Positions 1 through 64,000 of a stretch of 64,000 bases of DNA are shown piece after piece. A model generated the notes under the pieces. That model had not been told where the DNA came from. It made no database searches and saw nothing but the letters and a program-made list of their open reading frames with translations. The position numbers and the translations under genes were made by a program. Origin of the DNA: Paracoccaceae bacterium. Lineage in GTDB: Bacteria; Pseudomonadota; Alphaproteobacteria; Rhodobacterales; Rhodobacteraceae. Where the stretch lies: NCBI GenBank assembly GCA_026989055.1, contig JALSKC010000004.1:1-64000 (forward strand). The letters run 5' to 3'. Each line of letters starts with the position of its first letter. Positions within the stretch are counted from its first letter, which is position 1.

Positions 1-2918
1 CCGGAATCGGGCAGATGGGTGCCGGCGCCCAGCTGGGCCTTGAGGAAGGCGCGGGGGAAGCTGCGATCCCAGCCCATGACCTCGCCGGTGGAGCGCATCT
101 CGGGGCCCAGAAGCGTATCGACGCCGGGGAAGCGGGCAAAGGGCAGGACCACCTCCTTGACCGAGAACCACGGGGTGCGGAAATCGGCCAGCGACAGCGG
201 GTCTCCCAGCGGAATGGTCTCGGATTCCGCGACCGGCTGGTGCGGCGGGGCCTTGGGAAAGGCGGAAAGCTTCTCGCCGGCCATCAGCCGCGCGGCGATC
301 GAGGCGATGGCCGAATCGGTGGCCTTGGCCACGAAGGGCACCGTGCGCGAGGCCCGCGGGTTGACCTCGATCAGGAAAATCTCGCCGTCCTTGATTGCGA
401 ACTGCACGTTCATCAGCCCGACAACGCCCAGCTCCAGCGCCAGGGCGCGGGTCTGGCCTTCCAGCTCGGCCACGGTTTCGGCGGGCAGGGTGTGGGGCGG
501 CAGCGAACAGGCGCTGTCGCCCGAATGCACGCCGGCCTCCTCGATATGCTGCATGATCCCGGCCACGTGCACCTCCTCGCCGTCGGAGAGCGCATCCACG
601 TCCACCTCGATGGCGCCGGCAAGGTAGCTGTCGAGCAGCACCGGGCTGTCGCCCGAGACCACCACCGCCTCGGCGATGTAGCGCTCCAGCTGGGCGTGAT
701 CGCGCACGATCTCCATCGCCCTGCCGCCCAGCACGTAGGAGGGGCGGATGACCAGCGGAAAGCCGATCTGCTGCGCGATTTCCAGCGCTTCCCCGGCGCT
801 CGAGGCAATGGCGTTTCGCGGCTGCTTCAGCCCCAGGCGGTTGACGAGATCCTGAAAGCGCTCGCGGTCCTCGGCCAGGTCGATGGCATCGGGCGAGGTG
901 CCCAGGATCGGGATCCCCGCCTCATGCAGCGCATTGGCCAGTTTCAGCGGGGTCTGGCCGCCGAACTGCACGATTACCCCGTGCAGGGTGCCGTTTTCCC
1001 GCTCCACCCGCAGGATCTCCATGACATGCTCGAAGGTCAGAGGCTCGAAATACAGCCGGTCGGAGGTGTCGTAATCGGTGCTCACCGTTTCCGGGTTGCA
1101 GTTGATCATGATCGTCTCGTAGCCCTGATCGGTGAGCGCGAAACAGGCATGACAGCAGCAGTAGTCGAACTCGATCCCCTGGCCGATCCGGTTCGGCCCG
1201 CCGCCGAGAATCACCACCTTCCGGCGCTCGGTGGGGCGGGCCTCGCATTCCGCCTCGCTCATGGCCGGGGCTTCGTAGGTGGAATACATGTAAGGGGTCT
1301 GGGCCTCGAATTCGGCCGCGCAGGTATCGATGCGCTTGAAGACGGCGGTGACGCCCAGGGTCTGGCGCGTGCGGCGCAGCTGCGCCTCGCTCTGGCCGGT
1401 GAGTTTCGCCAGCCGGGCATCGGTGAAGCCCAGCATCTTGAGCGCGCGCATCCCCTCGGCATCGCGCGGCAGGCCCTCGGCCTTCACCTTTTCCTCGATC
1501 TCGACGATCTCGCGGATGCGGGCCAGGAACCACGGGTCGAAGCGGGTGACGGCGTGGATTTCCTCATCCGACAGCCCGTGGCGCATGGCCTGGGCGATGG
1601 TGCGCAGCCGGTCCGGGGTCTGGGCGCTGATGGCCTTGATGACGGCGGCCTTGCCCGAGACCGGATCATCGGCGCCGGGAATGTCGATTTCGTCAAGGCC
1701 GCTCAGCCCGGTTTCCAGCCCGGCCAGCGCCTTCTGCAGGCTTTCGTGAAAGCTGCGGCCGATCGCCATCACCTCGCCTACCGATTTCATCGCCGTGGTC
1801 AGGTGCGGTTCGGCGCCGGGGAACTTCTCGAAGGCGAAGCGCGGGATCTTGGTGACCACATAGTCGATGGAGGGCTCGAAGGAGGCCGGGGTGACCTTCG
1901 TGATGTCGTTGTCCAGCTCGTCCAGCGTATAGCCCACCGCCAGTTTCGCGGCGATCTTGGCGATGGGAAAGCCGGTGGCCTTGGACGCCAGCGCCGAGGA
2001 GCGGCTCACGCGCGGGTTCATCTCGATCACCACCATGCGGCCGGTTTTCGGGTCCACCGCCCATTGCACGTTGGAGCCGCCGGTTTCCACCCCGATCTCG
2101 CGCAAGACCGCGATCGAGGCCGAGCGCATCATCTGGTATTCCTTGTCCGTCAGCGTCAGCGCCGGGGCCACGGTGATGGAATCGCCGGTGTGCACGCCCA
2201 TCGGATCGACGTTCTCGATGGAACAGACGATGATGGCGTTGTCGGCCGCATCGCGCACCACCTCCATCTCGAATTCCTTCCAGCCGAGCAGGCTTTCGTC
2301 GATCAGGATCTGGTTCACCGGGCTGGCATCCAGCCCGGTGCGGCAGATGCGCTCGTAATCGTCGCGGTTGTAGGCCACGCCGCCGCCGGTGCCGCCGAGC
2401 GTGAAGGCGGGGCGGATGATCGCCGGCAGGCCGACCACGTCGATGGCGGCCATTGCCTCTTCCATCGAGTTGGCGATGGTGGCGCGCGGGTTCTCCAGCC
2501 CGATGCGCTCCATCGCCTCGCGGAACAGCTTGCGGTCCTCGGCCATCTCGATGGCCTTGCGGTTGGCGCCGATCAGCTCCACCCCGTATTTCTTCAGCAC
2601 GCCCATGTCGTCGAGCGCCAGCGAGGTGTTGAGCCCGGTCTGCCCGCCCATGGTCGGCAGCAGCGCGTCGGGGCGCTCCTTCTCGATGATCTTCGCCACC
2701 ACCTCGGGGGTGATCGGCTCGATGTAGGTGGCATCGGCCAGTTCCGGATCGGTCATGATGGTGGCGGGGTTGGAGTTCACCAGGATCACCCGGTAGCCCT
2801 CCTCGCGCAGCGCCTTGCAGGCCTGGGCACCGGAATAGTCGAACTCGCAGGCCTGACCGATGACGATCGGCCCCGCGCCGATGATCATGATCGAGTGGAT
2901 GTCGGTGCGCTTCGGCAT
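1..2918 (-). CDS. carB: Carbamoyl-phosphate synthase large subunit (partial, cut by left edge)
   Basis: Makes carbamoyl phosphate from ammonia (channelled from CarA), bicarbonate and two ATP, feeding arginine and pyrimidine synthesis in the cytoplasm. The reverse-strand reading starts [16 protein letters not shown] at 2918 and stays open to base 1, giving about 972 residues of a family that is usually near 1,080-1,100, so only the C-terminal regulatory end lies outside. Both ATP-grasp halves are visible: the first with [12 protein letters not shown] and [15 protein letters not shown], the second opening [16 protein letters not shown] and carrying [15 protein letters not shown]. The ATG at 2918 is the natural family start; the Shine-Dalgarno is weak. 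carA is not in the window. The identification is secure; only the truncation limits it. Confidence 0.97.
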
Positions 2919-3019
2919 CGGATAGGCCCCCGGGGTATCTGCAAATTGCCGTGGGTTATAGAGCCGGAGCGGCCGGATGCAAGGGGGCGGGGCGCTGCCC
3001 GGCGGGGCGGGGGTGCGGT

Positions 3020-4303
3020 TCAGCCGGGCCGCATGGTGCGGCGGGCCGCCAGCAGGAATCCGGTGGCCAGAATGGCGATGGCGAGGGTGCCGAGCAGCTG
3101 GTAGATGAAGGGCAGGACACCCGGTCCGCCGCCCCAGTCGCGATAGAAGCGGATGAACGGGCCGAACAGCAGGCCGAAGCCGACCAGCAGGAACAGCCCC
3201 CCGCGCCATGTTCCCAGGCGCTCGATCAGAACCGGCGCGAAACAGGCCGTCGGAATGTAGTAATAGACCCAGGAGATCGGAGACAGGAGCGGTATCACCG
3301 TCAGGGCCAGCGGCCAGAGCAGCGCCACCTGGATGTCCCTTCCGGCGCGGGCGAAGAGCCGGGCCAGCCAGAGCATCGCGGCCAGCAGCGCGAGGGCCGC
3401 CCCCAGCTGCCAGAGCGGGGGCCGGGCCATCGTGTACCAGCCGGGGCGTGGCACGGCCGGGGTGGGCGGCTCCAGCCCGGCCGTCCACTGCAGGGAGTCG
3501 GAAAAGAACAGCTGCGCCAGCGTCGCATCCAGGTTGAAGGTGATGCCGGTCACCAGGACCGAGGCCGAGATCTGCCGCAGCTGGGCGATGAAGGCGGTAT
3601 GCAGCGGCCAACCGGCCCAGGCGATCGAGGCGAGCGCCAGCCCGGCGCCGATGGCCAGGAACCAGACGAAGGCCCGGTAGCGGCGCCCGGCCAGCCACAG
3701 CAGTGCCAGCAGCGCCGGATAGAGCTTCAGCGCGGCCGCCAGCGCCAGCGCGCCCCCGGCTGTGGCCGGGGCAGCGTGGCGAAGCCGCTCGGCGGCCAGG
3801 ACCAGCAGGAAGCTGGCCAGGATCTGCGGCTGGTTTTCCAGCAGGGCGATCGTGCCGAGGTGGGTTGCCCCGAGAAAGAAGATGCCCAGTCCCATGAACA
3901 GCAGCGGGTTCATGGCCGGCCGGCAGGCGCGCCAGGCAAGCCAGACGGTCGCCAGAAGCAGGCCGGTGTTCACCGCCAGGGCAACCGCGGCCACGCGCCA
4001 GAAGTTCACCTCGGCCAGCAGCGCCCCGAGCCTGGCCCAGAGCGGGGGGTAGAGAAAGGGGTAGATCGCCCCTTCGTAGCCGTAGTGCTCGGCCATGTAG
4101 GGCCGCCATGCCCCGGGCGGATACATGCGGAACCATTCTTCGAGCGGGGCATAGACCTGATCGGGCCGGCCCTCCGCCAGGAAGACCCCGGCCAGCCAGC
4201 TGGCCATGAGGTCGGGCGAATGGGGTGGAAAGCTCCAGAAGAAGGCGAACGCATAGGCTCCGGCGAACATGAGCACGACAAGGCGCAACTGGCTTCCGGA
4301 CAT
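3020..4303 (-). CDS. GT87-type (DUF2029) polytopic membrane glycosyltransferase
   Basis: A hydrophobic protein of 427 residues with about 10-12 predicted membrane helices, most like the DUF2029/GT87 family, which uses polyprenyl-phosphate sugars on the outer face of the membrane. Seen in the sequence: an N-terminal helix after [10 protein letters not shown], then a long outward loop with [17 protein letters not shown] and a YPPLW segment, typical of the loop after helix 1 in this fold, and repeated Leu/Ala-rich helices to the C-terminus. A GTG lies two codons upstream (4309), but the ATG at 4303 is better placed behind GCGGGG. It stands alone between carB and cfa, so its substrate cannot be inferred. 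Confidence 0.72.
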
Positions 4304-4497
4304 GTTCACGGCCCCGCGGTCTGATCGAAACCTCAGCGTGGTTCAGGGCTAAGGGGTGCTGCGGAACATTTCCACCGCTGCACGGGCGGAGGCGAAAATT
4401 CCTTGCCGGAGTGCCGGAAAGGTCGCACCCCGCGACCGCCTGCCGGCGTCTTCCGGCGATGCTCGGGGCGCGCGGTGCTCCGGAGCGTTCTGTCTGC

Positions 4498-5742
4498 CTA
4501 TTCGGCTGCGTGGTGCAGGCGTTCCTCCACCGTCGGAGCGGCCGCATCCCGGTAGAGGTAGTCGCGCGTCAGCGGCACCGCTTCCTGGTCGCGCGCCAGC
4601 TGGAACTGGAACACCACCTGACCATCCAGCCGGAATGCCAGCTCCGAGCCCAGCAGGTAGAAGCGCCACATGCGGCAGAAGCGCTCGTCGTAGATTGCCC
4701 GGGCCCGCTCGATGTTGGCTTCGAAACGCGCCAGCCAGTTGCGCAGCGTTTCGGCGTAATGCAGCCGCCAGATCTCCACATCGGTTGCGGTCAGGCGTTC
4801 CCGCTCGATGGCCGCCATGGCCTCGGACATGGCCGGGACGTAGCCCCCGGGGAAGATGTACTTGAGAATGAAGGGGTTGGTGGTGCCCGGCCCGTCGGTG
4901 CGTCCGATGGTATGGATCAGCGCGATTCCGTCCGGCTTCAGCCGGTCGCGCACCTGGCGGAAATATTCGCGGTAATGCGGCACGCCGACATGCTCGAACA
5001 TGCCTACCGAAACGATCCGGTCGAAGCTTTCGCTTACCTCGCGGTAGTCCATCAGGCGGAACTCCACCCGATCGGCAAGCCCCGCCTCTTCGGCCCGGCG
5101 GGTGGCCACCGCGTGCTGTTCCTCGGAAAGCGTCACCCCCACCACATGCGCGCCGTAGTCGCGCGCCAGGGTCAGCGCCATGCCGCCCCAGCCGCAGCCG
5201 ATGTCCAGAACGCGCATGCCCGGCCTGATCAGCAGCTTGCGGGCGATGTGGTGCTTCTTGTTTTCCTGGGCCTGCTCCAGCGTGTCGTCGGGGCGGCGGA
5301 AATAGGCGCAGGAATACTGCCTGTCCCTGTCGAGGAACAGCTCGTAGAGCTCGCCCGAGAGATCGTAGTGGTGGGCCACGTTGCGCCTCGCCCTCCCGAC
5401 CGGGTTGAACTGGCCGAGCCGGCGCAGCGCCTTGCGGAGCCACTGAAGCGGGCGCTGCCACCAGAGCAGGCCGCGTTCGCTCCGGTTGCGCAGCAGCAGC
5501 GTGAGCAGGCCGCGCAGATCGTCGTTCCCGATGGTGAGCCCGCCGTTCATGTAGGCCTCGCCCAAGGCGAGTTCGGGGTTGAGGATCAGGGCGCGGACAG
5601 TGGCCCGCCGATGAACGGCGACATCGACCGCCGGCTCTCCCCCATCGCCATATGTCTGCCGGCTTCCGTCCGGGAAGCGCAGCGTCAGCGTTCCCCTTTT
5701 CACCAGATGGCGCAACAGCCGATCAAGAAGTGCATTCCACAT
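4498..5742 (-). CDS. cfa: Cyclopropane-fatty-acyl-phospholipid synthase family methyltransferase
   Basis: SAM-dependent enzyme that adds a methylene group across the double bond of unsaturated phospholipid acyl chains. The protein has 414 residues, normal for the family. An N-terminal lipid-binding region (about 1-100, with [18 protein letters not shown]) is followed by the methyltransferase core: [18 protein letters not shown], then [20 protein letters not shown], the SAM-binding [13 protein letters not shown], and [11 protein letters not shown]. The C-terminal part ([23 protein letters not shown]) matches Cfa. ATG at 5742 has GGGGGTGG close upstream. It is divergent from aspS across a 217-bp gap. 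Rhodobacterales often have several Cfa paralogues, so the exact lipid product is not certain. Confidence 0.9.
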
Positions 5743-5893
5743 GAGCCACCCCCAGTCGTGACTGGCGGAACACCAGGCGCGCGTTGTCCGAATATCCCCC
5801 TGACATCTCCACCTGCTGCGACATTCTGTCCGGTTTCTCCGCTCCTGTAAAGCCTGCCTTCCGGGGCATGGCGTGACCGGAACGCCATGCGGC

Positions 5894-5922
5894 TTGACTT
5901 CCGGGCGCGCACAAGGTGTATC
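5894..5922 (+). promoter_or_regulatory. Candidate sigma-70 promoter of aspS
   Basis: TTGACT (5894-5899), a 17-base spacer, then TGTATC (5917-5922), ending 37 bases before the aspS ATG. The -35 matches the strong TTGAC start expected in alphaproteobacteria. No transcription data support it; this is a sequence call only. Confidence 0.5.
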
Positions 5923-5959
5923 GGCGCGAACCGTTCCACGCTATCGCAGGGGCCCTGCC

Positions 5960-7738
5960 ATGCATGCCTACCGCAGCCACAACTGCGCCGAACTGAGCAA
6001 AGCCGATGTCGGCAAGAGCGTCCGCCTGTCGGGCTGGGTGCACCGGGTGCGCGACCACGGCGGCATCCTGTTCATCGACCTGCGCGACCACTATGGCATC
6101 ACCCAGGTCCTGTGCGACCCGGACAGCCCGGCCTTTGCCGAGGTCGAAAAGCTGCGCGCCGAATGGTGCATCCGCATCGACGGCGAGGTGAAGGCGCGCG
6201 CGCCCGAGCTGGTGAACCCCAAGATCCCCACCGGCGAGATCGAGGTCTTCATCCGCGACATGGAAGTTCTGGGCGCGGCCGGGGAGTTGCCGCTGCAGGT
6301 GTTCGGCGACCAGGAATACCCGGAAGAAACCCGGCTGAAATACCGCTATCTCGACCTGCGGCGCGAAAAGCTGCAGGACAACATGAAGCTGCGCGCGGAT
6401 GTCATCGCCTGGCTGCGCCGCGCCATGTGGGAGCGCGGCTTTCGCGAATACCAGACCCCGATCATCACCGCTTCCAGCCCCGAGGGGGCACGCGACTTCC
6501 TGGTGCCCTCGCGGCTGCATCCGGGCAAGTTCTACGCCCTGCCCCAGGCGCCGCAGCAGTTCAAGCAGCTGATCATGGTCTCGGGCTTCGACAGGTATTT
6601 CCAGATCGCGCCCTGCTTTCGGGACGAAGATCCGCGCGCCGACCGCTCGCCCACCGATTTCTACCAGCTCGACCTGGAAATGTCCTTCGTCACCCAGCAG
6701 GACGTGTTCGACACCGTCCAGCCGGTGATCCGGGGCTGTTTCGAGGAATTCGGCGGCGGGCGCAAGGTAGATGCCGACTGGCCGCAGATCAGCTACCGCG
6801 ACTCGCTCCTGTGGTATGGCACCGACAAGCCGGACCTCAGGAACCCGATCAGGATGCAGGTGGTGAGCGAGCATTTCAAGGGGTCGGGCTTCAGGATCTT
6901 CGCCTCGCTTCTCGAGCAGGAGGGCACCGAGGTCCGTGCCATCCCGGCCCCCGGCGGCGGCAGCCGCGCCTTCTGCGACCGGATGAACGCCTTCGCCCAG
7001 AAGGAGGGCCTGCCGGGGATGGGCTACATCTTCTGGCGGGAGAAGGACGGAGGCCTCGAAGGCGCCGGCCCGCTGGCCAGGAACATCGGCTCCGAACGCA
7101 CCGAGGCGATCCGCCGGCAGCTGGGCCTGGGCGCCGGGGATGCGGCCTTCTTTCTGGGCGGCAGGCCGAAGGCCTTCGAGGCCGTTGCCGGCAAGGCCCG
7201 CAACGTGATCGGAGAGGAGCTCGGCCTGACCGAGAAGGACCGTTTCGCCTTCTGCTGGATCGTCGATTTCCCGATCTTCCGGAAGGATGAGGAAACCGGC
7301 GCGCTCGATTTCGACCACAACCCGTTCTCCATGCCCCAGGGCGGGATGGAGGCGCTGGAGGGCGACCCGCTCAAGGTGCTCGGCTACCAGTATGATCTGG
7401 CCTGCAACGGCTACGAGCTGGTCTCTGGCGCGATCCGCAACCACCGCCCGGACATCATGTTCAGGACCTTCGAGATCGCCGGCTACGGGCGCGAGGAAGT
7501 GGAGCGGCGCTTCGGCGGCATGGTCAATGCCTTCAGATACGGCGCCCCGCCGCACGGGGGCTGCGCTGCCGGCATCGACCGCATGGTGATGCTGCTGGCG
7601 GACGAGGCCAACATCCGCGAAGTGATCATGTTCCCGATGAACCAGCGCGCCGAGGACCTGATGATGGGCGCCCCGAGCGTGCCGAGCAACGAACAGCTGC
7701 GCGAGTTGCGCCTGCGCGTGGTGCGTGAAGACAGCTAG
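5960..7738 (+). CDS. aspS: Aspartyl-tRNA synthetase
   Basis: Class II synthetase charging tRNA-Asp (in organisms lacking AsnRS it can also load Asp on tRNA-Asn). The protein has 592 residues. The start is set at [12 protein letters not shown] (5960); the same frame is open 29 codons further upstream, but that part has no family resemblance and covers the candidate promoter. Visible domains: an N-terminal OB-fold ([19 protein letters not shown]), the motif 2 region [19 protein letters not shown], the bacterial GAD insertion (about 290-420), and a C-terminal motif 3 region [14 protein letters not shown]. The stop codon lies at the start of a 20-bp tandem duplication, described separately. Confidence 0.97.
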
Positions 7739-7775
7739 CGCACCTGCACCCCGGATAGCGCGCCTGCACTCCGGG
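7736..7775. repeat. 20-bp tandem duplication starting at the aspS stop codon
   Basis: Copy 1 is TAGCGCACCTGCACCCCGGA (7736-7755) and copy 2 is TAGCGCGCCTGCACTCCGGG (7756-7775), 17 of 20 bases identical. The TAG that opens copy 1 is the aspS stop codon. It is one of four stop-codon-linked tandem duplications in this window. Confidence 0.9.
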
Positions 7776-7883
7776 ACAGTCGGCACCCCGAAACGGGGGC
7801 GGGATGCAACAAGGGCAGGAGGCGACCTTGCGGTGGCGGCGCCGGGGCGGGCATCGGCAGGCGCTGCCGCCTCTCCGCCGGCG

Positions 7884-7901
7884 GCGCCCCGGGCGCGTTT
7901 T
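7884..7901 (+). terminator. Possible aspS terminator hairpin
   Basis: A GC-only hairpin (GCGCCCCGGGCGC, 7884-7896) followed by GTTTTC, in the 189-bp gap between aspS and the convergent pilin gene. The loop is very tight and the T tract short. A weaker CCCCG-AAA-CGGGG hairpin lies at 7786-7798. Confidence 0.3.
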
Positions 7902-7927
7902 CAGGCAGGTTCTTCAGGCAGGTTCCG

Positions 7928-8062
7928 TCAGACGAGGGTGGAAATCAGGGCAACTCCCAGCGACAGGGCGCCGGCCCCGAAAACGGCCCAGTCGACGACG
8001 GCACTCCCCATTTCGTCATTCCAGAAACGGTTCACGATCGGTGTCATGGCAGACGGTTTCAT
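7928..8062 (-). CDS. Flp/Fap-type small pilin-like protein (44 aa)
   Basis: A 44-residue protein, too short for many gene finders. After a basic N-terminus (MKPSAMTPIVNRFWND) comes the typical Flp pilin turn E-M-G-S-A-V-V-D-W followed by a single hydrophobic segment AVFGAGALSLGVALISTLV. In known Flp pilins the prepilin peptidase cuts before a Glu-type motif close to the hydrophobic helix; the E in NDEMGSA is in the right place. ATG 8062 has GGGAGAA about 10 bases upstream, which supports a real gene. No cpa/tad assembly genes are nearby, so it is an orphan; a small membrane peptide unrelated to pili is the alternative. Confidence 0.65.
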   Translation of the reverse strand: MKPSAMTPIVNRFWNDEMGSAVVDWAVFGAGALSLGVALISTLV

Positions 8063-8251
8063 GACAGGTTCTCCCATTCCGGCAGTGCGGGCGGTCCTTC
8101 GGTGCAGTGCGGGCGGCCGTTCGGGCGGGTGGGCGCCTCGCGGGCCGTCTGCCGATGAATCGCGACAGAATCGGGCAAAAATGGGGTCCGCTCCGTACAA
8201 ATTCGTGATTTCCGAGTCTCCGCCATGACTGGCAGCATGACGCAAGAACAT

Positions 8252-8266
8252 GAACAGAGCATGAAC
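8252..8266. promoter_or_regulatory. LexA-like direct repeat (GAAC-N7-GAAC)
   Basis: GAAC-AGAGCAT-GAAC, which reads GTTC-N7-GTTC on the minus strand, the form reported for LexA boxes in Alphaproteobacteria. It sits in the 327-bp gap 8063-8389 upstream of the pilin-like gene. The rest of that gap contains no convincing gene. Eight fixed bases are expected once or twice by chance in 64 kb, so this is weak on its own. Confidence 0.25.
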
Positions 8267-8389
8267 ACTTGTCTGGCGGGACTTCCCCTTCCCCTCTTGC
8301 GTGACGGGCCGGCGGATCCTTCGCCGGCCGGGTCGCTGGCGGAGCGCGGCGTGATGCGGCAGCCCCGGGGAGCCGGATCGGTGCCGTGC

Positions 8390-9118
8390 TCAGCCCAGAA
8401 TGCCGTGCGGCCGGTGCAGGCGCGTGTCGAGCAGCGCCGCCAGCCGTTTCAGCGCGGCTCCGGTCGGGGCGCCCTTGCGGTGGCACGCCTCCAGCCGGCG
8501 GGCGGCCTGCCCGAGTGCCGGATCCCGTGCCAGCAGCGCGATCCCGGACAGGAACTGCGCCAGATAGGCAACCGGGCGCCGGTCGGCGGCCGGGCGGCGC
8601 AGGAGTTCGGCCGCATGGCGCAGATCGTCGCGCAGCGCCAGCGGATCGGGTGTGATCATGTCTCCGGAAACGGCCTGCAGCCGGTGCGGCCGCATGTCGC
8701 GCGGCAGGTGGCGGAGCACCTCGGCGCGGAAGGCCTCGAGGCTCGAGACGGGTTTGGCGAGAAAACCGTCCGCACCGGCCCGGCGGGCTGCGGCCTCTGC
8801 GTTGTCGTCTCCGCTGGTGCCGAGGATGACGGGCACCCGCGGGCGGGCATTGTCGAGTTCGCGGATCAGCTCTTCCCCCGACCCGTCGGGCAGGCCGAGA
8901 TCGACGATCAGCACCACCGGGCGATAGACCGCAAGGTGGCGGCGGGCGGCCCTCAGGCTGTCGGCGCGGCGGATGCGCGCTCCCGAGCGCAGGCACAGGA
9001 GCCGCATCGCCTCGCAGGCAAACCGGCTGTCTTCGACAACGAGAACCGTCAGGCCGAGCAGCGGGTGCTCGGGGGTGGGGGGGTGGATCCGCATGAAGGT
9101 GTCGGGCGCATCGGGCAT
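8390..9118 (-). CDS. Response regulator with N-terminal receiver domain and unknown C-terminal region
   Basis: A 242-residue protein with a CheY-like receiver at about 22-145. The acidic pair is E29-D30 (VLVVEDSRF), the likely phosphorylated residue is D73 (LIVDLGLPDGSG), the switch Thr/Ser is in LGTSGDD, and the conserved lysine is K122 (FLAKP). From about 150 to the end the protein is helical and Arg/Leu-rich, with no recognisable DNA-binding, GGDEF or EAL signature. ATG 9118 has AGGAG eight bases upstream, so this start is favoured over M9. No histidine kinase is adjacent. The output may be by protein-protein contact; that is inference. Confidence 0.85.
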   Translation of the reverse strand: MPDAPDTFMRIHPPTPEHPLLGLTVLVVEDSRFACEAMRLLCLRSGARIRRADSLRAARRHLAVYRPVVLIVDLGLPDGSGEELIRELDNARPRVPVILGTSGDDNAEAAARRAGADGFLAKPVSSLEAFRAEVLRHLPRDMRPHRLQAVSGDMITPDPLALRDDLRHAAELLRRPAADRRPVAYLAQFLSGIALLARDPALGQAARRLEACHRKGAPTGAALKRLAALLDTRLHRPHGILG

Positions 9119-9261
9119 GATCGTGCTCCTGCATCTGCGGGCATTAAAGCCCCGGTATCCTGAACGGCGGGTTAATTGCCGCGGCGGGCGGCCTGTCCCT
9201 TGCTTCTGGCGGCGGTTTGCGGGATGAGGGGGGAGTGGCTCAGCGAGCGGGAATGCATGCG

Positions 9262-9666
9262 ATGATCGGACGGCTCAATCATGTCGCCATTGCCGTGCCC
9301 GACCTGGCGGCGGCGGCGGCGCTTTACCGGGACAGCCTGGGGGCCCGGGTCGGCCCGCCCCTGGCACAGCCGGATCACGGCGTCAGCGTGGTGTTCGTCG
9401 AGCTTCCGAACACCAAGGTCGAGCTGCTTTCCCCGCTGGGCGAGAACAGCCCCGTTGCCGCCTTTCTGGAGCGCAACCCGGCCGGGGGCATCCATCACAT
9501 ATGCTACGAGGTGGCGGATATCGCCGCCGCCCGGGATCGGCTGGTGGCGCGCGGGGCGCGGATCCTCGGCGACGGGGAGCCGAAGATCGGGGCGCATGGC
9601 AAGCCGGTCCTGTTCCTGCACCCGAAGGACTTCAACGGAACCCTGATCGAGCTGGAACAGGTCTGA
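9262..9666 (+). CDS. mce: Methylmalonyl-CoA epimerase
   Basis: Interconverts (R)- and (S)-methylmalonyl-CoA in propionyl-CoA breakdown, between propionyl-CoA carboxylase and methylmalonyl-CoA mutase. The protein of 134 residues is a glyoxalase/VOC fold with the family opening IGRLNHVAIAVPDL and the metal-ligand segments NHVA, VELLSP, IHHICYEV and the C-terminal LIELEQ. The start ATG at 9262 follows GCGGGA; an in-frame ATG three codons earlier (9253) is less well spaced. It shares one base with the downstream DUF1467 gene (TGATG), a pairing often seen in Rhodobacterales. Confidence 0.92.
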   Translation: MIGRLNHVAIAVPDLAAAAALYRDSLGARVGPPLAQPDHGVSVVFVELPNTKVELLSPLGENSPVAAFLERNPAGGIHHICYEVADIAAARDRLVARGARILGDGEPKIGAHGKPVLFLHPKDFNGTLIELEQV

Positions 9667-9920
9667 TGGCGATAACCTCGGCGATCGTGCTCTTCTTCGT
9701 CATCTGGTTCATGGTGTTGTTCGTGGTGCTCCCGATCGGGGTGCGCACCCAGGGAGACGAGAACGACGTGGTGCCCGGCACGCTGCCCGGCTCGCCGGTG
9801 AATTTCCGTATCAGGCGGACATTCGCCATCGTCACGCTGATCTCGACGGTGCTGTTCGTCATCATCGCGGGAATCATCCTGTCGGGGGTGCTCCGGATCA
9901 GTGAGCTGGGCTGGATCTGA
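9666..9920 (+). CDS. DUF1467 family small membrane protein
   Basis: An 84-residue protein with two membrane helices (about 4-25 and 54-76) separated by the polar loop GVRTQGDENDVVPGTLPGSP, the hallmark of DUF1467 proteins of Alphaproteobacteria. Its function is unknown. The start overlaps the epimerase stop by one base, so the two are almost certainly co-translated. The pair ends before an independent SLC13 permease with its own Shine-Dalgarno. Confidence 0.85.
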   Translation: MAITSAIVLFFVIWFMVLFVVLPIGVRTQGDENDVVPGTLPGSPVNFRIRRTFAIVTLISTVLFVIIAGIILSGVLRISELGWI

Positions 9921-9978
9921 ACGCTTGATCGGGGCTGGCGCGACCGTCATGATCGGCGCATTCTGACGGAGCCTGCCG

Positions 9979-11760
9979 ATGATCCCCTTGCCGACCCTCG
10001 CGCCGGATTTCCAGGCGCTGGCCGCGCTGGCGGTGGTTGCGGGGATGTTCGTGCTGTTCCTGCGCGAAACCTACCCGGCCGAGGTCGTGGCCATTTCCGG
10101 GGCCGCGCTCATGCTTGCCTTCGGCATCCTGCCCTATGAGCGGGCCGTGGAGGTGCTGGCGAACCCGGCCCCCTGGACGATCGCGGCGTTGTTCGTCGTG
10201 ATGGGGGCGCTGGTGCGCACCGGCGCGCTTGACCGGCTCACCCGTCTGGCGGCGGTGCGGGCCCGGCGGCATCCGGCGCTGTCGGTCGGAGCACTGATCG
10301 GCCTTGTGGTTCTGGCGTCGGCATTCGTTTCCAACACTCCGGTGGTGCTGGTGATGATTCCGGTCTTCGTGCAGCTGGCCGGGCAGCTTTCGGTCGCGCC
10401 CTCGAAACTGCTGATCCCGCTGTCCTATGCCGCGATTCTGGGCGGCACGCTGACGTTGATCGGCACTTCGACGAATCTTCTGGTCGACGGGGTGGCCCGG
10501 GCGCACGGGCTGGCACCGTTCACGATTTTCGAAATCAGCCCGCTGGGGCTGGCACTGGTCGCCTGGGGGATGCTCTACCTGCGGTTCATCGCCCCGCGCC
10601 TGCTGCCCGAGCGCCAGAGCATGGCGGCCCTGCTGGCGGGTCGCGCGCGGATGAGATTCTTCACCGAGGTGGCGATACCGGAAGGCAGCGCGCTGGTCGG
10701 GCGCCGAGCGGTGGAGGTCGATCTGTTCCGGCGCGAGGGAGTGCGGCTGGTGGATGTGCTGCGCGGCGATGCCTCGCTGCGGCGCGAGCTGGAAAAGGCG
10801 GTGCTCGCCCCCGGCGACCGGGTGGTGCTGCGTTCGGAAATGGGCGAGCTTCTGGGGCTGCAGCACGATCCGCAGCTGCGGATGATCGACAAGCTGAGCT
10901 CGGTGCGCACGACAACGGTCGAGGCGCTGATCTCGCCGGGCTGCCGGATGATCGGGCGCCGGCTGGGCGAGTTGCGGCTGCGCCGGCGCTACGGGGTCTA
11001 TCCGCTGGCCGTTCATCGGCGCGACGAGAACATCTCGGGCCAGCTGGACGATGTCGTGGTGCGCGTCGGCGATACCCTGCTGCTGGAAGGCACGCCGGAG
11101 GATATCGGACGCCTGTCGCAGGACATGCGGCTCGTGAGCATCACCCGACCCGCGGCGCGGGCCTTCCGGCGCCGGCATGCGCCGCTGGCGCTGGCCGCGC
11201 TGGGCGGGATCGTGGTGCCGGCGGCTTTCGGGGTGGCGCCGATCCTCCTGCTGGCGGTGCTGGCGGTGGCCTTCGTGTTCCTGACCCGCTGCATCGATTC
11301 CGAGGAGGCCTTCGCCGTCATCGACGGGCGGCTTCTGGCGCTCATCTTCGCGATGCTGGCGGTCGGCGCGGGGCTGGAAGCTTCGGGCGCGGTGGAGCTG
11401 ATCGCGAAGGCGCTGACCCCGCTGTTCCGGGAACTGCCGCCGTTCCTCGTGATCTGGGGGGTCTACCTCCTTACCTCGGTCCTGACCGAGCTGGTTTCCA
11501 ACAATGCGGTCGCCGTGGTGGTCACGCCGGTCGCGATCGGGCTGGCCCACTCCCTCGGCCTGGATCCGCGCCCGCTTGTGGTGGCGGTGATGGTGGCCGC
11601 CTCGGCCAGCTTCGCCACGCCCATCGGCTACCAGACCAACATGCTGGTCTACGGCCCCGGCGGCTACCGGTTCGCCGATTTCCTGCGGGTCGGCATTCCG
11701 CTCAACCTTTCGGTAGGCCTGCTGGCCTCGGCGCTGATCCCGCTCATCTGGCCGCTGTGA
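9979..11760 (+). CDS. SLC13 (DASS)-type permease with RCK_C domains
   Basis: A 593-residue polytopic permease of the citrate/dicarboxylate/sulfate DASS superfamily. Two membrane halves flank a soluble middle (about 210-390) that looks like two RCK_C/TrkA-C regulatory domains (RRAVEVDLFRREGVRLVDV and GRRLGELRLRRRYGVYPLAV). The hairpin-tip motifs are present: ASAFVSNTPVVLV with GTSTNLLV in the first half, and LVSNNAVAVVV with TPIGYQTNMLVYGPGGY in the second. ATG 9979 has GGAG upstream. Substrate is not predictable from sequence. It is convergent with a permease of identical length (593 aa) and the same architecture at 11928-13709. Confidence 0.88.
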   Translation: MIPLPTLAPDFQALAALAVVAGMFVLFLRETYPAEVVAISGAALMLAFGILPYERAVEVLANPAPWTIAALFVVMGALVRTGALDRLTRLAAVRARRHPALSVGALIGLVVLASAFVSNTPVVLVMIPVFVQLAGQLSVAPSKLLIPLSYAAILGGTLTLIGTSTNLLVDGVARAHGLAPFTIFEISPLGLALVAWGMLYLRFIAPRLLPERQSMAALLAGRARMRFFTEVAIPEGSALVGRRAVEVDLFRREGVRLVDVLRGDASLRRELEKAVLAPGDRVVLRSEMGELLGLQHDPQLRMIDKLSSVRTTTVEALISPGCRMIGRRLGELRLRRRYGVYPLAVHRRDENISGQLDDVVVRVGDTLLLEGTPEDIGRLSQDMRLVSITRPAARAFRRRHAPLALAALGGIVVPAAFGVAPILLLAVLAVAFVFLTRCIDSEEAFAVIDGRLLALIFAMLAVGAGLEASGAVELIAKALTPLFRELPPFLVIWGVYLLTSVLTELVSNNAVAVVVTPVAIGLAHSLGLDPRPLVVAVMVAASASFATPIGYQTNMLVYGPGGYRFADFLRVGIPLNLSVGLLASALIPLIWPL

Positions 11761-11810
11761 GCCGGTTCGCCCGCAGGGAACCCCGGCCGGATGAATCGCG
11801 GGGCCATTCT

Positions 11811-11881
11811 CTTCATCTTGCCGCAAATACTCTCGGGGGTGAATTTGCCCGCAGGGCAAAGAGGGGGCAGACGGCCCCCTC
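11811..11881 (+). repeat. Gene-end repeat with two hairpins (copy 1)
   Basis: Starts CTTCATCTTGCCGCAAATAC (about 11813), about 50 bases after the plus-strand SLC13 stop. It is followed by a TTTGCCC-GCA-GGGCAAA hairpin (11844-11860) and a GAGGGGGC-AGACG-GCCCCCTC hairpin (11861-11881). Related sequences occur at 34326-34356 and 34499-34540, always 3' of a gene and in that gene's orientation. A role as a (bidirectional) transcription terminator is likely here, between two convergent genes. I remember similar gene-end repeats in Rhodobacteraceae genomes but could not search for them. Confidence 0.6.
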
Positions 11882-11906
11882 CCTTCACACAATTCCTCAA
11901 ATCCTT

Positions 11907-11952
11907 AAAGCGGCCAGAACAGCAGGATCAAAGCGGCCAGAACACCAGGATC
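11907..11952. repeat. 23-bp tandem duplication over the end of the minus-strand SLC13 gene
   Basis: Two adjacent 23-bp copies (11907-11929 and 11930-11952) differ at one base. On the minus strand the gene-proximal copy encodes ILVFWPL followed by TGA; the distal copy would encode ILLFWPL followed by TAA in another frame. The duplication therefore duplicated the last seven codons and the stop region, and because 23 is not a multiple of three the gene now ends in the proximal copy. Confidence 0.9.
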
Positions 11953-13709
11953 GCCGGGATCGAGACCGCCACCACGATGATTTCCAGCGGCAGGCCCATG
12001 CGCCAGTAGTCGCCGAAATCATAGCCGCCGGGGCCGAGGATGAGGGTGTTGTTCTTGTGCCCGATGGGCGTGAGGAAGGCGCAGGAGGCGGCCACCGCCA
12101 CCGCCATCAGGAACGGGTCGGGGGAGACCCCGAGCGTTTGTGCCATCTGGATGCCCACCGGGGCGGCCACGATGGTGGTGGCGGTATTGTTGAGCACGTC
12201 CGAGAGCGTCATCGTCACCGCCATCAGCACCGTGAGGATGGCCCATGCCGGCAGCCCTTCGGTGAGGCGGAGCAACGCACCGGCGATCAGCTCGGTTCCG
12301 CCCGCTTCCTCCAGGGCCGCCCCCAGCGGGATCATCGAGCCGAGCAGCACCACCACGGGCCAGGAAATCTGCTCGTAGATTTCGGCAAGGGGAAGGATCC
12401 TGGCGAGCACGAAACCGATCACCACCAGCCCCAGGGCGATCGGCAGATAGATCAGCCCGAAGCTGGCTGCGGCCACCGCCGCGCCGAACATGGCAACCGC
12501 CGGCCAGACCTTCCTTTCGTCGGTAACCTGAAGGCCGCGCCCGGCCAGGGGCAGCACGCCGAGCCACTCGATCACGTCGTTCGTCTGTTCGGCCGGGGTG
12601 AGCAGCAGCAGGATGTCGCCCGTCTGCATCCGGGTCTTGCGGATCTGGCGGGCGATGCGCCGCCCGCGGCGGGAAATGCCCAGCAGCACCGTGCGCCGGC
12701 GCCAGCCCAGGCCGATCGCCTGGGCGCTCTTGCCGCGGATGCGGGAATCTTCCGGCACCACCACCTCGACCACCTGCAGCCCCTCGCCCTCGGCGGTCAG
12801 CGCCTGCTGGCGCCGGGGGTCGGCGAAGTCGAGCGACAGCGCCGCGCGGAATTCGTCGAGCGCTTCGGGGTGGGCCTCGATCACGATCGCATCGCCTGCG
12901 CGCAGCACGGCGTTGCGCGCGGTGCCGTAGCGGCGCCTGCCGTCGCGCACCAGCCCGAGAATGGCCACATCGTTCCTTTCGGCCTCGGCCTCCAGCTCGT
13001 GCAGCCGCCGGCCGATCAGCTTCGAGTCTCCGGGCACCGTCAGCTCGGCGATGTATTGCGCGATCTCGCCCATCGGATCGGCGCCCGAGGCGCCCTGCGC
13101 GCGGCTCGGGATCAGCCGCCAGCCGATCAGCGCCACGAAGGCCAGCCCGGCCAGGGCGGCCAGCCCGCCCACCGGGGCGAAATCGAACATCGCGAATGGC
13201 GTGCCCAGGGCATCCTCGCGGATCGCGGCGATGATGATGTTGGGCGGTGTGCCGATCAGCGTCACCATGCCGCCGAGGATGGTGGCGAAGGACAGCGGCA
13301 TCAGGCTCAACGCCGCGCTCCGCCCGGCCCTGCGCGCGCTCTGGATGTCCACCGGCATCAGCAGCGCCAGCGCGGCGACGTTGTTCATGAAGGCCGAAAG
13401 GACGCCCCCGAGCGCGCCCATGAGGGCGATATGGGCGCCGAGGCTGCGGCCGGAATCCACCAGCGCACGGGTGATCAGCAGGACTGCCCCCGAGCGCACC
13501 AGCCCGCCCGAGACCACCAGCACCAGCGCCACCACCAGCGTGGCCGGGTGCCCGAAGCCGGCAAAGGCCTCCCCGGCGGGAACCACCCCCAGCACCACCC
13601 CGGCCATGAGCGCCGCAAAGGCCACCAGATCGTAGCGGAATTTCCCCCACAGCAGCAGGGCGAAGACGGCGGCGAAAAGGGCAAACAGGATGATCTGATC
13701 ACTGGTCAT
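11928..13709 (-). CDS. SLC13 (DASS)-type permease with RCK_C domains (second paralogue)
   Basis: A 593-residue permease with the same plan as the plus-strand neighbour: MTSDQIILFALFAAVFALLL, NNVAALALLMPV and LIGTPPNIIIAAI in the first half, a soluble two-RCK_C middle (LIGRRLHELEAEAERNDVAI, GKSAQAIGLGWRRRTVLLG), and VLNNTATTIVAAPVGI with PIGHKNNTLILGPGGYDFGD in the second. An upstream open stretch of 69 codons to 13916 lacks family features; the ATG at 13709 gives the normal start. The C-terminus FWPL is immediately followed by a second, out-of-frame copy of the last codons (see the repeat). It is divergent from yebC across 140 bp. Confidence 0.88.
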   Translation of the reverse strand: MTSDQIILFALFAAVFALLLWGKFRYDLVAFAALMAGVVLGVVPAGEAFAGFGHPATLVVALVLVVSGGLVRSGAVLLITRALVDSGRSLGAHIALMGALGGVLSAFMNNVAALALLMPVDIQSARRAGRSAALSLMPLSFATILGGMVTLIGTPPNIIIAAIREDALGTPFAMFDFAPVGGLAALAGLAFVALIGWRLIPSRAQGASGADPMGEIAQYIAELTVPGDSKLIGRRLHELEAEAERNDVAILGLVRDGRRRYGTARNAVLRAGDAIVIEAHPEALDEFRAALSLDFADPRRQQALTAEGEGLQVVEVVVPEDSRIRGKSAQAIGLGWRRRTVLLGISRRGRRIARQIRKTRMQTGDILLLLTPAEQTNDVIEWLGVLPLAGRGLQVTDERKVWPAVAMFGAAVAAASFGLIYLPIALGLVVIGFVLARILPLAEIYEQISWPVVVLLGSMIPLGAALEEAGGTELIAGALLRLTEGLPAWAILTVLMAVTMTLSDVLNNTATTIVAAPVGIQMAQTLGVSPDPFLMAVAVAASCAFLTPIGHKNNTLILGPGGYDFGDYWRMGLPLEIIVVAVSIPAILVFWPL

Positions 13710-13784
13710 GGCGGGGCTCCGGCTTTGCGTGCCACACAAGCCGAAGCAACGGGCAATTGCAACGCCGCTTCGGGGCGCCAAGGC

Positions 13785-13814
13785 TTGCAGCCCGCCCGCG
13801 CGCTGACATATAGA
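13785..13814 (+). promoter_or_regulatory. Candidate sigma-70 promoter of yebC
   Basis: TTGCAG (13785-13790), 18-base spacer, TATAGA (13809-13814), ending 35 bases before the yebC ATG in the 140-bp divergent gap. Sequence match only. Confidence 0.45.
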
Positions 13815-13849
13815 AGCCCGAAGGCTGAAATCATTCGGGGAACGGGCGC

Positions 13850-14590
13850 ATGGCAGGCCATTCCAAATGGGCGAATATCCAGCACCGCAAGGGGCGGCAG
13901 GATGCGGCCCGGGCAAAGCTGTTTTCCAAGCTCTCCAAGGAGATCACCGTGGCCGCAAAGCTGGGTGATCCGGATCCGGACAAGAACCCGCGCCTGCGCC
14001 TGGCGGTGAAGGAGGCGCGTGCGAATTCGGTGCCCAAGGACGTGATCGAGCGGGCGATCAGGAAAAGCCAGGGAGGCGACGCCGAGAGCTACGAGGAGAT
14101 CCGCTACGAGGGCTACGGCCCCGGCGGGGTGGCGGTGATCGTCGAGGCGATGACCGACAACCGCAACCGCACCGCCAGCTCGGTGCGTTCGATCTTCGCC
14201 AAGCACGGCGGTTCGCTGGGCGAGACCGGCTCGGTCAGCTTCATGTTCGAGCGCAAGGGCGAGATCCGCTACCCGCTGGGCATCGGCGATCTGGAGCGGG
14301 TCATGGAAGCGGCGATCGAGGCCGGCGCGGAAGATGTGGAAGACACCGATGACGGCTACGTCATCTGGACCGAGGCCACCGACCTGGCGGCGGTTTCCAA
14401 CGCGCTGGACGAGCTTCTCGGACCCTCGGAAAGCGCCAGGCTGGTATGGCGGCCCACCACCACGGTGGAGCTCGATCTCGAGGGCATGCAGAAGCTGACG
14501 AAGCTGATCGAGGCACTCGAGGACGATGACGACGTGCAGCGCGTCACCGCCAATTTCGAAGTTTCCGAAGAGGTGATCGCGCAGCTCTGA
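13850..14590 (+). CDS. yebC: YebC/PmpR family regulator or translation factor
   Basis: The 246-residue protein begins [19 protein letters not shown], diagnostic for YebC. The family includes DNA-binding regulators (PmpR) and, by recent work, ribosome-associated factors that help translate difficult (for example polyproline) motifs. The three-domain layout is visible: a helical N-terminus with LFSKLSKEI and [19 protein letters not shown], the [19 protein letters not shown] segment, and an acidic C-terminus ([12 protein letters not shown]). In many genomes yebC precedes ruvC; here it is followed by an EamA exporter, so that context is lost. Confidence 0.95.
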
Positions 14591-14641
14591 GCACGCCGAA
14601 TCGGGCTTGTGCCCGCCGCCGATCCGGCGGAAGTTGCCCCC

Positions 14642-15544
14642 ATGAACAGATCCGCCGACCGGCCGCTTGCCGGTATCCTGTGGATGGCGGCAACCGGGCT
14701 GTGCTTCGTCGCCGTCACCGCCATCGTCAAGTTCGTCGGCAACCGCCTGCCGGCGGCCGAAGGGGCGTTCCTGCGCTACCTGCTGGGGCTGGTGCTGCTG
14801 GCGCCGATGCTGCGCCCGATGCTGCGCGCCCGCCTCGATGGCCGGGCGCTGGCAAGCTTCGCCCTGCGCGGGCTGGTGCACAGCCTGGGGGTGATCCTGT
14901 GGTTCTACGCCATGGCGCGGATTCCGATCGCCGAGGTCACCGCCATGAACTACCTCGCGCCGGTCTATGTCACGCTGGGTGCGGCGCTGTTTCTGGGCGA
15001 GAAGCTGGCCGCGCGCCGGCTGATCGCGGTGGTGGTGGCGCTGCTCGGGGCGCTGGTGATCCTGCGCCCGGGGTTTCGCGAGATCTCGCCCGGCCATCTG
15101 GCGATGCTGGGCACGGCGGTATTCTTCGCCGCCTCCTACCTGATCGCCAAGCGCATGAGCGGACAGGTCTCGCCCTCGGTGGTGGTGGGGATGCTCTCGA
15201 TCACCGTCACCATCGGGCTGGCCCCTTTCGCCTATGCGGTCTGGGTGCCGCCGACCCTGGCGCAGATGGGCTGGATGTTCCTGGTGGCCTGTTTCGCGAC
15301 TGCCGGCCATTATACCATGACGCTGGCCTTCCGCGCCGCTCCGGTGACCGTGACCCAGCCGGTAACCTTCCTGCAGCTGCTGTGGGCGGTGCTGCTGGGG
15401 GCGCTGGTCTTCGGCGAGCCGGTGGATGGATGGGTGGTGCTGGGCGGGGCGATCATCCTCGGTTCGGTCACCTTCATCTCCTGGCGCGAGGCCATGCTGA
15501 AACGCCGCGCCATCACGCCCGCGATGCCGGCAACGAAGACATGA
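14642..15544 (+). CDS. EamA/DMT-family transporter
   Basis: A 300-residue integral membrane protein with ten helices in two EamA repeats, of the drug/metabolite transporter superfamily. Typical pieces are EGAFLRYLLGLVLLAP in the first repeat, the AEVTAMNYLAPVYVTLGA loop-helix that ends it, and QPVTFLQLLWAVLLGALVFGE in the second. The ATG at 14642 follows GGCGGAAG; a GTG at 14609 is in frame but lacks support. Likely an exporter of small metabolites; the substrate is unknown. Confidence 0.85.
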   Translation: MNRSADRPLAGILWMAATGLCFVAVTAIVKFVGNRLPAAEGAFLRYLLGLVLLAPMLRPMLRARLDGRALASFALRGLVHSLGVILWFYAMARIPIAEVTAMNYLAPVYVTLGAALFLGEKLAARRLIAVVVALLGALVILRPGFREISPGHLAMLGTAVFFAASYLIAKRMSGQVSPSVVVGMLSITVTIGLAPFAYAVWVPPTLAQMGWMFLVACFATAGHYTMTLAFRAAPVTVTQPVTFLQLLWAVLLGALVFGEPVDGWVVLGGAIILGSVTFISWREAMLKRRAITPAMPATKT

Positions 15545-15665
15545 GGCGTGCCGGCGGAGCAGGCCGGCGCGTGCACGGAGCGGCCGATTGACGCGAGGCC
15601 GGGCGCGCCGCTATCACGGCGGTGGCCGTGGCTGTAGCCGTGACCGGCGTTGAAAGGGCGACGGG

Positions 15666-16304
15666 ATGAAGATTCTGACGGGGACAGTGTTCTGGCTCGC
15701 TCTTGCAGGTTCCGCCCTGGCGCAGGCCGCCGGGGAAACTCTGTTGCCGGCGCTGTTCGATGTGGTCGGCGTGCGGGCGGATGACGTCCTGAATGTCCGC
15801 CAGGGGCCGGGGGTCGGGTTTGCGGTTGTCGATACGCTTGCAGCCGATGCGCGGGACGTCGAGGTCGTGGCGCTGGACGAGCGCATGGGCTGGGCCCATG
15901 TGGCGGGCACCGAAGGGGGCGGCTGGGTTGCCCTGCGTTATCTGAAGCGCCAGCCGGGACAGGAGGACGGCCGTTTGCCGCAGCCATTGCTGTGCAGCGG
16001 GACGGAACCGTTCTGGAGCCTTGATCTGGCCGGGGACGACAGTGCCGTTTTCGCGGAGCCGGGGGGCGGGGAGCATCTGCTGTCGCGCCAGTGGGAGCGA
16101 TCGGCGGAGGGGGCGCCACCGATGGATTTCGTGGCGGTTCTTGCGGGCACCCGGGCATCGCTCACCGCAGTGATCAGCCGCGAATCGTGTTCGGACGGCA
16201 TGAGCGATCGGCCTTACGGGCTGCGTGCGCGGGTCGCGACCGATGGCGCCCTGGGTCGCCGGTTGTTGCGTGGTTGCTGCTACCTGCCCGGCGGGCGGGA
16301 GTGA
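15666..16304 (+). CDS. Exported SH3-domain protein with COG3650-like C-terminus
   Basis: A 212-residue protein with a clear signal peptide (MKILTGTVFWLALAGSALAQA, probable cleavage after AQA). Residues about 30-95 form a bacterial SH3 domain (VRADDVLNVRQGPG, GWAHVAGTEGGGWVALRYL). The rest contains CSGTEPFWSLDL and a late CYLPGG, the pattern of COG3650/META-like lipid-envelope proteins. Predicted periplasmic; cell-wall or ligand binding is inferred from the SH3 fold. The 3' end overlaps the convergent choV 3' end by 25 bases (16280-16304). Confidence 0.7.
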   Translation: MKILTGTVFWLALAGSALAQAAGETLLPALFDVVGVRADDVLNVRQGPGVGFAVVDTLAADARDVEVVALDERMGWAHVAGTEGGGWVALRYLKRQPGQEDGRLPQPLLCSGTEPFWSLDLAGDDSAVFAEPGGGEHLLSRQWERSAEGAPPMDFVAVLAGTRASLTAVISRESCSDGMSDRPYGLRARVATDGALGRRLLRGCCYLPGGRE

Positions 16305-17371
16305 AGCCGCGCGGTTCCCCGCCCGGCATTTCCCTGCCCGGTATCCGGAAGGCCTGCCGGGTCGAGCAGGCGTTCGAGAATGGCCTCCTGGGTGATCATC
16401 CCGACAAGTTCCCCGTTTTCGGTGACGCCGAGCCTGCCCCGGTTCGAGAGCAGCCTTTCCATGACATCGCGCACCGCGGTGTCGGCCTCGACCCGGGGGG
16501 TGATGTCGCCCACGGCCCCGACCATGACATCGCGCGCGGTGAGCACCCCGAGCGGGTTCATGTTGGCGACGAAATCGGCCACGTAGTCGTTCGACGGGTT
16601 CGAGAAGATCTCTCGCGGGCTGCCGCACTGCACGATCCGCCCGCCCTCCATGATGGCGATGCGGCTGCCGATCTTGAAGGCCTCGTCCAGGTCGTGGCTG
16701 ACGAAGACGATCGTGCGCCGCAGCCTGGCCTGAAGTTCCAGCAGTTCGTCCTGCAGCCGGGTGCGGATCAGCGGATCGAGCGCCGAAAACGGCTCGTCCA
16801 TCAGCAGGATCGGCGCCTCGGTGGCAAAGGCGCGCGCCAGACCCACCCGCTGCTGCATGCCGCCGGAAAGCTCTCCCACCTTGCGCTCGGCCCACTCCGA
16901 CAGGCCGACAAGTTCCAGCTGCTCGGCCACCCTGGCCATGCGCGCGGCCCGGCTCATGCCGCCCAGCTCCAGCCCCAGGCCGACGTTTTCGGCCACCGTG
17001 CGCCAGGGCAGCAGGGCGAACTGCTGGAAGACCATCGCGATGGTGTTCAGCCGCAGCCGGCGCAACGTGGCCGGATCGGCCCGGGTCACCGATACCATCT
17101 GCCCGCGGTGGCGCACCCGAACTTCGCCCCGGGTCACCGGGTTGAGCCCGTTCACCGCGCGCAGAAGCGTGGACTTGCCCGAACCCGACAGCCCCATCAG
17201 CACCACGATCTCGCCCTCCTCGACGGCAAGCGAGCAGTCGTGCACCCCCAGCACCTGGCCGGTTTCCTGCCGGATCTCGCCGCGCTCGCGGCCCTGGTCC
17301 ATCAGGGGCAGGGCGCGTTCGGGGCGGTCTCCGAAGACGATGGAAACCCGGTCGAACTCGACGGCGATCAT
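16280..17371 (-). CDS. choV: Choline/glycine-betaine ABC transporter ATPase
   Basis: Energy-coupling ATPase of a binding-protein-dependent quaternary amine importer (ProV/ChoV type). The protein has 363 residues: Walker A GLSGSGKST, Q-loop VFQQFALLPWRTV, signature LSGGMQQR, Walker B ILLMDEPFSALDP and H-loop FVSHDLDEA. A C-terminal extension (about 280-345) with DITPRVEADTAVRDVM and MITQEAILERLL is a CBS-type domain, which in OpuA-like systems senses ionic strength. ATG 17371 overlaps the permease stop as ATGA. The gene is third in choX-choW-choV. Confidence 0.9.
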   Translation of the reverse strand: MIAVEFDRVSIVFGDRPERALPLMDQGRERGEIRQETGQVLGVHDCSLAVEEGEIVVLMGLSGSGKSTLLRAVNGLNPVTRGEVRVRHRGQMVSVTRADPATLRRLRLNTIAMVFQQFALLPWRTVAENVGLGLELGGMSRAARMARVAEQLELVGLSEWAERKVGELSGGMQQRVGLARAFATEAPILLMDEPFSALDPLIRTRLQDELLELQARLRRTIVFVSHDLDEAFKIGSRIAIMEGGRIVQCGSPREIFSNPSNDYVADFVANMNPLGVLTARDVMVGAVGDITPRVEADTAVRDVMERLLSNRGRLGVTENGELVGMITQEAILERLLDPAGLPDTGQGNAGRGTARLHSRPPGR

Positions 17372-18201
17372 CTGCGCTCCACCCGCAGCATCCGGTCCAG
17401 CACGATCGCCACCACCACGATGATGAAGCCGCTCTCGAATCCCAGGGCGGTGTTCACCTGGTTGAGGGCGCGCACTACCGGCACCCCCAGCCCGTCGGCC
17501 CCCACCAGGGCGGCGATCACCACCATCGAGAGGCTGAGCATGATCGTCTGGTTGAGCCCGGCCATGATCTGCGGCATTGCCCAGGGCAGTTCCACCTTCC
17601 ACAGGCTCTGGCGCGGGGTGGCGCCGAAGGCCTGGGCGGCCTCGAGCAGCGGCTGCGGGGTCGAGCTGACGCCCAGATGGGTCAGCCGGATCGGCGCCGG
17701 CAGCACGAAGATCACCGTGGCGATCAGGCCGGGCACCATGCCGATGCCGAAGAACACGATGGCCGGGATCAGATAGACGAAGGTGGGCAGGGTCTGCATC
17801 AGGTCGAGCACCGGGCGCATGACGCGGTAGAGCCGCGGCCGGTGCGCGGCGGCGATTCCGATCGGCACGCCCAGCCCCATGCAGACCGCACTTGCGGCCA
17901 GCACCAGGGTGAGGCTTTCGGTGGTTTCCTCCCAGTAGCCCTGGTTGAGGATGAAGGCAAAGCCCAGCGCCACCAGAAGCGCCGTCTTCCACGAGCGCTG
18001 CAGCACCCAGCTCAGCGCCACGAAGGCGGCGATCACCAGAAAGGGGCTCGGGGTCTGGAGCGCCCACAGCAGGGCGGAGATCAGCGCCTCCAGCCCCTCG
18101 GCCAGCCCGTCGAAGAACCACGCCCCGTTGTCCTGCAGCCAGTCGAAGGCGGCCCGGGCCGTCTTTCCCACCGGGATCTTGGTCTCCGTCAGCCAGTCCA
18201 T
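17368..18201 (-). CDS. choW: Choline/glycine-betaine ABC transporter permease
   Basis: The membrane subunit of the same importer, 277 residues with about seven helices. The coupling motif region reads LEAAQAFGATPRQSLWKVELPWAMPQIMAG, here shown only in part (EAAQAFGATP is the conserved EAA loop). RPVLDLMQTLPTFVYLIP is the typical ProW/OpuAB signature. It starts at ATG 18201, follows choX by about 108 bases and overlaps choV by four. The N-terminal tail is short compared with E. coli ProW. Confidence 0.9.
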   Translation of the reverse strand: MDWLTETKIPVGKTARAAFDWLQDNGAWFFDGLAEGLEALISALLWALQTPSPFLVIAAFVALSWVLQRSWKTALLVALGFAFILNQGYWEETTESLTLVLAASAVCMGLGVPIGIAAAHRPRLYRVMRPVLDLMQTLPTFVYLIPAIVFFGIGMVPGLIATVIFVLPAPIRLTHLGVSSTPQPLLEAAQAFGATPRQSLWKVELPWAMPQIMAGLNQTIMLSLSMVVIAALVGADGLGVPVVRALNQVNTALGFESGFIIVVVAIVLDRMLRVERR

Positions 18202-18309
18202 TGACCGCTCTCCGTTTCCGGGCCCGTTCGACCCCGCGGTGCGGGGCCGGCGGTGGCAGGAAGGGCCCCGGAACGCGGCCGGAGCCCGGTTCTGCCTGCC
18301 CGGGCCGGT

Positions 18310-19245
18310 CTACATGATTCCCAGCGCGGCCTTCACCGCCGCAAGCCCGTCGCCGCCGTCCATGGTGGACACGCCTGCAAGCCAGTCCTCAAGGATGCCG
18401 GGGTTGGCCCTGAGCCAGGAGGTGGCGGCCTCGGCCGGATCTTCGCCGTCGTTCAGGATCGCGCCCATGATCTCGTTTTCCATCTCGAGGGTGAATTCGA
18501 GATTCTTCAGCAGCGCGCCCACGTTGGGGCATTCCTCCACATAGCCGGCGCGGGTGTTGGTATAGACGGTTGCACCACCGAAATCGGGGCCGAACCAGTC
18601 ATCTCCGCCTGAAAGATAGGTCAGCTCGAAACTGGCGTTCATCGGATGCGGCTCCCAGCCGAGAAAGACGATCGGTTCGCCCCTGCGGTTGGCGCGCTCC
18701 ACCTGCGCCAGCATCCCCTGTTCGGAGCTTTCCACCACCTCGAAGCCGCTCAGCCCGAAGGCATCCTGCGCGATCATGTCCATGATCAGCCGGTTGCCGT
18801 CGTTGCCCGGCTCGATGCCGTAGATCCTGCCGTCCAGTTCATCCCTGAACTGTGCGATGTCGGCGAAATCCCTGATCCCCAGGTCGGCCGCCGCCTTGTT
18901 GACCGCCAGCGTGTATTTCGCGCCCTGCAGGTTGGCGCGCACGGTCTCCACGGTTCCGGCCTCGCGGTAGGGAGCGATGTCGGCTTCCATCGTCGGCATC
19001 CAGTTGCCCAGGAAGACATCCACATCGCCATTGGCCAGCGAGGTGTAGGTGACCGGCACCGAGAGCACCTTGGTGTCGGTCTCGTAGCCCAGCGCCTCCA
19101 GCACCACCGAGGTGGCGGCGGTGGTGGCGGTGATGTCCGTCCAGCCGACATCGGAGAATGTCACCTTGCTGCAGTCGCTGCCGGCCAGCGCCGGGCCGGC
19201 CAGCGCCGCCAGCACGATGGCGGACAGGGTTGTTCTGAGTGTCAT
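18310..19245 (-). CDS. choX: Choline/betaine ABC transporter periplasmic binding protein
   Basis: Periplasmic receptor of the importer, 311 residues. The chosen ATG (19245) follows GGGGAGCTTGCC and begins a signal peptide MTLRTTLSAIVLAALAGPALA; the frame is open 19 codons further but without a leader. The mature part has the OpuAC/ChoX pattern: VGWTDITATTAAT, FLGNWMPTMEADIAPY and VFLGWEPHPMN, where Trp residues commonly build the aromatic cage for the trimethylammonium group. It is first in choX-choW-choV. Choline versus betaine specificity cannot be settled by eye, so the cho names are a best guess. Confidence 0.82.
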   Translation of the reverse strand: MTLRTTLSAIVLAALAGPALAGSDCSKVTFSDVGWTDITATTAATSVVLEALGYETDTKVLSVPVTYTSLANGDVDVFLGNWMPTMEADIAPYREAGTVETVRANLQGAKYTLAVNKAAADLGIRDFADIAQFRDELDGRIYGIEPGNDGNRLIMDMIAQDAFGLSGFEVVESSEQGMLAQVERANRRGEPIVFLGWEPHPMNASFELTYLSGGDDWFGPDFGGATVYTNTRAGYVEECPNVGALLKNLEFTLEMENEIMGAILNDGEDPAEAATSWLRANPGILEDWLAGVSTMDGGDGLAAVKAALGIM

Positions 19246-19262
19246 GGCAAGCTCCCCGGTTT

Positions 19263-19278
19263 TTGACTGACGGATCAA
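19263..19278. promoter_or_regulatory. Inverted repeat upstream of choX (possible BetI-type operator)
   Basis: TTGA-CTGACGGA-TCAA, followed at once by a further TTCAA (19279-19283), 18 bases upstream of the choX ATG. BetI operators in other bacteria are built from TTGA/TCAA half-sites around choline genes, but the spacing here is not a close match and no betI is in the window. Confidence 0.25.
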
Positions 19279-19359
19279 TTCAAAGCCGAAGCTCCGCCTC
19301 ATGTCCAGAAGATTTTCCCCTGCCGTGCGGGCGGGGCGGGGTGCGGCACGGGCGGCGGC

Positions 19360-20118
19360 TCAGCCTGCGGTTCCGCCCGGCCGGTGGCCGGCCCCGCCGA
19401 GGCCGTGAAAGAGATGGGTATAGGCGGCCACGCCGATTGCCGGCACCAGGAGGTTCAGGACCGGCACCGCGAGGGCCAGGGCCAGCAGGGTTCCCAGCGC
19501 CCAGAGCGCCGGGGCATGGAGGCGCGCCAGCCGGCGCAGCTCGGCTCCGCTCAGGTGGCGCAGCCCGACCGCCTCGAAATATTCCCGCGACAGCAGGAAA
19601 CCGTTGGCCAGCACGAAGACTGCCGGCGCCAGCGCCCCGGACAGCAGTGCAAGGAGCAGCGCCAGCAGGCTGACCCCGGCCATCAGCAGCAGGAAGCGCA
19701 GCGCATGGATCAGGGTCTCGCCGAACCCGCGGGCGCGTTCCCCCCGGCTCTGCGGATAGTGGCGCGCTTCCACCGCCGCCGCGATCCGTTCCAGGAACAG
19801 CCCGCAAACGGCGACCGACAGCGGCGCGATGACATAGGTCCAGAATGTCCAGGAGGTTTTCGACACCAGCCCCCGGGTGAATGTTCCGGAAAGGGAGATC
19901 TCGCCCACCCGGGGAAGGTTCAGCCGTTCCGGGCTCAGCAGTTCGATCAGCCCGGCAGCGGCCAGCAGGACGGCCAGGAACGGGCCGGTGAACAGCAGGA
20001 CAATCAGCAGCGAGAGCAGGACCGGGCCGAAGATCCGCGGATCGCCCAGCTGGGCGCTCGCCCGCCCCAGCGCGGCGGCAATCCCGGTCAGGGCGCGGAG
20101 CGGTTTCCGGGGCTGCAT
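19360..20118 (-). CDS. EI24/CysZ-like membrane protein
   Basis: A 252-residue protein with four to six membrane helices, resembling the EI24 domain (CysZ family, sulfate uptake in E. coli). Recognisable are the helical hairpin FGPVLLSLLIVLLFTGPFL, the mid-protein segment HYPQSRGERARGFGETLIHA and the conserved NGFLLSREYFEAVGLRH. The start ATG shares one base with the stop of the upstream nitroreductase (TGATG), so the pair is an operon. A role in sulfate transport is not implied by anything nearby. Confidence 0.78.
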   Translation of the reverse strand: MQPRKPLRALTGIAAALGRASAQLGDPRIFGPVLLSLLIVLLFTGPFLAVLLAAAGLIELLSPERLNLPRVGEISLSGTFTRGLVSKTSWTFWTYVIAPLSVAVCGLFLERIAAAVEARHYPQSRGERARGFGETLIHALRFLLLMAGVSLLALLLALLSGALAPAVFVLANGFLLSREYFEAVGLRHLSGAELRRLARLHAPALWALGTLLALALAVPVLNLLVPAIGVAAYTHLFHGLGGAGHRPGGTAG

Positions 20119-20696
20119 CAGCGCGCCATCCAGGTGACGATCCTGCCGAGATCGGGGCGCGGGCGCTCCGGCGGGGGCACGGTTTCGCTGCCGATGAAGA
20201 TCAGCCCGGCCACCAGCTCATGCGGCTGCAGCCCCAGCCCGGCTTCCACGAAGCTGCGATCGTGGCTGAGGCGGCCGGTCAGCCAGTTGGCTCCCCAGCC
20301 TGCGGCCAGCGCCGCGTTGAGCAACGCCAGGCAGACCCCGCCCGCCGACAGGAGCTGCTCGATTTCCGGCACCTTTTCCGACTCCCGGGGCGCGGCGATC
20401 ACCGCCACCGCCAGGATGCCCTCGGCATACTGGGCCACCTCCCTGGCTGCCCGCTCCGGCGGCAGGCCGAGCCGGGCCGCCCGTTCCTGCGCCAGCCCGG
20501 CCAGGCGCTGCAGCGCCGGGCGTTCGAGCACGATGAAACGCCAGGGCTCCAGCTTGCCGTGGTCGGGGCTGCGCGCAGCGGCGGTCAGAAGCGGTTCGAG
20601 CTGGCTGCGCGAGGGCGCCGGGGGGGCAAGCGTCCTGGCCGGGCGCGAGCGCCTCCGGAGGAGGAATTCCAGCGCGGCGGGGTTCGGATCTGGCAT
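20118..20696 (-). CDS. Nitroreductase family protein
   Basis: A 192-residue FMN-dependent oxidoreductase of the YdjA-like nitroreductase group, which reduces nitro-compounds or enones with NAD(P)H. The FMN-binding elements are visible: RRRSRPARTL near the N-terminus, AARSPDHGKLEPWRFIV, and LNAALAAGWGANWLTG followed by LGLQPHELVAGLIFIG. ATG 20696 has AGGAG eight bases upstream. It is the first gene of a two-gene operon with the EI24 protein; the physiological substrate is unknown. Confidence 0.88.
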   Translation of the reverse strand: MPDPNPAALEFLLRRRSRPARTLAPPAPSRSQLEPLLTAAARSPDHGKLEPWRFIVLERPALQRLAGLAQERAARLGLPPERAAREVAQYAEGILAVAVIAAPRESEKVPEIEQLLSAGGVCLALLNAALAAGWGANWLTGRLSHDRSFVEAGLGLQPHELVAGLIFIGSETVPPPERPRPDLGRIVTWMAR

Positions 20697-20835
20697 CGCG
20701 GTCTCCTGTACGGTCGGCTTCCTCTCCTATGTTCCGCGACAAGGTTCAAGCGGTTTTGGAAGCTGCTCCGGGGTGGAAATACGCTCCGGTCGCCGCTGAA
20801 GGGGGCGGCCCGCGGGGGCGCCGGACATCCGCGGT

Positions 20836-21933
20836 TCAGCCGGGCAGAAGCAGTGCGGCCAGCTTCCCGATGTGATCGGAAACGAAATTGCGGAAGGCGG
20901 CATCCGGCTGGCGGGCGGCGAGGGTTTCTCCGAGGGGATCCGGGGCCTCGATCCGGCTGCCCGACAGCCGTTGCAGCACCGCATGGCCGCAGAACGGCAC
21001 ATAGAGTTCGCTGTAGCCGCCCTCGTGGACCAGGACGAGCCTCCCGGAACACATCTCCCCGGCCAGCTCCATGACCGCTCCGGTCATCCGGGCGAAGGTT
21101 TCTGCTGTGGCCAGCATCCGCCCCAGCGGATCGATGGCGGCGGCGTCATAGCCGCAGGCCACCACGATCACCTCGGGGGCAAAGGCGCGGATCGTCGGCA
21201 CCACCAGCCGTTCCATCGCCTCGAGATAGCCGGCATGGCCGGTTCCCGGGGGCAGGGGAATGTTCATGTTGCTGTCCGCCGCGCCGCGGATGTCCGGGTG
21301 GCCGCTGTCGGGGGGGTAGTTGTTGTGCTGGTGGAGCGAGATCGTCAGGACATCCGGATCGTCCAGGAAGATCGCTTCGGTGCCGTTGCCGTGGTGCACG
21401 TCCCAGTCGAGAATGGCGACACGCTGGCAGAGCCTTTCCGCGCGTGCTGCCTCGACGGCGATGGCGATATTGGCAAGCAGGCAGAAACCGTTCGGGAGAT
21501 CCGGCAGGCAATGATGGCCGGGCGGGCGCGACAGCGCATAGGCGTTTGTGGCCTCCCCCCGCAGCACGGCGCGCAGCGCCTGGCGGGCCAGCCCCGCCGA
21601 CAGCGCCGCGATCTCGTAGCCGCCCGGGCCGAAGGGGGCACGCGGGCCGAGCTCGCCCCCGCCGGAGTCGGACAGGCGCCTGAACTCTTCCAGATAGGTC
21701 CGGGAATGGACCCGCGCGAGTTCCTCCATGTCGGCGGGCGGGGCCGAGGCGACATCGAGTTCGTCGATCAGCCCGGTGGCCAGCAGGAGATTGAGCAGCC
21801 GGCGCTTGGTTTCCGGATTTTCCGGCAGACCGCCGGGCAGCGGCTGCACCAGCCCGCCGGCCGGGACGGTGAATGCATAGTTGCCGCCACCGTGCCAGAA
21901 ACAGCGCTCGTCCCGGAAAAAGGCGGTTGTCAC
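20836..21933 (-). CDS. Histone-deacetylase-like amidohydrolase (class II HDAC/acetylpolyamine type)
   Basis: Zn-dependent deacetylase, 365 residues, of the arginase/deacetylase fold. The catalytic pieces are present: SRPPGHHCLPDLPNGFCL (the HH dyad), ILDWDVHHGNGTEAIF (metal ligands Asp and His) and VACGYDAAAIDPLG (third Asp ligand). I choose the GTG at 21933, read MTTAFFRDERCFWHGGG, because it lies behind AAAGGAAA and matches the family start; an in-frame ATG at 21960 adds nine residues. Bacterial members act on acetylpolyamines or other small acetyl-amides. No acetyl-substrate pathway is adjacent. Confidence 0.88.
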   Translation of the reverse strand: MTTAFFRDERCFWHGGGNYAFTVPAGGLVQPLPGGLPENPETKRRLLNLLLATGLIDELDVASAPPADMEELARVHSRTYLEEFRRLSDSGGGELGPRAPFGPGGYEIAALSAGLARQALRAVLRGEATNAYALSRPPGHHCLPDLPNGFCLLANIAIAVEAARAERLCQRVAILDWDVHHGNGTEAIFLDDPDVLTISLHQHNNYPPDSGHPDIRGAADSNMNIPLPPGTGHAGYLEAMERLVVPTIRAFAPEVIVVACGYDAAAIDPLGRMLATAETFARMTGAVMELAGEMCSGRLVLVHEGGYSELYVPFCGHAVLQRLSGSRIEAPDPLGETLAARQPDAAFRNFVSDHIGKLAALLLPG

Positions 21934-22009
21934 GGAAAGTTTCCTTTCATATCCGGTCATCTCCGGGGGGGCACGGGCCGGCCCCGCCGGGGAGAACGGC
22001 GGAGAGACG

Positions 22010-22312
22010 ATGCCGGAGGTGGAAAAGGGAAGCCTTGCGCAGCTTGCCGCAGCGAGGCGGGAGTTTGCCGTGCGGGTGAACCCGCGCGCGGCGCGCAATG
22101 CGTTGCGGGTGGAGAGCGGAGGAATCATCCGCATTTCCGTGACCGCCCCGCCCGAGCGTGGCAGGGCGAACGAGGCTGCGCGCAGGCTTCTGGCCCGCGC
22201 GCTCGGAGTCGCCCCGGGGCGGCTGGTGCTCCTGCGCGGCGCGGCGGCGCGCGACAAGCTCTTCGGGCTGGATCAGGGTTCTTCCTCCCGGCCCGGGCGC
22301 GGCAGCCGGTAG
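22010..22312 (+). CDS. DUF167 (YggU-type) family protein
   Basis: A 100-residue protein with the DUF167 core FAVRVNPRAARNAL, ISVTAPPERGRANEAARRLLA and APGRLVLLRGAAARDKLF. Structures are known for this family, but its function is not. The start ATG at 22010 follows GGAGAG. The last 40 bases overlap the 3' end of the convergent gene at 22273-22524, an unusual amount that is nonetheless supported by both reading frames ending naturally. Confidence 0.85.
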   Translation: MPEVEKGSLAQLAAARREFAVRVNPRAARNALRVESGGIIRISVTAPPERGRANEAARRLLARALGVAPGRLVLLRGAAARDKLFGLDQGSSSRPGRGSR

Positions 22313-22524
22313 ATCCCTTCGGGCAGGTCCAGCGCCGCGCCCAGGTCGCGCAGCTGGGCGGGCGAAAGCGTGATTTCCGCCACGCGCTCTTCGTGCGGGT
22401 CGTATTGCGTTATCCGCACGCAGTCCTCGAAGGCGCGGATGATCACGTCTTCGCACAACGGCGGCTCGCCCTCGTCGATCAGGGTGATGGCGGTGGCGTC
22501 GAACTCGTGCTCTATGGTGAACAT
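22273..22524 (-). CDS. Conserved hypothetical small acidic protein
   Basis: An 83-residue acidic protein starting MFTIEHEFDATAITLIDEGE, with LCEDVIIRAFEDCVRITQYD in the middle and SPAQLRDLGAALDLPEGIYRL near the end. The composition (mixed alpha/beta, no membrane segment, no cysteine pairs) and start position look like a real gene, and I believe similar proteins occur in Rhodobacterales, but I assign no function. It overlaps the DUF167 gene tail to tail by 40 bases. Confidence 0.65.
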   Translation of the reverse strand: MFTIEHEFDATAITLIDEGEPPLCEDVIIRAFEDCVRITQYDPHEERVAEITLSPAQLRDLGAALDLPEGIYRLPRPGREEEP

Positions 22525-22676
22525 GCCGCCAGCCTAGGCGGGCGGCAGCGGGGCCGCAAGCGCTTCCTGCCGCCCTCTCCTTCCCGTTTCCTTTCCGCGC
22601 CCGTGCCGCGGCCGCGCATGCTGGCGCGGGCGCTCGGCTCGGGCTAGGATTTCCGCAAACGACAGCGGAGGGACGG

Positions 22677-23030
22677 ATGATCCGGCGTGAATGGGAACGT
22701 TTTCGCATGCGGGTGGCCTGGTCGTGGGCGGGCTGGCGGGAATGCTGGCGCAGCGAGCCCAGCCTGCACATGTGGGTCTGGGCCAACCTGCTTTCGGCCG
22801 GGCTGGCGCTCGCGCTCGACCTGCAGCCGGGGGAACGCGCGCTGATCCTGGCGCTGGGCATTCTGGTGCTGGCCGCCGAGCTGATGAACACCGGCATCGA
22901 GCGGGCGATCGACTACATCTCGCGCGAGGAACACCCCCTGGCCCGACAGGCCAAGGATACCGCCAGCGCGGCGGTGGCGCTGACGGCGATCGCCGCCGGT
23001 GCCGCCTGGGGGGTCATCCTGCTGGGGTAG
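22677..23030 (+). CDS. dgkA: Diacylglycerol kinase (DgkA type)
   Basis: Small integral membrane kinase (117 residues, three helices) that phosphorylates diacylglycerol to phosphatidate, recycling lipid produced by membrane-derived glucan synthesis. Diagnostic motifs are the helix-2 AAELMNTGIERAIDYI, with the Glu and Asn of the active site, and AKDTASAAVALTAI in helix 3. ATG 22677 lies behind GGAGGGACGG. Single gene between convergent or unrelated neighbours. Confidence 0.93.
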   Translation: MIRREWERFRMRVAWSWAGWRECWRSEPSLHMWVWANLLSAGLALALDLQPGERALILALGILVLAAELMNTGIERAIDYISREEHPLARQAKDTASAAVALTAIAAGAAWGVILLG

Positions 23031-23128
23031 CGCCGCCCGGCCGCGCCGGGCACGGAGGCCGTCTTCTGCCCGCGCCGCCGTGCTTTGGCGCGTTCCCGCC
23101 GCCCGGTGTCGCGCGCCGCTCTGCCGCC

Positions 23129-23941
23129 CTACGACTTGATCAGGCGGAAGGCTGCCGAAGCCCCCCAGCCGGCGATGATGGCAATGGCCAGGGACATCAG
23201 CCCGTAGAGCAGCGGCCGCTCGTGCGCCAGGCTGTAGAGAAACCGTTCGAGTCCGACCTTGCGCACCGCGATGCTGGTTTCATAGGCGTCGATGACCCTG
23301 CCGTTCCTGGTCAGGAAGATGCGGATCCTGTAGTCGCCTTCGGTCAGGTTCGAAGGCAGCTCGACCGAAGTTTCGAACAGGGTTTCCTCGCTCAGATGCA
23401 CCGTGCCCGGGTTCGTCTGGTAAAGCCCGGACCGGCTGCGGATGCGGATCAGCGCCTCGGTGAAGCTTGCCGGGTCGCTCACCTCGTCCGGCACCTCGAT
23501 GGAGCCGATCGCCCGCGGGATGGAAACCCGGTAACGGAGATCCTCGGCTTCCGAGAGCGCCTCCCCGAAGGGGGCGCTGCTGGCCACGGCATAGAAGGAG
23601 GGCGCGCTGCCGATTTCCACCGCGTCGGTGTTGACCCAGATGCCGAGGCGTTTTTCCTTGCGCCGGACCGTGACCGGCTGTGCTGGGCCGGAAACGGAGA
23701 TGATCACCTGCAGCGGGCTGTCGGCGGGCGGCGGGGATTCGCGCCTGACCGCGCCGAAGACCAGGATTTCGGAGCCGTCGAACCCGGTCGAGATGGTGAT
23801 CCGGTTCTGGGAAAGGCCGGCAACCACCCTCTCGTCCTGGGCCCGCAGGGGCGCGACTTGCAGGGCGAACAGGAAGAGGAGCGCGCCGGACAGCAGCAGC
23901 GGGAACGGAAGCGGGCGCAGGCGGGGCGGTATCGTCATCAT
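23129..23941 (-). CDS. TIGR02186 family membrane-anchored exported protein
   Basis: A 270-residue protein with an N-terminal signal or anchor (PFPLLLSGALLFLFALQVAPLRA is the hydrophobic stretch, residues about 11-33), an extracytoplasmic beta-rich domain beginning ERVVAGLSQNRITIST, and a C-terminal membrane helix (about 242-262, LLYGLMSLAIAIIAGWGAS). This matches my memory of TIGR02186, an alphaproteobacterial family of unknown function almost always next to a TauE/SafE exporter, as here. ATG 23941 overlaps the exporter stop (ATGA), so the two are co-translated. Confidence 0.75.
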   Translation of the reverse strand: MMTIPPRLRPLPFPLLLSGALLFLFALQVAPLRAQDERVVAGLSQNRITISTGFDGSEILVFGAVRRESPPPADSPLQVIISVSGPAQPVTVRRKEKRLGIWVNTDAVEIGSAPSFYAVASSAPFGEALSEAEDLRYRVSIPRAIGSIEVPDEVSDPASFTEALIRIRSRSGLYQTNPGTVHLSEETLFETSVELPSNLTEGDYRIRIFLTRNGRVIDAYETSIAVRKVGLERFLYSLAHERPLLYGLMSLAIAIIAGWGASAAFRLIKS

Positions 23942-24855
23942 TCGCCCCCTCCGCCGAGGGAATAGAGCTCGGCAGGCATCAGCAGCAGGTCGAGCGCCAG
24001 CTTGGCGACCACCCCGAGCACCATCAGCGCCAGCAGGATGCGCAGCTGTTCGGCCTTCAGCTTCAGCCCGATCCGGGTGCCGATCTGGGCCCCGATCACC
24101 CCGCCGAGCATGAGCAGCAGTGCCAGGGCGATGTCCACGGTATAGTTGGTGGTGGCATGCGCCAGGGTGGTGAAGGCGGTCACGAAGATGATCTGGAACA
24201 GCGAGGTGCCGACAACCACCTTGGTGGGCATGCCCAGGAGGTAGATCATCGCCGGCACCATGATGAAGCCGCCGCCGACCCCCATGATCGCCGCCAGCAC
24301 GCCCACGGAGATACCCACCAGAACCGGCGGAATCACCGAGATGTAGAGCCCGGAGGTGCGGAACTTCATCTTGAAGGGCAGGGCGTGGATCCAGGTATGC
24401 TTGCGCCGTCTGGGGGGGGCGCCGCCGCTGCGCTTGGAACGCATGATCGCGCGCAGGCTCTCGACGAACATCAGCGAGCCGATGATGCTGAGGAACACCA
24501 CGTAGGACAGCCTGACCAGCAGGTCCACCTGGCCGATGGATTTCAGGAAGTTGAACAGCTGGATGCCCAGAAAGGCGCCGATCAGGCCGCCGATCAGCAG
24601 CACCGTGCCCATCTTGAGATCGACCGTCTTGCGCCGCAGATGCGCCAGCACGCCGGAAAAGGACGAGGCCACGATCTGGTTGGCCTCGGTCGCCACGGCA
24701 ACTGCCGGCGGGATGCCGATGAAGAACAGCAGCGGCGTCATCAGGAAGCCGCCGCCGACCCCGAACATGCCGGAGAGGATCCCGACCATGCCGCCCAGCC
24801 CGAGCAGCAGGAATGCGTTCACGGAAATCTCGGCGATGGGCAAGTATATCTGCAT
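23938..24855 (-). CDS. TauE/SafE family anion (sulfite/sulfoacetate-type) exporter
   Basis: A 305-residue permease with about eight helices in two TauE/SafE repeats. Each repeat has the glycine-rich signature: MVGILSGMFGVGGGFLMTPL near the N-terminus and VGVLAAIMGVGGGFIMVPA in the second half. The loop KRSGGAPPRRRKHTWIHALP between repeats is cytoplasmic. First gene of the pair with TIGR02186. Its upstream region carries a pair of GACATATC direct repeats (24931-24969). A role in sulfur-compound export or redox is family-level inference. Confidence 0.87.
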   Translation of the reverse strand: MQIYLPIAEISVNAFLLLGLGGMVGILSGMFGVGGGFLMTPLLFFIGIPPAVAVATEANQIVASSFSGVLAHLRRKTVDLKMGTVLLIGGLIGAFLGIQLFNFLKSIGQVDLLVRLSYVVFLSIIGSLMFVESLRAIMRSKRSGGAPPRRRKHTWIHALPFKMKFRTSGLYISVIPPVLVGISVGVLAAIMGVGGGFIMVPAMIYLLGMPTKVVVGTSLFQIIFVTAFTTLAHATTNYTVDIALALLLMLGGVIGAQIGTRIGLKLKAEQLRILLALMVLGVVAKLALDLLLMPAELYSLGGGGE

Positions 24856-24930
24856 GGCGCACCGGTTGCTGGCGGTTGAGGTGGAGCGTCCTTAACGCGA
24901 GACCCGTAACGACGGAACGGTTGCGCCTGC

Positions 24931-24969
24931 GACATATCGGAGCGAATCCACCAGGGTGGCGGACATATC
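24931..24969. promoter_or_regulatory. Twin GACATATC repeats around a CCACC-AG-GGTGG palindrome upstream of tauE
   Basis: GACATATC occurs at 24931-24938 and again at 24962-24969, 31 bases apart (three helical turns), with the inverted repeat CCACC-AG-GGTGG (24948-24959) between them. The array sits 75-115 bases upstream of the TauE start and the region has no gene. It has the look of an operator, but no regulator is known to me for it. Confidence 0.35.
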
Positions 24970-25032
24970 ACAAAAAATGAATGTCTTGTCCAGACCGGCC
25001 GGCAACCGCCGCCGCGGCCCCGGCCGGCGCGC

Positions 25033-26001
25033 TCAGCGTTCCTTGACGTAGGGCACGCCCACCGAGCGGGGCGGCACCGCGCGACCGATGAAGCCGGCCA
25101 GAATCACCACCGTCAGGATGTAGGGCAGCGCCTGGGTAAACTGCACCGGGATCGAAAACAGCCCGAACACGTCGATGTTCGGATAGAGGTTGGAGATCGC
25201 CTCCAGCAGCCCGAACAGGAGTGTCGCTCCCATCGCCTGAACCGGTCGCCAGTTGGCGAAGATCAGCGCCGCCAGCGCGATATAGCCGCGCCCGGCGGTC
25301 ATCTCCTTGCCGAAGAAGGCCGATTGCGCGGTGGAAAGATAGGCCCCGGCCATGCCGCAGAGGATACCGGTGATGATCAGCGCCCTGAAGCGCATCGCCA
25401 CCACCGAAACCCCGGCCGTGTCCACCGAGGCCGGGTTTTCCCCCACCGCGCGCAATCTCAGCCCGAAGCGGGTCCGGTAAAGCACCCACCAGACCAGCGG
25501 GACGATGGCAAATGCCACATAGACCAGCGGCGTGTGGCCCGAGATCAGCTCCGAATAGATCGGCCCGATCACGGGCACATCGGCAACCGCGTCGGCGAAG
25601 GGCAGCTTTACTTCGGTGAAGCGCGCATCGCCGGTCAGGGTCGGGGTCTGCCCGCCCTTCTTGTAGATCGCATGGCCGATCACCACCGTGAGCCCCGAGG
25701 CCAGAAAGTTCAGCGCCACACCGGAGATGATCTGATCGCCGCGGTAGATGATGGATGCCACCCCGTGGATCATGGCAAAGACCACGGAGGCAGCGCTGCC
25801 GGCCAGCACCCCGAGCCAGGCCGAACCGCTCTCATAGGCCACCGCGGCGGCAACGAAGGCGGAAATCAGCATCTTGCCTTCCAGCCCGATGTCCACGACA
25901 CCGGCCCGTTCGGAAAACAGCCCGGCAAGGCAGGCCAGCAGCAGCACCACCGAAAGCCGGATCGTCGAATCGAGCGTCAGCAGGAATTGCAGGAAATCCA
26001 T
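25033..26001 (-). CDS. BMP-type (nucleoside) ABC transporter permease, second subunit
   Basis: A 322-residue inner-membrane permease of the branched-chain/ribose-type fold (BPD_transp_2), with eight to nine helices. The signature LFSERAGVVDIGLEGKMLIS and the later YEIRA-like RLRAVGENPASVDTAGV are typical of YufQ/NupQ-type subunits. It ends the operon bmp - ATPase - permease - permease and starts three bases after its partner's stop. The system probably imports purine/pyrimidine nucleosides. Confidence 0.9.
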   Translation of the reverse strand: MDFLQFLLTLDSTIRLSVVLLLACLAGLFSERAGVVDIGLEGKMLISAFVAAAVAYESGSAWLGVLAGSAASVVFAMIHGVASIIYRGDQIISGVALNFLASGLTVVIGHAIYKKGGQTPTLTGDARFTEVKLPFADAVADVPVIGPIYSELISGHTPLVYVAFAIVPLVWWVLYRTRFGLRLRAVGENPASVDTAGVSVVAMRFRALIITGILCGMAGAYLSTAQSAFFGKEMTAGRGYIALAALIFANWRPVQAMGATLLFGLLEAISNLYPNIDVFGLFSIPVQFTQALPYILTVVILAGFIGRAVPPRSVGVPYVKER

Positions 26002-26004
26002 CGC

Positions 26005-27099
26005 TCAGGCCCCCTTGTTCCTGCGGATGAACAGGCGTTCTATCGGGTCGCGGGTCATGTTGACCAGCGCCCCGGTGAAGATGATGATCAGCGCCTGGAT
26101 CACGAACACCATTTCGCGGCTGATGCCGGGCATCTCCCACAGCAGCTCGAAGCCCCCCTGGTTCAGCATCCCGAACAGCAGCCCCGCCAGCACGATGCCC
26201 ACCGGGTGGTTGCGCCCCATCAGCGACACCGCGATGCCCATGAAGCCGGCGCCTTCGGTGAAGTTCAGGATCAGCCGCTCGCTTTCGCCCATCACCACGT
26301 TGATCGCCATCATTCCGGCCAGGCCGCCGGAAATCAGCATGGCGATGATCGTTACCCTGACGGCGGAAATCCCCGCATAGGCGGTGGCGCTTTCGGAATT
26401 GCCGAAGGCGCGGATTTCATAGCCGATCCGGGTCCGCCAGATCAGCAGCCAGACACAGACAGCGGCCAGGATTGCCAGAATGAAACTGACGTTGGCAGGG
26501 GCGGATTTCGAAAATTCGATGCCCAGCGGGGCCAGCATCTCGTGGAAGGTCGGCAGATGCACCGCATCGCCGAAATGGCGGGTCTCCGCGGCCTGCTGGC
26601 CGGGCTTCTTCAGGATCCCGTTCAGCAGGTAGATCATCAGCGCCGCGCCGATGAAGTTGAACATGATCGTGGTGATCACGATATGGCTGCCGCGCCTGGC
26701 CTGCAGCCAGGCCGGAATGGCCGCCCAGGCCGCGCCGAACAGCGCCGCCCCCAGCACCGCGAAAGGCAGGGCGACGGTCCAGTGCGGCCAGGGCACCGCC
26801 AGCAGCACCACGGCCGTTCCCAGCCCCCCGAGCGCGGCCTGTCCCTCGCCGCCGATGTTGAACAGCCTGGCATGCATGGCCACCGAAAAGGCCAGCCCGG
26901 TAAAGATGAAATTGGTGGCGTAATACAGCGTGTAGCCGATCCCGTTGGAGCTGCCCAGTGCGCCCTTGACCATGAAACGCACCATGTCGAAGGGGTTTTC
27001 CCCGATCGCCAGCACCACCAGCCCGGCAAAGAAGAAGGCCAGTGCGAGGTTGATCAGCGGGATCAGGGCGACATCGGCCCAGCGCGGCATCTTCTCCAT
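26005..27099 (-). CDS. BMP-type (nucleoside) ABC transporter permease, first subunit
   Basis: A 364-residue permease with about nine helices, YufP/NupP type. The conserved AMHARLFNIGGEGQAALGG and GYEIRAFGNSESATAYAGI motifs are present, and the N-terminal MEKMPRWADVALIPLINLA positions the first helix. Its ATG shares one base with the ATPase stop (TGATG). It forms the heterodimeric channel with the 25033-26001 gene product. Confidence 0.9.
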   Translation of the reverse strand: MEKMPRWADVALIPLINLALAFFFAGLVVLAIGENPFDMVRFMVKGALGSSNGIGYTLYYATNFIFTGLAFSVAMHARLFNIGGEGQAALGGLGTAVVLLAVPWPHWTVALPFAVLGAALFGAAWAAIPAWLQARRGSHIVITTIMFNFIGAALMIYLLNGILKKPGQQAAETRHFGDAVHLPTFHEMLAPLGIEFSKSAPANVSFILAILAAVCVWLLIWRTRIGYEIRAFGNSESATAYAGISAVRVTIIAMLISGGLAGMMAINVVMGESERLILNFTEGAGFMGIAVSLMGRNHPVGIVLAGLLFGMLNQGGFELLWEMPGISREMVFVIQALIIIFTGALVNMTRDPIERLFIRRNKGA

Positions 27100-28682
27100 C
27101 AGGCGGCCTCCCCCCCGTCGTTTGCCCCGTTGCTGACCCCGGCCATCAGCAGCCCGAGGTCGCGCTCGTCCGTGTCCGCGGGCAGGCGTTCGCCCATGAT
27201 CCGGCCGTCGAACATCACCGCGATGCGGTCCGCCAGCGACATGATCTCCTCCAGCTCGACGCTGACCAGAAGGATCGCCTTGCCGGCGTCGCGCAGCTCG
27301 ATCAGCCGCTGGTGGATGAATTCGATGGCGCCGATATCGACCCCGCGGGTCGGCTGGCCGACCAGCAGCAGATCGGGGTTGCGCTCGATCTCGCGGGCCA
27401 GCACGATCTTCTGCTGATTGCCGCCGGAAAAGCTCTTGGCCTGAAGGCGGGGATCGGGCGGGCGCACGTCGAAGCGCTGCATCTTTCCCTCCGTGTCGGC
27501 CTGGATCGCGGCGTTGTCCATGAACAGCGCGTTCTTCTGGTAGGCCGGATCGTGGTGGTAGCCGAAGGCGATGTTCTCCCAGGCGGCGAACTCCATCACC
27601 AGCCCTTCGCTCTGCCTATCCTCCGGCACATGGGCGATGCCCGCCGCGCGCCGGGCCCGACCGTTCGCCAGGCGCCCGTCCAGCGGCAGGTCGTGTCCGT
27701 TCAGCGTGATTCGCCCGGTGGCGGGCCGGTAGCCGCCGAGCACTTCCAGAAGTTCCGACTGACCGTTGCCGGCCACCCCGGCGATGCCGAGGATCTCGCC
27801 GGCGCGCAGGTCGAAGGAAACTCCCTTGAGCCGCGCCACTCCGTCCTCGTCCACCACCTTCAGGTTCTCGACCTTCAGCACGGTCTCGCCGGGGCTGGCC
27901 GGCCGCTTGTCCACCTGCAGCAGCACCTTGCGCCCCACCATGCGCTCGGCCAGATCCTCGGGAGAGGTCTCGGCGGTCCTGACGGTCGCCAGCATCTCGC
28001 CGCGGCGCATGACGCTGACGGTATCGGTGACATCCATGATCTCGCGCAGCTTGTGGGTGATCAGGATGATGGTCTTGCCCTGTTCCTTCAGCCCCCTGAG
28101 GATCCGGAACAGGTGGTCGGCCTCCGAGGGGGTGAGCACGCCGGTGGGCTCGTCCAGGATGAGGATGTCGGCCTGGCGATACAGGGCCTTGAGAATCTCC
28201 ACCCGCTGCCGGTGGCCGACCGAAAGATCCTCGATCCGGGCATCGGGATCAACGCCGAGCTCGTATTCCTCGGCCAGGGTGAGCAGGCTCCTGCGGGCAT
28301 CGGCCAGCGAATCCCGCAGCAGCGGCCCGTTCTCGGCGCCCAGGATGATGTTCTCCAGAACGGTGAAATTCTCCACCAGCTTGAAATGCTGGAACACCAT
28401 GCCGATGCCGGCGGCGATGGCATCCTGGCTGTCGTGGATCTCGGCCCTGCGGCCGTTGATGAAGATCTCCCCCGAATCGGCCCGGTAGAAGCCGTAGAGA
28501 ATCGACATCAGCGTCGATTTCCCGGCCCCGTTCTCGCCGATGATGCCGTGGATGGTGCCCCGGGCGACGGCAAGGGAAATGTCCCTGTTCGCCTGCACCG
28601 GCCCGAAGGCCTTGGAGATTCCGCGAAGCTCTATGGCCGGGGCGGCAGTTTCCTGCCGCCCCTGTCCGCCTTCACTGCCCAT
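27099..28682 (-). CDS. BMP-type (nucleoside) ABC transporter ATPase (two fused nucleotide-binding domains)
   Basis: A 527-residue double ATPase like YufO/NupO and the sugar ATPases RbsA/MglA. Domain 1: Walker A GENGAGKSTLM, signature LSVGHRQRVEILKAL, Walker B LILDEPTGVLTPSE. Domain 2: the degenerate Walker A GVAGNGQSEL, signature FSGGNQQKIVLARE and the line VGQPTRGVDIGAIEFIH. The order of strong and weak sites is normal for the family. It follows the bmp gene by 15 bases. Energises nucleoside (less likely riboflavin- or sugar-like) uptake. Confidence 0.93.
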   Translation of the reverse strand: MGSEGGQGRQETAAPAIELRGISKAFGPVQANRDISLAVARGTIHGIIGENGAGKSTLMSILYGFYRADSGEIFINGRRAEIHDSQDAIAAGIGMVFQHFKLVENFTVLENIILGAENGPLLRDSLADARRSLLTLAEEYELGVDPDARIEDLSVGHRQRVEILKALYRQADILILDEPTGVLTPSEADHLFRILRGLKEQGKTIILITHKLREIMDVTDTVSVMRRGEMLATVRTAETSPEDLAERMVGRKVLLQVDKRPASPGETVLKVENLKVVDEDGVARLKGVSFDLRAGEILGIAGVAGNGQSELLEVLGGYRPATGRITLNGHDLPLDGRLANGRARRAAGIAHVPEDRQSEGLVMEFAAWENIAFGYHHDPAYQKNALFMDNAAIQADTEGKMQRFDVRPPDPRLQAKSFSGGNQQKIVLAREIERNPDLLLVGQPTRGVDIGAIEFIHQRLIELRDAGKAILLVSVELEEIMSLADRIAVMFDGRIMGERLPADTDERDLGLLMAGVSNGANDGGEAA

Positions 28683-28697
28683 GATGAGGGGAGTCCC

Positions 28698-29687
28698 TTA
28701 CTCGACCGGGCAGGAATTGTCGGACATGTAGTCGTGCACCTGGATCTCGCCCGAGATGATCTTGGCCTTGGCATCCTCGACCGCGGCCTTGATGTCGTCG
28801 GTGAAGATCCCGGCGTTATGCTCGTCGAGCGCGTAGTCGAGCCCGCCGTTGGCCAGCCCCATGACATTGAAGCCGGTCTCCAGATCGGGGCCGTCCTTGA
28901 AGGCGTTGTAGACGGCCACGTCCACCCGCTTGAGCATCGAGGTCAGCACCGAACCCGGGTGCAGGTAGTTCTGGTTGCTGTCCACCCCGATCGAATAGAC
29001 CCCGGCATCGGCTGCCGCCTGCAGCACGCCCACGCCGGTGCCGCCGGCCGCGGCATAGATCACGTCGGCACCCTTGGCGATCTGGGCCTTGGTCAGCTCG
29101 GCGCCCTTCACCGGATCGTTCCAGGCGGCCGGCGTGGTGCCGGTCATGTTCTGGATCACGGTGGCATCCGGGTTGGTGGCCTTGACGCCCTGCACGTAGC
29201 CGCAGGCGAACTTGCGGATCAGCGGGATGTCCATGCCGCCGATGAAGCCCACGGTGCCGGTCTTCGACGCCTTGGCGGCGGCGACCCCGACGATGTAGGA
29301 GCCTTCATGCTCGTTGAACACCACCGAGCGCACGTTGGGCTGGTCCACCACCATGTCGATGATCACGAACTTGGTGTCCGGGAAATCCCGGGCCACCTCG
29401 TCCAGCGCCGAGGCAAAGGCGAAGCCGGCCATCACGATCGGGTTGTTGCCGGCTTCGGCAAACCGGCGCAGCGCCTGTTCGCGCTGGGCTTCGGACTGCA
29501 GTTCGATCTCGCGGAAGCTGCCACCGGTTTCCTCGGCCCAGCGGGTCGCCCCTTCGAAGGCGGCCTGGTTGAACGACTTGTCGAACTTGCCGCCCAGGTC
29601 GAAGATGATGGCGGGCTCGGCCAGCGCCGCCGTGGCGCTGATCGCAAGCGTGGCCGCGGCACCAAGGAATTTCTGCATCAGGGTCAT
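28698..29687 (-). CDS. BMP family periplasmic nucleoside-binding protein
   Basis: A 329-residue secreted binding protein (BmpA/Med family). The signal peptide reads MTLMQKFLGAAATLAISAT with cleavage around ALA; it is not a lipoprotein in this organism because no lipobox Cys is present. The mature part begins AEPAIIFDLGGKFDKSFNQA, where the D-x-x-FN-x-A motif marks BMP proteins, and contains FVIIDMVVDQPNVRSV and VGVAAAKASKTGTVGFIGG. The ATG is preceded by GGGAGAAA. First gene of the four-gene importer operon. Confidence 0.92.
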   Translation of the reverse strand: MTLMQKFLGAAATLAISATAALAEPAIIFDLGGKFDKSFNQAAFEGATRWAEETGGSFREIELQSEAQREQALRRFAEAGNNPIVMAGFAFASALDEVARDFPDTKFVIIDMVVDQPNVRSVVFNEHEGSYIVGVAAAKASKTGTVGFIGGMDIPLIRKFACGYVQGVKATNPDATVIQNMTGTTPAAWNDPVKGAELTKAQIAKGADVIYAAAGGTGVGVLQAAADAGVYSIGVDSNQNYLHPGSVLTSMLKRVDVAVYNAFKDGPDLETGFNVMGLANGGLDYALDEHNAGIFTDDIKAAVEDAKAKIISGEIQVHDYMSDNSCPVE

Positions 29688-29916
29688 TTCTTTCTCCCAG
29701 TCATCGTTGGCGGAAGCTGCCGGCCGAACGACCCGCGCCTCCGGTAAGCGAGCAGATCTTTTTGATCATCCGGCATTAAGGCCGCAGTGTCCGGCGAGCG
29801 TCAATAGTCTTTTTCGGGCCGTTGCGGCGCCGGGGGAGGTGCCGGGGGGGCGGCGGCCGGAAATGCCGACGCAGCCGCCGCGGTGCCGCGCGCGGCCCGC
29901 CCGGGGGGGCGGAAAG

Positions 29917-30435
29917 TCAGGGCGGGCGGGAAAGCGCCTTTTGCAGGAGCAGGGCATCCAGACGTTTCCCGTCCGGGGCCCGGTAATAGCCGCGTCGCCG
30001 CCCGGCGCGCCGGTAGCCGGCCGACGCATAGAGCGCCAGCGCGGCGGCGTTGTCCGCGGCAACCTCCAGGAACAGCTGCCGGGCGCCGGCCGTGCGAAGC
30101 GCCGATTCCAGGTCGCTCAGAAGCCGCCGCCCGATGCCGCGCCGGCGGGCCTGCGGCCGGACGGCGAGGGTGAGGATCTCGCCTTCCCCGGCCTGCGCGT
30201 GCCCCAGGGCGAACCCGTCCGGTTCGCTGATCAGCCGGGCACCGGGGCGGGCCAGAAGCGCCGCGAATTCGGCCGCGCTCCAGGGGCGCGGGATGACGAA
30301 GCAGGCAGCATGGAGACGGGCAAGTGCCTCGGGGGCGGGGGCGCGCGGCCCGCTCCGCCCCGTCTCCCGCCCTTCGCCCGGGGCGCTGCGGCCCGTGCGG
30401 CTGCCCGCCCGGTTCCCCGCCCGCGGGCCGCTCAC
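29917..30435 (-). CDS. rimI: Ribosomal-protein-alanine N-acetyltransferase (GNAT)
   Basis: GNAT acetyltransferase of the RimI type, which acetylates the N-terminus of ribosomal protein S18. The start is read as GTG 30435, overlapping the tsaB stop as GTGA, which gives 172 residues with an Arg/Gly-rich N-terminal extension of about 30 over the usual 145-150. The GNAT core is intact: ILTLAVRPQARRRGIGRRLL (acetyl-CoA loop R-R-G-I-G), QLFLEVAADNAAALALYASAGY and RRRGYYRAPDG. tsaB-rimI linkage is common in Proteobacteria. Confidence 0.85.
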   Translation of the reverse strand: MSGPRAGNRAGSRTGRSAPGEGRETGRSGPRAPAPEALARLHAACFVIPRPWSAAEFAALLARPGARLISEPDGFALGHAQAGEGEILTLAVRPQARRRGIGRRLLSDLESALRTAGARQLFLEVAADNAAALALYASAGYRRAGRRRGYYRAPDGKRLDALLLQKALSRPP

Positions 30436-31124
30436 GGCAGGAGCGCCGGGGGGGCATCGCGCGCCGGGGCGGCATCCGGCGGCCGGAGATAGAGCGGTGC
30501 CGGGCGAGGCTCCCGCTCCAGCGCGCGCCCGGCGGCGACACGCCCGATGGCAACCGGCAGGGAACAGGCCGCCTCGGCGCTTGCGCAGCCCAGCGCGGCG
30601 GCGATCCTGCCGGCCTCGTGCCCGATCACGGTGCAGCCGGGCGGGCAGAACCCCTCCGGCAGGGCGGCAGGCAGCGCATCGAGCCGGGTGCTCAGCGGCG
30701 GCGGGTTCCGGCCCGGCGCGATGCGGCCGAGGTAGAGCCTCCCGCCGCGCCCGTCGATGCTGGCGAGCACCGGCCCCGCCCGCCCGCAGGCGAGGGCCTC
30801 GAAGCCGGACACCCCGGCCGCCGGGATTCCCAGCGCCAGGGCCAGCCCGCGCGCGGCGGCCACAGAAATCCGGATGCCGGTAAAATTGCCGGGCCCGGTT
30901 CCGACGGCGAGCGCCTCCAGCGCGCGCCAGTCGGTCCCGGTCGCGGCCAGCAGTTCCTCGAGCACCGGGAACAGGCGCTCCCCCTGTCCACGGGGCATGG
31001 GCAGGATCCGTTCTGCCAGAACGCGCGTGCCGCGAAGCAGCGCGGCTGCACAATGCGCCCCCGCGGTGTCGAAGGCGAGGATCAGCGGTGCGGGCGGCGC
31101 TTCGGGCGGCAGTTCAGGCGGCAA
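30432..31124 (-). CDS. tsaB: tRNA threonylcarbamoyladenosine biosynthesis protein TsaB
   Basis: Non-catalytic partner of TsaD in making t6A at position 37 of ANN-decoding tRNAs. The 230 residues show LILAFDTAGAHCAAAL at the ASKHA phosphate-1 position, the family signature AVGTGPGNFTGIRISVAAARGLALAL and a C-terminal LYLRPPDA. It overlaps the 3' end of nfu by 11 bases and rimI by four, so nfu-tsaB-rimI reads as one operon. tsaD and tsaE are not in the window. Confidence 0.93.
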   Translation of the reverse strand: MPPELPPEAPPAPLILAFDTAGAHCAAALLRGTRVLAERILPMPRGQGERLFPVLEELLAATGTDWRALEALAVGTGPGNFTGIRISVAAARGLALALGIPAAGVSGFEALACGRAGPVLASIDGRGGRLYLGRIAPGRNPPPLSTRLDALPAALPEGFCPPGCTVIGHEAGRIAAALGCASAEAACSLPVAIGRVAAGRALEREPRPAPLYLRPPDAAPARDAPPALLP

Positions 31125-31677
31125 CCGGGCGGACCTCGACCACCTCGGGGATGTAGTGGCGCAGCAGGTTCTCGATGCCCATCTTCAGCGTCAGGGTCGA
31201 GGAGGGGCAGCCGGCGCAGGCACCCTGCATGTGCAGGTAGACGATGCCGTTCTCGTAGCCGTGGAAGGTGATGTCCCCGCCGTCCTGAGCCACGGCGGGG
31301 CGCACCCTGGTATCGAGCAGAACCTTGATCTGGTTGACGATCCTGCTGTCGGGGCCGTCTTCATGCTCGGCGTGGCCGGCGGCTTCCTGCGGGCCTTCGA
31401 GAACCGGCTCGCCGGACTGGAAGTGCTCCATGATCGCGCCCAGTATCGCCGGCTTGATGTGATCCCACTGAACCGCTTCCGCCTTGGTCACGGTCACGAA
31501 GTCGGTGCCGAAGAAGACGGCCTGCACGCCATCGACCGCGAAGATGCGCCGGGCCAGCGGAGATTTCCCGGCCGCTTCGGCGGACAGGAAATCGGCGGTG
31601 CCGGTTTCCAGCACGGTCTGCCCGGGCAGGAATTTCAGCGTGGCCGGGTTGGGGGTGGATTCGGTCTGGATGAACAT
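31114..31677 (-). CDS. NifU family Fe-S carrier (Nfu)
   Basis: A 187-residue scaffold/carrier that passes 4Fe-4S clusters to target proteins. The N-terminal Nfu_N domain (1-90, MFIQTESTPNPATLKFLPG) precedes a C-terminal NifU domain whose CxxC cluster ligands are in GACAGCPSSTLTLKMGIENL. This is the mitochondrial/alphaproteobacterial Nfu1 type. ATG 31677 is preceded by AGGAT. Downstream overlap with tsaB links it to the tRNA-modification genes. Confidence 0.93.
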   Translation of the reverse strand: MFIQTESTPNPATLKFLPGQTVLETGTADFLSAEAAGKSPLARRIFAVDGVQAVFFGTDFVTVTKAEAVQWDHIKPAILGAIMEHFQSGEPVLEGPQEAAGHAEHEDGPDSRIVNQIKVLLDTRVRPAVAQDGGDITFHGYENGIVYLHMQGACAGCPSSTLTLKMGIENLLRHYIPEVVEVRPVAA

Positions 31678-31776
31678 TTCACGATCCTTTCGTCACCTGC
31701 CGGATATGCGCCCGCCGCCGGCGCAAGTCAAGATTTCGGAGGCCGCGGCCGGGGCGGCGGGGGCGCGGAGCGCCCG

Positions 31777-32232
31777 TCAGGTGATCGCCTCGAGCCGTTC
31801 GCGCGACAGCTCGCCCGGCACGATGGTGATCGGCACCGGCAGGTTGCCCGACGACCTGCTGAGCTGGGTGACCAGCGGGCCGGGGCCGGACTTGTCCGAT
31901 CCGGCGCCGAGCACCAGTACGCCGATTTCCGGGTCGGCCTCGATCTGGGCCAGGATCTCGGCGACCGCTTCGCCCTCGCGGATCACCAGTTCCGGGTCGA
32001 TCCCCTGCTTGTCGCGCATCCACTTGGCGAAAACGCCGAAATGGGCCTCGATTCGCTCGCGCGCCTCCTCGCGCATGATCTCGCCGACCCCGATCCAGTG
32101 GTTGAACTCTTCGGGGGGGATGATCGCCAGTATGGTGACGCCGCCCCCGGTATGGGCCGCGCGCATGGCAGCAAAGCGCATGGCGTTCAGGCATTCGCGG
32201 CTGTCGTCGAGAACGACAAGGAATTTTCTCAT
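31777..32232 (-). CDS. Universal stress protein (UspA domain)
   Basis: A 151-residue single UspA domain, beginning MRKFLVVLDDSRECLNAMRF. The ATP-binding glycine motif is altered but traceable (VLGAGSDKSGPGPLVTQLS, then NLPVPITIVPG, compared with the usual G-2x-G-9x-G-S). The frame is open far upstream (to 32532), but that stretch is Arg/Pro-rich shadow of trpS and has no family match. Monocistronic between nfu and trpS. Cytoplasmic stress protein of unknown specific role. Confidence 0.85.
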   Translation of the reverse strand: MRKFLVVLDDSRECLNAMRFAAMRAAHTGGGVTILAIIPPEEFNHWIGVGEIMREEARERIEAHFGVFAKWMRDKQGIDPELVIREGEAVAEILAQIEADPEIGVLVLGAGSDKSGPGPLVTQLSRSSGNLPVPITIVPGELSRERLEAIT

Positions 32233-32494
32233 GGGCCCGGTCCTCTGCTGTTGCGGCCATGATCGTTCGCTGCGGCCATGATGGCCGAGCCCGGCAGCCA
32301 GCGCAACAGCGCCGGCCCGGCGGGGACAATTGGGCGCATCGGGCCGCTGCCCGCCGCCTGTCTGCGCCGGCCGGCAGCCGGGGGGCGCCGGGCGGGGCGG
32401 GGGGCGATGCCGCCCGCGCCTGCGTTCGCGCCGGGAAGAGGCCGCGGCGGGCGTGAGTGGCGGGCGCGGTTGCGTCTGCGCGCCGGTGGGGCAC

Positions 32495-33511
32495 TCAGCG
32501 CAGGAGCCCAACGATCTCGCAGGTCTGCGCAAGGATCGGGCGGGCGATCGCCTCGGCCCGTTCGGCGCCGCGGGCCATCAGCCGGTCCAGTTCGGCCGGA
32601 TCGGCCATCAGCCGTTTCATCTCGGTCGAGATGGGCGACAGTCTTTCCACCGCCAGCTCGGCCAGCGCCGGCTTGAACCGCCCCCAGCCGGCACCGGCGA
32701 ATTCGGCGATGACCGCCTCGGGCGTCACGTCGGCGAGGCCCGCGTAGATGGCAACCAGGTTCTTCGCCTCGGGGCGGCCTTCCAGCGCCTCGACGGTGTC
32801 GGGCAGGGGCTCGGGGTCGGTGCGCGCCTTCCGGAACTTCTTCGCGATGGTGTCGGCGTCGTCGAGCATGTTGATCCGCTCCATGTCGCTTTCGCCGCTC
32901 TTCGACATCTTCCTGCTGCCGTCGCGCAGGTTCATCACCCGCGTCGCCGGGCCCTCGATCACCGGTTCGGGGAGGGGGAAGAAGTCCGCCCCGTAGTCGT
33001 GGTTGAACTTCTGGGCGATGTCGCGGGTCAGTTCCACATGCTGTTTCTGGTCCTCGCCCACCGGCACATGGGTGGCATGGTAGAGAAGGATGTCGGCGGC
33101 CATCAGCGCCGGGTAGGCGTAAAGCCCCAGGCTGGCGTTTTCGGCGTTCCTGCCGGCCTTGTCCTTGAACTGGGTCATCCGGTTCATCCAGCCGACCCGA
33201 GCGACGCAGTTGAAGATCCAGGCGAGCTCGGCATGGGCCGAAACCCGGGACTGGTTGAACAGGACGGATCTTTCCGGGTCGATGCCGCTGGCGATCAGCC
33301 CGGCCATGACCTCGCGCGTGCCGGCGCGCAGCTCGGCCGGGTCCTGCCAGACGGTGATCGCGTGCAGATCGACCACGCAGTAGATGGTTTCCAGCCCCTG
33401 GCCCTGCATGTCCACCCAGCGCCTGATTGCGCCGAGGTAGTTGCCGAGCGTGAGCCCGCCCGAGGGCTTGATCCCGGAAAAGACGCGCGGGGTAAAGGCT
33501 TTGCCGGCCAT
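32495..33511 (-). CDS. trpS: Tryptophanyl-tRNA synthetase
   Basis: Class I synthetase charging tRNA-Trp; 338 residues, normal size. The HIGH-like motif is in [20 protein letters not shown] (residue 13 onward, G-N-Y-L-G), and the KMSKS loop is intact ([12 protein letters not shown], near 205). Other family parts: [10 protein letters not shown] and [19 protein letters not shown] 33511 lies behind GGAGTT. It is divergent from the rhomboid homologue with only 76 bases between, so both promoters must fit there. Confidence 0.96.
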
Positions 33512-33587
33512 CTGGAACTCCGATCTGGATTAATCGCTCGGGCTCGCTTACCCATGCTGTCGGGAAGCGTCAAGAAGGAGAGGCAGG

Positions 33588-34274
33588 ATGACGGGCAGCC
33601 GCGATGAAAGCCCGCTCAACCCGCTGCCGCCGGTGGTAGTGGCGCTGGCGCTGCTGATTTTCGGGGTCGAGCTGCTGTTTCAGGCCGGCAGCCGCGGTTT
33701 CGTCGGCGGGCAGGAGGCGGTTGGCTGGCGGCTGGAGGCGATCCGCTTTTACGGTTTCTTCGCGCCGGTGCTGGAATGGATGATCGAGACCGGGCGCTGG
33801 CCAGCCGAGCATCTGATGCGCCTTGTCACCTATCCGTTCGTTCATGCGGGATTCACCCATGCGCTGATGGTGATCGTGTTCCTGCTGGCGCTGGGCAAGA
33901 TGGTGGGCGAGGTATTCGGGACGGTGGCGGTGTTGGTGGTGTTCTTCCTGTCGGCGGTGGTCGGGGCGCTGGCCTATGGCCTGCTGTCGGCCAGCCCGGC
34001 GCCTCTGGTGGGCGGTTACCCGGCGGTTTACGGGCTGATCGGCGCCTATACCTTCATGCTCTGGGTCGCGCTGGCGGGGAGCGAGCGGAAGCGTATCCAG
34101 GCCTTTACCCTGATCGCGCTTCTGATGGGGTTGCAGCTGGTGTTCGGGCTGTTGTTCGGAGGCGGACGGGACTGGATCGCCGACCTGGCGGGGTTTGCCA
34201 CCGGCTTTGCCGTCAGCTTCCTGCTGGTGCCGGGGGTCTGGCGGCGGATCCTGGCACGGCTGCGCGACCGCTAG
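33588..34274 (+). CDS. Rhomboid-family membrane protein, predicted inactive (pseudoprotease)
   Basis: A 228-residue protein with six predicted helices and the rhomboid fold: the HAGFTHALM segment corresponds to the H-x-x-x-x-H loop of helix 2, and VYGLIGAYTF to the helix 4 GxSG region. The catalytic Ser position reads G-G-Y-P (Tyr144-Pro145) instead of G-x-S-G, the helix 6 histidine position is Asp199 (WIADLAGF instead of AHxGG), and the oxyanion Asn of helix 2 is Val. The intact reading frame and the good Shine-Dalgarno (AAGGAGAGG) argue for a functional non-proteolytic protein. A CGACCG-CGGTCG hairpin spans the stop codon (34265-34283). Confidence 0.85.
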   Translation: MTGSRDESPLNPLPPVVVALALLIFGVELLFQAGSRGFVGGQEAVGWRLEAIRFYGFFAPVLEWMIETGRWPAEHLMRLVTYPFVHAGFTHALMVIVFLLALGKMVGEVFGTVAVLVVFFLSAVVGALAYGLLSASPAPLVGGYPAVYGLIGAYTFMLWVALAGSERKRIQAFTLIALLMGLQLVFGLLFGGGRDWIADLAGFATGFAVSFLLVPGVWRRILARLRDR

Positions 34275-34325
34275 GAACGGTCGGGCCTGCCTTCGGGGCC
34301 GTTGGCGGAAACTTCTGCTGCCCGG

Positions 34326-34356
34326 TTTCTTCCTCCCGAAATCTCCTCGGGGGGCG
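34326..34356 (+). repeat. Gene-end repeat (copy 2)
   Basis: Starts TTTCTTCCTCCCGAAATCTC about 50 bases after the rhomboid stop and continues CTCGGGGGGCGA, closely resembling the copy at 11813 (CTTCATCTTGCCGCAAATAC, then TCGGGGGTGA). It runs in the gene's orientation. It leads directly into two perfect 15-bp tandem units. Confidence 0.55.
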
Positions 34357-34377
34357 AGCCGGCGGGGGGCGAGCCGG
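34348..34377. repeat. Two perfect 15-bp tandem units
   Basis: CGGGGGGCGAGCCGG at 34348-34362 repeated exactly at 34363-34377, within the 268-bp gap between the rhomboid gene and murJ. The gap otherwise holds the two gene-end repeat copies and no gene that I can support. Confidence 0.9.
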
Positions 34378-34498
34378 CCCGCGGGGGCAGGAGAGGGCAG
34401 GCAGCTCTTGCCGTTCTTCTGTGGTTTCGAAGGTCTTGCGCCGGGTGCTGGCGCACCCGTCGTCACGCCTCGCGCTGCGCGCTCCGGCGGGATTTCAT

Positions 34499-34540
34499 GC
34501 CTCCGGCGGAGGTATTCCCGGCAAGAGGAAGGGGAAGGGG
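34499..34540 (-). repeat. Gene-end repeat (copy 3), after murJ
   Basis: On the minus strand it reads CTTCCTCTTGCCGGGAATAC, then a CCTCC-GCC-GGAGG hairpin, starting within a few bases of the murJ stop. Compare copy 1, CTTCATCTTGCCGCAAATAC: 16 of 20 bases are the same. The orientation relative to its gene is the same as in the other two copies. Confidence 0.6.
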
Positions 34541-34542
34541 AT

Positions 34543-36084
34543 TCAGCCCCGTCCGAGTGCGGAGCGCAGTTCGGCCAGCCGGAAGGCGCCGTTGAGCTGG
34601 CTGATGGCGAAGAAGCTGGCCGCCCCGGCAGTGATCAGCACTGCCAGCGCGCCGTAACGCCAGCCGGGCATCAGCAACGCCGGACCCAGCAGGTATTGGG
34701 CCAGCAGGAGAACCAGCCCCATGCCGATGGCTGACAACGCGATGCGCCTGGCGCGGTCGAGGAAGCGGGTATCGAAGCGGGCCGTTTCCCCCATCGCTCT
34801 GGCGCCGCGATGCAGCAGCCAGACCATGCTCCATCCGGCCGCCGAGGTGGCGATCGCCGCGGCGACATAGCCGACGAGCGGCGCCAGGCCGATGGCCAGA
34901 ACCGCGTTCACCACCATCGCCGCCAGCGCGTAGCGGAACGGGCTGCGGGTGTCTTCGCGGGCGAAATAGAGCGGCTGGAGCACCTTCTGCATCACGAAGG
35001 CCGGCAGGCCGAGGCCGTAGATCGCCACCACCAGCGCCGTTGCCTGAGCGTCCTGCGCGCCGAAGGCGCCGCGCTGGAACAGCACCGAGACCAGCGGGCC
35101 CGGGATCACCACCAGCGCCACGGCCGCCGGCAGGGTCAGCAGCAGGGCGAATTCCGCCGCCCGGTTCATCGCATCGCGCCCCCCCGGCCCGTCGCCCGCC
35201 GCCAGCCGGCGCGAAAGTTCGGGCAGCAGCACCACGCCGATGGCGATGGCCACCACGCCGAGCGGCAGTTGATAGAGCCGGTCGGCGAGGTTCAGATACT
35301 GGATCGAGCCTTCGAAGAAGCTGGCCACCTGCCGCCCCACCAGCAGGTTGACCTGCACCACGCCGCCGGCCAGTGCCGCGGGTGCGGCGATCACCGCCAG
35401 GCGTTTCAGTTCCGGGGTCATGCGCGGGCGGCGCGGGATCAGCCTGTAGCCGGCGCGCGCCGCGGCCCGCCAGACCAGCGCCAGTTGGGCAATCCCGCCC
35501 ACCGGCACCGCCCAGATCAGCGCGCGGCCGATATCGGCCCCCAGCGCCCAGGCCCCCAGCATCGCCCCCGACAGCACCAGGTTCAGCAGCACCGGCGCGG
35601 CGGCGGCGGCGGCGAACCGCCCGGTGGCGTTCAGCACGCCCGACAGAAGTGCGGCGAGCGAAATGAACAGGATGTAGGGAAAGGCAATGCGCCCGAAGGA
35701 TACCGCCAGCTCGAAGCGCTGATCGCCGGCAAAGCCCGCGGCCATCGCCAGCACCAGCCAGGGCATGGCGAGTTGCGCCGCCAGCGTCAGCGCGATCAGC
35801 ACCGTGGCCAGTCCCGACAGCGCGTCGCGGGCGAATTCCAGCGGCCCCTCGCCGTTTTCCAGCTTTTTCGCGAACAGCGGGATGAAGGCCATGTTGAAGG
35901 CCCCCTCGGCGAAGAACCGGCGGAACATGTTGGGCAGCGAAAAGGCCACCACGAAGGCTTCGGCCACCGGCCCGGCGCCCAGGAAGGCGGCAATCAGGAT
36001 GTCGCGCATAAAGCCCAGCACCCGGCTGGCCATGGTCCAGCCGCCGACGGTCAGAAAGCCGCGAACCAGGCGCCCCGGCGCCAC
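34543..36084 (-). CDS. murJ: Lipid II flippase MurJ
   Basis: Polytopic flippase (513 residues, about 14 helices, MATE-like fold) that moves lipid II across the membrane for peptidoglycan synthesis. Family markers: GWTMASRVLGFMRDILIAAFLG at the start, SLPNMFRRFFAEGAFNMAFIP, and VLQPLYFAREDTRSPFRYAL in the second half. The start is GTG 36084, sharing a base with the glnD stop codon (TAG), so it is translated with glnD. glnD-murJ order is common in Alphaproteobacteria. Confidence 0.95.
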   Translation of the reverse strand: MAPGRLVRGFLTVGGWTMASRVLGFMRDILIAAFLGAGPVAEAFVVAFSLPNMFRRFFAEGAFNMAFIPLFAKKLENGEGPLEFARDALSGLATVLIALTLAAQLAMPWLVLAMAAGFAGDQRFELAVSFGRIAFPYILFISLAALLSGVLNATGRFAAAAAAPVLLNLVLSGAMLGAWALGADIGRALIWAVPVGGIAQLALVWRAAARAGYRLIPRRPRMTPELKRLAVIAAPAALAGGVVQVNLLVGRQVASFFEGSIQYLNLADRLYQLPLGVVAIAIGVVLLPELSRRLAAGDGPGGRDAMNRAAEFALLLTLPAAVALVVIPGPLVSVLFQRGAFGAQDAQATALVVAIYGLGLPAFVMQKVLQPLYFAREDTRSPFRYALAAMVVNAVLAIGLAPLVGYVAAAIATSAAGWSMVWLLHRGARAMGETARFDTRFLDRARRIALSAIGMGLVLLLAQYLLGPALLMPGWRYGALAVLITAGAASFFAISQLNGAFRLAELRSALGRG

Positions 36085-38903
36085 TAGGCCAGCGCCCTTT
36101 CGGCGCCCTGTTCGATGGCCTCCAGCAGCTTGCGTTCCAGCGCCTCGCGCCTGGCCTTCGAGTGCAGTTTCAGCCCGACCATGTCCTTGACGTAGAAGGT
36201 ATCCACCACCTGCTCGCCGTAGGTGGCGATCACGGCGGAGGCGATGTTGATGTTGTTGGCGGCAAGCGTGCGTGCCAGGTCGAACAGCAGGCCCGGGCGG
36301 TCGCGGGTATCGACCTCGATGATGGTGTAGATTTCCGAGCCCTCGTTGTCGAAGGTGATGCGGGTGGGCACTCGGAAGGCGCGCTCGCGCTTCCTGATCC
36401 GGTCGCGGTCCCTGAAGGCCTCGCGCGGAATGATCTCGCCCTTGAGCGTCTTGATGATCATCTTCTCCAGCCGCGGCAGGCGAGACTTGGCATACGGTTT
36501 CCCTTCGCCGTCCTGCAGCCAGAAGGCGGCGGTGGCATAGCCGTCCGAGGAGGTATAGGTGCGCGCATCGACGATGTTCGCGCCGACCAGCGCCAGCGCG
36601 CCGGCCAGGCGCGCAAATATTCCGGGATGGTCGGCCAGCGCGAAACAGGCGCGGGTGGCATCGCGGTCGCCGTCGGGGAACAGGTCGATGCGGATCTCGT
36701 CGTCGCCGATGTCGCGCAGCAGCCGGGCAAAGGTCGCGTGGGCCGAGGTGGGCAGCCCCTGCCAGTAGGGGTCGTAATGGCGTTGGGTCTCGCGGCGCAG
36801 GTCCTTCCTGTCCCAGTCCGCAAGCGCGGCGCGCAGCGCCTTTCGGGCGGCCTCGGCACCCTTGCGCACGTTGATTTCTTCCATGCCGTTTTCAAGCGCA
36901 TCCACCGTCCGGCCGTAGAGGTTGCGCAGCAACACCGCCTTCCAGTTGTTCCAGGTGTCCGGCCCGACGCCGCGGATGTCGCAGACCGTCAGCACCGTCA
37001 GCAGGTCCAGCCGTTCGCGGGTCTTCACCGCCTTGGCGAAGTCGCGCACCGTGCGCGGGTCGGAGATGTCGCGCTTCTGGGCCACGTCGGACATCAGCAG
37101 ATGGTGACGAACCAGCCAGGCGACATTGCTGATCTCGGCCTTTTTCAGCCCCAGCCGCGGTGCCACCTTGCGCGCGATCTTTTCGCCGAGGATCGAGTGA
37201 TCCTCCTTGCGCCCCTTGCCCAGGTCGTGGCAGAGCAGCGCCACATAGAGCACCCTGCGGTTGATCCCCTTCTTGAGGATGCCGCTGGCGATCGGCAGTT
37301 CCTCGACCAGTTCGCCGCGTTCGATCTGGGCGAGCGTGGAGATGCACTGGATGGTGTGCTCGTCCACCGTGTAGCTGTGATACATGTTGAACTGCATCAT
37401 CGCCACGACCGGCTCGAATTCCGGAATGAAGGCGGCCAGCACGCCCAGTTCGTTCATCCTGCGCAGGGCGCGTTCCGGGTTGCCGTGTTTCAGAAGCAGT
37501 CCGAGAAAGATCTTCGCCGCTTCCGGATCGTTGCGCATCCCGTCGTCGATCAGGTGCAGGTTGGCGGCGATCAGGCGCATGGCGTCCGGGTGCAGCAGAT
37601 AGCCGGTGCGCAGCGCCTCGTCGAAGATGCACAGGATGTTCAGGGGGTTCTTCAGGAACCGCTTTTCGCTGACCACCGTCAGGCGGTTCTGCGCCACCTT
37701 CAGCCCGTCGCGCAGTTTCTTCCGGCGACGGAACAGCCCGACAAGGCGCGGCTCCTTCTTGATATGGTTGGCCTCCAGCGCGGTCAGGAAGATGCGGGTC
37801 AGCTCGCCGACCCGGGTGGCGTGGCGGAAATAGTCCTGCATGAAGTGCTCGACCGCGCGACGCCCGCCGTGGTCGGTATAGCCCATCGCCGCGGCCACCT
37901 CCACCTGCAGGTCGAAGGTCAGCTGATCCATCGCGCGCCCGGTGATCAGATGCAGATGCGTGCGCACCGCCATCAGGAAGTTTTCCGCCGCCAGCAGGCT
38001 GTCATATTCCTCGCGGCCGAACAGCTTCAGCCGCACCAGCTCCTCCGTGTCCCGCACGCCGTGGACGTATTTGGCGATCCAGAACAGCGACTGCAGGTCG
38101 CGCAGCCCGCCCTTGCCTTCCTTGACGTTGGGCTCGACCACGTAGCGCTGGCCGCCCTGCTTGCGGTGGCGTTCGGAGCGTTCGGCCAGCTTGGCCTCGA
38201 TGAACTCGGCAGCGGTGCCCCGAAACAGGTTCTTGCGCAGCTCCTGCGTCAGCTCGTCTGCCAGGTCGCGGTCACCCGCCAGATAACGGTGTTCCAGCAG
38301 GGCGGTGCGAATCGTGAAATCCTTGCGCCCGAGCCGGATGCAGTCCTTCACGGTGCGGCTGGAGTGGCCGACCTTCAGGTGCAGGTCCCACAGGATGTAG
38401 AGCATGCTTTCGATGACGCTCTCGGCCCAGGCCGTCAGCTTGTAAGGCGTCAGGAACAGCAGATCGACATCGGAAAAGGGAGCCATTTCCGCGCGCCCGT
38501 AGCCGCCGACGGCCAGCAGCGCCAGACGTTCGCTCTTGGTGGGGTTTGCCAGCGGGTGCAGGTGGCAGGTGGCCACGTCGAGCGCCGTGCGCACGATACA
38601 GTCCGTCAGCCGGGCATAGGCCCGCTGGGCCGGGCGGGCATTGGCCGGGTCGGCACGAAAGGCGCGGGCGATGGCTTCGCGCCCGCTCCGGTTGGCATCG
38701 CGCAGAACGGCGACCGTCGCCGCCCGGATCTCCTTGCCGCCGGCGGCTCCGGCCACGGCGGTGTCGATCCCGGCGGCGACCGCGGCACGGTCGAAGATCT
38801 CGCCCGGGGGGCAGATCAGCCCTTCGCGCGTCCTGTCGCCTGTCGGGGCCGGAACCGGATCAGGCTCCGGCGCCGCTGCCGAAGCTTCTCGGGGCAGGGT
38901 CAA
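36084..38903 (-). CDS. glnD: [Protein-PII] uridylyltransferase/uridylyl-removing enzyme
   Basis: Bifunctional nitrogen sensor that uridylylates PII under nitrogen limitation and removes UMP when glutamine is high. The 939 residues carry, in order, the nucleotidyltransferase site AVGGYGRAEMAPFSDVDLLF, a GlnE/GlnD-like linker, an HD hydrolase domain with CHDLGKGRKEDHS, and two C-terminal ACT domains (HPGIFARLAGALALVGANIV and RPGLLFDLARTLAANNINIA). The best start is TTG 38903: no ATG or GTG lies upstream of the conserved LICPPGEIFD segment, and AGGTGG is seven bases before the TTG. It overlaps the 3' end of the lpoA-like gene by 44 bases. Confidence 0.94.
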   Translation of the reverse strand: MTLPREASAAAPEPDPVPAPTGDRTREGLICPPGEIFDRAAVAAGIDTAVAGAAGGKEIRAATVAVLRDANRSGREAIARAFRADPANARPAQRAYARLTDCIVRTALDVATCHLHPLANPTKSERLALLAVGGYGRAEMAPFSDVDLLFLTPYKLTAWAESVIESMLYILWDLHLKVGHSSRTVKDCIRLGRKDFTIRTALLEHRYLAGDRDLADELTQELRKNLFRGTAAEFIEAKLAERSERHRKQGGQRYVVEPNVKEGKGGLRDLQSLFWIAKYVHGVRDTEELVRLKLFGREEYDSLLAAENFLMAVRTHLHLITGRAMDQLTFDLQVEVAAAMGYTDHGGRRAVEHFMQDYFRHATRVGELTRIFLTALEANHIKKEPRLVGLFRRRKKLRDGLKVAQNRLTVVSEKRFLKNPLNILCIFDEALRTGYLLHPDAMRLIAANLHLIDDGMRNDPEAAKIFLGLLLKHGNPERALRRMNELGVLAAFIPEFEPVVAMMQFNMYHSYTVDEHTIQCISTLAQIERGELVEELPIASGILKKGINRRVLYVALLCHDLGKGRKEDHSILGEKIARKVAPRLGLKKAEISNVAWLVRHHLLMSDVAQKRDISDPRTVRDFAKAVKTRERLDLLTVLTVCDIRGVGPDTWNNWKAVLLRNLYGRTVDALENGMEEINVRKGAEAARKALRAALADWDRKDLRRETQRHYDPYWQGLPTSAHATFARLLRDIGDDEIRIDLFPDGDRDATRACFALADHPGIFARLAGALALVGANIVDARTYTSSDGYATAAFWLQDGEGKPYAKSRLPRLEKMIIKTLKGEIIPREAFRDRDRIRKRERAFRVPTRITFDNEGSEIYTIIEVDTRDRPGLLFDLARTLAANNINIASAVIATYGEQVVDTFYVKDMVGLKLHSKARREALERKLLEAIEQGAERALA

Positions 38904-40035
38904 TGATAACCACCTGATTGTTCTGGATCGTGGCCACCGCCAGCCCTCTCTGATTGGTGCCGTCGGGCAGCAGGCGGAACACGCCGTTCACGCCGATGAA
39001 ACCGGCCTCCTGTGTCAGCGCCTCGCGGGTCAGGGCATTGCTCCTGCCCTGCGCCACCAGAGCGCCGATCGCCGCGATCCCGTCATAGGCCAGCCCGGCG
39101 ATCGGGTGCGGGCTGTTGCCATAGGCAGCGGCGTAACGCGCCTTGAAATTGTCGTTCAGCTCCGGATCCGGCAGGGCGAACCAGCCGTTCTGCAATCCCG
39201 GCAGGGTCAGGGCGCTGGCCGGGATGTCCCAGCGCTGCAGCCCCATGTAGCGGATCTCCTCCGGGTCGATGCCGTTTTCCGGCAGCAGCTGGGCCAGGAA
39301 GGGCAGGGCGCCCGAAGTGCCGGAGGTCAGGAAGATCGCCTCGGCACCGCTGTCGCGGACGGCCGTGCTGATGTCGCGCATCGCCGCGATCACCCCTTCC
39401 TGCGACAGCTCGAAGCTGCTGATCCCGGCCAGGGTGGCGCCCCTGCGCGCGATCGCCGCCTCGATCGCATCGCGACCGGCCCGTTCGGCGGCATCTTCGC
39501 CGTGGATGATCAGGATCTTCCTGCGCCCCTGGGCCACGGCGTATCCGGTCAGGCGATCGGCCGTGTTCCGGAAGGTGGGGCCGAGGACGAACAGGTTGCC
39601 TCCGGCCACGGCCGGGTTGTTGGAAAAGGCCAGCACGTTGACGTTGCGCGCGGCAACGGCCGCGGCGGCCGCGGCGGCGCTTTCAGCGAAGACCGGCCCG
39701 AGGATGATCCGGGCGCCATCGTTCACCGCCTGCTGCGCCAGGCTGGCGGCGGTGGCCGCATCGCCGGCGGTATTGTAGATCCGCAGGTCGATGGCCGCGC
39801 CTTCCAGGTCGGAGGCCGCAAGCCGGGCCGCGTTGATCAGGTTCTCGGCGATCACGTTGTCGCCGGGAGATTCCGAGCCACCGGGCACCAGCAGGGCGAC
39901 GGGCACCGGCCGTGCCGGATTGATCGACGGCCCGGTGCCGAAGGCGGAAGGTTCGCATGCGGCCAGAAGCGGAGCGACGAGGCCCAGGAGGAGTTGCATC
40001 GCTCTTCTGCGACCGATACCAGATACGAATGACAT
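38860..40035 (-). CDS. Penicillin-binding protein activator, LpoA/LppC-like lipoprotein
   Basis: A 391-residue outer-membrane-type lipoprotein: basic start MSFVSGIGRRRAMQLLL and lipobox LLAAC (Cys27). The mature part has the LppC periplasmic-binding-protein fold: VPVALLVPGGSES, the GPVFAESAAAAAAAVAARNV stretch, LAFSNNPAVAGGNLFVLG and AYDGIAAIGALV. E. coli LpoA stimulates PBP1a; alphaproteobacterial members lack its N-terminal TPR domain, as here. It is divergent from rsmI, as lpoA is in many Proteobacteria. AGAGGA precedes the ATG at 40035. The 3' end overlaps glnD. Confidence 0.82.
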   Translation of the reverse strand: MSFVSGIGRRRAMQLLLGLVAPLLAACEPSAFGTGPSINPARPVPVALLVPGGSESPGDNVIAENLINAARLAASDLEGAAIDLRIYNTAGDAATAASLAQQAVNDGARIILGPVFAESAAAAAAAVAARNVNVLAFSNNPAVAGGNLFVLGPTFRNTADRLTGYAVAQGRRKILIIHGEDAAERAGRDAIEAAIARRGATLAGISSFELSQEGVIAAMRDISTAVRDSGAEAIFLTSGTSGALPFLAQLLPENGIDPEEIRYMGLQRWDIPASALTLPGLQNGWFALPDPELNDNFKARYAAAYGNSPHPIAGLAYDGIAAIGALVAQGRSNALTREALTQEAGFIGVNGVFRLLPDGTNQRGLAVATIQNNQVVIIDPAPRSFGSGAGA

Positions 40036-40135
40036 CGAGAGCGATCCTCTCTTCAGCGGAAAACGGCGACAGCTCGTGCGCGGAGATTAGGAAATCGCCG
40101 GCGCTTAGTAAACGCCGCATTCGGGAGCCCCGCTC

Positions 40136-41107
40136 ATGAGCATGCGGTCGGGGGAAGAGTCGGGGGAAGACAGGGCATCCGCCCGGAAAGCGCCCGGAAA
40201 GGATGCCCCTGCGCTGGCCGGCGGGCTGTATTTCGTGGCTGTTCCGATCGGCAATGCGCGCGATATCACGCTGCGGGCGCTGGACGTGCTGCGCACGGCC
40301 GATGTGATCGCGGCGGAGGATACGCGCAGCCTGCGCCGGCTCATGGCGATTCACGGAATCGCGCCCGCAGGCCGCCCGATTCTCTCCTATCACGACCATA
40401 ACGGGGCACGGGTCCGGCCCCGGCTTCTGGAGTGGCTGCGCGCGGGCCGGTCGGTGGCCTGCGTTTCCGAGGCCGGCAGTCCGCTGGTGGCTGACCCAGG
40501 CTATGTGCTCGGGCGGGAAGCGCTGGCGGCGGGCTGTCCGGTGCACGCGGTGCCGGGGCCGTCCGCCACGCTGGCCGCGCTGACGGTGTCGGGGCTGGCA
40601 TCGGACCGGTTCCTTTTCGCCGGTTTCCTGCCGTCGGGCCGGAACGCCCGGCGCCGGACCCTGGAAGAGCTGGGACAGATCCCGGCAACGCTGATAGTCT
40701 TCGAAAGCGCCAGGCGCATTCACGAATCATTATCGGATATGTGCGAGATTCTCGGGGCCGGGCGGCAAACCGCGATCTGCCGGGAACTGACCAAGAAGTT
40801 CGAAGAAGTGCTGCGCGGCAGTCTGGAAGAGTTGTGTCAGACACTGGCGGATCGCACGCTCAGGGGCGAAATCGTTGTCGTCCTGGAGCGGTCGACAGGG
40901 GAGCGCCGCGACGGCGCGGGCGGGAGCCGTGACGATTCGGAAGGGCGCGCCGCGCTGATGGAGGAAAGCGCGCTGATGGAGGAAAGATTGCGCCGGGCAC
41001 TTGCGGAAATGTCGCTTCGGGATGCAGTCGCGCGGGTCGCCGGCGAGCTTGGGCTGGCGCGCCGCGCCGTCTATCAGGCGGCTCTGCGCCTGGAAAAGGG
41101 CGAATGA
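40136..41107 (+). CDS. rsmI: 16S rRNA (cytidine(1402)-2'-O)-methyltransferase
   Basis: Methylates the ribose of C1402 in the decoding centre using SAM; 323 residues of the tetrapyrrole methylase fold. Signature parts: GGLYFVAVPIGNARDITLRA, VIAAEDTRSLRRLM, ACVSEAGSPLVADPGY and VPGPSATLAALTVSG. ATG 40136 has GGGAG at good distance. Near the C-terminus an 18-bp perfect tandem duplication (40951-40986) inserts the repeated RALMEES/ALMEER residues. It overlaps yraN as ATGA; rsmI-yraN-gshB is one operon. Confidence 0.95.
   Translation: MSMRSGEESGEDRASARKAPGKDAPALAGGLYFVAVPIGNARDITLRALDVLRTADVIAAEDTRSLRRLMAIHGIAPAGRPILSYHDHNGARVRPRLLEWLRAGRSVACVSEAGSPLVADPGYVLGREALAAGCPVHAVPGPSATLAALTVSGLASDRFLFAGFLPSGRNARRRTLEELGQIPATLIVFESARRIHESLSDMCEILGAGRQTAICRELTKKFEEVLRGSLEELCQTLADRTLRGEIVVVLERSTGERRDGAGGSRDDSEGRAALMEESALMEERLRRALAEMSLRDAVARVAGELGLARRAVYQAALRLEKGE
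40951..40986. repeat. 18-bp perfect in-frame tandem duplication in rsmI
   Basis: CGCGCTGATGGAGGAAAG occurs at 40951-40968 and again at 40969-40986, adding six residues in the variable linker near the C-terminus of RsmI. It keeps the frame. Confidence 0.92.
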
Positions 41108-41457
41108 GCGGTCTGGTTTCATATTGCGCCGGGCTGGCGGCGGAAGAGCAGGTCGCCCGCGATTACGGGCGTCGCGGCCATGCCCTGTGTGCGCGCCGCT
41201 GGCGCGGCCGAGGGGGCGAGATCGACCTGATCGCCCGTGATGGTGCGGGTTACATCTTCATCGAAGTCAAGAAGGCGCGCAGCCTTGCCCGGGCCGCGGA
41301 GCGGGTCAGCAGGCGCCAGCTGCGGCGGGTTCATGCCGCGGCTGGGGAATACCTCGGCCAGGCGCCGGGCGGTCTGGATACGCCGGCAAGGATAGATGTG
41401 GCACTTGTGGACGGGGCCGGAAGGATCGAGATCATCGAGAATGCGTTCTTTCATTGA
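41104..41457 (+). CDS. yraN: YraN/UPF0102 family endonuclease-like protein
   Basis: A 117-residue protein of the restriction-endonuclease-like UPF0102 family. The conserved nuclease core is present: [31 protein letters not shown] (metal-binding E and D) and [11 protein letters not shown] (E-x-K). Function is not proven; a role in DNA repair or processing has been suggested for the family. It overlaps rsmI by four bases, the usual neighbourhood for yraN. Confidence 0.92.
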
Positions 41458-41513
41458 TCCTGCGGGCGGGCTGGGCCATGAAGGGCCGGGTTGCAGCAGG
41501 AGCGCGGGAACGC

Positions 41514-42461
41514 ATGTCCCTGAAGGTTGCCATACAGATGGATCCGATCGCGCGGATCGACATCGGGGCGGACAGCACGTTCCGCATTGCCCTGGAGGCA
41601 CAGGAACGTGGTCATGAGCTGTTCTATTACACCCCGGATCAGCTGGCTTTCGAAAACGGGCGGGTTAGTGCACGAGGCTGGCCGCTGCGGCTGCGCAGGC
41701 AGGAGGGGGACCATTTCCGCCTGGGCGAGCGGGCGACGGTAGAGCTGGCCGATTTCGATGTGGTCTGGCTGCGTCAGGATCCGCCCTTCGACATGGGCTA
41801 TATCACGACGACCCATCTGCTCGAACTGGTTCATCCGCAGACGCTGGTCGTGAATGATCCGTTCTGGGTGCGCAACTATCCGGAAAAGCTGCTGGTGCTG
41901 CGGTTTCCGGAGCTGATTCCGCCCACCGCGATCGCGCGCGACCTCGATGTGATCCGCGCCTTCCGCGAGACACACGGCGACATCATCCTCAAGCCGCTCT
42001 ACGGCAACGGCGGGGCAGGCGTCTTCCGGCTGGGGCCGGAGGATCGCAATCTCGCCTCGCTGCACGAGCTGTTCACGGGAATCAGCAACGAGCCGCTCAT
42101 CGTGCAGAAATTCCTGCCCGCGGTCGCTGTCGGCGACAAGCGGATCATCCTTGTGGACGGGGAGGCGGTCGGGGCGATCAACCGCGTGCCGCAGGCCGGC
42201 GAGACGCGCTCCAACATGCATGTCGGCGGGCGGGCGGAGCAGAGCGCGCTCGATGGGCGCGATCGGGAGATATGCGCCGCGATCGGCCCCCTGCTGCGGG
42301 AAAAGGGGCAGATCTTCGTCGGCATCGACGTGATCGGCGGCTTTCTCACGGAAATCAACCTCACCTCGCCGACCGGGCTGCAGGAGCTCGAACGCTTCGA
42401 CGGCACCAATGCCGCGGCGCTGATCTGGGAGGCGATCGAACGCCGCCGCGCCGGATCCTGA
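41514..42461 (+). CDS. gshB: Glutathione synthase
   Basis: ATP-grasp ligase joining gamma-glutamylcysteine and glycine to glutathione in the cytoplasm; 315 residues. The start is [20 protein letters not shown] (ATG 41514, behind GGGAAC); twenty earlier in-frame codons have no family match. Visible: [19 protein letters not shown], the ATP-grasp lysine region [18 protein letters not shown], and the metal/ATP loop [18 protein letters not shown]. Third gene after rsmI-yraN, a placement typical of Rhodobacterales. Confidence 0.96.
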
Positions 42462-42486
42462 GGCGGTGCCGCCGGGGCTGGCGGTT

Positions 42487-44010
42487 TCAGCCCGGCCTGC
42501 CGGGGGGCATCGTCGGCAGGCGAAAGCTTGCCGCTTCTGCCACGTGATCGCGCCCGACCTGCGCGGCCCCTTCCAGGTCGGCGATGCTGCGGGCGACCCG
42601 CATGATCCTGTGGCAGGCCCGCGCCGAGAGCCGGAAGCTTTCGGCGACCCGCTGCAACAGGGCCCGCCCGGCGGCATCGGGGCGGGCGATGCGTTCCAGG
42701 AGCGCGGCTTCTGCATCCCGGTTCAGCCGTGCGCCCGGGGTGTCCCGGAAGCGCTCCCGCTGGAACGCGCGCGCGGCCCGGACCCTGCGGGCGATGTCGG
42801 CCGAGGGTTCACCGCCGGCCGGCTGGTCGAGGTCGGCGAAGGACACGGGCGGCACCTCGATGCACAGGTCGAAGCGGTCCATCAGCGGGCCGGATATCCG
42901 CCCCAGATAGTCGGCGCCGCAGTTCGGTGCCCGCGGGCAGGCCCGCTCCGGCTCGCTCAGATGCCCGCACCGGCAGGGGTTGGCCGCGGCCAGCAGCATG
43001 AAGCGGCAGGGGTAGCGCACATGCGCTTCCGCCCGGCTGATCAGCACCGATCCGGTCTCGACCGGCTGGCGCAGCGCTTCCAGGACCGGGCGGGCAAACT
43101 CCGGCAGTTCGTCGAGAAAGAGCACCCCGTTGTGCGCGAGCGACATCTCGCCCGGCTTTGCCCCGCGCCCGCCGCCGGCGATGGCTGCGCTCGAAGCCGT
43201 GTGATGCGGTGCCCGGAACGGGGGCCGGCGCGTGATGCCGCCTGCCTCGAGCAGGCCGGCGCGCGAATGGATTACCGCGGTTTCGAGTGCCTCCGCGGCG
43301 TCGAGCGGTGGCAGGATGCCCGGCAGACGGGCCGCGAGCATCGATTTTCCGACCCCCGGGGGGCCGATCATGAGCAGGTGATGGCCGCCGGCGGCGGCGA
43401 TTTCCAGCGCCCTTCTGGCGCGTTCCTGCCCCTTCACGTCGCGAAAGTCGGGCCCGGGGCTGTCGGCCGCCATTTCCCCGGGCTTGGCGGGCGGCAGGGG
43501 AGAGCGGCCGTTGAAATGCCCGATCAGGGCGCGGAGGTCGGCCGGGGCCAGGACCTGCGCGGCGCCCACCCATGCCGCTTCGGGGCCGCAGGCGGCGGGG
43601 CAGACAAGCGTCCTGTGTTCCTCGGCCGCGGTCAGGGCGGCAGGCAGGGCGCCGGGAACGGGATTGAGCGTGCCGTCCAGCGAAAGCTCTCCCATCGCGA
43701 TGCAGTTTTCGACCTCCTCGGGCGGGAGGATCTCCAGCGCGGCCAGCAGGGACAGCGCCACCGGCAGGTCGAAATGCGCGCCCTCCTTGGGCAGGCCGGC
43801 GGGCGAGAGGTTGACGGTGATCCGGCGGGACGGCAGGGCGACGGCCAGCGCGCTCAGCGCGGCGCGCACCCGCTCGCGGGCCTCGCTTACCGCCTTGTCG
43901 GGAAGGCCGACAATGGAAAACGACGGCAACCCTGCCGACAGGGCACATTGCACTTCCACCGGGCGGGCCCTCAGTCCGTCGAAGGCCACGGTAAAGGCGT
44001 GTGCCACCAT
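42487..44010 (-). CDS. YifB family Mg-chelatase-like AAA+ ATPase (ComM type)
   Basis: A 507-residue AAA+ protein of the YifB/ComM family. ComM in Vibrio is a branch-migration helicase in natural transformation; YifB is widespread in other bacteria. Layout: N-terminal ChlI domain (VQCALSAGLPSFSIVGLPDK), Walker A MIGPPGVGKSMLA, Walker B LFLDELPEF, a zinc-like CRCGHLSEPERACPRAP stretch, and a C-terminal Mg_chelatase_C region (RVAESFRLSARACHRIMRVA). ATG 44010 follows GTGAGGACC. A further open stretch to 44166 is not supported. It is convergent with gshB. Confidence 0.93.
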   Translation of the reverse strand: MVAHAFTVAFDGLRARPVEVQCALSAGLPSFSIVGLPDKAVSEARERVRAALSALAVALPSRRITVNLSPAGLPKEGAHFDLPVALSLLAALEILPPEEVENCIAMGELSLDGTLNPVPGALPAALTAAEEHRTLVCPAACGPEAAWVGAAQVLAPADLRALIGHFNGRSPLPPAKPGEMAADSPGPDFRDVKGQERARRALEIAAAGGHHLLMIGPPGVGKSMLAARLPGILPPLDAAEALETAVIHSRAGLLEAGGITRRPPFRAPHHTASSAAIAGGGRGAKPGEMSLAHNGVLFLDELPEFARPVLEALRQPVETGSVLISRAEAHVRYPCRFMLLAAANPCRCGHLSEPERACPRAPNCGADYLGRISGPLMDRFDLCIEVPPVSFADLDQPAGGEPSADIARRVRAARAFQRERFRDTPGARLNRDAEAALLERIARPDAAGRALLQRVAESFRLSARACHRIMRVARSIADLEGAAQVGRDHVAEAASFRLPTMPPGRPG

Positions 44011-44070
44011 GTCGGTCCTCACGTTCCGGACAGCTCCCACGAGCGGTAGCCCGGCGGTGGTTGCCAAACT

Positions 44071-44635
44071 GTTAACAGGATGCTGAAAAAGCCCCGGATC
44101 CGGAACGGGTCTTCCCTCAGCCGGGCCGCCGGGTTCTTGGGGGGTGTCCGCCTCCGCGAATGTCATGCCTGCCCAGTGGCGTTTTTCGGCTTCATGCCGT
44201 CAGCAACCGGGACATCCGGGCAGGAGTGCAGGCGACCATCGTCATCATGAAACGGGATCGCACCCGTTCGGGGCCGCGATAGACGCTCTGCGCCATGCCG
44301 CCGCTCGGATCGGACCGAGAACAGGATCTGCAGCAGGTCGGCCCGGATCAGCCGCTCCGCGCGATCGAGGGGCGGCCGAAACCGGTGCAGAGCGCCGCGA
44401 ACCGGCATCGAGGCAGACCGGCGCGCCGTTCACCGCCTGACGGATCTTGCGCAGCGGGCGCCGGGCAGGAATGCGCCGGGATGCGCTCTGCCAGATCGAC
44501 ATGGCTGAACAGCGGTCCGTTCGTCTCGTCCGTCCCGCGCATCATTCCCCTGCGTTGCCTTGCACAGGGTGAATCATGTTCGCAAAACCGTGTCCAGGAT
44601 CTGCCTTCCGATCGACTTTTCAGCGGCCTGTCAAC
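44071..44635. mobile_element. Degenerate, internally deleted IS5/IS1182-like insertion sequence
   Basis: The left end GTTAACAGGATGCTGAAAA (44071-44089) and the right end (reverse complement) GTTGACAGGCCGCTGAAAA (44617-44635) match at 16 of 19 bases, as inverted terminal repeats. Between them, on the minus strand, lies a broken transposase made only of N- and C-terminal pieces. The total length of about 565 bp is well under that of a complete IS of this kind (roughly 1.3-1.6 kb). No target-site duplication is obvious, as expected for an old insertion. The rest of the 718-bp gap 44011-44728 shows no gene. Confidence 0.72.
44192..44545 (-). pseudogene. Transposase remnant (N-terminus frameshifted, catalytic core deleted, C-terminus fused)
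   Basis: From ATG 44545 the minus strand reads MMRGTDETNGPLFSHVDLAE, then after a frame change RRPLRKIRQAVNGAPVCLDA, back to RFAALCTGFGRPSIA, then in the third frame ERLIRADLLQILFSVRSERR. This is the N-terminal DUF772-type region of IS5/IS1182-family transposases. It jumps directly to SVYRGPERVRSRFMMTMVA and MSRLLTA-stop, which resembles the extreme C-terminus of the same enzymes (Y/F-RG-x-E/D-R-V pattern). All DDE catalytic residues are gone. The family assignment is from memory of such proteins. Confidence 0.7.
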
Positions 44636-44728
44636 GGGGGCGCCAAACCGTTGGCGGAAACCGCGGGTCCGGGGTTTCGAACCGGCTCCGGCCGGTTGTC
44701 TCCCGCGCGAGGCCGCTGGCAGGTCCGT

Positions 44729-45307
44729 TCAGGGGTGGTGGTTGATCCTGCCGGCCGTCCAGCGGCCGTTGCGGTATTCGGTCACGCTGATCGAGAGACA
44801 GTCGATCCGCTGGCCGAGAATCCGCGCCGGGCTGCAGCCGAGCGCCCGGCGCAGCTGGGTCAGGATCACCGCGTGGTGGGCGACCACGATCAGCACCCCG
44901 CCGTCATGTCGCGCGGCCAGCGAATCTGCAGCCGCCGAAACCCTTGCCTCCAGCGCGTTCCAGCTTTCGCCACCGGGCGGGGAGACCTCCCCGGGCTGTT
45001 CCAGGAAGGCGCGCAGCAGCGCCGGGTCCTCGGCCTCGATGGCGGCGAAGCTGCGCCCTTCCCAGCTGCCGAAATGGAGCTCCCGCAGCCGCGGTTCGTG
45101 CGGCAGGCGCGGGCGGGTGGCGGCGAGCGCATCCGCGGTGGCCACCGCGCGGGCGAGGTCGGAGGAAACCACCGGCGCGGCCACCGGCAGGGCGGCGTCC
45201 AGCCGGGCCAGCGCCGCGCGGTCGGACAGGTCTGCCGGCAGGTCTCTCCAGCCGGTGAAGCCCCGGGCATGGGTCGGCCCGTGGCGCACCCACCACAGCG
45301 CGCTCAT
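44729..45307 (-). CDS. Histidine phosphatase family protein (CobC/alpha-ribazole-phosphatase-like)
   Basis: A 192-residue phosphoglycerate-mutase-fold phosphatase. The phosphohistidine motif is WWVRHGPTH (residues about 5-13), the second pocket is LRELHFGSWEGRSF, and the C-terminal VVAHHAVI holds the second His. ATG 45307 overlaps the cobU stop (ATGA). The coupling with cobU suggests the dephosphorylation step in cobalamin nucleotide-loop assembly (alpha-ribazole phosphate), but other phosphoesters are possible. Confidence 0.82.
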   Translation of the reverse strand: MSALWWVRHGPTHARGFTGWRDLPADLSDRAALARLDAALPVAAPVVSSDLARAVATADALAATRPRLPHEPRLRELHFGSWEGRSFAAIEAEDPALLRAFLEQPGEVSPPGGESWNALEARVSAAADSLAARHDGGVLIVVAHHAVILTQLRRALGCSPARILGQRIDCLSISVTEYRNGRWTAGRINHHP

Positions 45308-45846
45308 GGCGCCTGGCTGTCGGCCGCCGGCAGCCGTCCCTTCAGGGTCTGTGCCAGCCCGGCGGTGATCAGCACCACCAGGTCGGCCTGTTCGGCAAGC
45401 CGGATGTTCAGTTGCCCCTGGGCTTCGCGGAATCGGCGCGCCAGCGCGCTGGCGGGTATGATTCCGTGGCCGACCTCGTTGCTGACGACGACGACCCGGG
45501 CCCGGCAGCGGCAGAGCGATTCCAGCAGGTTGTCGGTTTCGGCGGCGATGTCGCTGCCGGCCAGAAGGTGGTTGGAAAGCCAGAGCGTGGCGCAGTCCAG
45601 CAGCACGCAGTCCGCAGGGCCCAGCCCGGCGAGCGCCGCACCAGGCGCCAGAGGTTCCTCGCGGGTGCGCCAGCCGGGGCCGCGCCGGGCCCGGTGGCGG
45701 GCGATTCTCGCGCGCATCTCCCGATCCTGCGGCTGTGCCGTGGCCAGGTAGAGCCGGGCGCCGCCGAAGCTTTCGACGAGGCGCTCGGCCCAGGCGGACT
45801 TGCCCGAACTCGCGCCCCCCAGGACCAGTGTCAGTTTCGGTTCCAT
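45304..45846 (-). CDS. cobU: Adenosylcobinamide kinase / adenosylcobinamide-phosphate guanylyltransferase
   Basis: Bifunctional enzyme (CobU/CobP) that phosphorylates adenosylcobinamide and adds GMP in B12 synthesis or salvage. The protein has 180 residues from MEPKLTLVLGGASSGKSAWA; the P-loop is GGASSGKS, the guanylylated-His region is ARIARHRARRGPGWRT, and VVVVSNEVGHGIIP is the family's later motif. The start codon lies inside a 17-bp tandem duplication and has only a weak Shine-Dalgarno. No cobalamin riboswitch is visible upstream. Confidence 0.92.
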   Translation of the reverse strand: MEPKLTLVLGGASSGKSAWAERLVESFGGARLYLATAQPQDREMRARIARHRARRGPGWRTREEPLAPGAALAGLGPADCVLLDCATLWLSNHLLAGSDIAAETDNLLESLCRCRARVVVVSNEVGHGIIPASALARRFREAQGQLNIRLAEQADLVVLITAGLAQTLKGRLPAADSQAP

Positions 45847-45868
45847 GCCGTTTTCGGTTCCATGCCGT
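45835..45868. repeat. 17-bp tandem duplication containing the cobU start codon
   Basis: TTTCGGTTCCATGCCGT occurs at 45835-45851 and exactly again at 45852-45868. On the minus strand each copy carries GGCATGGAACCGAAA, so the cobU ATG (45846) has a twin ATG 17 bases upstream (45863) in another frame. Confidence 0.93.
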
Positions 45869-45878
45869 CGCTCCGCCG

Positions 45879-45918
45879 CGATCCGCCCGCCGCGATCCGC
45901 CCGCCGCGATCCGCCCGC
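45879..45918. repeat. 14-bp unit repeated almost three times upstream of cobU
   Basis: CGATCCGCCCGCCG at 45879-45892 and 45893-45906, then 12 of 14 bases at 45907-45918. It lies in the 260-bp divergent gap between cobU and coaBC, where no other gene is visible. The 14-bp period is not a codon multiple, which fits non-coding DNA. Confidence 0.92.
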
Positions 45919-46106
45919 GTCTTCGGGCATGCGTTCCAGCCCGCCGCGCCGGATCCGGCCTTCCGGCGGCCCGGCTTCGCCCGCGGGCGGCAGGGTGCGG
46001 AAGGAAATGCGCGGGGCGCCGGCGGCGTCCCGTGGCGGGCTGCCGGCGGTTGAGTTTCCACCATAGCACGCCTAGTGTTTTTGCACGGCTTGCGAAAGGG
46101 GCGAAA

Positions 46107-47312
46107 ATGCTTTCGGGCAGACGGGTAACGCTGATCATCGGCGGCGGCATTGCCGCGTTCAAGGCGCTCGAGCTGATCCGCAGGTTGCGCGAGCGCGGCG
46201 CCGCGGTCATTCCGGTGCTGACCCGGGCGGGGGCCGAGTTCGTTACGCCGCTCAGTGTCTCGGCGCTGGCGGGCGAAAGGGTGTTTCAGGAACTGTTCGA
46301 CCTGAACGACGAAAGCGAGATGGGCCATATCGAACTGTCGCGCGCCGCCGATCTGGTCGTGGTGGCGCCGGCAACCGCTGATCTGCTGGCGAAAATGGCG
46401 CAGGGGCTGGCCAATGACCTGGCCTCGACCCTGCTGCTGGCCACCGACAAGCGGGCTCTGGTGGCGCCGGCGATGAACCTGCGGATGTGGCAGCACCCGG
46501 CGACCCGGCGCAATGTCGAAACGCTGCGAGGCGACGGGGTGCTGTTCGTCGGCCCGGTCGAGGGCGACATGGCCTGCGGCGAATACGGGCCCGGGCGGAT
46601 GGCCGAGCCGCCCGAGATCGTGGCGGCGGTGGAAGCGGCGCTGGCGGCGGGGCCGCTGGCCGGGCGCCATGTGATCGTCACCTCGGGGCCGACGCACGAG
46701 CCGATCGATCCGGTGCGCTACATCGCCAACCGCTCCTCGGGGGCGCAGGGGACGGCGATCGCCCGGGCGCTGGCGGCGCTGGGCGCGCGGGTGAGCTTCA
46801 TCACCGGCCCGGCCGCGGTCGCCCCGCCGGAGGGGGTGGCGGTGACGCGGGTCGAAACTGCGGCCCAGATGCTGGAGGCGGTGCGCGCGGCCCTGCCGGC
46901 GGATGCCGCCATCTTTGCCGCGGCGGTGGCCGACTGGCGAGTGAAGCAGGTCGCGGCGGGCAAGATCAAGAAGACCCGGTCGGGCGATCTGCCGGAGATC
47001 GCGCTGGCCGAGAACCCGGACATTCTCGCCAGCGTCGCGCAGATGGGGACCGGTCGTCCGGCGCTGGTGGTGGGCTTCGCCGCCGAAACCGACGACGTTG
47101 TGGAAAACGCCCGCGCCAAGCGCGCGCGCAAGGGCTGCGACTGGATCCTGGCCAATGACGTGTCGCCGCAGAGCGGCATCATGGGCGGGGCCGAGAATGC
47201 GGTGACGCTGATCACGGGCACAGGCGAGGAAGGCTGGCCGCGGATGAGCAAGGAGGCGGTCGCGGAACGGCTGGCGGCGCGGATCGCGCGGCATCTGGAG
47301 GAGCAGGCATGA
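46107..47312 (+). CDS. coaBC: Bifunctional phosphopantothenoylcysteine decarboxylase / phosphopantothenate-cysteine ligase
   Basis: Two consecutive steps of coenzyme A synthesis. The protein has 401 residues from MLSGRRVTLIIGGGIAAFKA; the start at 46107 is behind AAAGGGGC. The N-terminal CoaC flavoprotein domain has the FMN site GGGIAAFKALELIRRL and the substrate clamp APAMNLRMWQHPAT; the C-terminal CoaB domain has VTSGPTHEPIDPVRYIANRS, AAVADWRV and the lysine-rich KIKK motif. It is followed by dut, as in many Proteobacteria. Confidence 0.95.
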   Translation: MLSGRRVTLIIGGGIAAFKALELIRRLRERGAAVIPVLTRAGAEFVTPLSVSALAGERVFQELFDLNDESEMGHIELSRAADLVVVAPATADLLAKMAQGLANDLASTLLLATDKRALVAPAMNLRMWQHPATRRNVETLRGDGVLFVGPVEGDMACGEYGPGRMAEPPEIVAAVEAALAAGPLAGRHVIVTSGPTHEPIDPVRYIANRSSGAQGTAIARALAALGARVSFITGPAAVAPPEGVAVTRVETAAQMLEAVRAALPADAAIFAAAVADWRVKQVAAGKIKKTRSGDLPEIALAENPDILASVAQMGTGRPALVVGFAAETDDVVENARAKRARKGCDWILANDVSPQSGIMGGAENAVTLITGTGEEGWPRMSKEAVAERLAARIARHLEEQA

Positions 47313-47396
47313 GGCGCTGTCCGCGGAAGCGGCTTTGCCAGAGGGAGCGGGAGCGATGATGCGGGGCGCCGGGAGGAGCCAGGCGGGGTGCGGGCG

Positions 47397-47864
47397 ATGA
47401 CGGCGGTCGTCAGGCTGCTGTGGGATCACTGGGCCGACGAGAGCCTGCCGCTGCCCTCCTATGAGACGGCGGGGGCGGCGGGGGCCGACCTGCGGGCGAA
47501 CTTTCCGCCCGAGGTGCGCGAGGATGGGTACGAGCTGAGCCCGATGGAGCGCTGCATCTTTCCCACGGGTTTCCGCATGGAGATCCCGCCCGGCTACGAG
47601 GTGCAGATCCGACCGCGCTCGGGGCTGGCCTTCAGGCATGGGGTGACGGTGGCCAATGCGCCGGGCACGATCGACAGCGACTATCGCGGGCCGGTGGGGG
47701 TGCTGCTGGTGAACCTGGGCAGCGAGCCCTACCGCATCCGCCACGGCGAGCGGATCGCCCAGATGGTGGTGGCGCCGGTGGTGCGGGCCGGGTTCGAACT
47801 GGTCGGCTCGGTCAGCGAGACCGGGCGCGGCAGCGGCGGCTTCGGTTCGACCGGGCAGACGTGA
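47397..47864 (+). CDS. dut: dUTP diphosphatase
   Basis: Trimeric dUTPase that hydrolyses dUTP to dUMP, keeping uracil out of DNA and feeding dTMP synthesis. The 155-residue protein has all five motifs, among them [43 protein letters not shown] and the C-terminal P-loop-like [14 protein letters not shown] 47397 is chosen; a GTG three codons earlier is possible. It sits between coaBC and the E1-like gene with short gaps. Confidence 0.95.
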
Positions 47865-47877
47865 TGAGGCCGGGCCG

Positions 47878-48981
47878 ATGACATGGATTCTGCTGGCGCT
47901 CGCCGGGCTGTGGGGGCTTGGTGCCCTGCTGCGCATGCCGGTCCGGCTGCGCCTGGCGGTGGTGGCGGTGCTCTACCTCGCGGTGCTGCTGGCGCTGATC
48001 GTGCTTCCGGCCGGCAGCGCCCTGCGCCGGGGCCTGGGCGTCAGCCTGGAAGGCTGGGCGCTGGTCGGTGTGCTGACGGCGGCGGTATGGCTGTATGCGC
48101 GTGCCGTCGCCGCGCTCAGGGCGCGGGCAAGGCCGGCCCGCCCGGGTCAGGAAGCGGCGGGCCAGGAAGCGGCGGGTCAGGAAGTGAAGGGGCGGGGCGC
48201 CGGGTTCCGGCGCGCCGAGCTCGAACGCTACGCCCGCCATATCGTGCTGCGCGAAATAGGAGGACCGGGGCAGAAGAAGCTGAAGCAGGCAGCCGTTCTG
48301 GTGATCGGCGCCGGCGGGCTGGGGGCGCCGGTGCTGCAGTATCTGGCTGCCGCCGGGGTGGGCAGGATCGGGGTGATCGACGACGATGTGGTGGACAATT
48401 CCAACCTGCAGCGGCAGGTGATCCACAAGGATGCGGCGATCGGGATGCCCAAGGTGTTCTCGGCCCAGCGCGAGATGCAGGCGCAGAACCCGGCGGTGGA
48501 GGTGCGCCCCTACCGGCGCCGCCTGAGCAGGGACATCGCCGCCGAACTTTTTGCCGAATACGATCTGATTCTCGATGGCAGCGACAATTTCGACACCCGC
48601 TATCTGGTCAACCGCACCTGCGTCGCCCTGGGCAGACCGCTGATCGCGGCCGCGCTCAGCCAGTGGGAGGGGCAGATCAGCACCTACGACCCGGCCCGCG
48701 GCGGACCCTGCTACCAGTGCGTCTTTCCCGCGCCGCCGGCTCCGGGGCTGGCGCCGGCCTGCGCCGAGGCCGGGGTGCTCGGCCCGCTGCCCGGGGTGCT
48801 GGGCGCGATGATGGCGGTGGAGGCGATCAAGGAGATCACCGGCGCCGGGGAGGGGCTGCGCGGGCGGATGCTGATCTATGATGCACTGTTCGGGGAAAAC
48901 CGGCTGGTCCGGCTGAAGCCGCGCTCCGGCTGCCCGGCCTGCGGCGGGAAGGGGGCTTCCGGGCCTGGTCGGGCGGCGTGA
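47878..48981 (+). CDS. Membrane-anchored ThiF/MoeB/HesA-type E1-like adenylyltransferase
   Basis: A 367-residue protein with two parts. Residues 1-80 hold three hydrophobic helices (LLALAGLWGLGALL, LAVVAVLYLAVLLALIVL, WALVGVLTAAVWLY). Residues 112-360 are an E1-like domain: RYARHIVLREIGGPGQKKL, nucleotide loop VIGAGGLGAPVLQYLAAAGV, IDDDVVDNSNLQRQVIH, the crossover-Cys region CAEAGVLGPLPGVLG, and paired CxxC zinc ligands (CYQC, CPAC). It would adenylate the C-terminus of a ThiS/MoaD-like sulfur carrier. The linker has a 15-bp tandem repeat coding GQEAA twice (48148-48177). Third gene in the coaBC-dut operon. Confidence 0.86.
   Translation: MTWILLALAGLWGLGALLRMPVRLRLAVVAVLYLAVLLALIVLPAGSALRRGLGVSLEGWALVGVLTAAVWLYARAVAALRARARPARPGQEAAGQEAAGQEVKGRGAGFRRAELERYARHIVLREIGGPGQKKLKQAAVLVIGAGGLGAPVLQYLAAAGVGRIGVIDDDVVDNSNLQRQVIHKDAAIGMPKVFSAQREMQAQNPAVEVRPYRRRLSRDIAAELFAEYDLILDGSDNFDTRYLVNRTCVALGRPLIAAALSQWEGQISTYDPARGGPCYQCVFPAPPAPGLAPACAEAGVLGPLPGVLGAMMAVEAIKEITGAGEGLRGRMLIYDALFGENRLVRLKPRSGCPACGGKGASGPGRAA
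48148..48186. repeat. 15-bp in-frame tandem repeat in the linker of the E1-like gene
   Basis: CAGGAAGCGGCGGGC (48148-48162), CAGGAAGCGGCGGGT (48163-48177), then a partial CAGGAAGTG. It encodes GQEAA units between the membrane segment and the catalytic domain. Confidence 0.9.
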
Positions 48982-49096
48982 GGCCGTTGCGGTGCGGCCT
49001 GCCTGCCTGGCCCGCCGGGGCGCCTTTGCCTTGAGCTTCCGCCCCTTCTCGGCCTAGGCTCGGAAAACGACAGCATCGGACAGGGGGAACCTTCAC

Positions 49097-49942
49097 ATGA
49101 AACCGTTTGCCGGAATCAAGCCGTTTGCCGGAATCAAGCCGTTTGCCGGAATCGCCGTCGCCGCCATGGCGGCCGTCGCCTCGCTCGCCCTCGCCGGCAC
49201 CGCCGCCGCGGCTTCGGAACTTCCCGATCTGGGCGGGCGCGAGATCGTCGTGGTAACCGAGAACGCCTACCCGCCGCTGCAGTTCATCGACCCCAAGACC
49301 GGAGCGGCGATCGGCTGGGAATATGACGCGATGGAAGAGATCGCCCGGCGGCTGAACGCCAGGGTGGTCTATGAGAACATCAGCTGGGATGCGATGATTC
49401 CGGCGGTTTCCGAAGGCCAGTACGACATCGGGATGACCGGCATCACCATCCGCGACGACCGCCGGGAGAAGGTCGATTTTTCCGAGCCCTACATGCGCTC
49501 GGAAATGGTGATGATGGTGCGCGGAGACGAAGAGCGTTTCAGCAACGCCGAGGAATTCGCCGCCAACCCCGATCTGCTGATGGCCGCCCAGCCCGGCACC
49601 ACGCCGTTCTATGTCGGTGTCTACGAGGTGCTGGACGGGGATGAATCCAACCCGCGCATCCGGCTGTTCGAGACCTTCGGCGCCGGGGTGCAGGCGCTCA
49701 AGAGCGGCGATGTGGACCTGGTGCTGACCGACGGCACCGCCGGCAACGGTTACGTGGAGGCCTCGGAGGGGGGGCTGAAGATCATCGGCGAACCGCTGGG
49801 GACCGAAGACTTCGGCTTCATCTTCCCCAAGGGCTCGGATCTGGTGGCGCCGATCAATGCCGCCATCGCCTCCATGAAGGCCGACGGCACGCTGGATGCG
49901 CTGAACAGGAAGTGGTTCCTGGAATACAAGATGGGCGGTTGA
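49097..49942 (+). CDS. Amino-acid-type ABC transporter periplasmic binding protein
   Basis: A 281-residue SBP_bac_3 receptor. The signal peptide is odd: it begins with three copies of the six-residue unit KPFAGI before the hydrophobic core [20 protein letters not shown]. The mature protein has the family pattern [58 protein letters not shown] (here in two parts: [10 protein letters not shown] and VDFSEPY) and [10 protein letters not shown]. The downstream permease is 103 bases away; no ATPase follows. Substrate is probably a polar amino acid, not resolved. Confidence 0.88.
49100..49153. repeat. Three 18-bp tandem units in a signal-peptide coding region
   Basis: AAACCGTTTGCCGGAATC (49100-49117) and two copies of AAGCCGTTTGCCGGAATC (49118-49135, 49136-49153), immediately after the ATG. 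The units encode KPFAGI and lengthen the N-terminal region of the signal peptide in frame. Confidence 0.94.
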
Positions 49943-50045
49943 ACGTGCCGGGCGCGGCCGGTGCGCGGGGTGCATCAGCTGCCTTGCGCGCGGGGTGCGG
50001 ATGCCGGTCGCGGAGGCGCGAGCGGGCGGCGGAGCAGGCAGGCGG

Positions 50046-50846
50046 ATGACGGGCCGGCAGCAGGACGGCAAGGATGATTTCCCCTGGTGGCTTCTGCTCG
50101 CCGCGGCGCTGGGGGGCTGGCTTCTGTACCGGGTGATCAGCGATGCGCTCTACGCCCAGATTCTGGCCACCCTGTCCAGGGGCATCCTGATCACGGTATT
50201 CGTGACCCTCGTCGGCTTCGCCCTGGCCACCGCCATCGGGCTGCTGCTGGCGGTGGCGCTGCTGTCGCGCTTTCTGGTGCTGCGCCAGGCGGCGCGCTTC
50301 TATGTCGAGATCATCCGCGGCATTCCGATGATGGTGCTGCTGCTCTACGTGGCCTTCGTGCTGGCGCCGGCAATGGTCGCGGCCTGGAACTGGGTGGCGA
50401 CCGGCCTGGGGTTCGAACCGGCCCGGACGCGGGACTTTTCGCTGCTGTGGCGGGCCATCATCGCGCTGACGATCGGCTATTCGGCCTTCATCGCCGAGGT
50501 GTTCCGGGCCGGGCTGCAGTCGATCGACCCGGGCCAGATCGAGGCGGCCAAGGCGCTGGGGCTGAGCGGCTGGCAGCGGTTCCGCCACATCGTCTTTCCG
50601 CAGGCGATCCGCACCATCATGCCGCCGCTGGGCAACGATTTCGTCGCGATGATCAAGGATTCATCGCTGGTGTCGGTGCTTGGGGTCTATGACATCACCC
50701 AGGCGGGCAAGATCACCGCGGCGGGCAATTTCCGCTATTTCGAGACCTACAACGTGGTGGCGCTGATCTACCTGTTCATGACGGTCGGCCTGTCGCTGCT
50801 GCTGCGCCGGCTCGAAACGAGGATGCGGCGCAACGATCACGGCTAG
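50046..50846 (+). CDS. Amino-acid-type ABC transporter permease
   Basis: A 266-residue permease of the HisM/GlnP type with about five or six helices. The N-terminal tail MTGRQQDGKDDFPWW precedes the first helix; the HEAA motif is EAAKALGLSGWQRFRHIVFP, and VEIIRGIPMMVLLLY with DSSLVSVLGVYDI are typical. ATG 50046 follows GGCAGGCGG; an earlier GTG-side frame (49995) is not supported. The stop codon is inside a 12-bp tandem repeat. It pairs with the binding protein upstream, but the ATPase must be encoded elsewhere. Confidence 0.9.
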   Translation: MTGRQQDGKDDFPWWLLLAAALGGWLLYRVISDALYAQILATLSRGILITVFVTLVGFALATAIGLLLAVALLSRFLVLRQAARFYVEIIRGIPMMVLLLYVAFVLAPAMVAAWNWVATGLGFEPARTRDFSLLWRAIIALTIGYSAFIAEVFRAGLQSIDPGQIEAAKALGLSGWQRFRHIVFPQAIRTIMPPLGNDFVAMIKDSSLVSVLGVYDITQAGKITAAGNFRYFETYNVVALIYLFMTVGLSLLLRRLETRMRRNDHG

Positions 50847-50860
50847 GGGCACGGCTGGGG
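50838..50860. repeat. 12-bp tandem duplication spanning the permease stop codon
   Basis: CACGGCTAGGGG (50838-50849) followed by CACGGCTGGGG (50850-50860). The TAG in copy 1 is the permease stop; in copy 2 it has become TGG. A one-base change therefore separates the copies. Confidence 0.8.
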
Positions 50861-50970
50861 GCGCCTGGGGGCGCTCCCGGGGCCGGGATCTTTTCAAAAG
50901 CCCCGGCAAGCGTTTCGAAACAAGCGCTTGCACGTCCGGCCCGACCCGGCGCACCGGCAGACCGTCCGCC

Positions 50971-50993
50971 GGCCTTGCCGCTAGGCCTTGCCG
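50971..50993. repeat. Direct repeat flanking the stop codon of the XRE gene
   Basis: GGCCTTGCCG at 50971-50980 and 50984-50993, with the three bases between (CTA) being the reverse-strand TAG stop of the XRE gene. The 13-base period fits a tandem duplication over the gene end. Confidence 0.75.
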
Positions 50994-51685
50994 GAGCGCC
51001 TGGACAGACGCGCCAGGCGGCGCTCCACTTCGCGCCTCTCCCATTCGTCACCCAGCAGCGCTCCCCGCCCGAAGACGTCGAAGCCGTGGAAAACCAGGCT
51101 TATCCCCCAGGCCAGGGCGACCCAGATCACCCAGATCGTGTCGGGCATCACCAGCAGGTTCACCGCCAGAAGTACCGCGAGCACGGCGATGAAGCTGAAA
51201 AGGTTGTAGTAGAAGCCGCGTTCGCGGCGCACCTGCCGCCGGATGCGGCGTTCCTCGGGGGTGCGGGCGGCAGGAAAATCGTTTTCGTAATTGTCTTTCC
51301 AGTCGTCTTCCCAGTCTTCATAGCGTTTCAGATAGCGCACATAGCGCAGCGCGGCGCGGTCCTCCTCGCTCAGCCCGGCGCCACTCTCCGCCGTCCCGGG
51401 GGCCGGCCCCCGCGCCCTGTGCGCGTCTTGAGGTTGCGCCGCTCCTTCCGCTCCGGTGGGGGCCGGCCCGACGGGGGGATCCTTGCGGGTATCGTCATTC
51501 ATCGGGGCATCCTTCCTCAGTTCGGGGATCGAGGTCTCGAACACCGCCGCCAGGCATTTCAGGGTTTCCAGGCTGGCGCGTCCGCCGTTTTCGATCCGCT
51601 GGATGGTGCGCACCGAGACGCCGGAGATCTGCGCCAGATCTTCCTGCGACCAGCCCCTGTCCTGCCGCAGCCTGCGTATGATCAT
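50981..51685 (-). CDS. XRE-type HTH protein with C-terminal 2TM domain
   Basis: A 234-residue protein combining a helix-turn-helix domain (residues 3-60, MIIRRLRQDRGWSQEDLAQI, VSVRTIQRIENGGRAS) with a disordered Pro/Ala/Gly linker, an acidic-basic coiled stretch and a C-terminal 2TM domain (about 165-205, FYYNLFSFIAVLAVLLAVNL and WVIWVALAWGISLVFHG). The TM pair follows RRIRRQVRRERGF, the basic signature of the 2TM family. ATG 51685 lies behind GGAAAAG; an open extension to 51772 is unsupported. A membrane-tethered regulator is the likely reading; targets unknown. Confidence 0.82.
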   Translation of the reverse strand: MIIRRLRQDRGWSQEDLAQISGVSVRTIQRIENGGRASLETLKCLAAVFETSIPELRKDAPMNDDTRKDPPVGPAPTGAEGAAQPQDAHRARGPAPGTAESGAGLSEEDRAALRYVRYLKRYEDWEDDWKDNYENDFPAARTPEERRIRRQVRRERGFYYNLFSFIAVLAVLLAVNLLVMPDTIWVIWVALAWGISLVFHGFDVFGRGALLGDEWERREVERRLARLSRRSGKA

Positions 51686-51905
51686 CTTTTCCGATCCGTT
51701 TCTGGTGTCGTGTTCCTGGTGCCGCCGATATGGGCCCGCCATGCTACTCTGACCACGACAGGATCCCGACACAAGCCCGTCATCGGCCCGCAGCCCCGAC
51801 CGGGGAGGCGAGGTTTCGGGAGCCTGTCCGGGCCGTTTCCCGGGAGCATGCCCGGGCGGCGGGCATTGCGGCGGAAAAGGCGGAAAGGGGGTGGGGCGCC
51901 GGCGC

Positions 51906-51922
51906 GCGGGCTCACAGCCCGC
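51906..51922. terminator. Perfect hairpin across the ureG stop codon
   Basis: GCGGGCT-CAC-AGCCCGC, a 7-bp perfect stem with a 3-base loop that covers the ureG stop (51912-51914 on the minus strand). There is no T tract, so an intrinsic terminator is uncertain; it could instead protect the 3' end of the urease mRNA. The 226-bp gap to the XRE gene holds nothing else I can support. Confidence 0.35.
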
Positions 51923-52523
51923 CGATGTCGCGCAGCAGGGCGAGCAGTTCCTCCACCCCGCGCCGTTCGCGCAGGCAGGCGAACAGGAAGGGGCGGGAGC
52001 CGCGCATGCGCCGAGCGTCGCGTTCCATCACCTCCAGCGAGGCCCCCACATGAGGGGCGAGGTCGGTCTTGTTGATCACCAGGATGTCGGAGCGGGTGAT
52101 CGCGGGGCCGCCCTTGCGCGGGATCTCCTCGCCGGCGGCCACGTCGATGACGTAGATCGTCATGTCAGCCAGTTCGGGGCTGAAGGTGGCCGACAGGTTG
52201 TCGCCGCCGGATTCGATGAATACCACCTCGAGATCCGGGCAACGCTCCCGCAGCTCGGCGATGGCGGCCAGATTGATCGAGGCATCCTCGCGGATGGCGG
52301 TATGCGGGCACCCGCCGGTCTGCACGCCGATGATTCGCTCCTGCGGCAGGGCCTGCATCCGCATCAGCGCCTCGGCATCTTCCCGGGTGTAGATGTCGTT
52401 GGTGACGACTCCCACCGAGAATTCCGCGCGCAGCGCGTTGCACAGCAGCGCCGTCAGCGTCGTCTTTCCGGCGCCGACGGGGCCGCCGATTCCGATGCGC
52501 AGGGGGCCGTGGGGGCTGATCAT
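51912..52523 (-). CDS. ureG: Urease accessory GTPase UreG
   Basis: GTPase that drives nickel insertion into the UreD-UreF-UreG-urease assembly. The protein has 203 residues: P-loop [17 protein letters not shown], switch [14 protein letters not shown], the nickel-binding CPH in [34 protein letters not shown] and base-recognition NKTDLAP. ATG 52523 overlaps the ureF stop (ATGA). Last gene of ureDABCEFG. Confidence 0.97.
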
Positions 52524-53167
52524 GTGCGGAATATCCTCGGTTGCCGGGTTTCGTGTCGCATGGCGGAGATGTCGGCCAGGAAGGCGGTGCCGGAAAGGGT
52601 GGAAAGGTCGCCGCTTTCGGCTCCGGCCGCGATCCGGGAAAGCAGCGGCGACAGGGCGTGGATCAGGGTCTGCGCCTCGGTCTGGCCGAGCGGGATCAGG
52701 CGTTGCGCCGCGGATACCAGATTGGCGGCGAAGGCCTGCAGGTAGAGCAGGAGGACCGGCGGCAGCGGCAGCCCTTCCAGCGATGCCGCCCGGCCGACGG
52801 CCACCGGGTAGGAAAGCGTCGGCAGCGCCAGGCCGAAGGCGGCGGCGGTCGCCCTGCAGAAGGCGGCGCCCTGCAGTTCGAGCTCGGCCAGCCGCTCGCG
52901 CCCGGCGGCGAAGGCGCGGCAGGCGGCGTCTATTTCCTCCAGCTCCCCGGGGGAGCGCGCGCGCCAGGCGGCGGCCAGGAACAGCCCGTCGGAGTGTCCG
53001 CTGCCGTGGGTCAGGATGTCCTCGAGCCACTCGCGCAGCTCCGCCGCCCCGCGCACCGCACCTTCGGCCACCAGCTGCTCCAGCCCGTGCGAATGGGCGA
53101 ACGCCCCCACCGGATAGGCGGGCGAGAACCATTGCGCGAGGGTGAGGAGATGCTCGTCAGAAGGCAT
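52520..53167 (-). CDS. ureF: Urease accessory protein UreF
   Basis: All-helical adaptor that links UreD/apo-urease to UreG. The 215-residue protein starts [19 protein letters not shown] at 53167, overlapping ureE by 11 bases; ten earlier in-frame codons are less likely. Family parts: [35 protein letters not shown] and [16 protein letters not shown]. Confidence 0.93.
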
Positions 53168-53606
53168 GGGAATGGATGCGTCCGTGGCCGTAGGCACCGC
53201 CTTCGGGGGTGAAGGGTTCGCGGATTTCGCGGCAGCTGGCGCCCAGGCCTTCCAGCATGTCGCGCAGCACCAGATCGCGGGCGATCAGCAGGCGCGCCGG
53301 TTCGATCTGGCAGGGCGCGTGGCGGTTGCCGATGTGCCAGGCCAGGCGGGGCAGGTCGGGGCCGGTGACTTCCAGCAGATCCTCGGCTGCGGCGCGCACC
53401 TCGATCAGCCGGCCGTCGGCCAGTTCGAAGGCATCGCCGTGCCCCAGACCCGCGGTCTGCGGCAGGTCGGCCAGAAAGCGCAGCCCGCCGGCGGTTTCCA
53501 GCACCCGGCGGCGCAGGAAGCGTTCCTCATGGGTCAGGATGACGTGATCGCCGGAGCCCGACCAGTGGCCGGAGCGGTGCAGGATGCGGGCGGCGGGCAG
53601 GGGCAT
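53157..53606 (-). CDS. ureE: Urease accessory nickel chaperone UreE
   Basis: Nickel-binding metallochaperone of 149 residues. The N-terminal peptide-binding domain (HVILTHEERFLRRRVLETAG) and the C-terminal metal domain (WHIGNRHAPCQIE, MLEGLGASCREIREPF) are both present. It ends [10 protein letters not shown] with four His, a modest tail instead of the long poly-His of Klebsiella UreE. It lies 17 bases downstream of ureC. Confidence 0.93.
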   Translation of the reverse strand: MPLPAARILHRSGHWSGSGDHVILTHEERFLRRRVLETAGGLRFLADLPQTAGLGHGDAFELADGRLIEVRAAAEDLLEVTGPDLPRLAWHIGNRHAPCQIEPARLLIARDLVLRDMLEGLGASCREIREPFTPEGGAYGHGRIHSHAF

Positions 53607-53623
53607 GGCGCGGCCCGGAACGG

Positions 53624-55332
<1,709 letters not shown>

Positions 55333-55333
<1 letters not shown>

Positions 55334-55637
55334 CAGAGATCTCCCATCACCTGCCCGTTGAACCCGAATACCCGCCGCGCCCCGCCGATCGGCACCAGCG
55401 TCACCTCGCGCCGCTGGCCCGGCTCGAAACGCACCGCCGTGCCGGCCGGGATGTCGAGCCGCATCCCGCGCGCTGCCGCGCGGTCGAATTCCAGCGCCGG
55501 GTTGGTTTCGGCGAAATGGTAATGGCTGCCCACCTGCACCGGGCGGTCGCCGGTGTTGGCCACTTCCAGAACGATCGTTTCGCGCCCGGCGTTCAGGGCG
55601 ATCTCGCCGGCGGCGGGAAAGAGTTCTCCGGGGATCG

Positions 55638-55641
<4 letters not shown>
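55333..55641 (-). CDS. ureB: Urease beta subunit
   Basis: Small structural subunit (102 residues), starting with GTG at 55641 in [20 protein letters not shown] and overlapping the ureA stop as GTGA. Motifs [20 protein letters not shown] and [20 protein letters not shown] are typical. It forms the (alpha-beta-gamma)3 urease together with ureA and ureC. Confidence 0.97.
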
Positions 55642-55955
<314 letters not shown>

Positions 55956-55984
55956 TTCGACCTCATTTCAAGCATTTCAGCATT

Positions 55985-56821
55985 TCAGCGTGCCCAGCTC
56001 CGGGGCAGGTCGTCATCGGTCAGCAGGGCCAGGATCGGGATCAGGGCCCTGCGCATCAGATAACCGTCCCGGGCCAGAAGACGCAAGATCACCATGTCAG
56101 GCGCCGGCATGCTGGCGCCGGCGGTTTCCGGCAGCAGCGCGCGCAGCCGCTCCAGCTGCAGCGGCGCATCGGGGGCGACATAGACGAGCCCGGCCATCGC
56201 CCCGGCGCCGCCCGCCAGGTAGCGGCGGGCCAGCCGGGCGGCGATGTCGCCGTGCATGCGCAGTGATTCCAGCCAGATCAGCCGGCCGTTGCGGCGGATC
56301 TCGAGCCGGTCCTCGAAGGCGGCCTCCTCCAGCCGTTCGCCCATTGCCGCGCGGCCGAAGACCACCGGCTCGGCGAGCAGCAGCGCGGCATCTTCCGCCA
56401 TCTCGACCAGAAGCCGCCGCCGGAAGGAGGCGCCCCGGAACAGGATCGTTTCCTGCGGCAGCCAGCGCAGCCGGGCCCCGGCGTCGAGCCGGAGCCTGTT
56501 GTCCACCATGGCGCTCTGCCCCGGCAGCGCCCGGTAGGCCCGCTCCGCGCCCTGGGTGGTGATCGTTGCCGAGGTGCCCGCTCCGGCCCGGATCCGGCAG
56601 CCGAGAGAATCGCCTCCGGTCACCCCGCCGGCGGTGTTGATCAGCACCGCCCGCAGCCCGGTGCCCCCCTCGCGCGGGAAAAGAGCCTTCATTGCCCCGG
56701 AGTGGTGCAGCCGGGCGATCTCGGTTCCGCGCGCGCTCCGGCACAGCGACAGCGCGATCCGGCCGCGGGCGCGCGGCTGGCCTGGCACGGGGGTGGGGCT
56801 GTCCTGCGGCTCCGGGGGCAA
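55985..56821 (-). CDS. ureD: Urease accessory protein UreD
   Basis: Scaffold for nickel insertion, 278 residues if the TTG at 56821 is used. A GTG at 56788 is an alternative start, and no ATG lies near; the Shine-Dalgarno does not decide. Family pieces: LHHSGAMKALFPRE, VLINTAGGVTGGDSLG (the diagnostic NTAGGVTGGD), TTQGAERAYRA and LRWLPQETILF. It is the first urease gene, 29 bases upstream of ureA, and 21 bases from the end of phaZ, so it may be read from the phaZ promoter. Confidence 0.9.
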   Translation of the reverse strand: MPPEPQDSPTPVPGQPRARGRIALSLCRSARGTEIARLHHSGAMKALFPREGGTGLRAVLINTAGGVTGGDSLGCRIRAGAGTSATITTQGAERAYRALPGQSAMVDNRLRLDAGARLRWLPQETILFRGASFRRRLLVEMAEDAALLLAEPVVFGRAAMGERLEEAAFEDRLEIRRNGRLIWLESLRMHGDIAARLARRYLAGGAGAMAGLVYVAPDAPLQLERLRALLPETAGASMPAPDMVILRLLARDGYLMRRALIPILALLTDDDLPRSWAR

Positions 56822-56842
56822 GGTCGGTCTCGGGTTCGGCGT

Positions 56843-58090
56843 TCAGGATCGACCGGCGGGGCCCGAGGTGGTGTCGATGAACTCCAGCACCAGCGGGCGG
56901 ATGTTGTCCCGCCAGCTGCGCCCGGCGAAGATCCCGTAATGGCCTGCCCCCGGTTCCAGATGGCTGGCCTTCTTCGCTTCCGGCAGGCCGACGAGCAGAT
57001 CCAGCGCCGCCCGGCACTGGCCGGGGGCGGAGATGTCGTCTTCCGCGCCTTCCACCACCTTCACCGCGACATCGGAGATGGCGGCGAAATCCACCTTCCT
57101 CCCCCGGAGGGTGAAGGCGTTGCGGGCGATCTCGCGCTTCTTGAAGATGCGCTCGACGGTGGACAGGTAGAACTCGGCCGGCATGTCCATCACCGCGAGA
57201 TATTCGTCATAGAAGCGGTTGTGCCGGTCGTGATCGGCAGCCTCGCCGCGGGCGGCTCTCAGGATCTGTCCGCCGAAGGCGCGGATGTGGCGCTCGGCGT
57301 TCATCGTCATGAAGGAGGCCAGCTGCAACAGCCCCGGATAGACCAGCCGCCCGACCCCGCGATACTTGAACCCGACGCGCTGGATCATTGTCTTTTCGAG
57401 CATGCCCATGGTGACGCGGGCGCCGAAGTCGGTCACCTCGGTGGGGGCGGCGTCGGGATCGACCGGGCCGCCGATCAGCGTGAGCGAGCGCGGCTGTGCC
57501 GCCGGCTCCTGCGCGGCCAGCCAGGCGGTGGCGGCCAGAGTCAGCGGCGCCGGCTGGCAGACGGCGATCACATGGAGGTCGGGGCCCAGGTGGCGGATGA
57601 AATCGACGAGGTAGAGCGTGTAGTCCTCGACGTCGAAGCGGCCCTCGGAAACCGGAATGTCGCGGGCGTTGTGCCAGTCGGTGACGTGAACCTCGCAGTC
57701 GGGCAGCAGGCTGCTGACCGTGCTGCGCAGCAGGGTCGCGTAATGCCCCGACATCGGCGCCACCAGCAGCACCCGGCGTCGGCGTTCCGCCCGCCCCTGC
57801 ACCCGGAAGCGGATCAGGTCTGCGAACGGCCTGCGCAGCAGCCTTTCCACATGCACCTCGTGATCGCGCCCGTCCTCGCCCACCACCGAGGCGATGCCCC
57901 AGTCGGGCCGGGCGGCCATCCGGGCGAAGCTGCGCTCGGTCACCTCGCCCCAGGCGGCGACCAGCTGCGGCCAGGGGGAGGGCATCATGCCCATCACGGG
58001 ATAGGAACCGAAGGCCTGCGCCGTCGCGCCCAGCCACTGGCTGGTGGTGCGCATGGTTTCCATCAGATCGTAGCTGGCCATGTGGCGCAT
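56843..58090 (-). CDS. phaZ: Intracellular polyhydroxyalkanoate depolymerase
   Basis: Degrades stored PHB/PHA on granules. The 415-residue alpha/beta hydrolase has a Cys-type nucleophile elbow, HVIAVCQPAPLTLAATA, instead of the usual lipase Ser, as in the PhaZ1 class of Cupriavidus/Paracoccus. Other pieces: MSGHYATLLRSTVSSLLPDC, VTDWHNARDIPV, and the terminal GHYGIFAGRSWRDNIRP with the catalytic His. It is divergent from phaC, sharing the 99-bp control region. Confidence 0.92.
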   Translation of the reverse strand: MRHMASYDLMETMRTTSQWLGATAQAFGSYPVMGMMPSPWPQLVAAWGEVTERSFARMAARPDWGIASVVGEDGRDHEVHVERLLRRPFADLIRFRVQGRAERRRRVLLVAPMSGHYATLLRSTVSSLLPDCEVHVTDWHNARDIPVSEGRFDVEDYTLYLVDFIRHLGPDLHVIAVCQPAPLTLAATAWLAAQEPAAQPRSLTLIGGPVDPDAAPTEVTDFGARVTMGMLEKTMIQRVGFKYRGVGRLVYPGLLQLASFMTMNAERHIRAFGGQILRAARGEAADHDRHNRFYDEYLAVMDMPAEFYLSTVERIFKKREIARNAFTLRGRKVDFAAISDVAVKVVEGAEDDISAPGQCRAALDLLVGLPEAKKASHLEPGAGHYGIFAGRSWRDNIRPLVLEFIDTTSGPAGRS

Positions 58091-58153
58091 GCGGGTCTCC
58101 GAAAGTTCCGTCCGGCGGTTTCTCCGGCTTCCTCCGTCGCGCCGGTTCCGTTA

Positions 58154-58167
58154 TGCTGCAACTGCAC
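58154..58167. promoter_or_regulatory. Candidate PhaR operator between phaZ and phaC
   Basis: TGCTGCAACTGCAC, a TGC-rich sequence 23 bases upstream of the phaC ATG. PhaR of Paracoccus denitrificans is reported to bind TGC-rich sites in the pha control regions. A matching TGCTGC element is found upstream of phaP (60075-60087). Confidence 0.45.
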
Positions 58168-58189
58168 AGGGTAGGATGGATGAGCGACG

Positions 58190-59986
58190 ATGACAACCGG
58201 ACAGTCGGACAGTTCCCCCGGCTCCCCCGATCCGGCGCGGCTGCAGGTCGATCTGGCCCGGCTCGAGGAACTGTCGCGGCGGCTGGTCGCCGCGCTCGGG
58301 CGGCGCCGGCCGCATGATCCGGGGCTGGACGCGCCGGGGCAGGAGCTGTTCCTGAAGGCGGCGCTCGCCTGGATGAGCGGGGCCCTGAGCTCGCCGGCGC
58401 GGTTGTTCGGGCAGCAGGCGGACTACTGGAGCGCGACCTTGCGCAGCATCGCGCTGGCCGGGCAGGCGCAGGAGGAGGGGCCGGACGCCGCCGCGGAAGC
58501 GCCGGAAGATCCGCGCTTCGCCAGCCCGCTGTGGGAGCAGCACCCCTATTTCCGGATGCTCAAGCGCCAGTATCAGCTGAACGAGAAGGCGCTGGAAGAA
58601 ACCGTCCGGGGCCTCGAGGGGCTGGACGAGCGGGAGCGCCGCCGCCTGGCCTTCTTCTCCCGCCAGATCATGAGCATGTTCAACCCGGCCAATTTCCTGG
58701 CCACCAACCCGGAGGCGCTGGCGCGGGCGGCGGAAACCGGGGGGGAATCGCTGCTCAGGGGGCTGGAGAACCTGGTGCGCGACCTGGAGGCCAACGACGG
58801 CGAGCTGGTGGTGACCCTGGCCGACCGCAACGCCTTCCGGGTGGGCGGCAACCTGGCGGTTACCGAGGGAGAGGTCGTCTTCCGCAACCGGCTGCTGGAA
58901 CTGATCCAGTATGCCCCGGCCACCGAGACCGTGCACAGGGTGCCGCTGGTGATCTTCCCGCCCTGGATCAACAAGTTCTACATCCTCGACCTGCGTGCGC
59001 AGAACAGCCTGGTGAAATGGCTGGTCGAACGGGGCTACACGCTGTTCATGGTTTCCTGGGTCAACCCGGATGAAAGCCATGCCGAGGTGGGCCTGGACGA
59101 CTATGTTTCGGAAGGCTATCTGAAGGTCCTGGAGGTGGTGCGCGAGATCACCGGCGAGGAACGGCCGAACGTGGTCGGATACTGCATCGCCGGCACCACT
59201 CTGGCCCTGACCCTGGCGTTGCTGAAGAAGCGTGGCGAAAGGCGGGTCGGAAGCGCCAGCTTCCTGACCACGCTCACCGATTTCTCCGATCCCGGCGAGG
59301 TCGGGGTGTTCCTGGCAGATGACTTCCTGGGCGGGATCGAGCGGCAGCTCCGCCAGGAGGGAATCCTGCGGGCGCTGTTCATGGCGCGCAGCTTTTCCTT
59401 CCTGCGCTCGACCGACCTGATCTACCGCCCCGCGATTCGCAGCTACCTGATGGGCGAGCCGCCCCCGGCCTTCGATCTGCTCTACTGGAACGGCGACGGC
59501 GCCAACCTGCCCGGCCGGATGGCGCTCGAATACCTGCACGGGCTGTGCCGCGACAACCTGTTCGCGAAGGGCGCCTTCCCGCTGCTCGGCGAGCGGCTGT
59601 CGCTCCGGGACGTGACGGTGCCGCTGTGCGCCGTGGCCTGCGAGGGAGACCACATCGCCCCCTGGAGCGCCTGCTACGACGGCTTCCGGCAGATGGGCGC
59701 GCGCAGCAAGAGCTTCATCCTGTCGCAGAGCGGTCATGTCGCCGGTATCGTGAACCCGCCGGGGCGGAGCAGATACGGCCATTACACGAACCCGGATGCG
59801 CGCCTGGAACATGCCGCCTGGCGGGCCGGGGCGACATTTCACGAAGGCTCCTGGTGGCCCCGCTGGGAAGCCTGGCTGAAGCGCCGCTCCGGGCGGATGA
59901 TTCCGGCCCGGAAACCGGGCAGCGTGACATATCCGCCGCTGTGCCCGGCGCCGGGAACCTATGTGCTGAAACAGGCAAGAGGCTGA
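58190..59986 (+). CDS. phaC: Class I polyhydroxyalkanoate synthase
   Basis: Polymerises hydroxyacyl-CoA into PHA on granules. The protein has 598 residues: an N-terminal PhaC_N domain (HPYFRMLKRQYQLNEKALEE, NPANFLATNPEALARAAETG) and a C-terminal hydrolase fold. The lipase-like box VGYCIAGTTLALTLALLKKR holds the nucleophilic Cys (about residue 332). PPWINKFYILDLRAQNSLVK, DFSDPGEVGVFLAD (with the catalytic Asp region) and SGHVAGIVNPPG (catalytic His) follow. ATG 58190 starts MTTGQSDSS. Confidence 0.95.
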   Translation: MTTGQSDSSPGSPDPARLQVDLARLEELSRRLVAALGRRRPHDPGLDAPGQELFLKAALAWMSGALSSPARLFGQQADYWSATLRSIALAGQAQEEGPDAAAEAPEDPRFASPLWEQHPYFRMLKRQYQLNEKALEETVRGLEGLDERERRRLAFFSRQIMSMFNPANFLATNPEALARAAETGGESLLRGLENLVRDLEANDGELVVTLADRNAFRVGGNLAVTEGEVVFRNRLLELIQYAPATETVHRVPLVIFPPWINKFYILDLRAQNSLVKWLVERGYTLFMVSWVNPDESHAEVGLDDYVSEGYLKVLEVVREITGEERPNVVGYCIAGTTLALTLALLKKRGERRVGSASFLTTLTDFSDPGEVGVFLADDFLGGIERQLRQEGILRALFMARSFSFLRSTDLIYRPAIRSYLMGEPPPAFDLLYWNGDGANLPGRMALEYLHGLCRDNLFAKGAFPLLGERLSLRDVTVPLCAVACEGDHIAPWSACYDGFRQMGARSKSFILSQSGHVAGIVNPPGRSRYGHYTNPDARLEHAAWRAGATFHEGSWWPRWEAWLKRRSGRMIPARKPGSVTYPPLCPAPGTYVLKQARG

Positions 59987-60067
59987 AAGAAGAGGCGTTT
60001 CCGGGATTTCGGAGACCTTGCCGCGGTATCGTGCCGCGCATTTTTTGCCGCACCGCAGAAAATCCCC

Positions 60068-60096
60068 TTGAAATGCTGCGTCGCAGCGGCGATATG
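60068..60096 (+). promoter_or_regulatory. Candidate phaP promoter with PhaR-like palindrome in its spacer
   Basis: TTGAAA (60068-60073), a 17-base spacer and GATATG (60091-60096). The spacer contains the odd palindrome GCTGCG-T-CGCAGC (60075-60087), a TGC-rich element where a bound repressor such as PhaR would block RNA polymerase. About 77 bases separate it from the phaP ATG. Confidence 0.5.
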
Positions 60097-60172
60097 TCCC
60101 GCAGGATGTGCAATGCGCAGACCGGGCGACTGGCGCCCGCGGCGCGAAGACAGAAGATACGGGAACAGGACA

Positions 60173-60643
60173 ATGGCGAAGACGCAGCAGAACGACACCG
60201 CCCCCCTGAAGGGGCTGCAGGAAATGATGGGAGCCTTCGCTCCCGACCCGGCCGCATTCGAAAACGCCTTCCGGGCACAGATCGCCCTGGGCGAGAAGCT
60301 GTCGCGGGTCGCGCTGGAAGCGGCGGAGCGGAGCGCCGAGATTTCCGGCCGCTGGACACGGGAAAGCCTCGAGCGCGCGGCCGGCGCGAGCACCGCGGCG
60401 AGCGGCGCCGGAACCGACCCGGCCGGCTATGGCAAGGCGGTGGCCGACCTTGCCTCGGCCCAGGCCGCGCTGGCCGCCGAGCAGCTGGCCGCCCTGGCCG
60501 AGGTCGCCCGCAAGGCCCAGATGGAAACCGTCGAGCTCGTCCTTGCCGCGGGCAGGGAAATCGGTGCAGACGCGGCCGCCGCCTTCGGCAAGGCATCTGT
60601 CGGCGCGGCGCGGCGCACCAAACAGGCGGCCGCCGCCGGCTGA
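60173..60643 (+). CDS. phaP: Phasin (PHA granule surface protein)
   Basis: A 156-residue amphipathic helical protein that coats PHA granules and controls their number and size. The start MAKTQQNDTAPLKG at 60173 is behind AGGACA; the frame is open 35 codons upstream, but that part overlaps the promoter. The body is Ala/Glu/Lys-rich, with RAQIALGEKLSRVALEAAER and AEVARKAQMETVELVLAAGRE, and a basic tail RRTKQAAAAG. Its place between phaC and phaR matches Paracoccus. Confidence 0.87.
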   Translation: MAKTQQNDTAPLKGLQEMMGAFAPDPAAFENAFRAQIALGEKLSRVALEAAERSAEISGRWTRESLERAAGASTAASGAGTDPAGYGKAVADLASAQAALAAEQLAALAEVARKAQMETVELVLAAGREIGADAAAAFGKASVGAARRTKQAAAAG

Positions 60644-60708
60644 ACGGATACCGCGCCGCCCGCCGGGCGCGCGCGGGTGCCGATGACGCTCCCTGTCGGC
60701 AGAGCTGC

Positions 60709-60737
60709 GGGCGGGCCCCGGCCCGCCCTTTCCTTTT
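60709..60737 (+). terminator. Rho-independent terminator after phaP
   Basis: Stem GGGCGGGCC (60709-60717) and GGCCCGCCC (60720-60728), followed by TTTCCTTTT (60729-60737). It lies 66 bases after the phaP stop and upstream of phaR, so phasin mRNA can be made separately. Confidence 0.75.
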
Positions 60738-60796
60738 CCGCCGGGCTGGCCTAGTCTTTTCCGCAACGCGCAATGACGCCGCAACCGGGGGGAGCC

Positions 60797-61399
60797 GTGC
60801 CGGACAAGAACGAGCCGCTTCTGATCAAGCGCTACGCCAGCCGTCGCCTGTACAATACCGAAACCAGCGACTACGTGACCCTTGACGATATCGCCGGCTT
60901 CATCAGGGCCGGCCGCGATGTGAAGATCATCGATCTGAAGAGCGGTGACGACCTGACCCGCCAGTATCTGCTCCAGATCATCTCGGAGCACGAGGGCAGG
61001 GGCGAGAACATGCTGCCGGTGACCGTTCTGACCGATCTGGTGCGCAGCTACGCCAGCGGCATGCAGTCGGTGGTGCCGCAGGTTCTGGCCATGTCCTTCG
61101 AGATGTTGCGCGAGGGCCAGGCGAAGATGGTCGAGAGCATGGCCGGTGGCATCGCTTCCCCGCTGGCCGGTTTCCCGGGGCTGGAGGCGCTGCAGGCCCA
61201 GCAGCAGGCCTTTCTCCGGGCGATGAGCGGCGGAACGGGCGGCGGAACGGGAGAACGGCCGCCCCCCGGGACCGGCAAGGCCGGGAGCGCCGGGCAGGGC
61301 GGCGCGCCCGGGCCCGGCGAAGCGGAGGCGGAGCGGCGCGAGCTGGAGGAGATCAGGCGGCAGCTGGCCGAGCTTCAGGAAAGGCTCTCCCGCCTCTGA
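60797..61399 (+). CDS. phaR: Polyhydroxyalkanoate synthesis repressor PhaR
   Basis: DNA-binding repressor that also binds PHA itself, so that phasin is produced when granules form. The 200-residue protein has the highly conserved N-terminal domain PLLIKRYASRRLYNTETSDY, VTLDDIAGFIRAGRDVKIID and DLTRQYLLQIISEHEGRGE. The C-terminal half is a Gly/Pro-rich low-complexity linker with a 12-bp tandem (GGCGGAACGG twice, 61229-61250) and a final coiled coil. I prefer the GTG at 60797 (behind GGGGGGAG) over an in-frame ATG at 60773. Confidence 0.9.
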   Translation: MPDKNEPLLIKRYASRRLYNTETSDYVTLDDIAGFIRAGRDVKIIDLKSGDDLTRQYLLQIISEHEGRGENMLPVTVLTDLVRSYASGMQSVVPQVLAMSFEMLREGQAKMVESMAGGIASPLAGFPGLEALQAQQQAFLRAMSGGTGGGTGERPPPGTGKAGSAGQGGAPGPGEAEAERRELEEIRRQLAELQERLSRL

Positions 61400-61561
61400 C
61401 ACTCCGCCGGATCGCGCGCCCGGATCGTGGGGCCGGGTCGCGCGCGGGCAGGCGGAGCGGGCAGAAGGGGCAATCGCGCATTCGGCGAAAGGGCCGGAGC
61501 GGGAGCCGGGGCGGGGCGCAACAACGAAGGGCGGGGCGTCCCGCCGCGACCGGGCGGAAGG

Positions 61562-62530
61562 ATGGCTGACAGGTCTCGCAAGATAACCCTCTGGGGGATA
61601 GAGGTCTTTACCGCTGCCGCGGAGGAGCGATCGATCTCGGCCGCGGCGCGGCGACTGGGGGCAAGCCCCTCGGCGATCAGTCAGCAGCTGAGCAACCTGG
61701 AAGAGGCGGTCGGCGCGCTCCTGCTGGACCGCCGCGCCCGCCCGGTGGCGCTGACCCCGGCGGGCGAGGCGTTCCGCCGCCACGCCCAGACGATCCTGAA
61801 CGAGGCCGCGCAGGCGCAGTCGGAACTGGCGCGGCTGGACCGCCGGGCGCTGACCCAGCTGCGGCTGGGCATGATCGAGGATTTCGACAGCAACGTGACC
61901 CCGGCCCTGCTCTCGCAGCTGGCCGAGGAAATGGGGGCGAGCCGGTTCCTGCTGGAAACCGGCGCCAGCCACCGGCTGTTCGATCAGCTGGAAAGCCGCG
62001 CGCTGGACGTGATCGTGGCCGCCGAGATGGGGGCCGCGGCCGAGTGGATGGAGGTGTTCCCGCTGCTGCGCGACCCTTTCGTCGCGGTGGTTCCCCGGGG
62101 CCGGATCGGGGCGGACTCGGAGCCGGGCGAAGCTCTGGCGGAAATGCCGCTGATCCGCTATACCACGCGCCACCACATGGGGCGGGTGATCTCCGACCAT
62201 CTGGTGCGCCAGAATCTTGTGCCGGAAAGCCGTTTCGAGCTGGACAGCTACCATGCGATCATGGCGATGGTGGCCGCCGGCGCGGGCTGGACGATCCTGA
62301 CGCCGCTGGGGGCCAGCCATGCCAGGCGCTTTGCCGGGCGCGTCGATCTGCTTCCGCTTCCATTTGCGCCGCCGCCGCGCGCGATCTCGCTGTTTGCCCG
62401 CCGCGGCATTCTGGGCGACATGCCGGCCGACATCGCCGGGCGCCTGCGCGAGCTGCTGCAGCGGCTCGTGGTGGGGCCCCAGACCGAACGCCTGCCCTGG
62501 CTCGAGGGCGCGCTGCGGGTGCGTGGCTGA
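61562..62530 (+). CDS. LysR-type transcriptional regulator
   Basis: A 322-residue LTTR. The N-terminal winged helix reads LWGIEVFTAAAEERSISAAARRL, GASPSAISQQLSNLEEAVGA (recognition helix). The effector domain follows from about 90, with LIRYTTRHHMGRVISDHLVR and MVAAGAGWTILTPLGA. ATG 61562 follows GGCGGAAGG; a 45-codon open extension upstream is Gly/Arg-rich and unsupported. Its neighbours (phaR, convergent hisH) give no clear target. Confidence 0.9.
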   Translation: MADRSRKITLWGIEVFTAAAEERSISAAARRLGASPSAISQQLSNLEEAVGALLLDRRARPVALTPAGEAFRRHAQTILNEAAQAQSELARLDRRALTQLRLGMIEDFDSNVTPALLSQLAEEMGASRFLLETGASHRLFDQLESRALDVIVAAEMGAAAEWMEVFPLLRDPFVAVVPRGRIGADSEPGEALAEMPLIRYTTRHHMGRVISDHLVRQNLVPESRFELDSYHAIMAMVAAGAGWTILTPLGASHARRFAGRVDLLPLPFAPPPRAISLFARRGILGDMPADIAGRLRELLQRLVVGPQTERLPWLEGALRVRG

Positions 62531-62566
62531 CGGGCGCCGCCGCCCGGCCCGGGGCCGGGGGCGCTT

Positions 62567-63205
62567 TCAGGGTTTCCAGCGCAGGAAATTGGCAATCAGC
62601 CGCAGCCCGGCGGCCTGGCTCTTTTCCGGGTGGAACTGGGTGCCGATCATGTTGTCGCGCCCGACGATGGCGGTGATCGGTCCGCCGTAGTCGCAATGGG
62701 CCAGAAGATGGGCCGGCTCGTTCACGCGGAAGTGCCAGGAATGCACGAAATAGGCATGATCGCCGGTTTCGATCCCCGCCAGGACCGGGTGCGGGCGGTC
62801 CAGGATCAGATCGTTCCAGCCCATGTGCGGCACCTTCAGCGACGGATCGGACGGCCGGATCTGCACCACCTCGCCGCCGATCCAGCCGAAGCCGTCCGTC
62901 ACCTCGTATTCGTGGCTGACCGTGGCCATCATCTGCATGCCGACGCAGATCCCCAGGAAGGGGCGGGCGCGCTGGAGCACCGCTTCCCCGATCGCTTCGG
63001 CCAGGCCGCCGTGCCCGGCCAGCTGCGCCTTGCAGGCCGGAAAGGCGCCGTCGCCGGGCAGCACGATGCGGTCGGCGCGGGCCACCTCCTGGGGGCAGGA
63101 GGAGAGGATCACTTCTCCGGCGCCAGTTTCCGCCGCCATCCGCTCCAGGGCCTTGCGGGCCGAATGCAGGTTGCCGCTGTCATAATCGACGAGGACCGTG
63201 CGCAC
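62567..63205 (-). CDS. hisH: Imidazole glycerol phosphate synthase glutamine amidotransferase subunit
   Basis: Supplies ammonia to HisF in histidine synthesis. The 212-residue class I amidotransferase has the oxyanion strand VLPGDGAFPACKAQL, the catalytic Cys in PFLGICVGMQMM, and the His-Glu of GTQFHPEKSQAAG. The start is a GTG at 63205 sharing a base with the hisB stop (TAGTG). hisB-hisH are co-translated; hisA and hisF are not downstream, because a convergent LysR gene follows. Confidence 0.96.
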   Translation of the reverse strand: MRTVLVDYDSGNLHSARKALERMAAETGAGEVILSSCPQEVARADRIVLPGDGAFPACKAQLAGHGGLAEAIGEAVLQRARPFLGICVGMQMMATVSHEYEVTDGFGWIGGEVVQIRPSDPSLKVPHMGWNDLILDRPHPVLAGIETGDHAYFVHSWHFRVNEPAHLLAHCDYGGPITAIVGRDNMIGTQFHPEKSQAAGLRLIANFLRWKP

Positions 63206-63792
63206 TAGAGCGCTCCCTTGGTCGAGGGGATGGTTCCGGTGGCGCGCGGGTCCGGCGCGACGGCCCCGCGCAGGGCGCGCGCGCAGGCCTTGAAGGCGGC
63301 CTCGGCGATGTGGTGGGCGTTGATCCCGTGGATCAGGTCCATGTGCAGGGTGATCCCCCCGTGGGTGGAAAGGGCCTGGAAGAATTCGCGCACCAGTTCG
63401 CTGTCAAAGCTGCCGATCTTCGGGCTCGGCATGGCGATGTTCCAGACCAGGTAGGGCCGGCCCGACAGGTCGAGCGCGCAGGCCACCTGGGTGTCGTCCA
63501 TCGGCAGGCGGCATTCGCCGTAGCGCAGGATGCCGCGCTTGTCGCCCAGGGCGCGCGCCAGCGCCTGGCCCAGCGTGATGCCGACATCCTCCACCGTGTG
63601 GTGATCATCGATGTGCAGATCTCCCCTGGCGGTGATTTTCAGGTCGATCAGCGCGTGCCGGGCCAGCTGGTCGAGCATGTGATCGAAGAAGCCGATGCCG
63701 GTGGCGTTGGCGTGGCGCCCGGTGCCGTCGAGATTCAGCTCGACCCTGATCTCGGTTTCCGCCGTCTTCCGTTCGAGTGTCGCTGTGCGCAT
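63205..63792 (-). CDS. hisB: Imidazoleglycerol-phosphate dehydratase
   Basis: Monofunctional IGPD, Mn-dependent, sixth step of histidine synthesis. The protein has 195 residues: [20 protein letters not shown], the metal-binding [37 protein letters not shown] and [20 protein letters not shown]. The last residues [13 protein letters not shown] are the normal C-terminus. No phosphatase domain is attached, unlike E. coli HisB. Confidence 0.97.
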
Positions 63793-63906
63793 TTTCCGGC
63801 CCGGTTCCGTGGTTGCGTTGCCGGCTTATAAGCCGGGGGGGACATCTTTCCAAGCCATCCGAATGGTGGCAAGAGGTGAGCCGGCCGGAGCGGCGGGAGA
63901 GCAGGA

Positions 63907-64000
63907 TGGAAACGGATCGACAGCGGGCCGGCGGGCCGGAGCGGGCGCGATGGAGGATCGCCGGGCTGATCCTGCTTGCCGGGCTGTTCCGGCTGCTGAT
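63907..64000 (+). CDS. Start of a membrane protein, cut by right edge
   Basis: ATG 63907 follows GGGAGAGCAGG at good spacing and opens a frame of 31 codons to the end of the window. It has a polar, charged N-terminus METDRQRAGGPERARWR and then a hydrophobic stretch IAGLILLAGLFRLL, a first membrane helix. The R-x-x-GLILLAGLFRLL pattern resembles the start of GT39-like membrane glycosyltransferases, but this is too little to name it. It is divergent from hisB. Confidence 0.5.

Follow-up and report, generated by a model that had tools for sequence, protein, structure and literature searches.

The window analysed here, a stretch of 64,000 nucleotides, carries at 11811 one copy of a dispersed element. 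We tentatively favour, with a confidence that falls just short of even, the reading that it is a gene-end RNA element with a word recognised by a putative lineage-specific factor. Two sets of observations bear on this directly: the placement of the element at gene ends in both orientations in named genomes, together with the covarying hairpins of its tail, and the spelling of its words, which are uniform within a genome and differ between genomes and at sites shared by sister species. In the following, G000 denotes the window's genome (2.77 Mb in 83 contigs) and G060 that of a sister species of the same genus.

The features of the window to which we refer are these:

9979..11760, plus strand: left neighbour, a CitMHS (SLC13-type) transporter gene with a TrkA_C domain, which stops 50 nt 5' of the word
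11811..11832, plus strand: lineage word CTTCATCTTGCC-GC-AAATACTC, an exact match to the main word of G000
11844..11860, plus strand: tail hairpin 1, TTTGCCC-GCA-GGGCAAA, 7 bp, part of a type C tail
11861..11881, plus strand: tail hairpin 2, GAGGGGGC-AGACG-GCCCCCTC, 8 bp
11928..13709, minus strand: right neighbour, a convergent CitMHS/Na_sulph_symp transporter gene
34326..34360, plus strand: degenerate relative of the word with a G-rich tail, 3' of a Rhomboid-domain gene (33588-34274)
34499..34531, minus strand: second good copy, word CTTCCTCTTGCC-GG-GAATACCT with the type A tail CCGCCGGAGGC, 3' of the MurJ gene (34543-36084, minus strand)

The initial annotation had placed the element at 11811-11881, continuing into two perfect hairpins, with convergent SLC13 genes around it. 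The core, CTTCATCTTGCCGCAAATAC at 11811-11830 on the plus strand, and both hairpins, with stems of 7 and 8 bp, are indeed present, and Pfam confirms CitMHS (SLC13-type) transporter genes on either side of a 167-base space. The fold of this copy is moderately strong on the plus strand (z -2.7) and unremarkable on the minus strand (z -1.1). Rfam returns nothing at gathering score at the window units, and the segment 11700-12000 gives just matches with E of 1.5 and 5.7. Elsewhere in the window, at 54893-55180 (+), Rfam matches RF02514, the 5' ureB sRNA, with 123.8 bits.

Searched with the pattern CTTCNTCTTGCCGNNAATAC at up to three mismatches, the window gives two matches, both exact, at 11811 (+) and 34512 (-); the same search on the shuffled window gives a mean of 0.12, and two matches were reached in 1 of 100 shuffles. 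Two relatives, at 34326 and 34499, had been said to keep the core. This is true of the latter, a minus-strand unit whose core runs from 34531 down to 34510 and whose tail continues to 34499, and not of the former, which is degenerate and gives no match to the core at up to three mismatches. Neither folds better than shuffled sequence (z -0.25 for the 34.5-kb copy and -0.18 for the 34326 relative).

A unit comprises a pyrimidine-rich word of 10-13 bases, then 2-3 free bases and AAATAYYC, and in most cases a structured tail. Units occur singly or back to back, in which case their arms can pair as a long hairpin. The dinucleotide after the word is indeed free: 13 of the 16 possible ones are seen in 121 exact copies, AA being the commonest (28). 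The type A tail is CCGCCGGAGGC, often with another hairpin 3' of it, the type B tail is a GGGGG...CCCCC hairpin, and the type C tail, to which the 11811 copy belongs, has an extra hairpin ahead of the G5/C5 hairpin; in some lineages, many copies are devoid of a hairpin tail. Of the 39 copies caught by the pattern, 34 form hairpin 1 of type C with a stem of 5 bp or longer; the mean stem is 6.15 versus 2.31 when shuffled (200 shuffles, largest 2.92). Since these copies hold 28 different stem sequences and pairing is kept, structure rather than sequence is conserved in this hairpin.

Several observations on individual copies may be added. At the G027 loci L284, L285, L290, L293 and others, the type A tail is followed by a GACGCGCGAAGCGCGGCGCAAA-type hairpin repeated in tandem, which has compensatory variants such as GACGTGCGCAGCACGGCGC. 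By eye, the copies agree with the earlier statement that the element is no transposon with inverted ends, apart from L005 and L029 (G000 C43:148670 and C3:20780). In these two type A copies, an ATGAAG end complements a CTTCAT or TTCAT start, which hints at inverted ends in some copies.

Back-to-back words enclose a conserved cassette of about 150 nt at G000 C68:19505-19640 and C20:9897-10028 (L042 and L043), and also at L057, L060, L067 and L138. It contains CAGGCTGGAGAGCCGATGGGCGTGCAAGGTGAAG, a GC hairpin, a Shine-Dalgarno-like GGAG and the ATG of a short ORF, and in L057, L060 and L138 it adjoins what we take to be a GST-like gene. Rfam leaves the cassette unmatched in L042 and L043; it may be a new small RNA or leader. 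At 216-343 of L043, 1.6 kb from the unit pair, Rfam matches RF02646, the Ruegeria Cis8 sRNA. In G060, an additional stretch of about 1 kb (contig C456, 2576-3597, L053) separates the orthologous SLC13 genes and adjoins a back-to-back pair.

The element is dispersed, as the initial annotation had stated. The 22-base core used for genome counts, CTTCATCTTGCC-NN-AAATACTC, occurs in G000 in 29 copies at up to two mismatches, with none for the reversed control, and at up to three mismatches a genome-wide search finds 44 places versus nine for the reversed control, so that further copies exist outside the window. Counting G000 itself, 64 of 149 family genomes match this core at up to two mismatches, with a maximum of 136 copies; in genomes with other dialects such counts are lower bounds, since the G000 word was the query. 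In named genome contigs, the exact core is present in at least 80 records, which are titled as Rhodobacteraceae MAGs, as genera that we assign to that family or as MAGs of Alphaproteobacteria without further rank. The element thus appears to be widespread in its family, which we take from the record titles to be the Rhodobacteraceae. Some of the carrier genera are presumably members of this family, and NCBI classes some annotated carriers as Roseobacteraceae or Paracoccaceae, order Rhodobacterales.

The constant tail AAATAYYCCCGCCGGAGG gives a similar delimitation. With one pyrimidine demanded 15 bases upstream, it is found in all but one of 21 chosen family genomes; among 190 genomes drawn from the class, it is found in two, both family members, and is lacking in the third family member of the draw and in all 187 genomes of other families. 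A phage origin was considered and rejected, the one match in 50,697 phage records being a 19-base stretch within a gene; the exact core also occurs on four IMG/VR contigs. Our literature search, for which subscription papers were mostly out of reach, found no description of the element, and an earlier report may exist. By term counts, Rhodobacter, Ruegeria, Silicibacter, Paracoccus, Roseobacter and alphaproteobacteria do not occur in the main text of PMC3733652, and PMC2267715 mentions neither these genera nor Caulobacter.

The placement of the element relative to genes was scored with a home-made gene caller at 115 loci of named genomes, which hold 121 exact copies among the matches listed. 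Of these listed copies, 14 lie too close to the locus end, and 101 of the 107 classifiable ones are intergenic, the other six being inside predicted genes. The intergenic copies, again among the matches listed, divide into 34 in convergent spaces, 27 sense and 38 antisense in co-directional spaces, and 2 in divergent spaces, while the 431 background spaces of at least 60 bases at the same loci comprise 67 convergent, 256 co-directional and 108 divergent ones. Divergent spaces are therefore avoided (p 3e-9) and convergent spaces enriched (p 1e-4), and there is no difference between sense and antisense (p 0.21). A second gene caller, applied to the named loci, gave 34 convergent, 28 sense, 39 antisense and 3 divergent copies and 4 in genes, with p values of 3e-9 for the avoidance, 6e-5 for the enrichment and 0.22 for sense versus antisense.

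An orientation locked to the gene just upstream had also been proposed. All three window copies agree with it, but as a rule it is wrong, because the co-directional copies of the named genomes point either way; the lock holds to gene ends only, not to the orientation of the upstream gene. Copies anchored by their tail behave similarly in G027 (n=20: 10 convergent, 3 sense, 7 antisense, 0 divergent) and in G131 (n=22: 8 convergent, 5 sense, 5 antisense, 1 divergent, 3 inside genes). The 24 tail-anchored copies of G060 (5 convergent, 3 sense, 5 antisense, 2 divergent, 9 inside genes) speak against avoidance, with 2 of the 15 intergenic copies called divergent and 9 of all 24 inside genes. In G000, two automatic gene-calling runs placed 5 of 27 and 6 of 25 copies in divergent spaces, that is, without avoidance. 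Both runs got the Pfam-verified genes at 11811 wrong, their models having been trained on 1.43 Mb and yielding shadow genes and wrong strands; we therefore do not rely on these orientation counts. In a further count, for which the window was the caller's only training sequence, the 42 G000 places at up to five mismatches, chance matches included, are a mix of convergent, sense and antisense places, with about three divergent ones. Finally, the deposited annotation of plasmids has units that separate fdhF from the NuoF gene, rfbA from the epimerase gene and dgcA from dgcN, and these units likely sit within operons.

The words themselves were compared in a search that required the tail and left the word open; all words given here are among the matches listed. 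One to three fixed words were found per genome. G000 has TTCATCTTGCC and a few copies of CTTCTTCTGTCC, G060 has TTCTTCTGTC and CTTTTTCG, and G131 has mainly CATCCTCTCGA, with a few TTCATCTTGG; in this search, G060 and G131 are each dominated by a single word. G051 has the word TTCATTCTGG, and the two words of G027, CTTTCTCGT and TTCTTCTGGC, are linked. In G005, TTTCATCTCTTC is paired with ACTC and CTTCTTCTGTTC with ATCC, the final bases being tied to the word.

To follow such differences at individual sites, G060 was compared with 1.44 Mb of G000 sequence, about half of the genome. An orthologous G000 place exists for 14 of 47 G060 half-units, at 11 loci; with the SLC13 and mcc sites, this makes 13 loci, which were classified by eye, aided by word and tail scores. 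The word differs between the species at four of them (C57:38049, C4:109609, SLC13 and mcc) and is identical in both at one (C43:114427). At another four, the G000 copy is degraded, with the tail alone remaining in two, and at the last four there is no recognisable G000 copy, with a tail-like stretch at one. Many copies are consequently dispensable. The clearest site is C57:38049, where each species has one of its own words: identity is 94% over the 100 bases upstream, the word matches at 14 of 22 positions, and the downstream sequence at 17 of 17 and then, in another stretch, at 78 of 80. At C4:109609, SLC13 and mcc, the difference in the word is less clean.

The mcc junction lies between genes which we take from their sequences to be mccB and mccA. 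It holds an inverted pair whose two arms are spelled differently in the two species and still fold together into a long hairpin in each (z -4.7 and -3.2); the word that G060 uses here is not one of its two common ones. By eye, about 15 of 30 family genomes hold a unit or a back-to-back pair at this junction and the rest none; many of these units have their own spelling, and the sample is less biased than groups built on flanking genes. Such groups were formed from the flanking genes of 149 copies, G000 and named ones combined. Of the resulting 17, seven have both neighbours matched across different genomes and ten only one; three of the ten are weak, at 35-39% identity, and among these one links two G000 copies. 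In the seven two-neighbour groups, the word is kept, with one mismatch in one G000 copy, and tails and flanks are mostly unalignable by eye; this persistence is biased, since the exact word was used to find most of the loci. UbiG was also tried as an orthologous marker site and given up: 29 of 30 loci were readable, the neighbours differ, and the pattern detects no unit.

The main rival to a gene-end RNA element, one that we consider a live possibility while leaning against it, is a selfish or domesticated short repeat of the REP/REPIN kind, mobilised by some enzyme distinct from the known Y1 (RAYT) transposase. The dialects would then be successive families, and the gene ends the places where insertions are tolerated, which would fit the observed bias. 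Like REP, BIME and REPIN sequences, the element is short, extragenic and mosaic, has tens to hundreds of copies, forms hairpins as inverted doublets and comes in several families per genome. Back-to-back doublets account for 8 of the 24 tail-A units of G060 and, by eye, for about 9 of its 20 tail-C places. Three G027 copies (L281, L289 and L291, and in part L278) have a longer spacer in common, which speaks for copy-and-paste, and this rival would also accommodate the one to three families per genome with linked halves and the degraded and missing copies of older words in G000 versus G060. Against it, single units exceed pairs in G131 (2 of 22 paired) and G027 (3 of 20), and their words look intact by eye, whereas PMC3116915 describes weaker conservation for REPIN singlets.

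Unlike in REP-type repeats, moreover, a non-palindromic conserved word here adjoins a variable hairpin, many singlets look intact, and the word differs at a shared site while tail and flanks stay; where the word persists at sites common to several genomes, in the biased sample described above, this likewise counts against mobility. The RAYT transposase itself was rejected as the mobiliser: among 80 family genomes, counting G000, seven have the Y1_Tnp gene (PF01797); G000 lacks it, and none was found in G005, G025 and G027 despite their many copies. Neither a GTAG nor a CGTC tag, the REP tags named in the title of PMC3733652, was seen by eye in the consensus words or tails.

A DNA-uptake-type word, with natural transformation or DNA delivered by gene transfer agents (GTA) driving genus dialects as for the DUS of Neisseriaceae, is in our view very improbable. 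There are likenesses: the words form lineage dialects that are uniform inside a genome and different between genomes, two may coexist, and units lie at gene ends and in inverted pairs, just as PMC3630211 describes DUS dialects and inverted pairs at terminators. The same source gives 1543-3770 DUS copies in genomes, though, and the element has at most 136 per genome (two mismatches, 149 genomes), at least 10 times fewer. At 20-22 bp with a free gap, its word is long for a DUS, and a structured tail is attached to it. As to GTA, packaging has no known recognition sequence according to PMC6854486, which also cites a report of non-random packaging in Dinoroseobacter shibae.

Least likely of all are ordinary intrinsic terminators that look similar by chance: GC-rich hairpins at gene ends, their enrichment in convergent spaces and a terminator-like site at 34396-34412, beyond the degraded 34326 relative, would suit them, but no T-run follows the hairpin at 11811, sense and antisense copies are about equal in number, units stand between apparently co-transcribed genes (mccB-mccA, fdhF-NuoF, dgcA-dgcN and rfbA-epimerase), and termination needs neither a conserved 20-base word nor a dialect. 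The initial annotation had likewise denied that the 11811 copy is an ordinary terminator, and no terminator-like site, nor a canonical T-run terminator, is listed at 11805-11890. Among spaces of at least 50 bases in the first 104 kb of contig C4, a unit occupies 2 of the 9 convergent ones and none of the 27 co-directional or 12 divergent ones; it is therefore not the general terminator. Terminator-like sites in the window number 8 versus 9.5 expected by chance at 1-20000, 9 versus 10.0 at 20001-40000 and 17 versus 9.4 at 40001-60000; given the excess in the last segment, canonical terminators may exist in G000. On the features tested, both the DUS-like and the plain-terminator readings fail.

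We return to the gene-end RNA element. As judged from sequence, it would be transcribed into 3' UTRs or into spacers between the genes of an operon, where its tail may serve in the RNA as a 3'-end or processing barrier that is independent of direction. The word would be the recognition site of a putative trans-acting factor, protein or RNA, and the specificity of this factor may shift by lineage, compelling the copies to follow. Several results speak against this reading: many copies are devoid of a hairpin tail, G000 has only a degraded copy at four of the 13 compared loci and no recognisable one at another four, three G027 copies have a longer spacer in common, the window units fold moderately well at best, and divergent spaces are not avoided in the G060 calls or in the less reliable G000 runs. 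A more specific proposal, which we hold to be somewhat unlikely and nevertheless worth stating, is that the Rhodobacteraceae possess a reader, a putative protein or guide-like RNA, for a gene-end word of 20-22 bases in either orientation; its specificity would change repeatedly and the copies would be respelled in place, through site-by-site selection or active rewriting, to give dialects unrelated to DNA uptake. The bacterial parallels known to us are the DUS dialects and the REP/RAYT pairs, and neither fits.

Words of about 20 bases that are uniform at tens of sites and differ within a genus are what would be expected of a co-evolving reader, and so is a change of word at sites with kept tail and flanks. 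Should the element be mobile instead, it would represent a REP-like system without the known transposase. As the words differ between sister species, the question of reader versus mobile repeat is directly testable. A reader, if there is one, would introduce a sequence-specific step into the ending, processing or insulation of transcripts in the Rhodobacteraceae.
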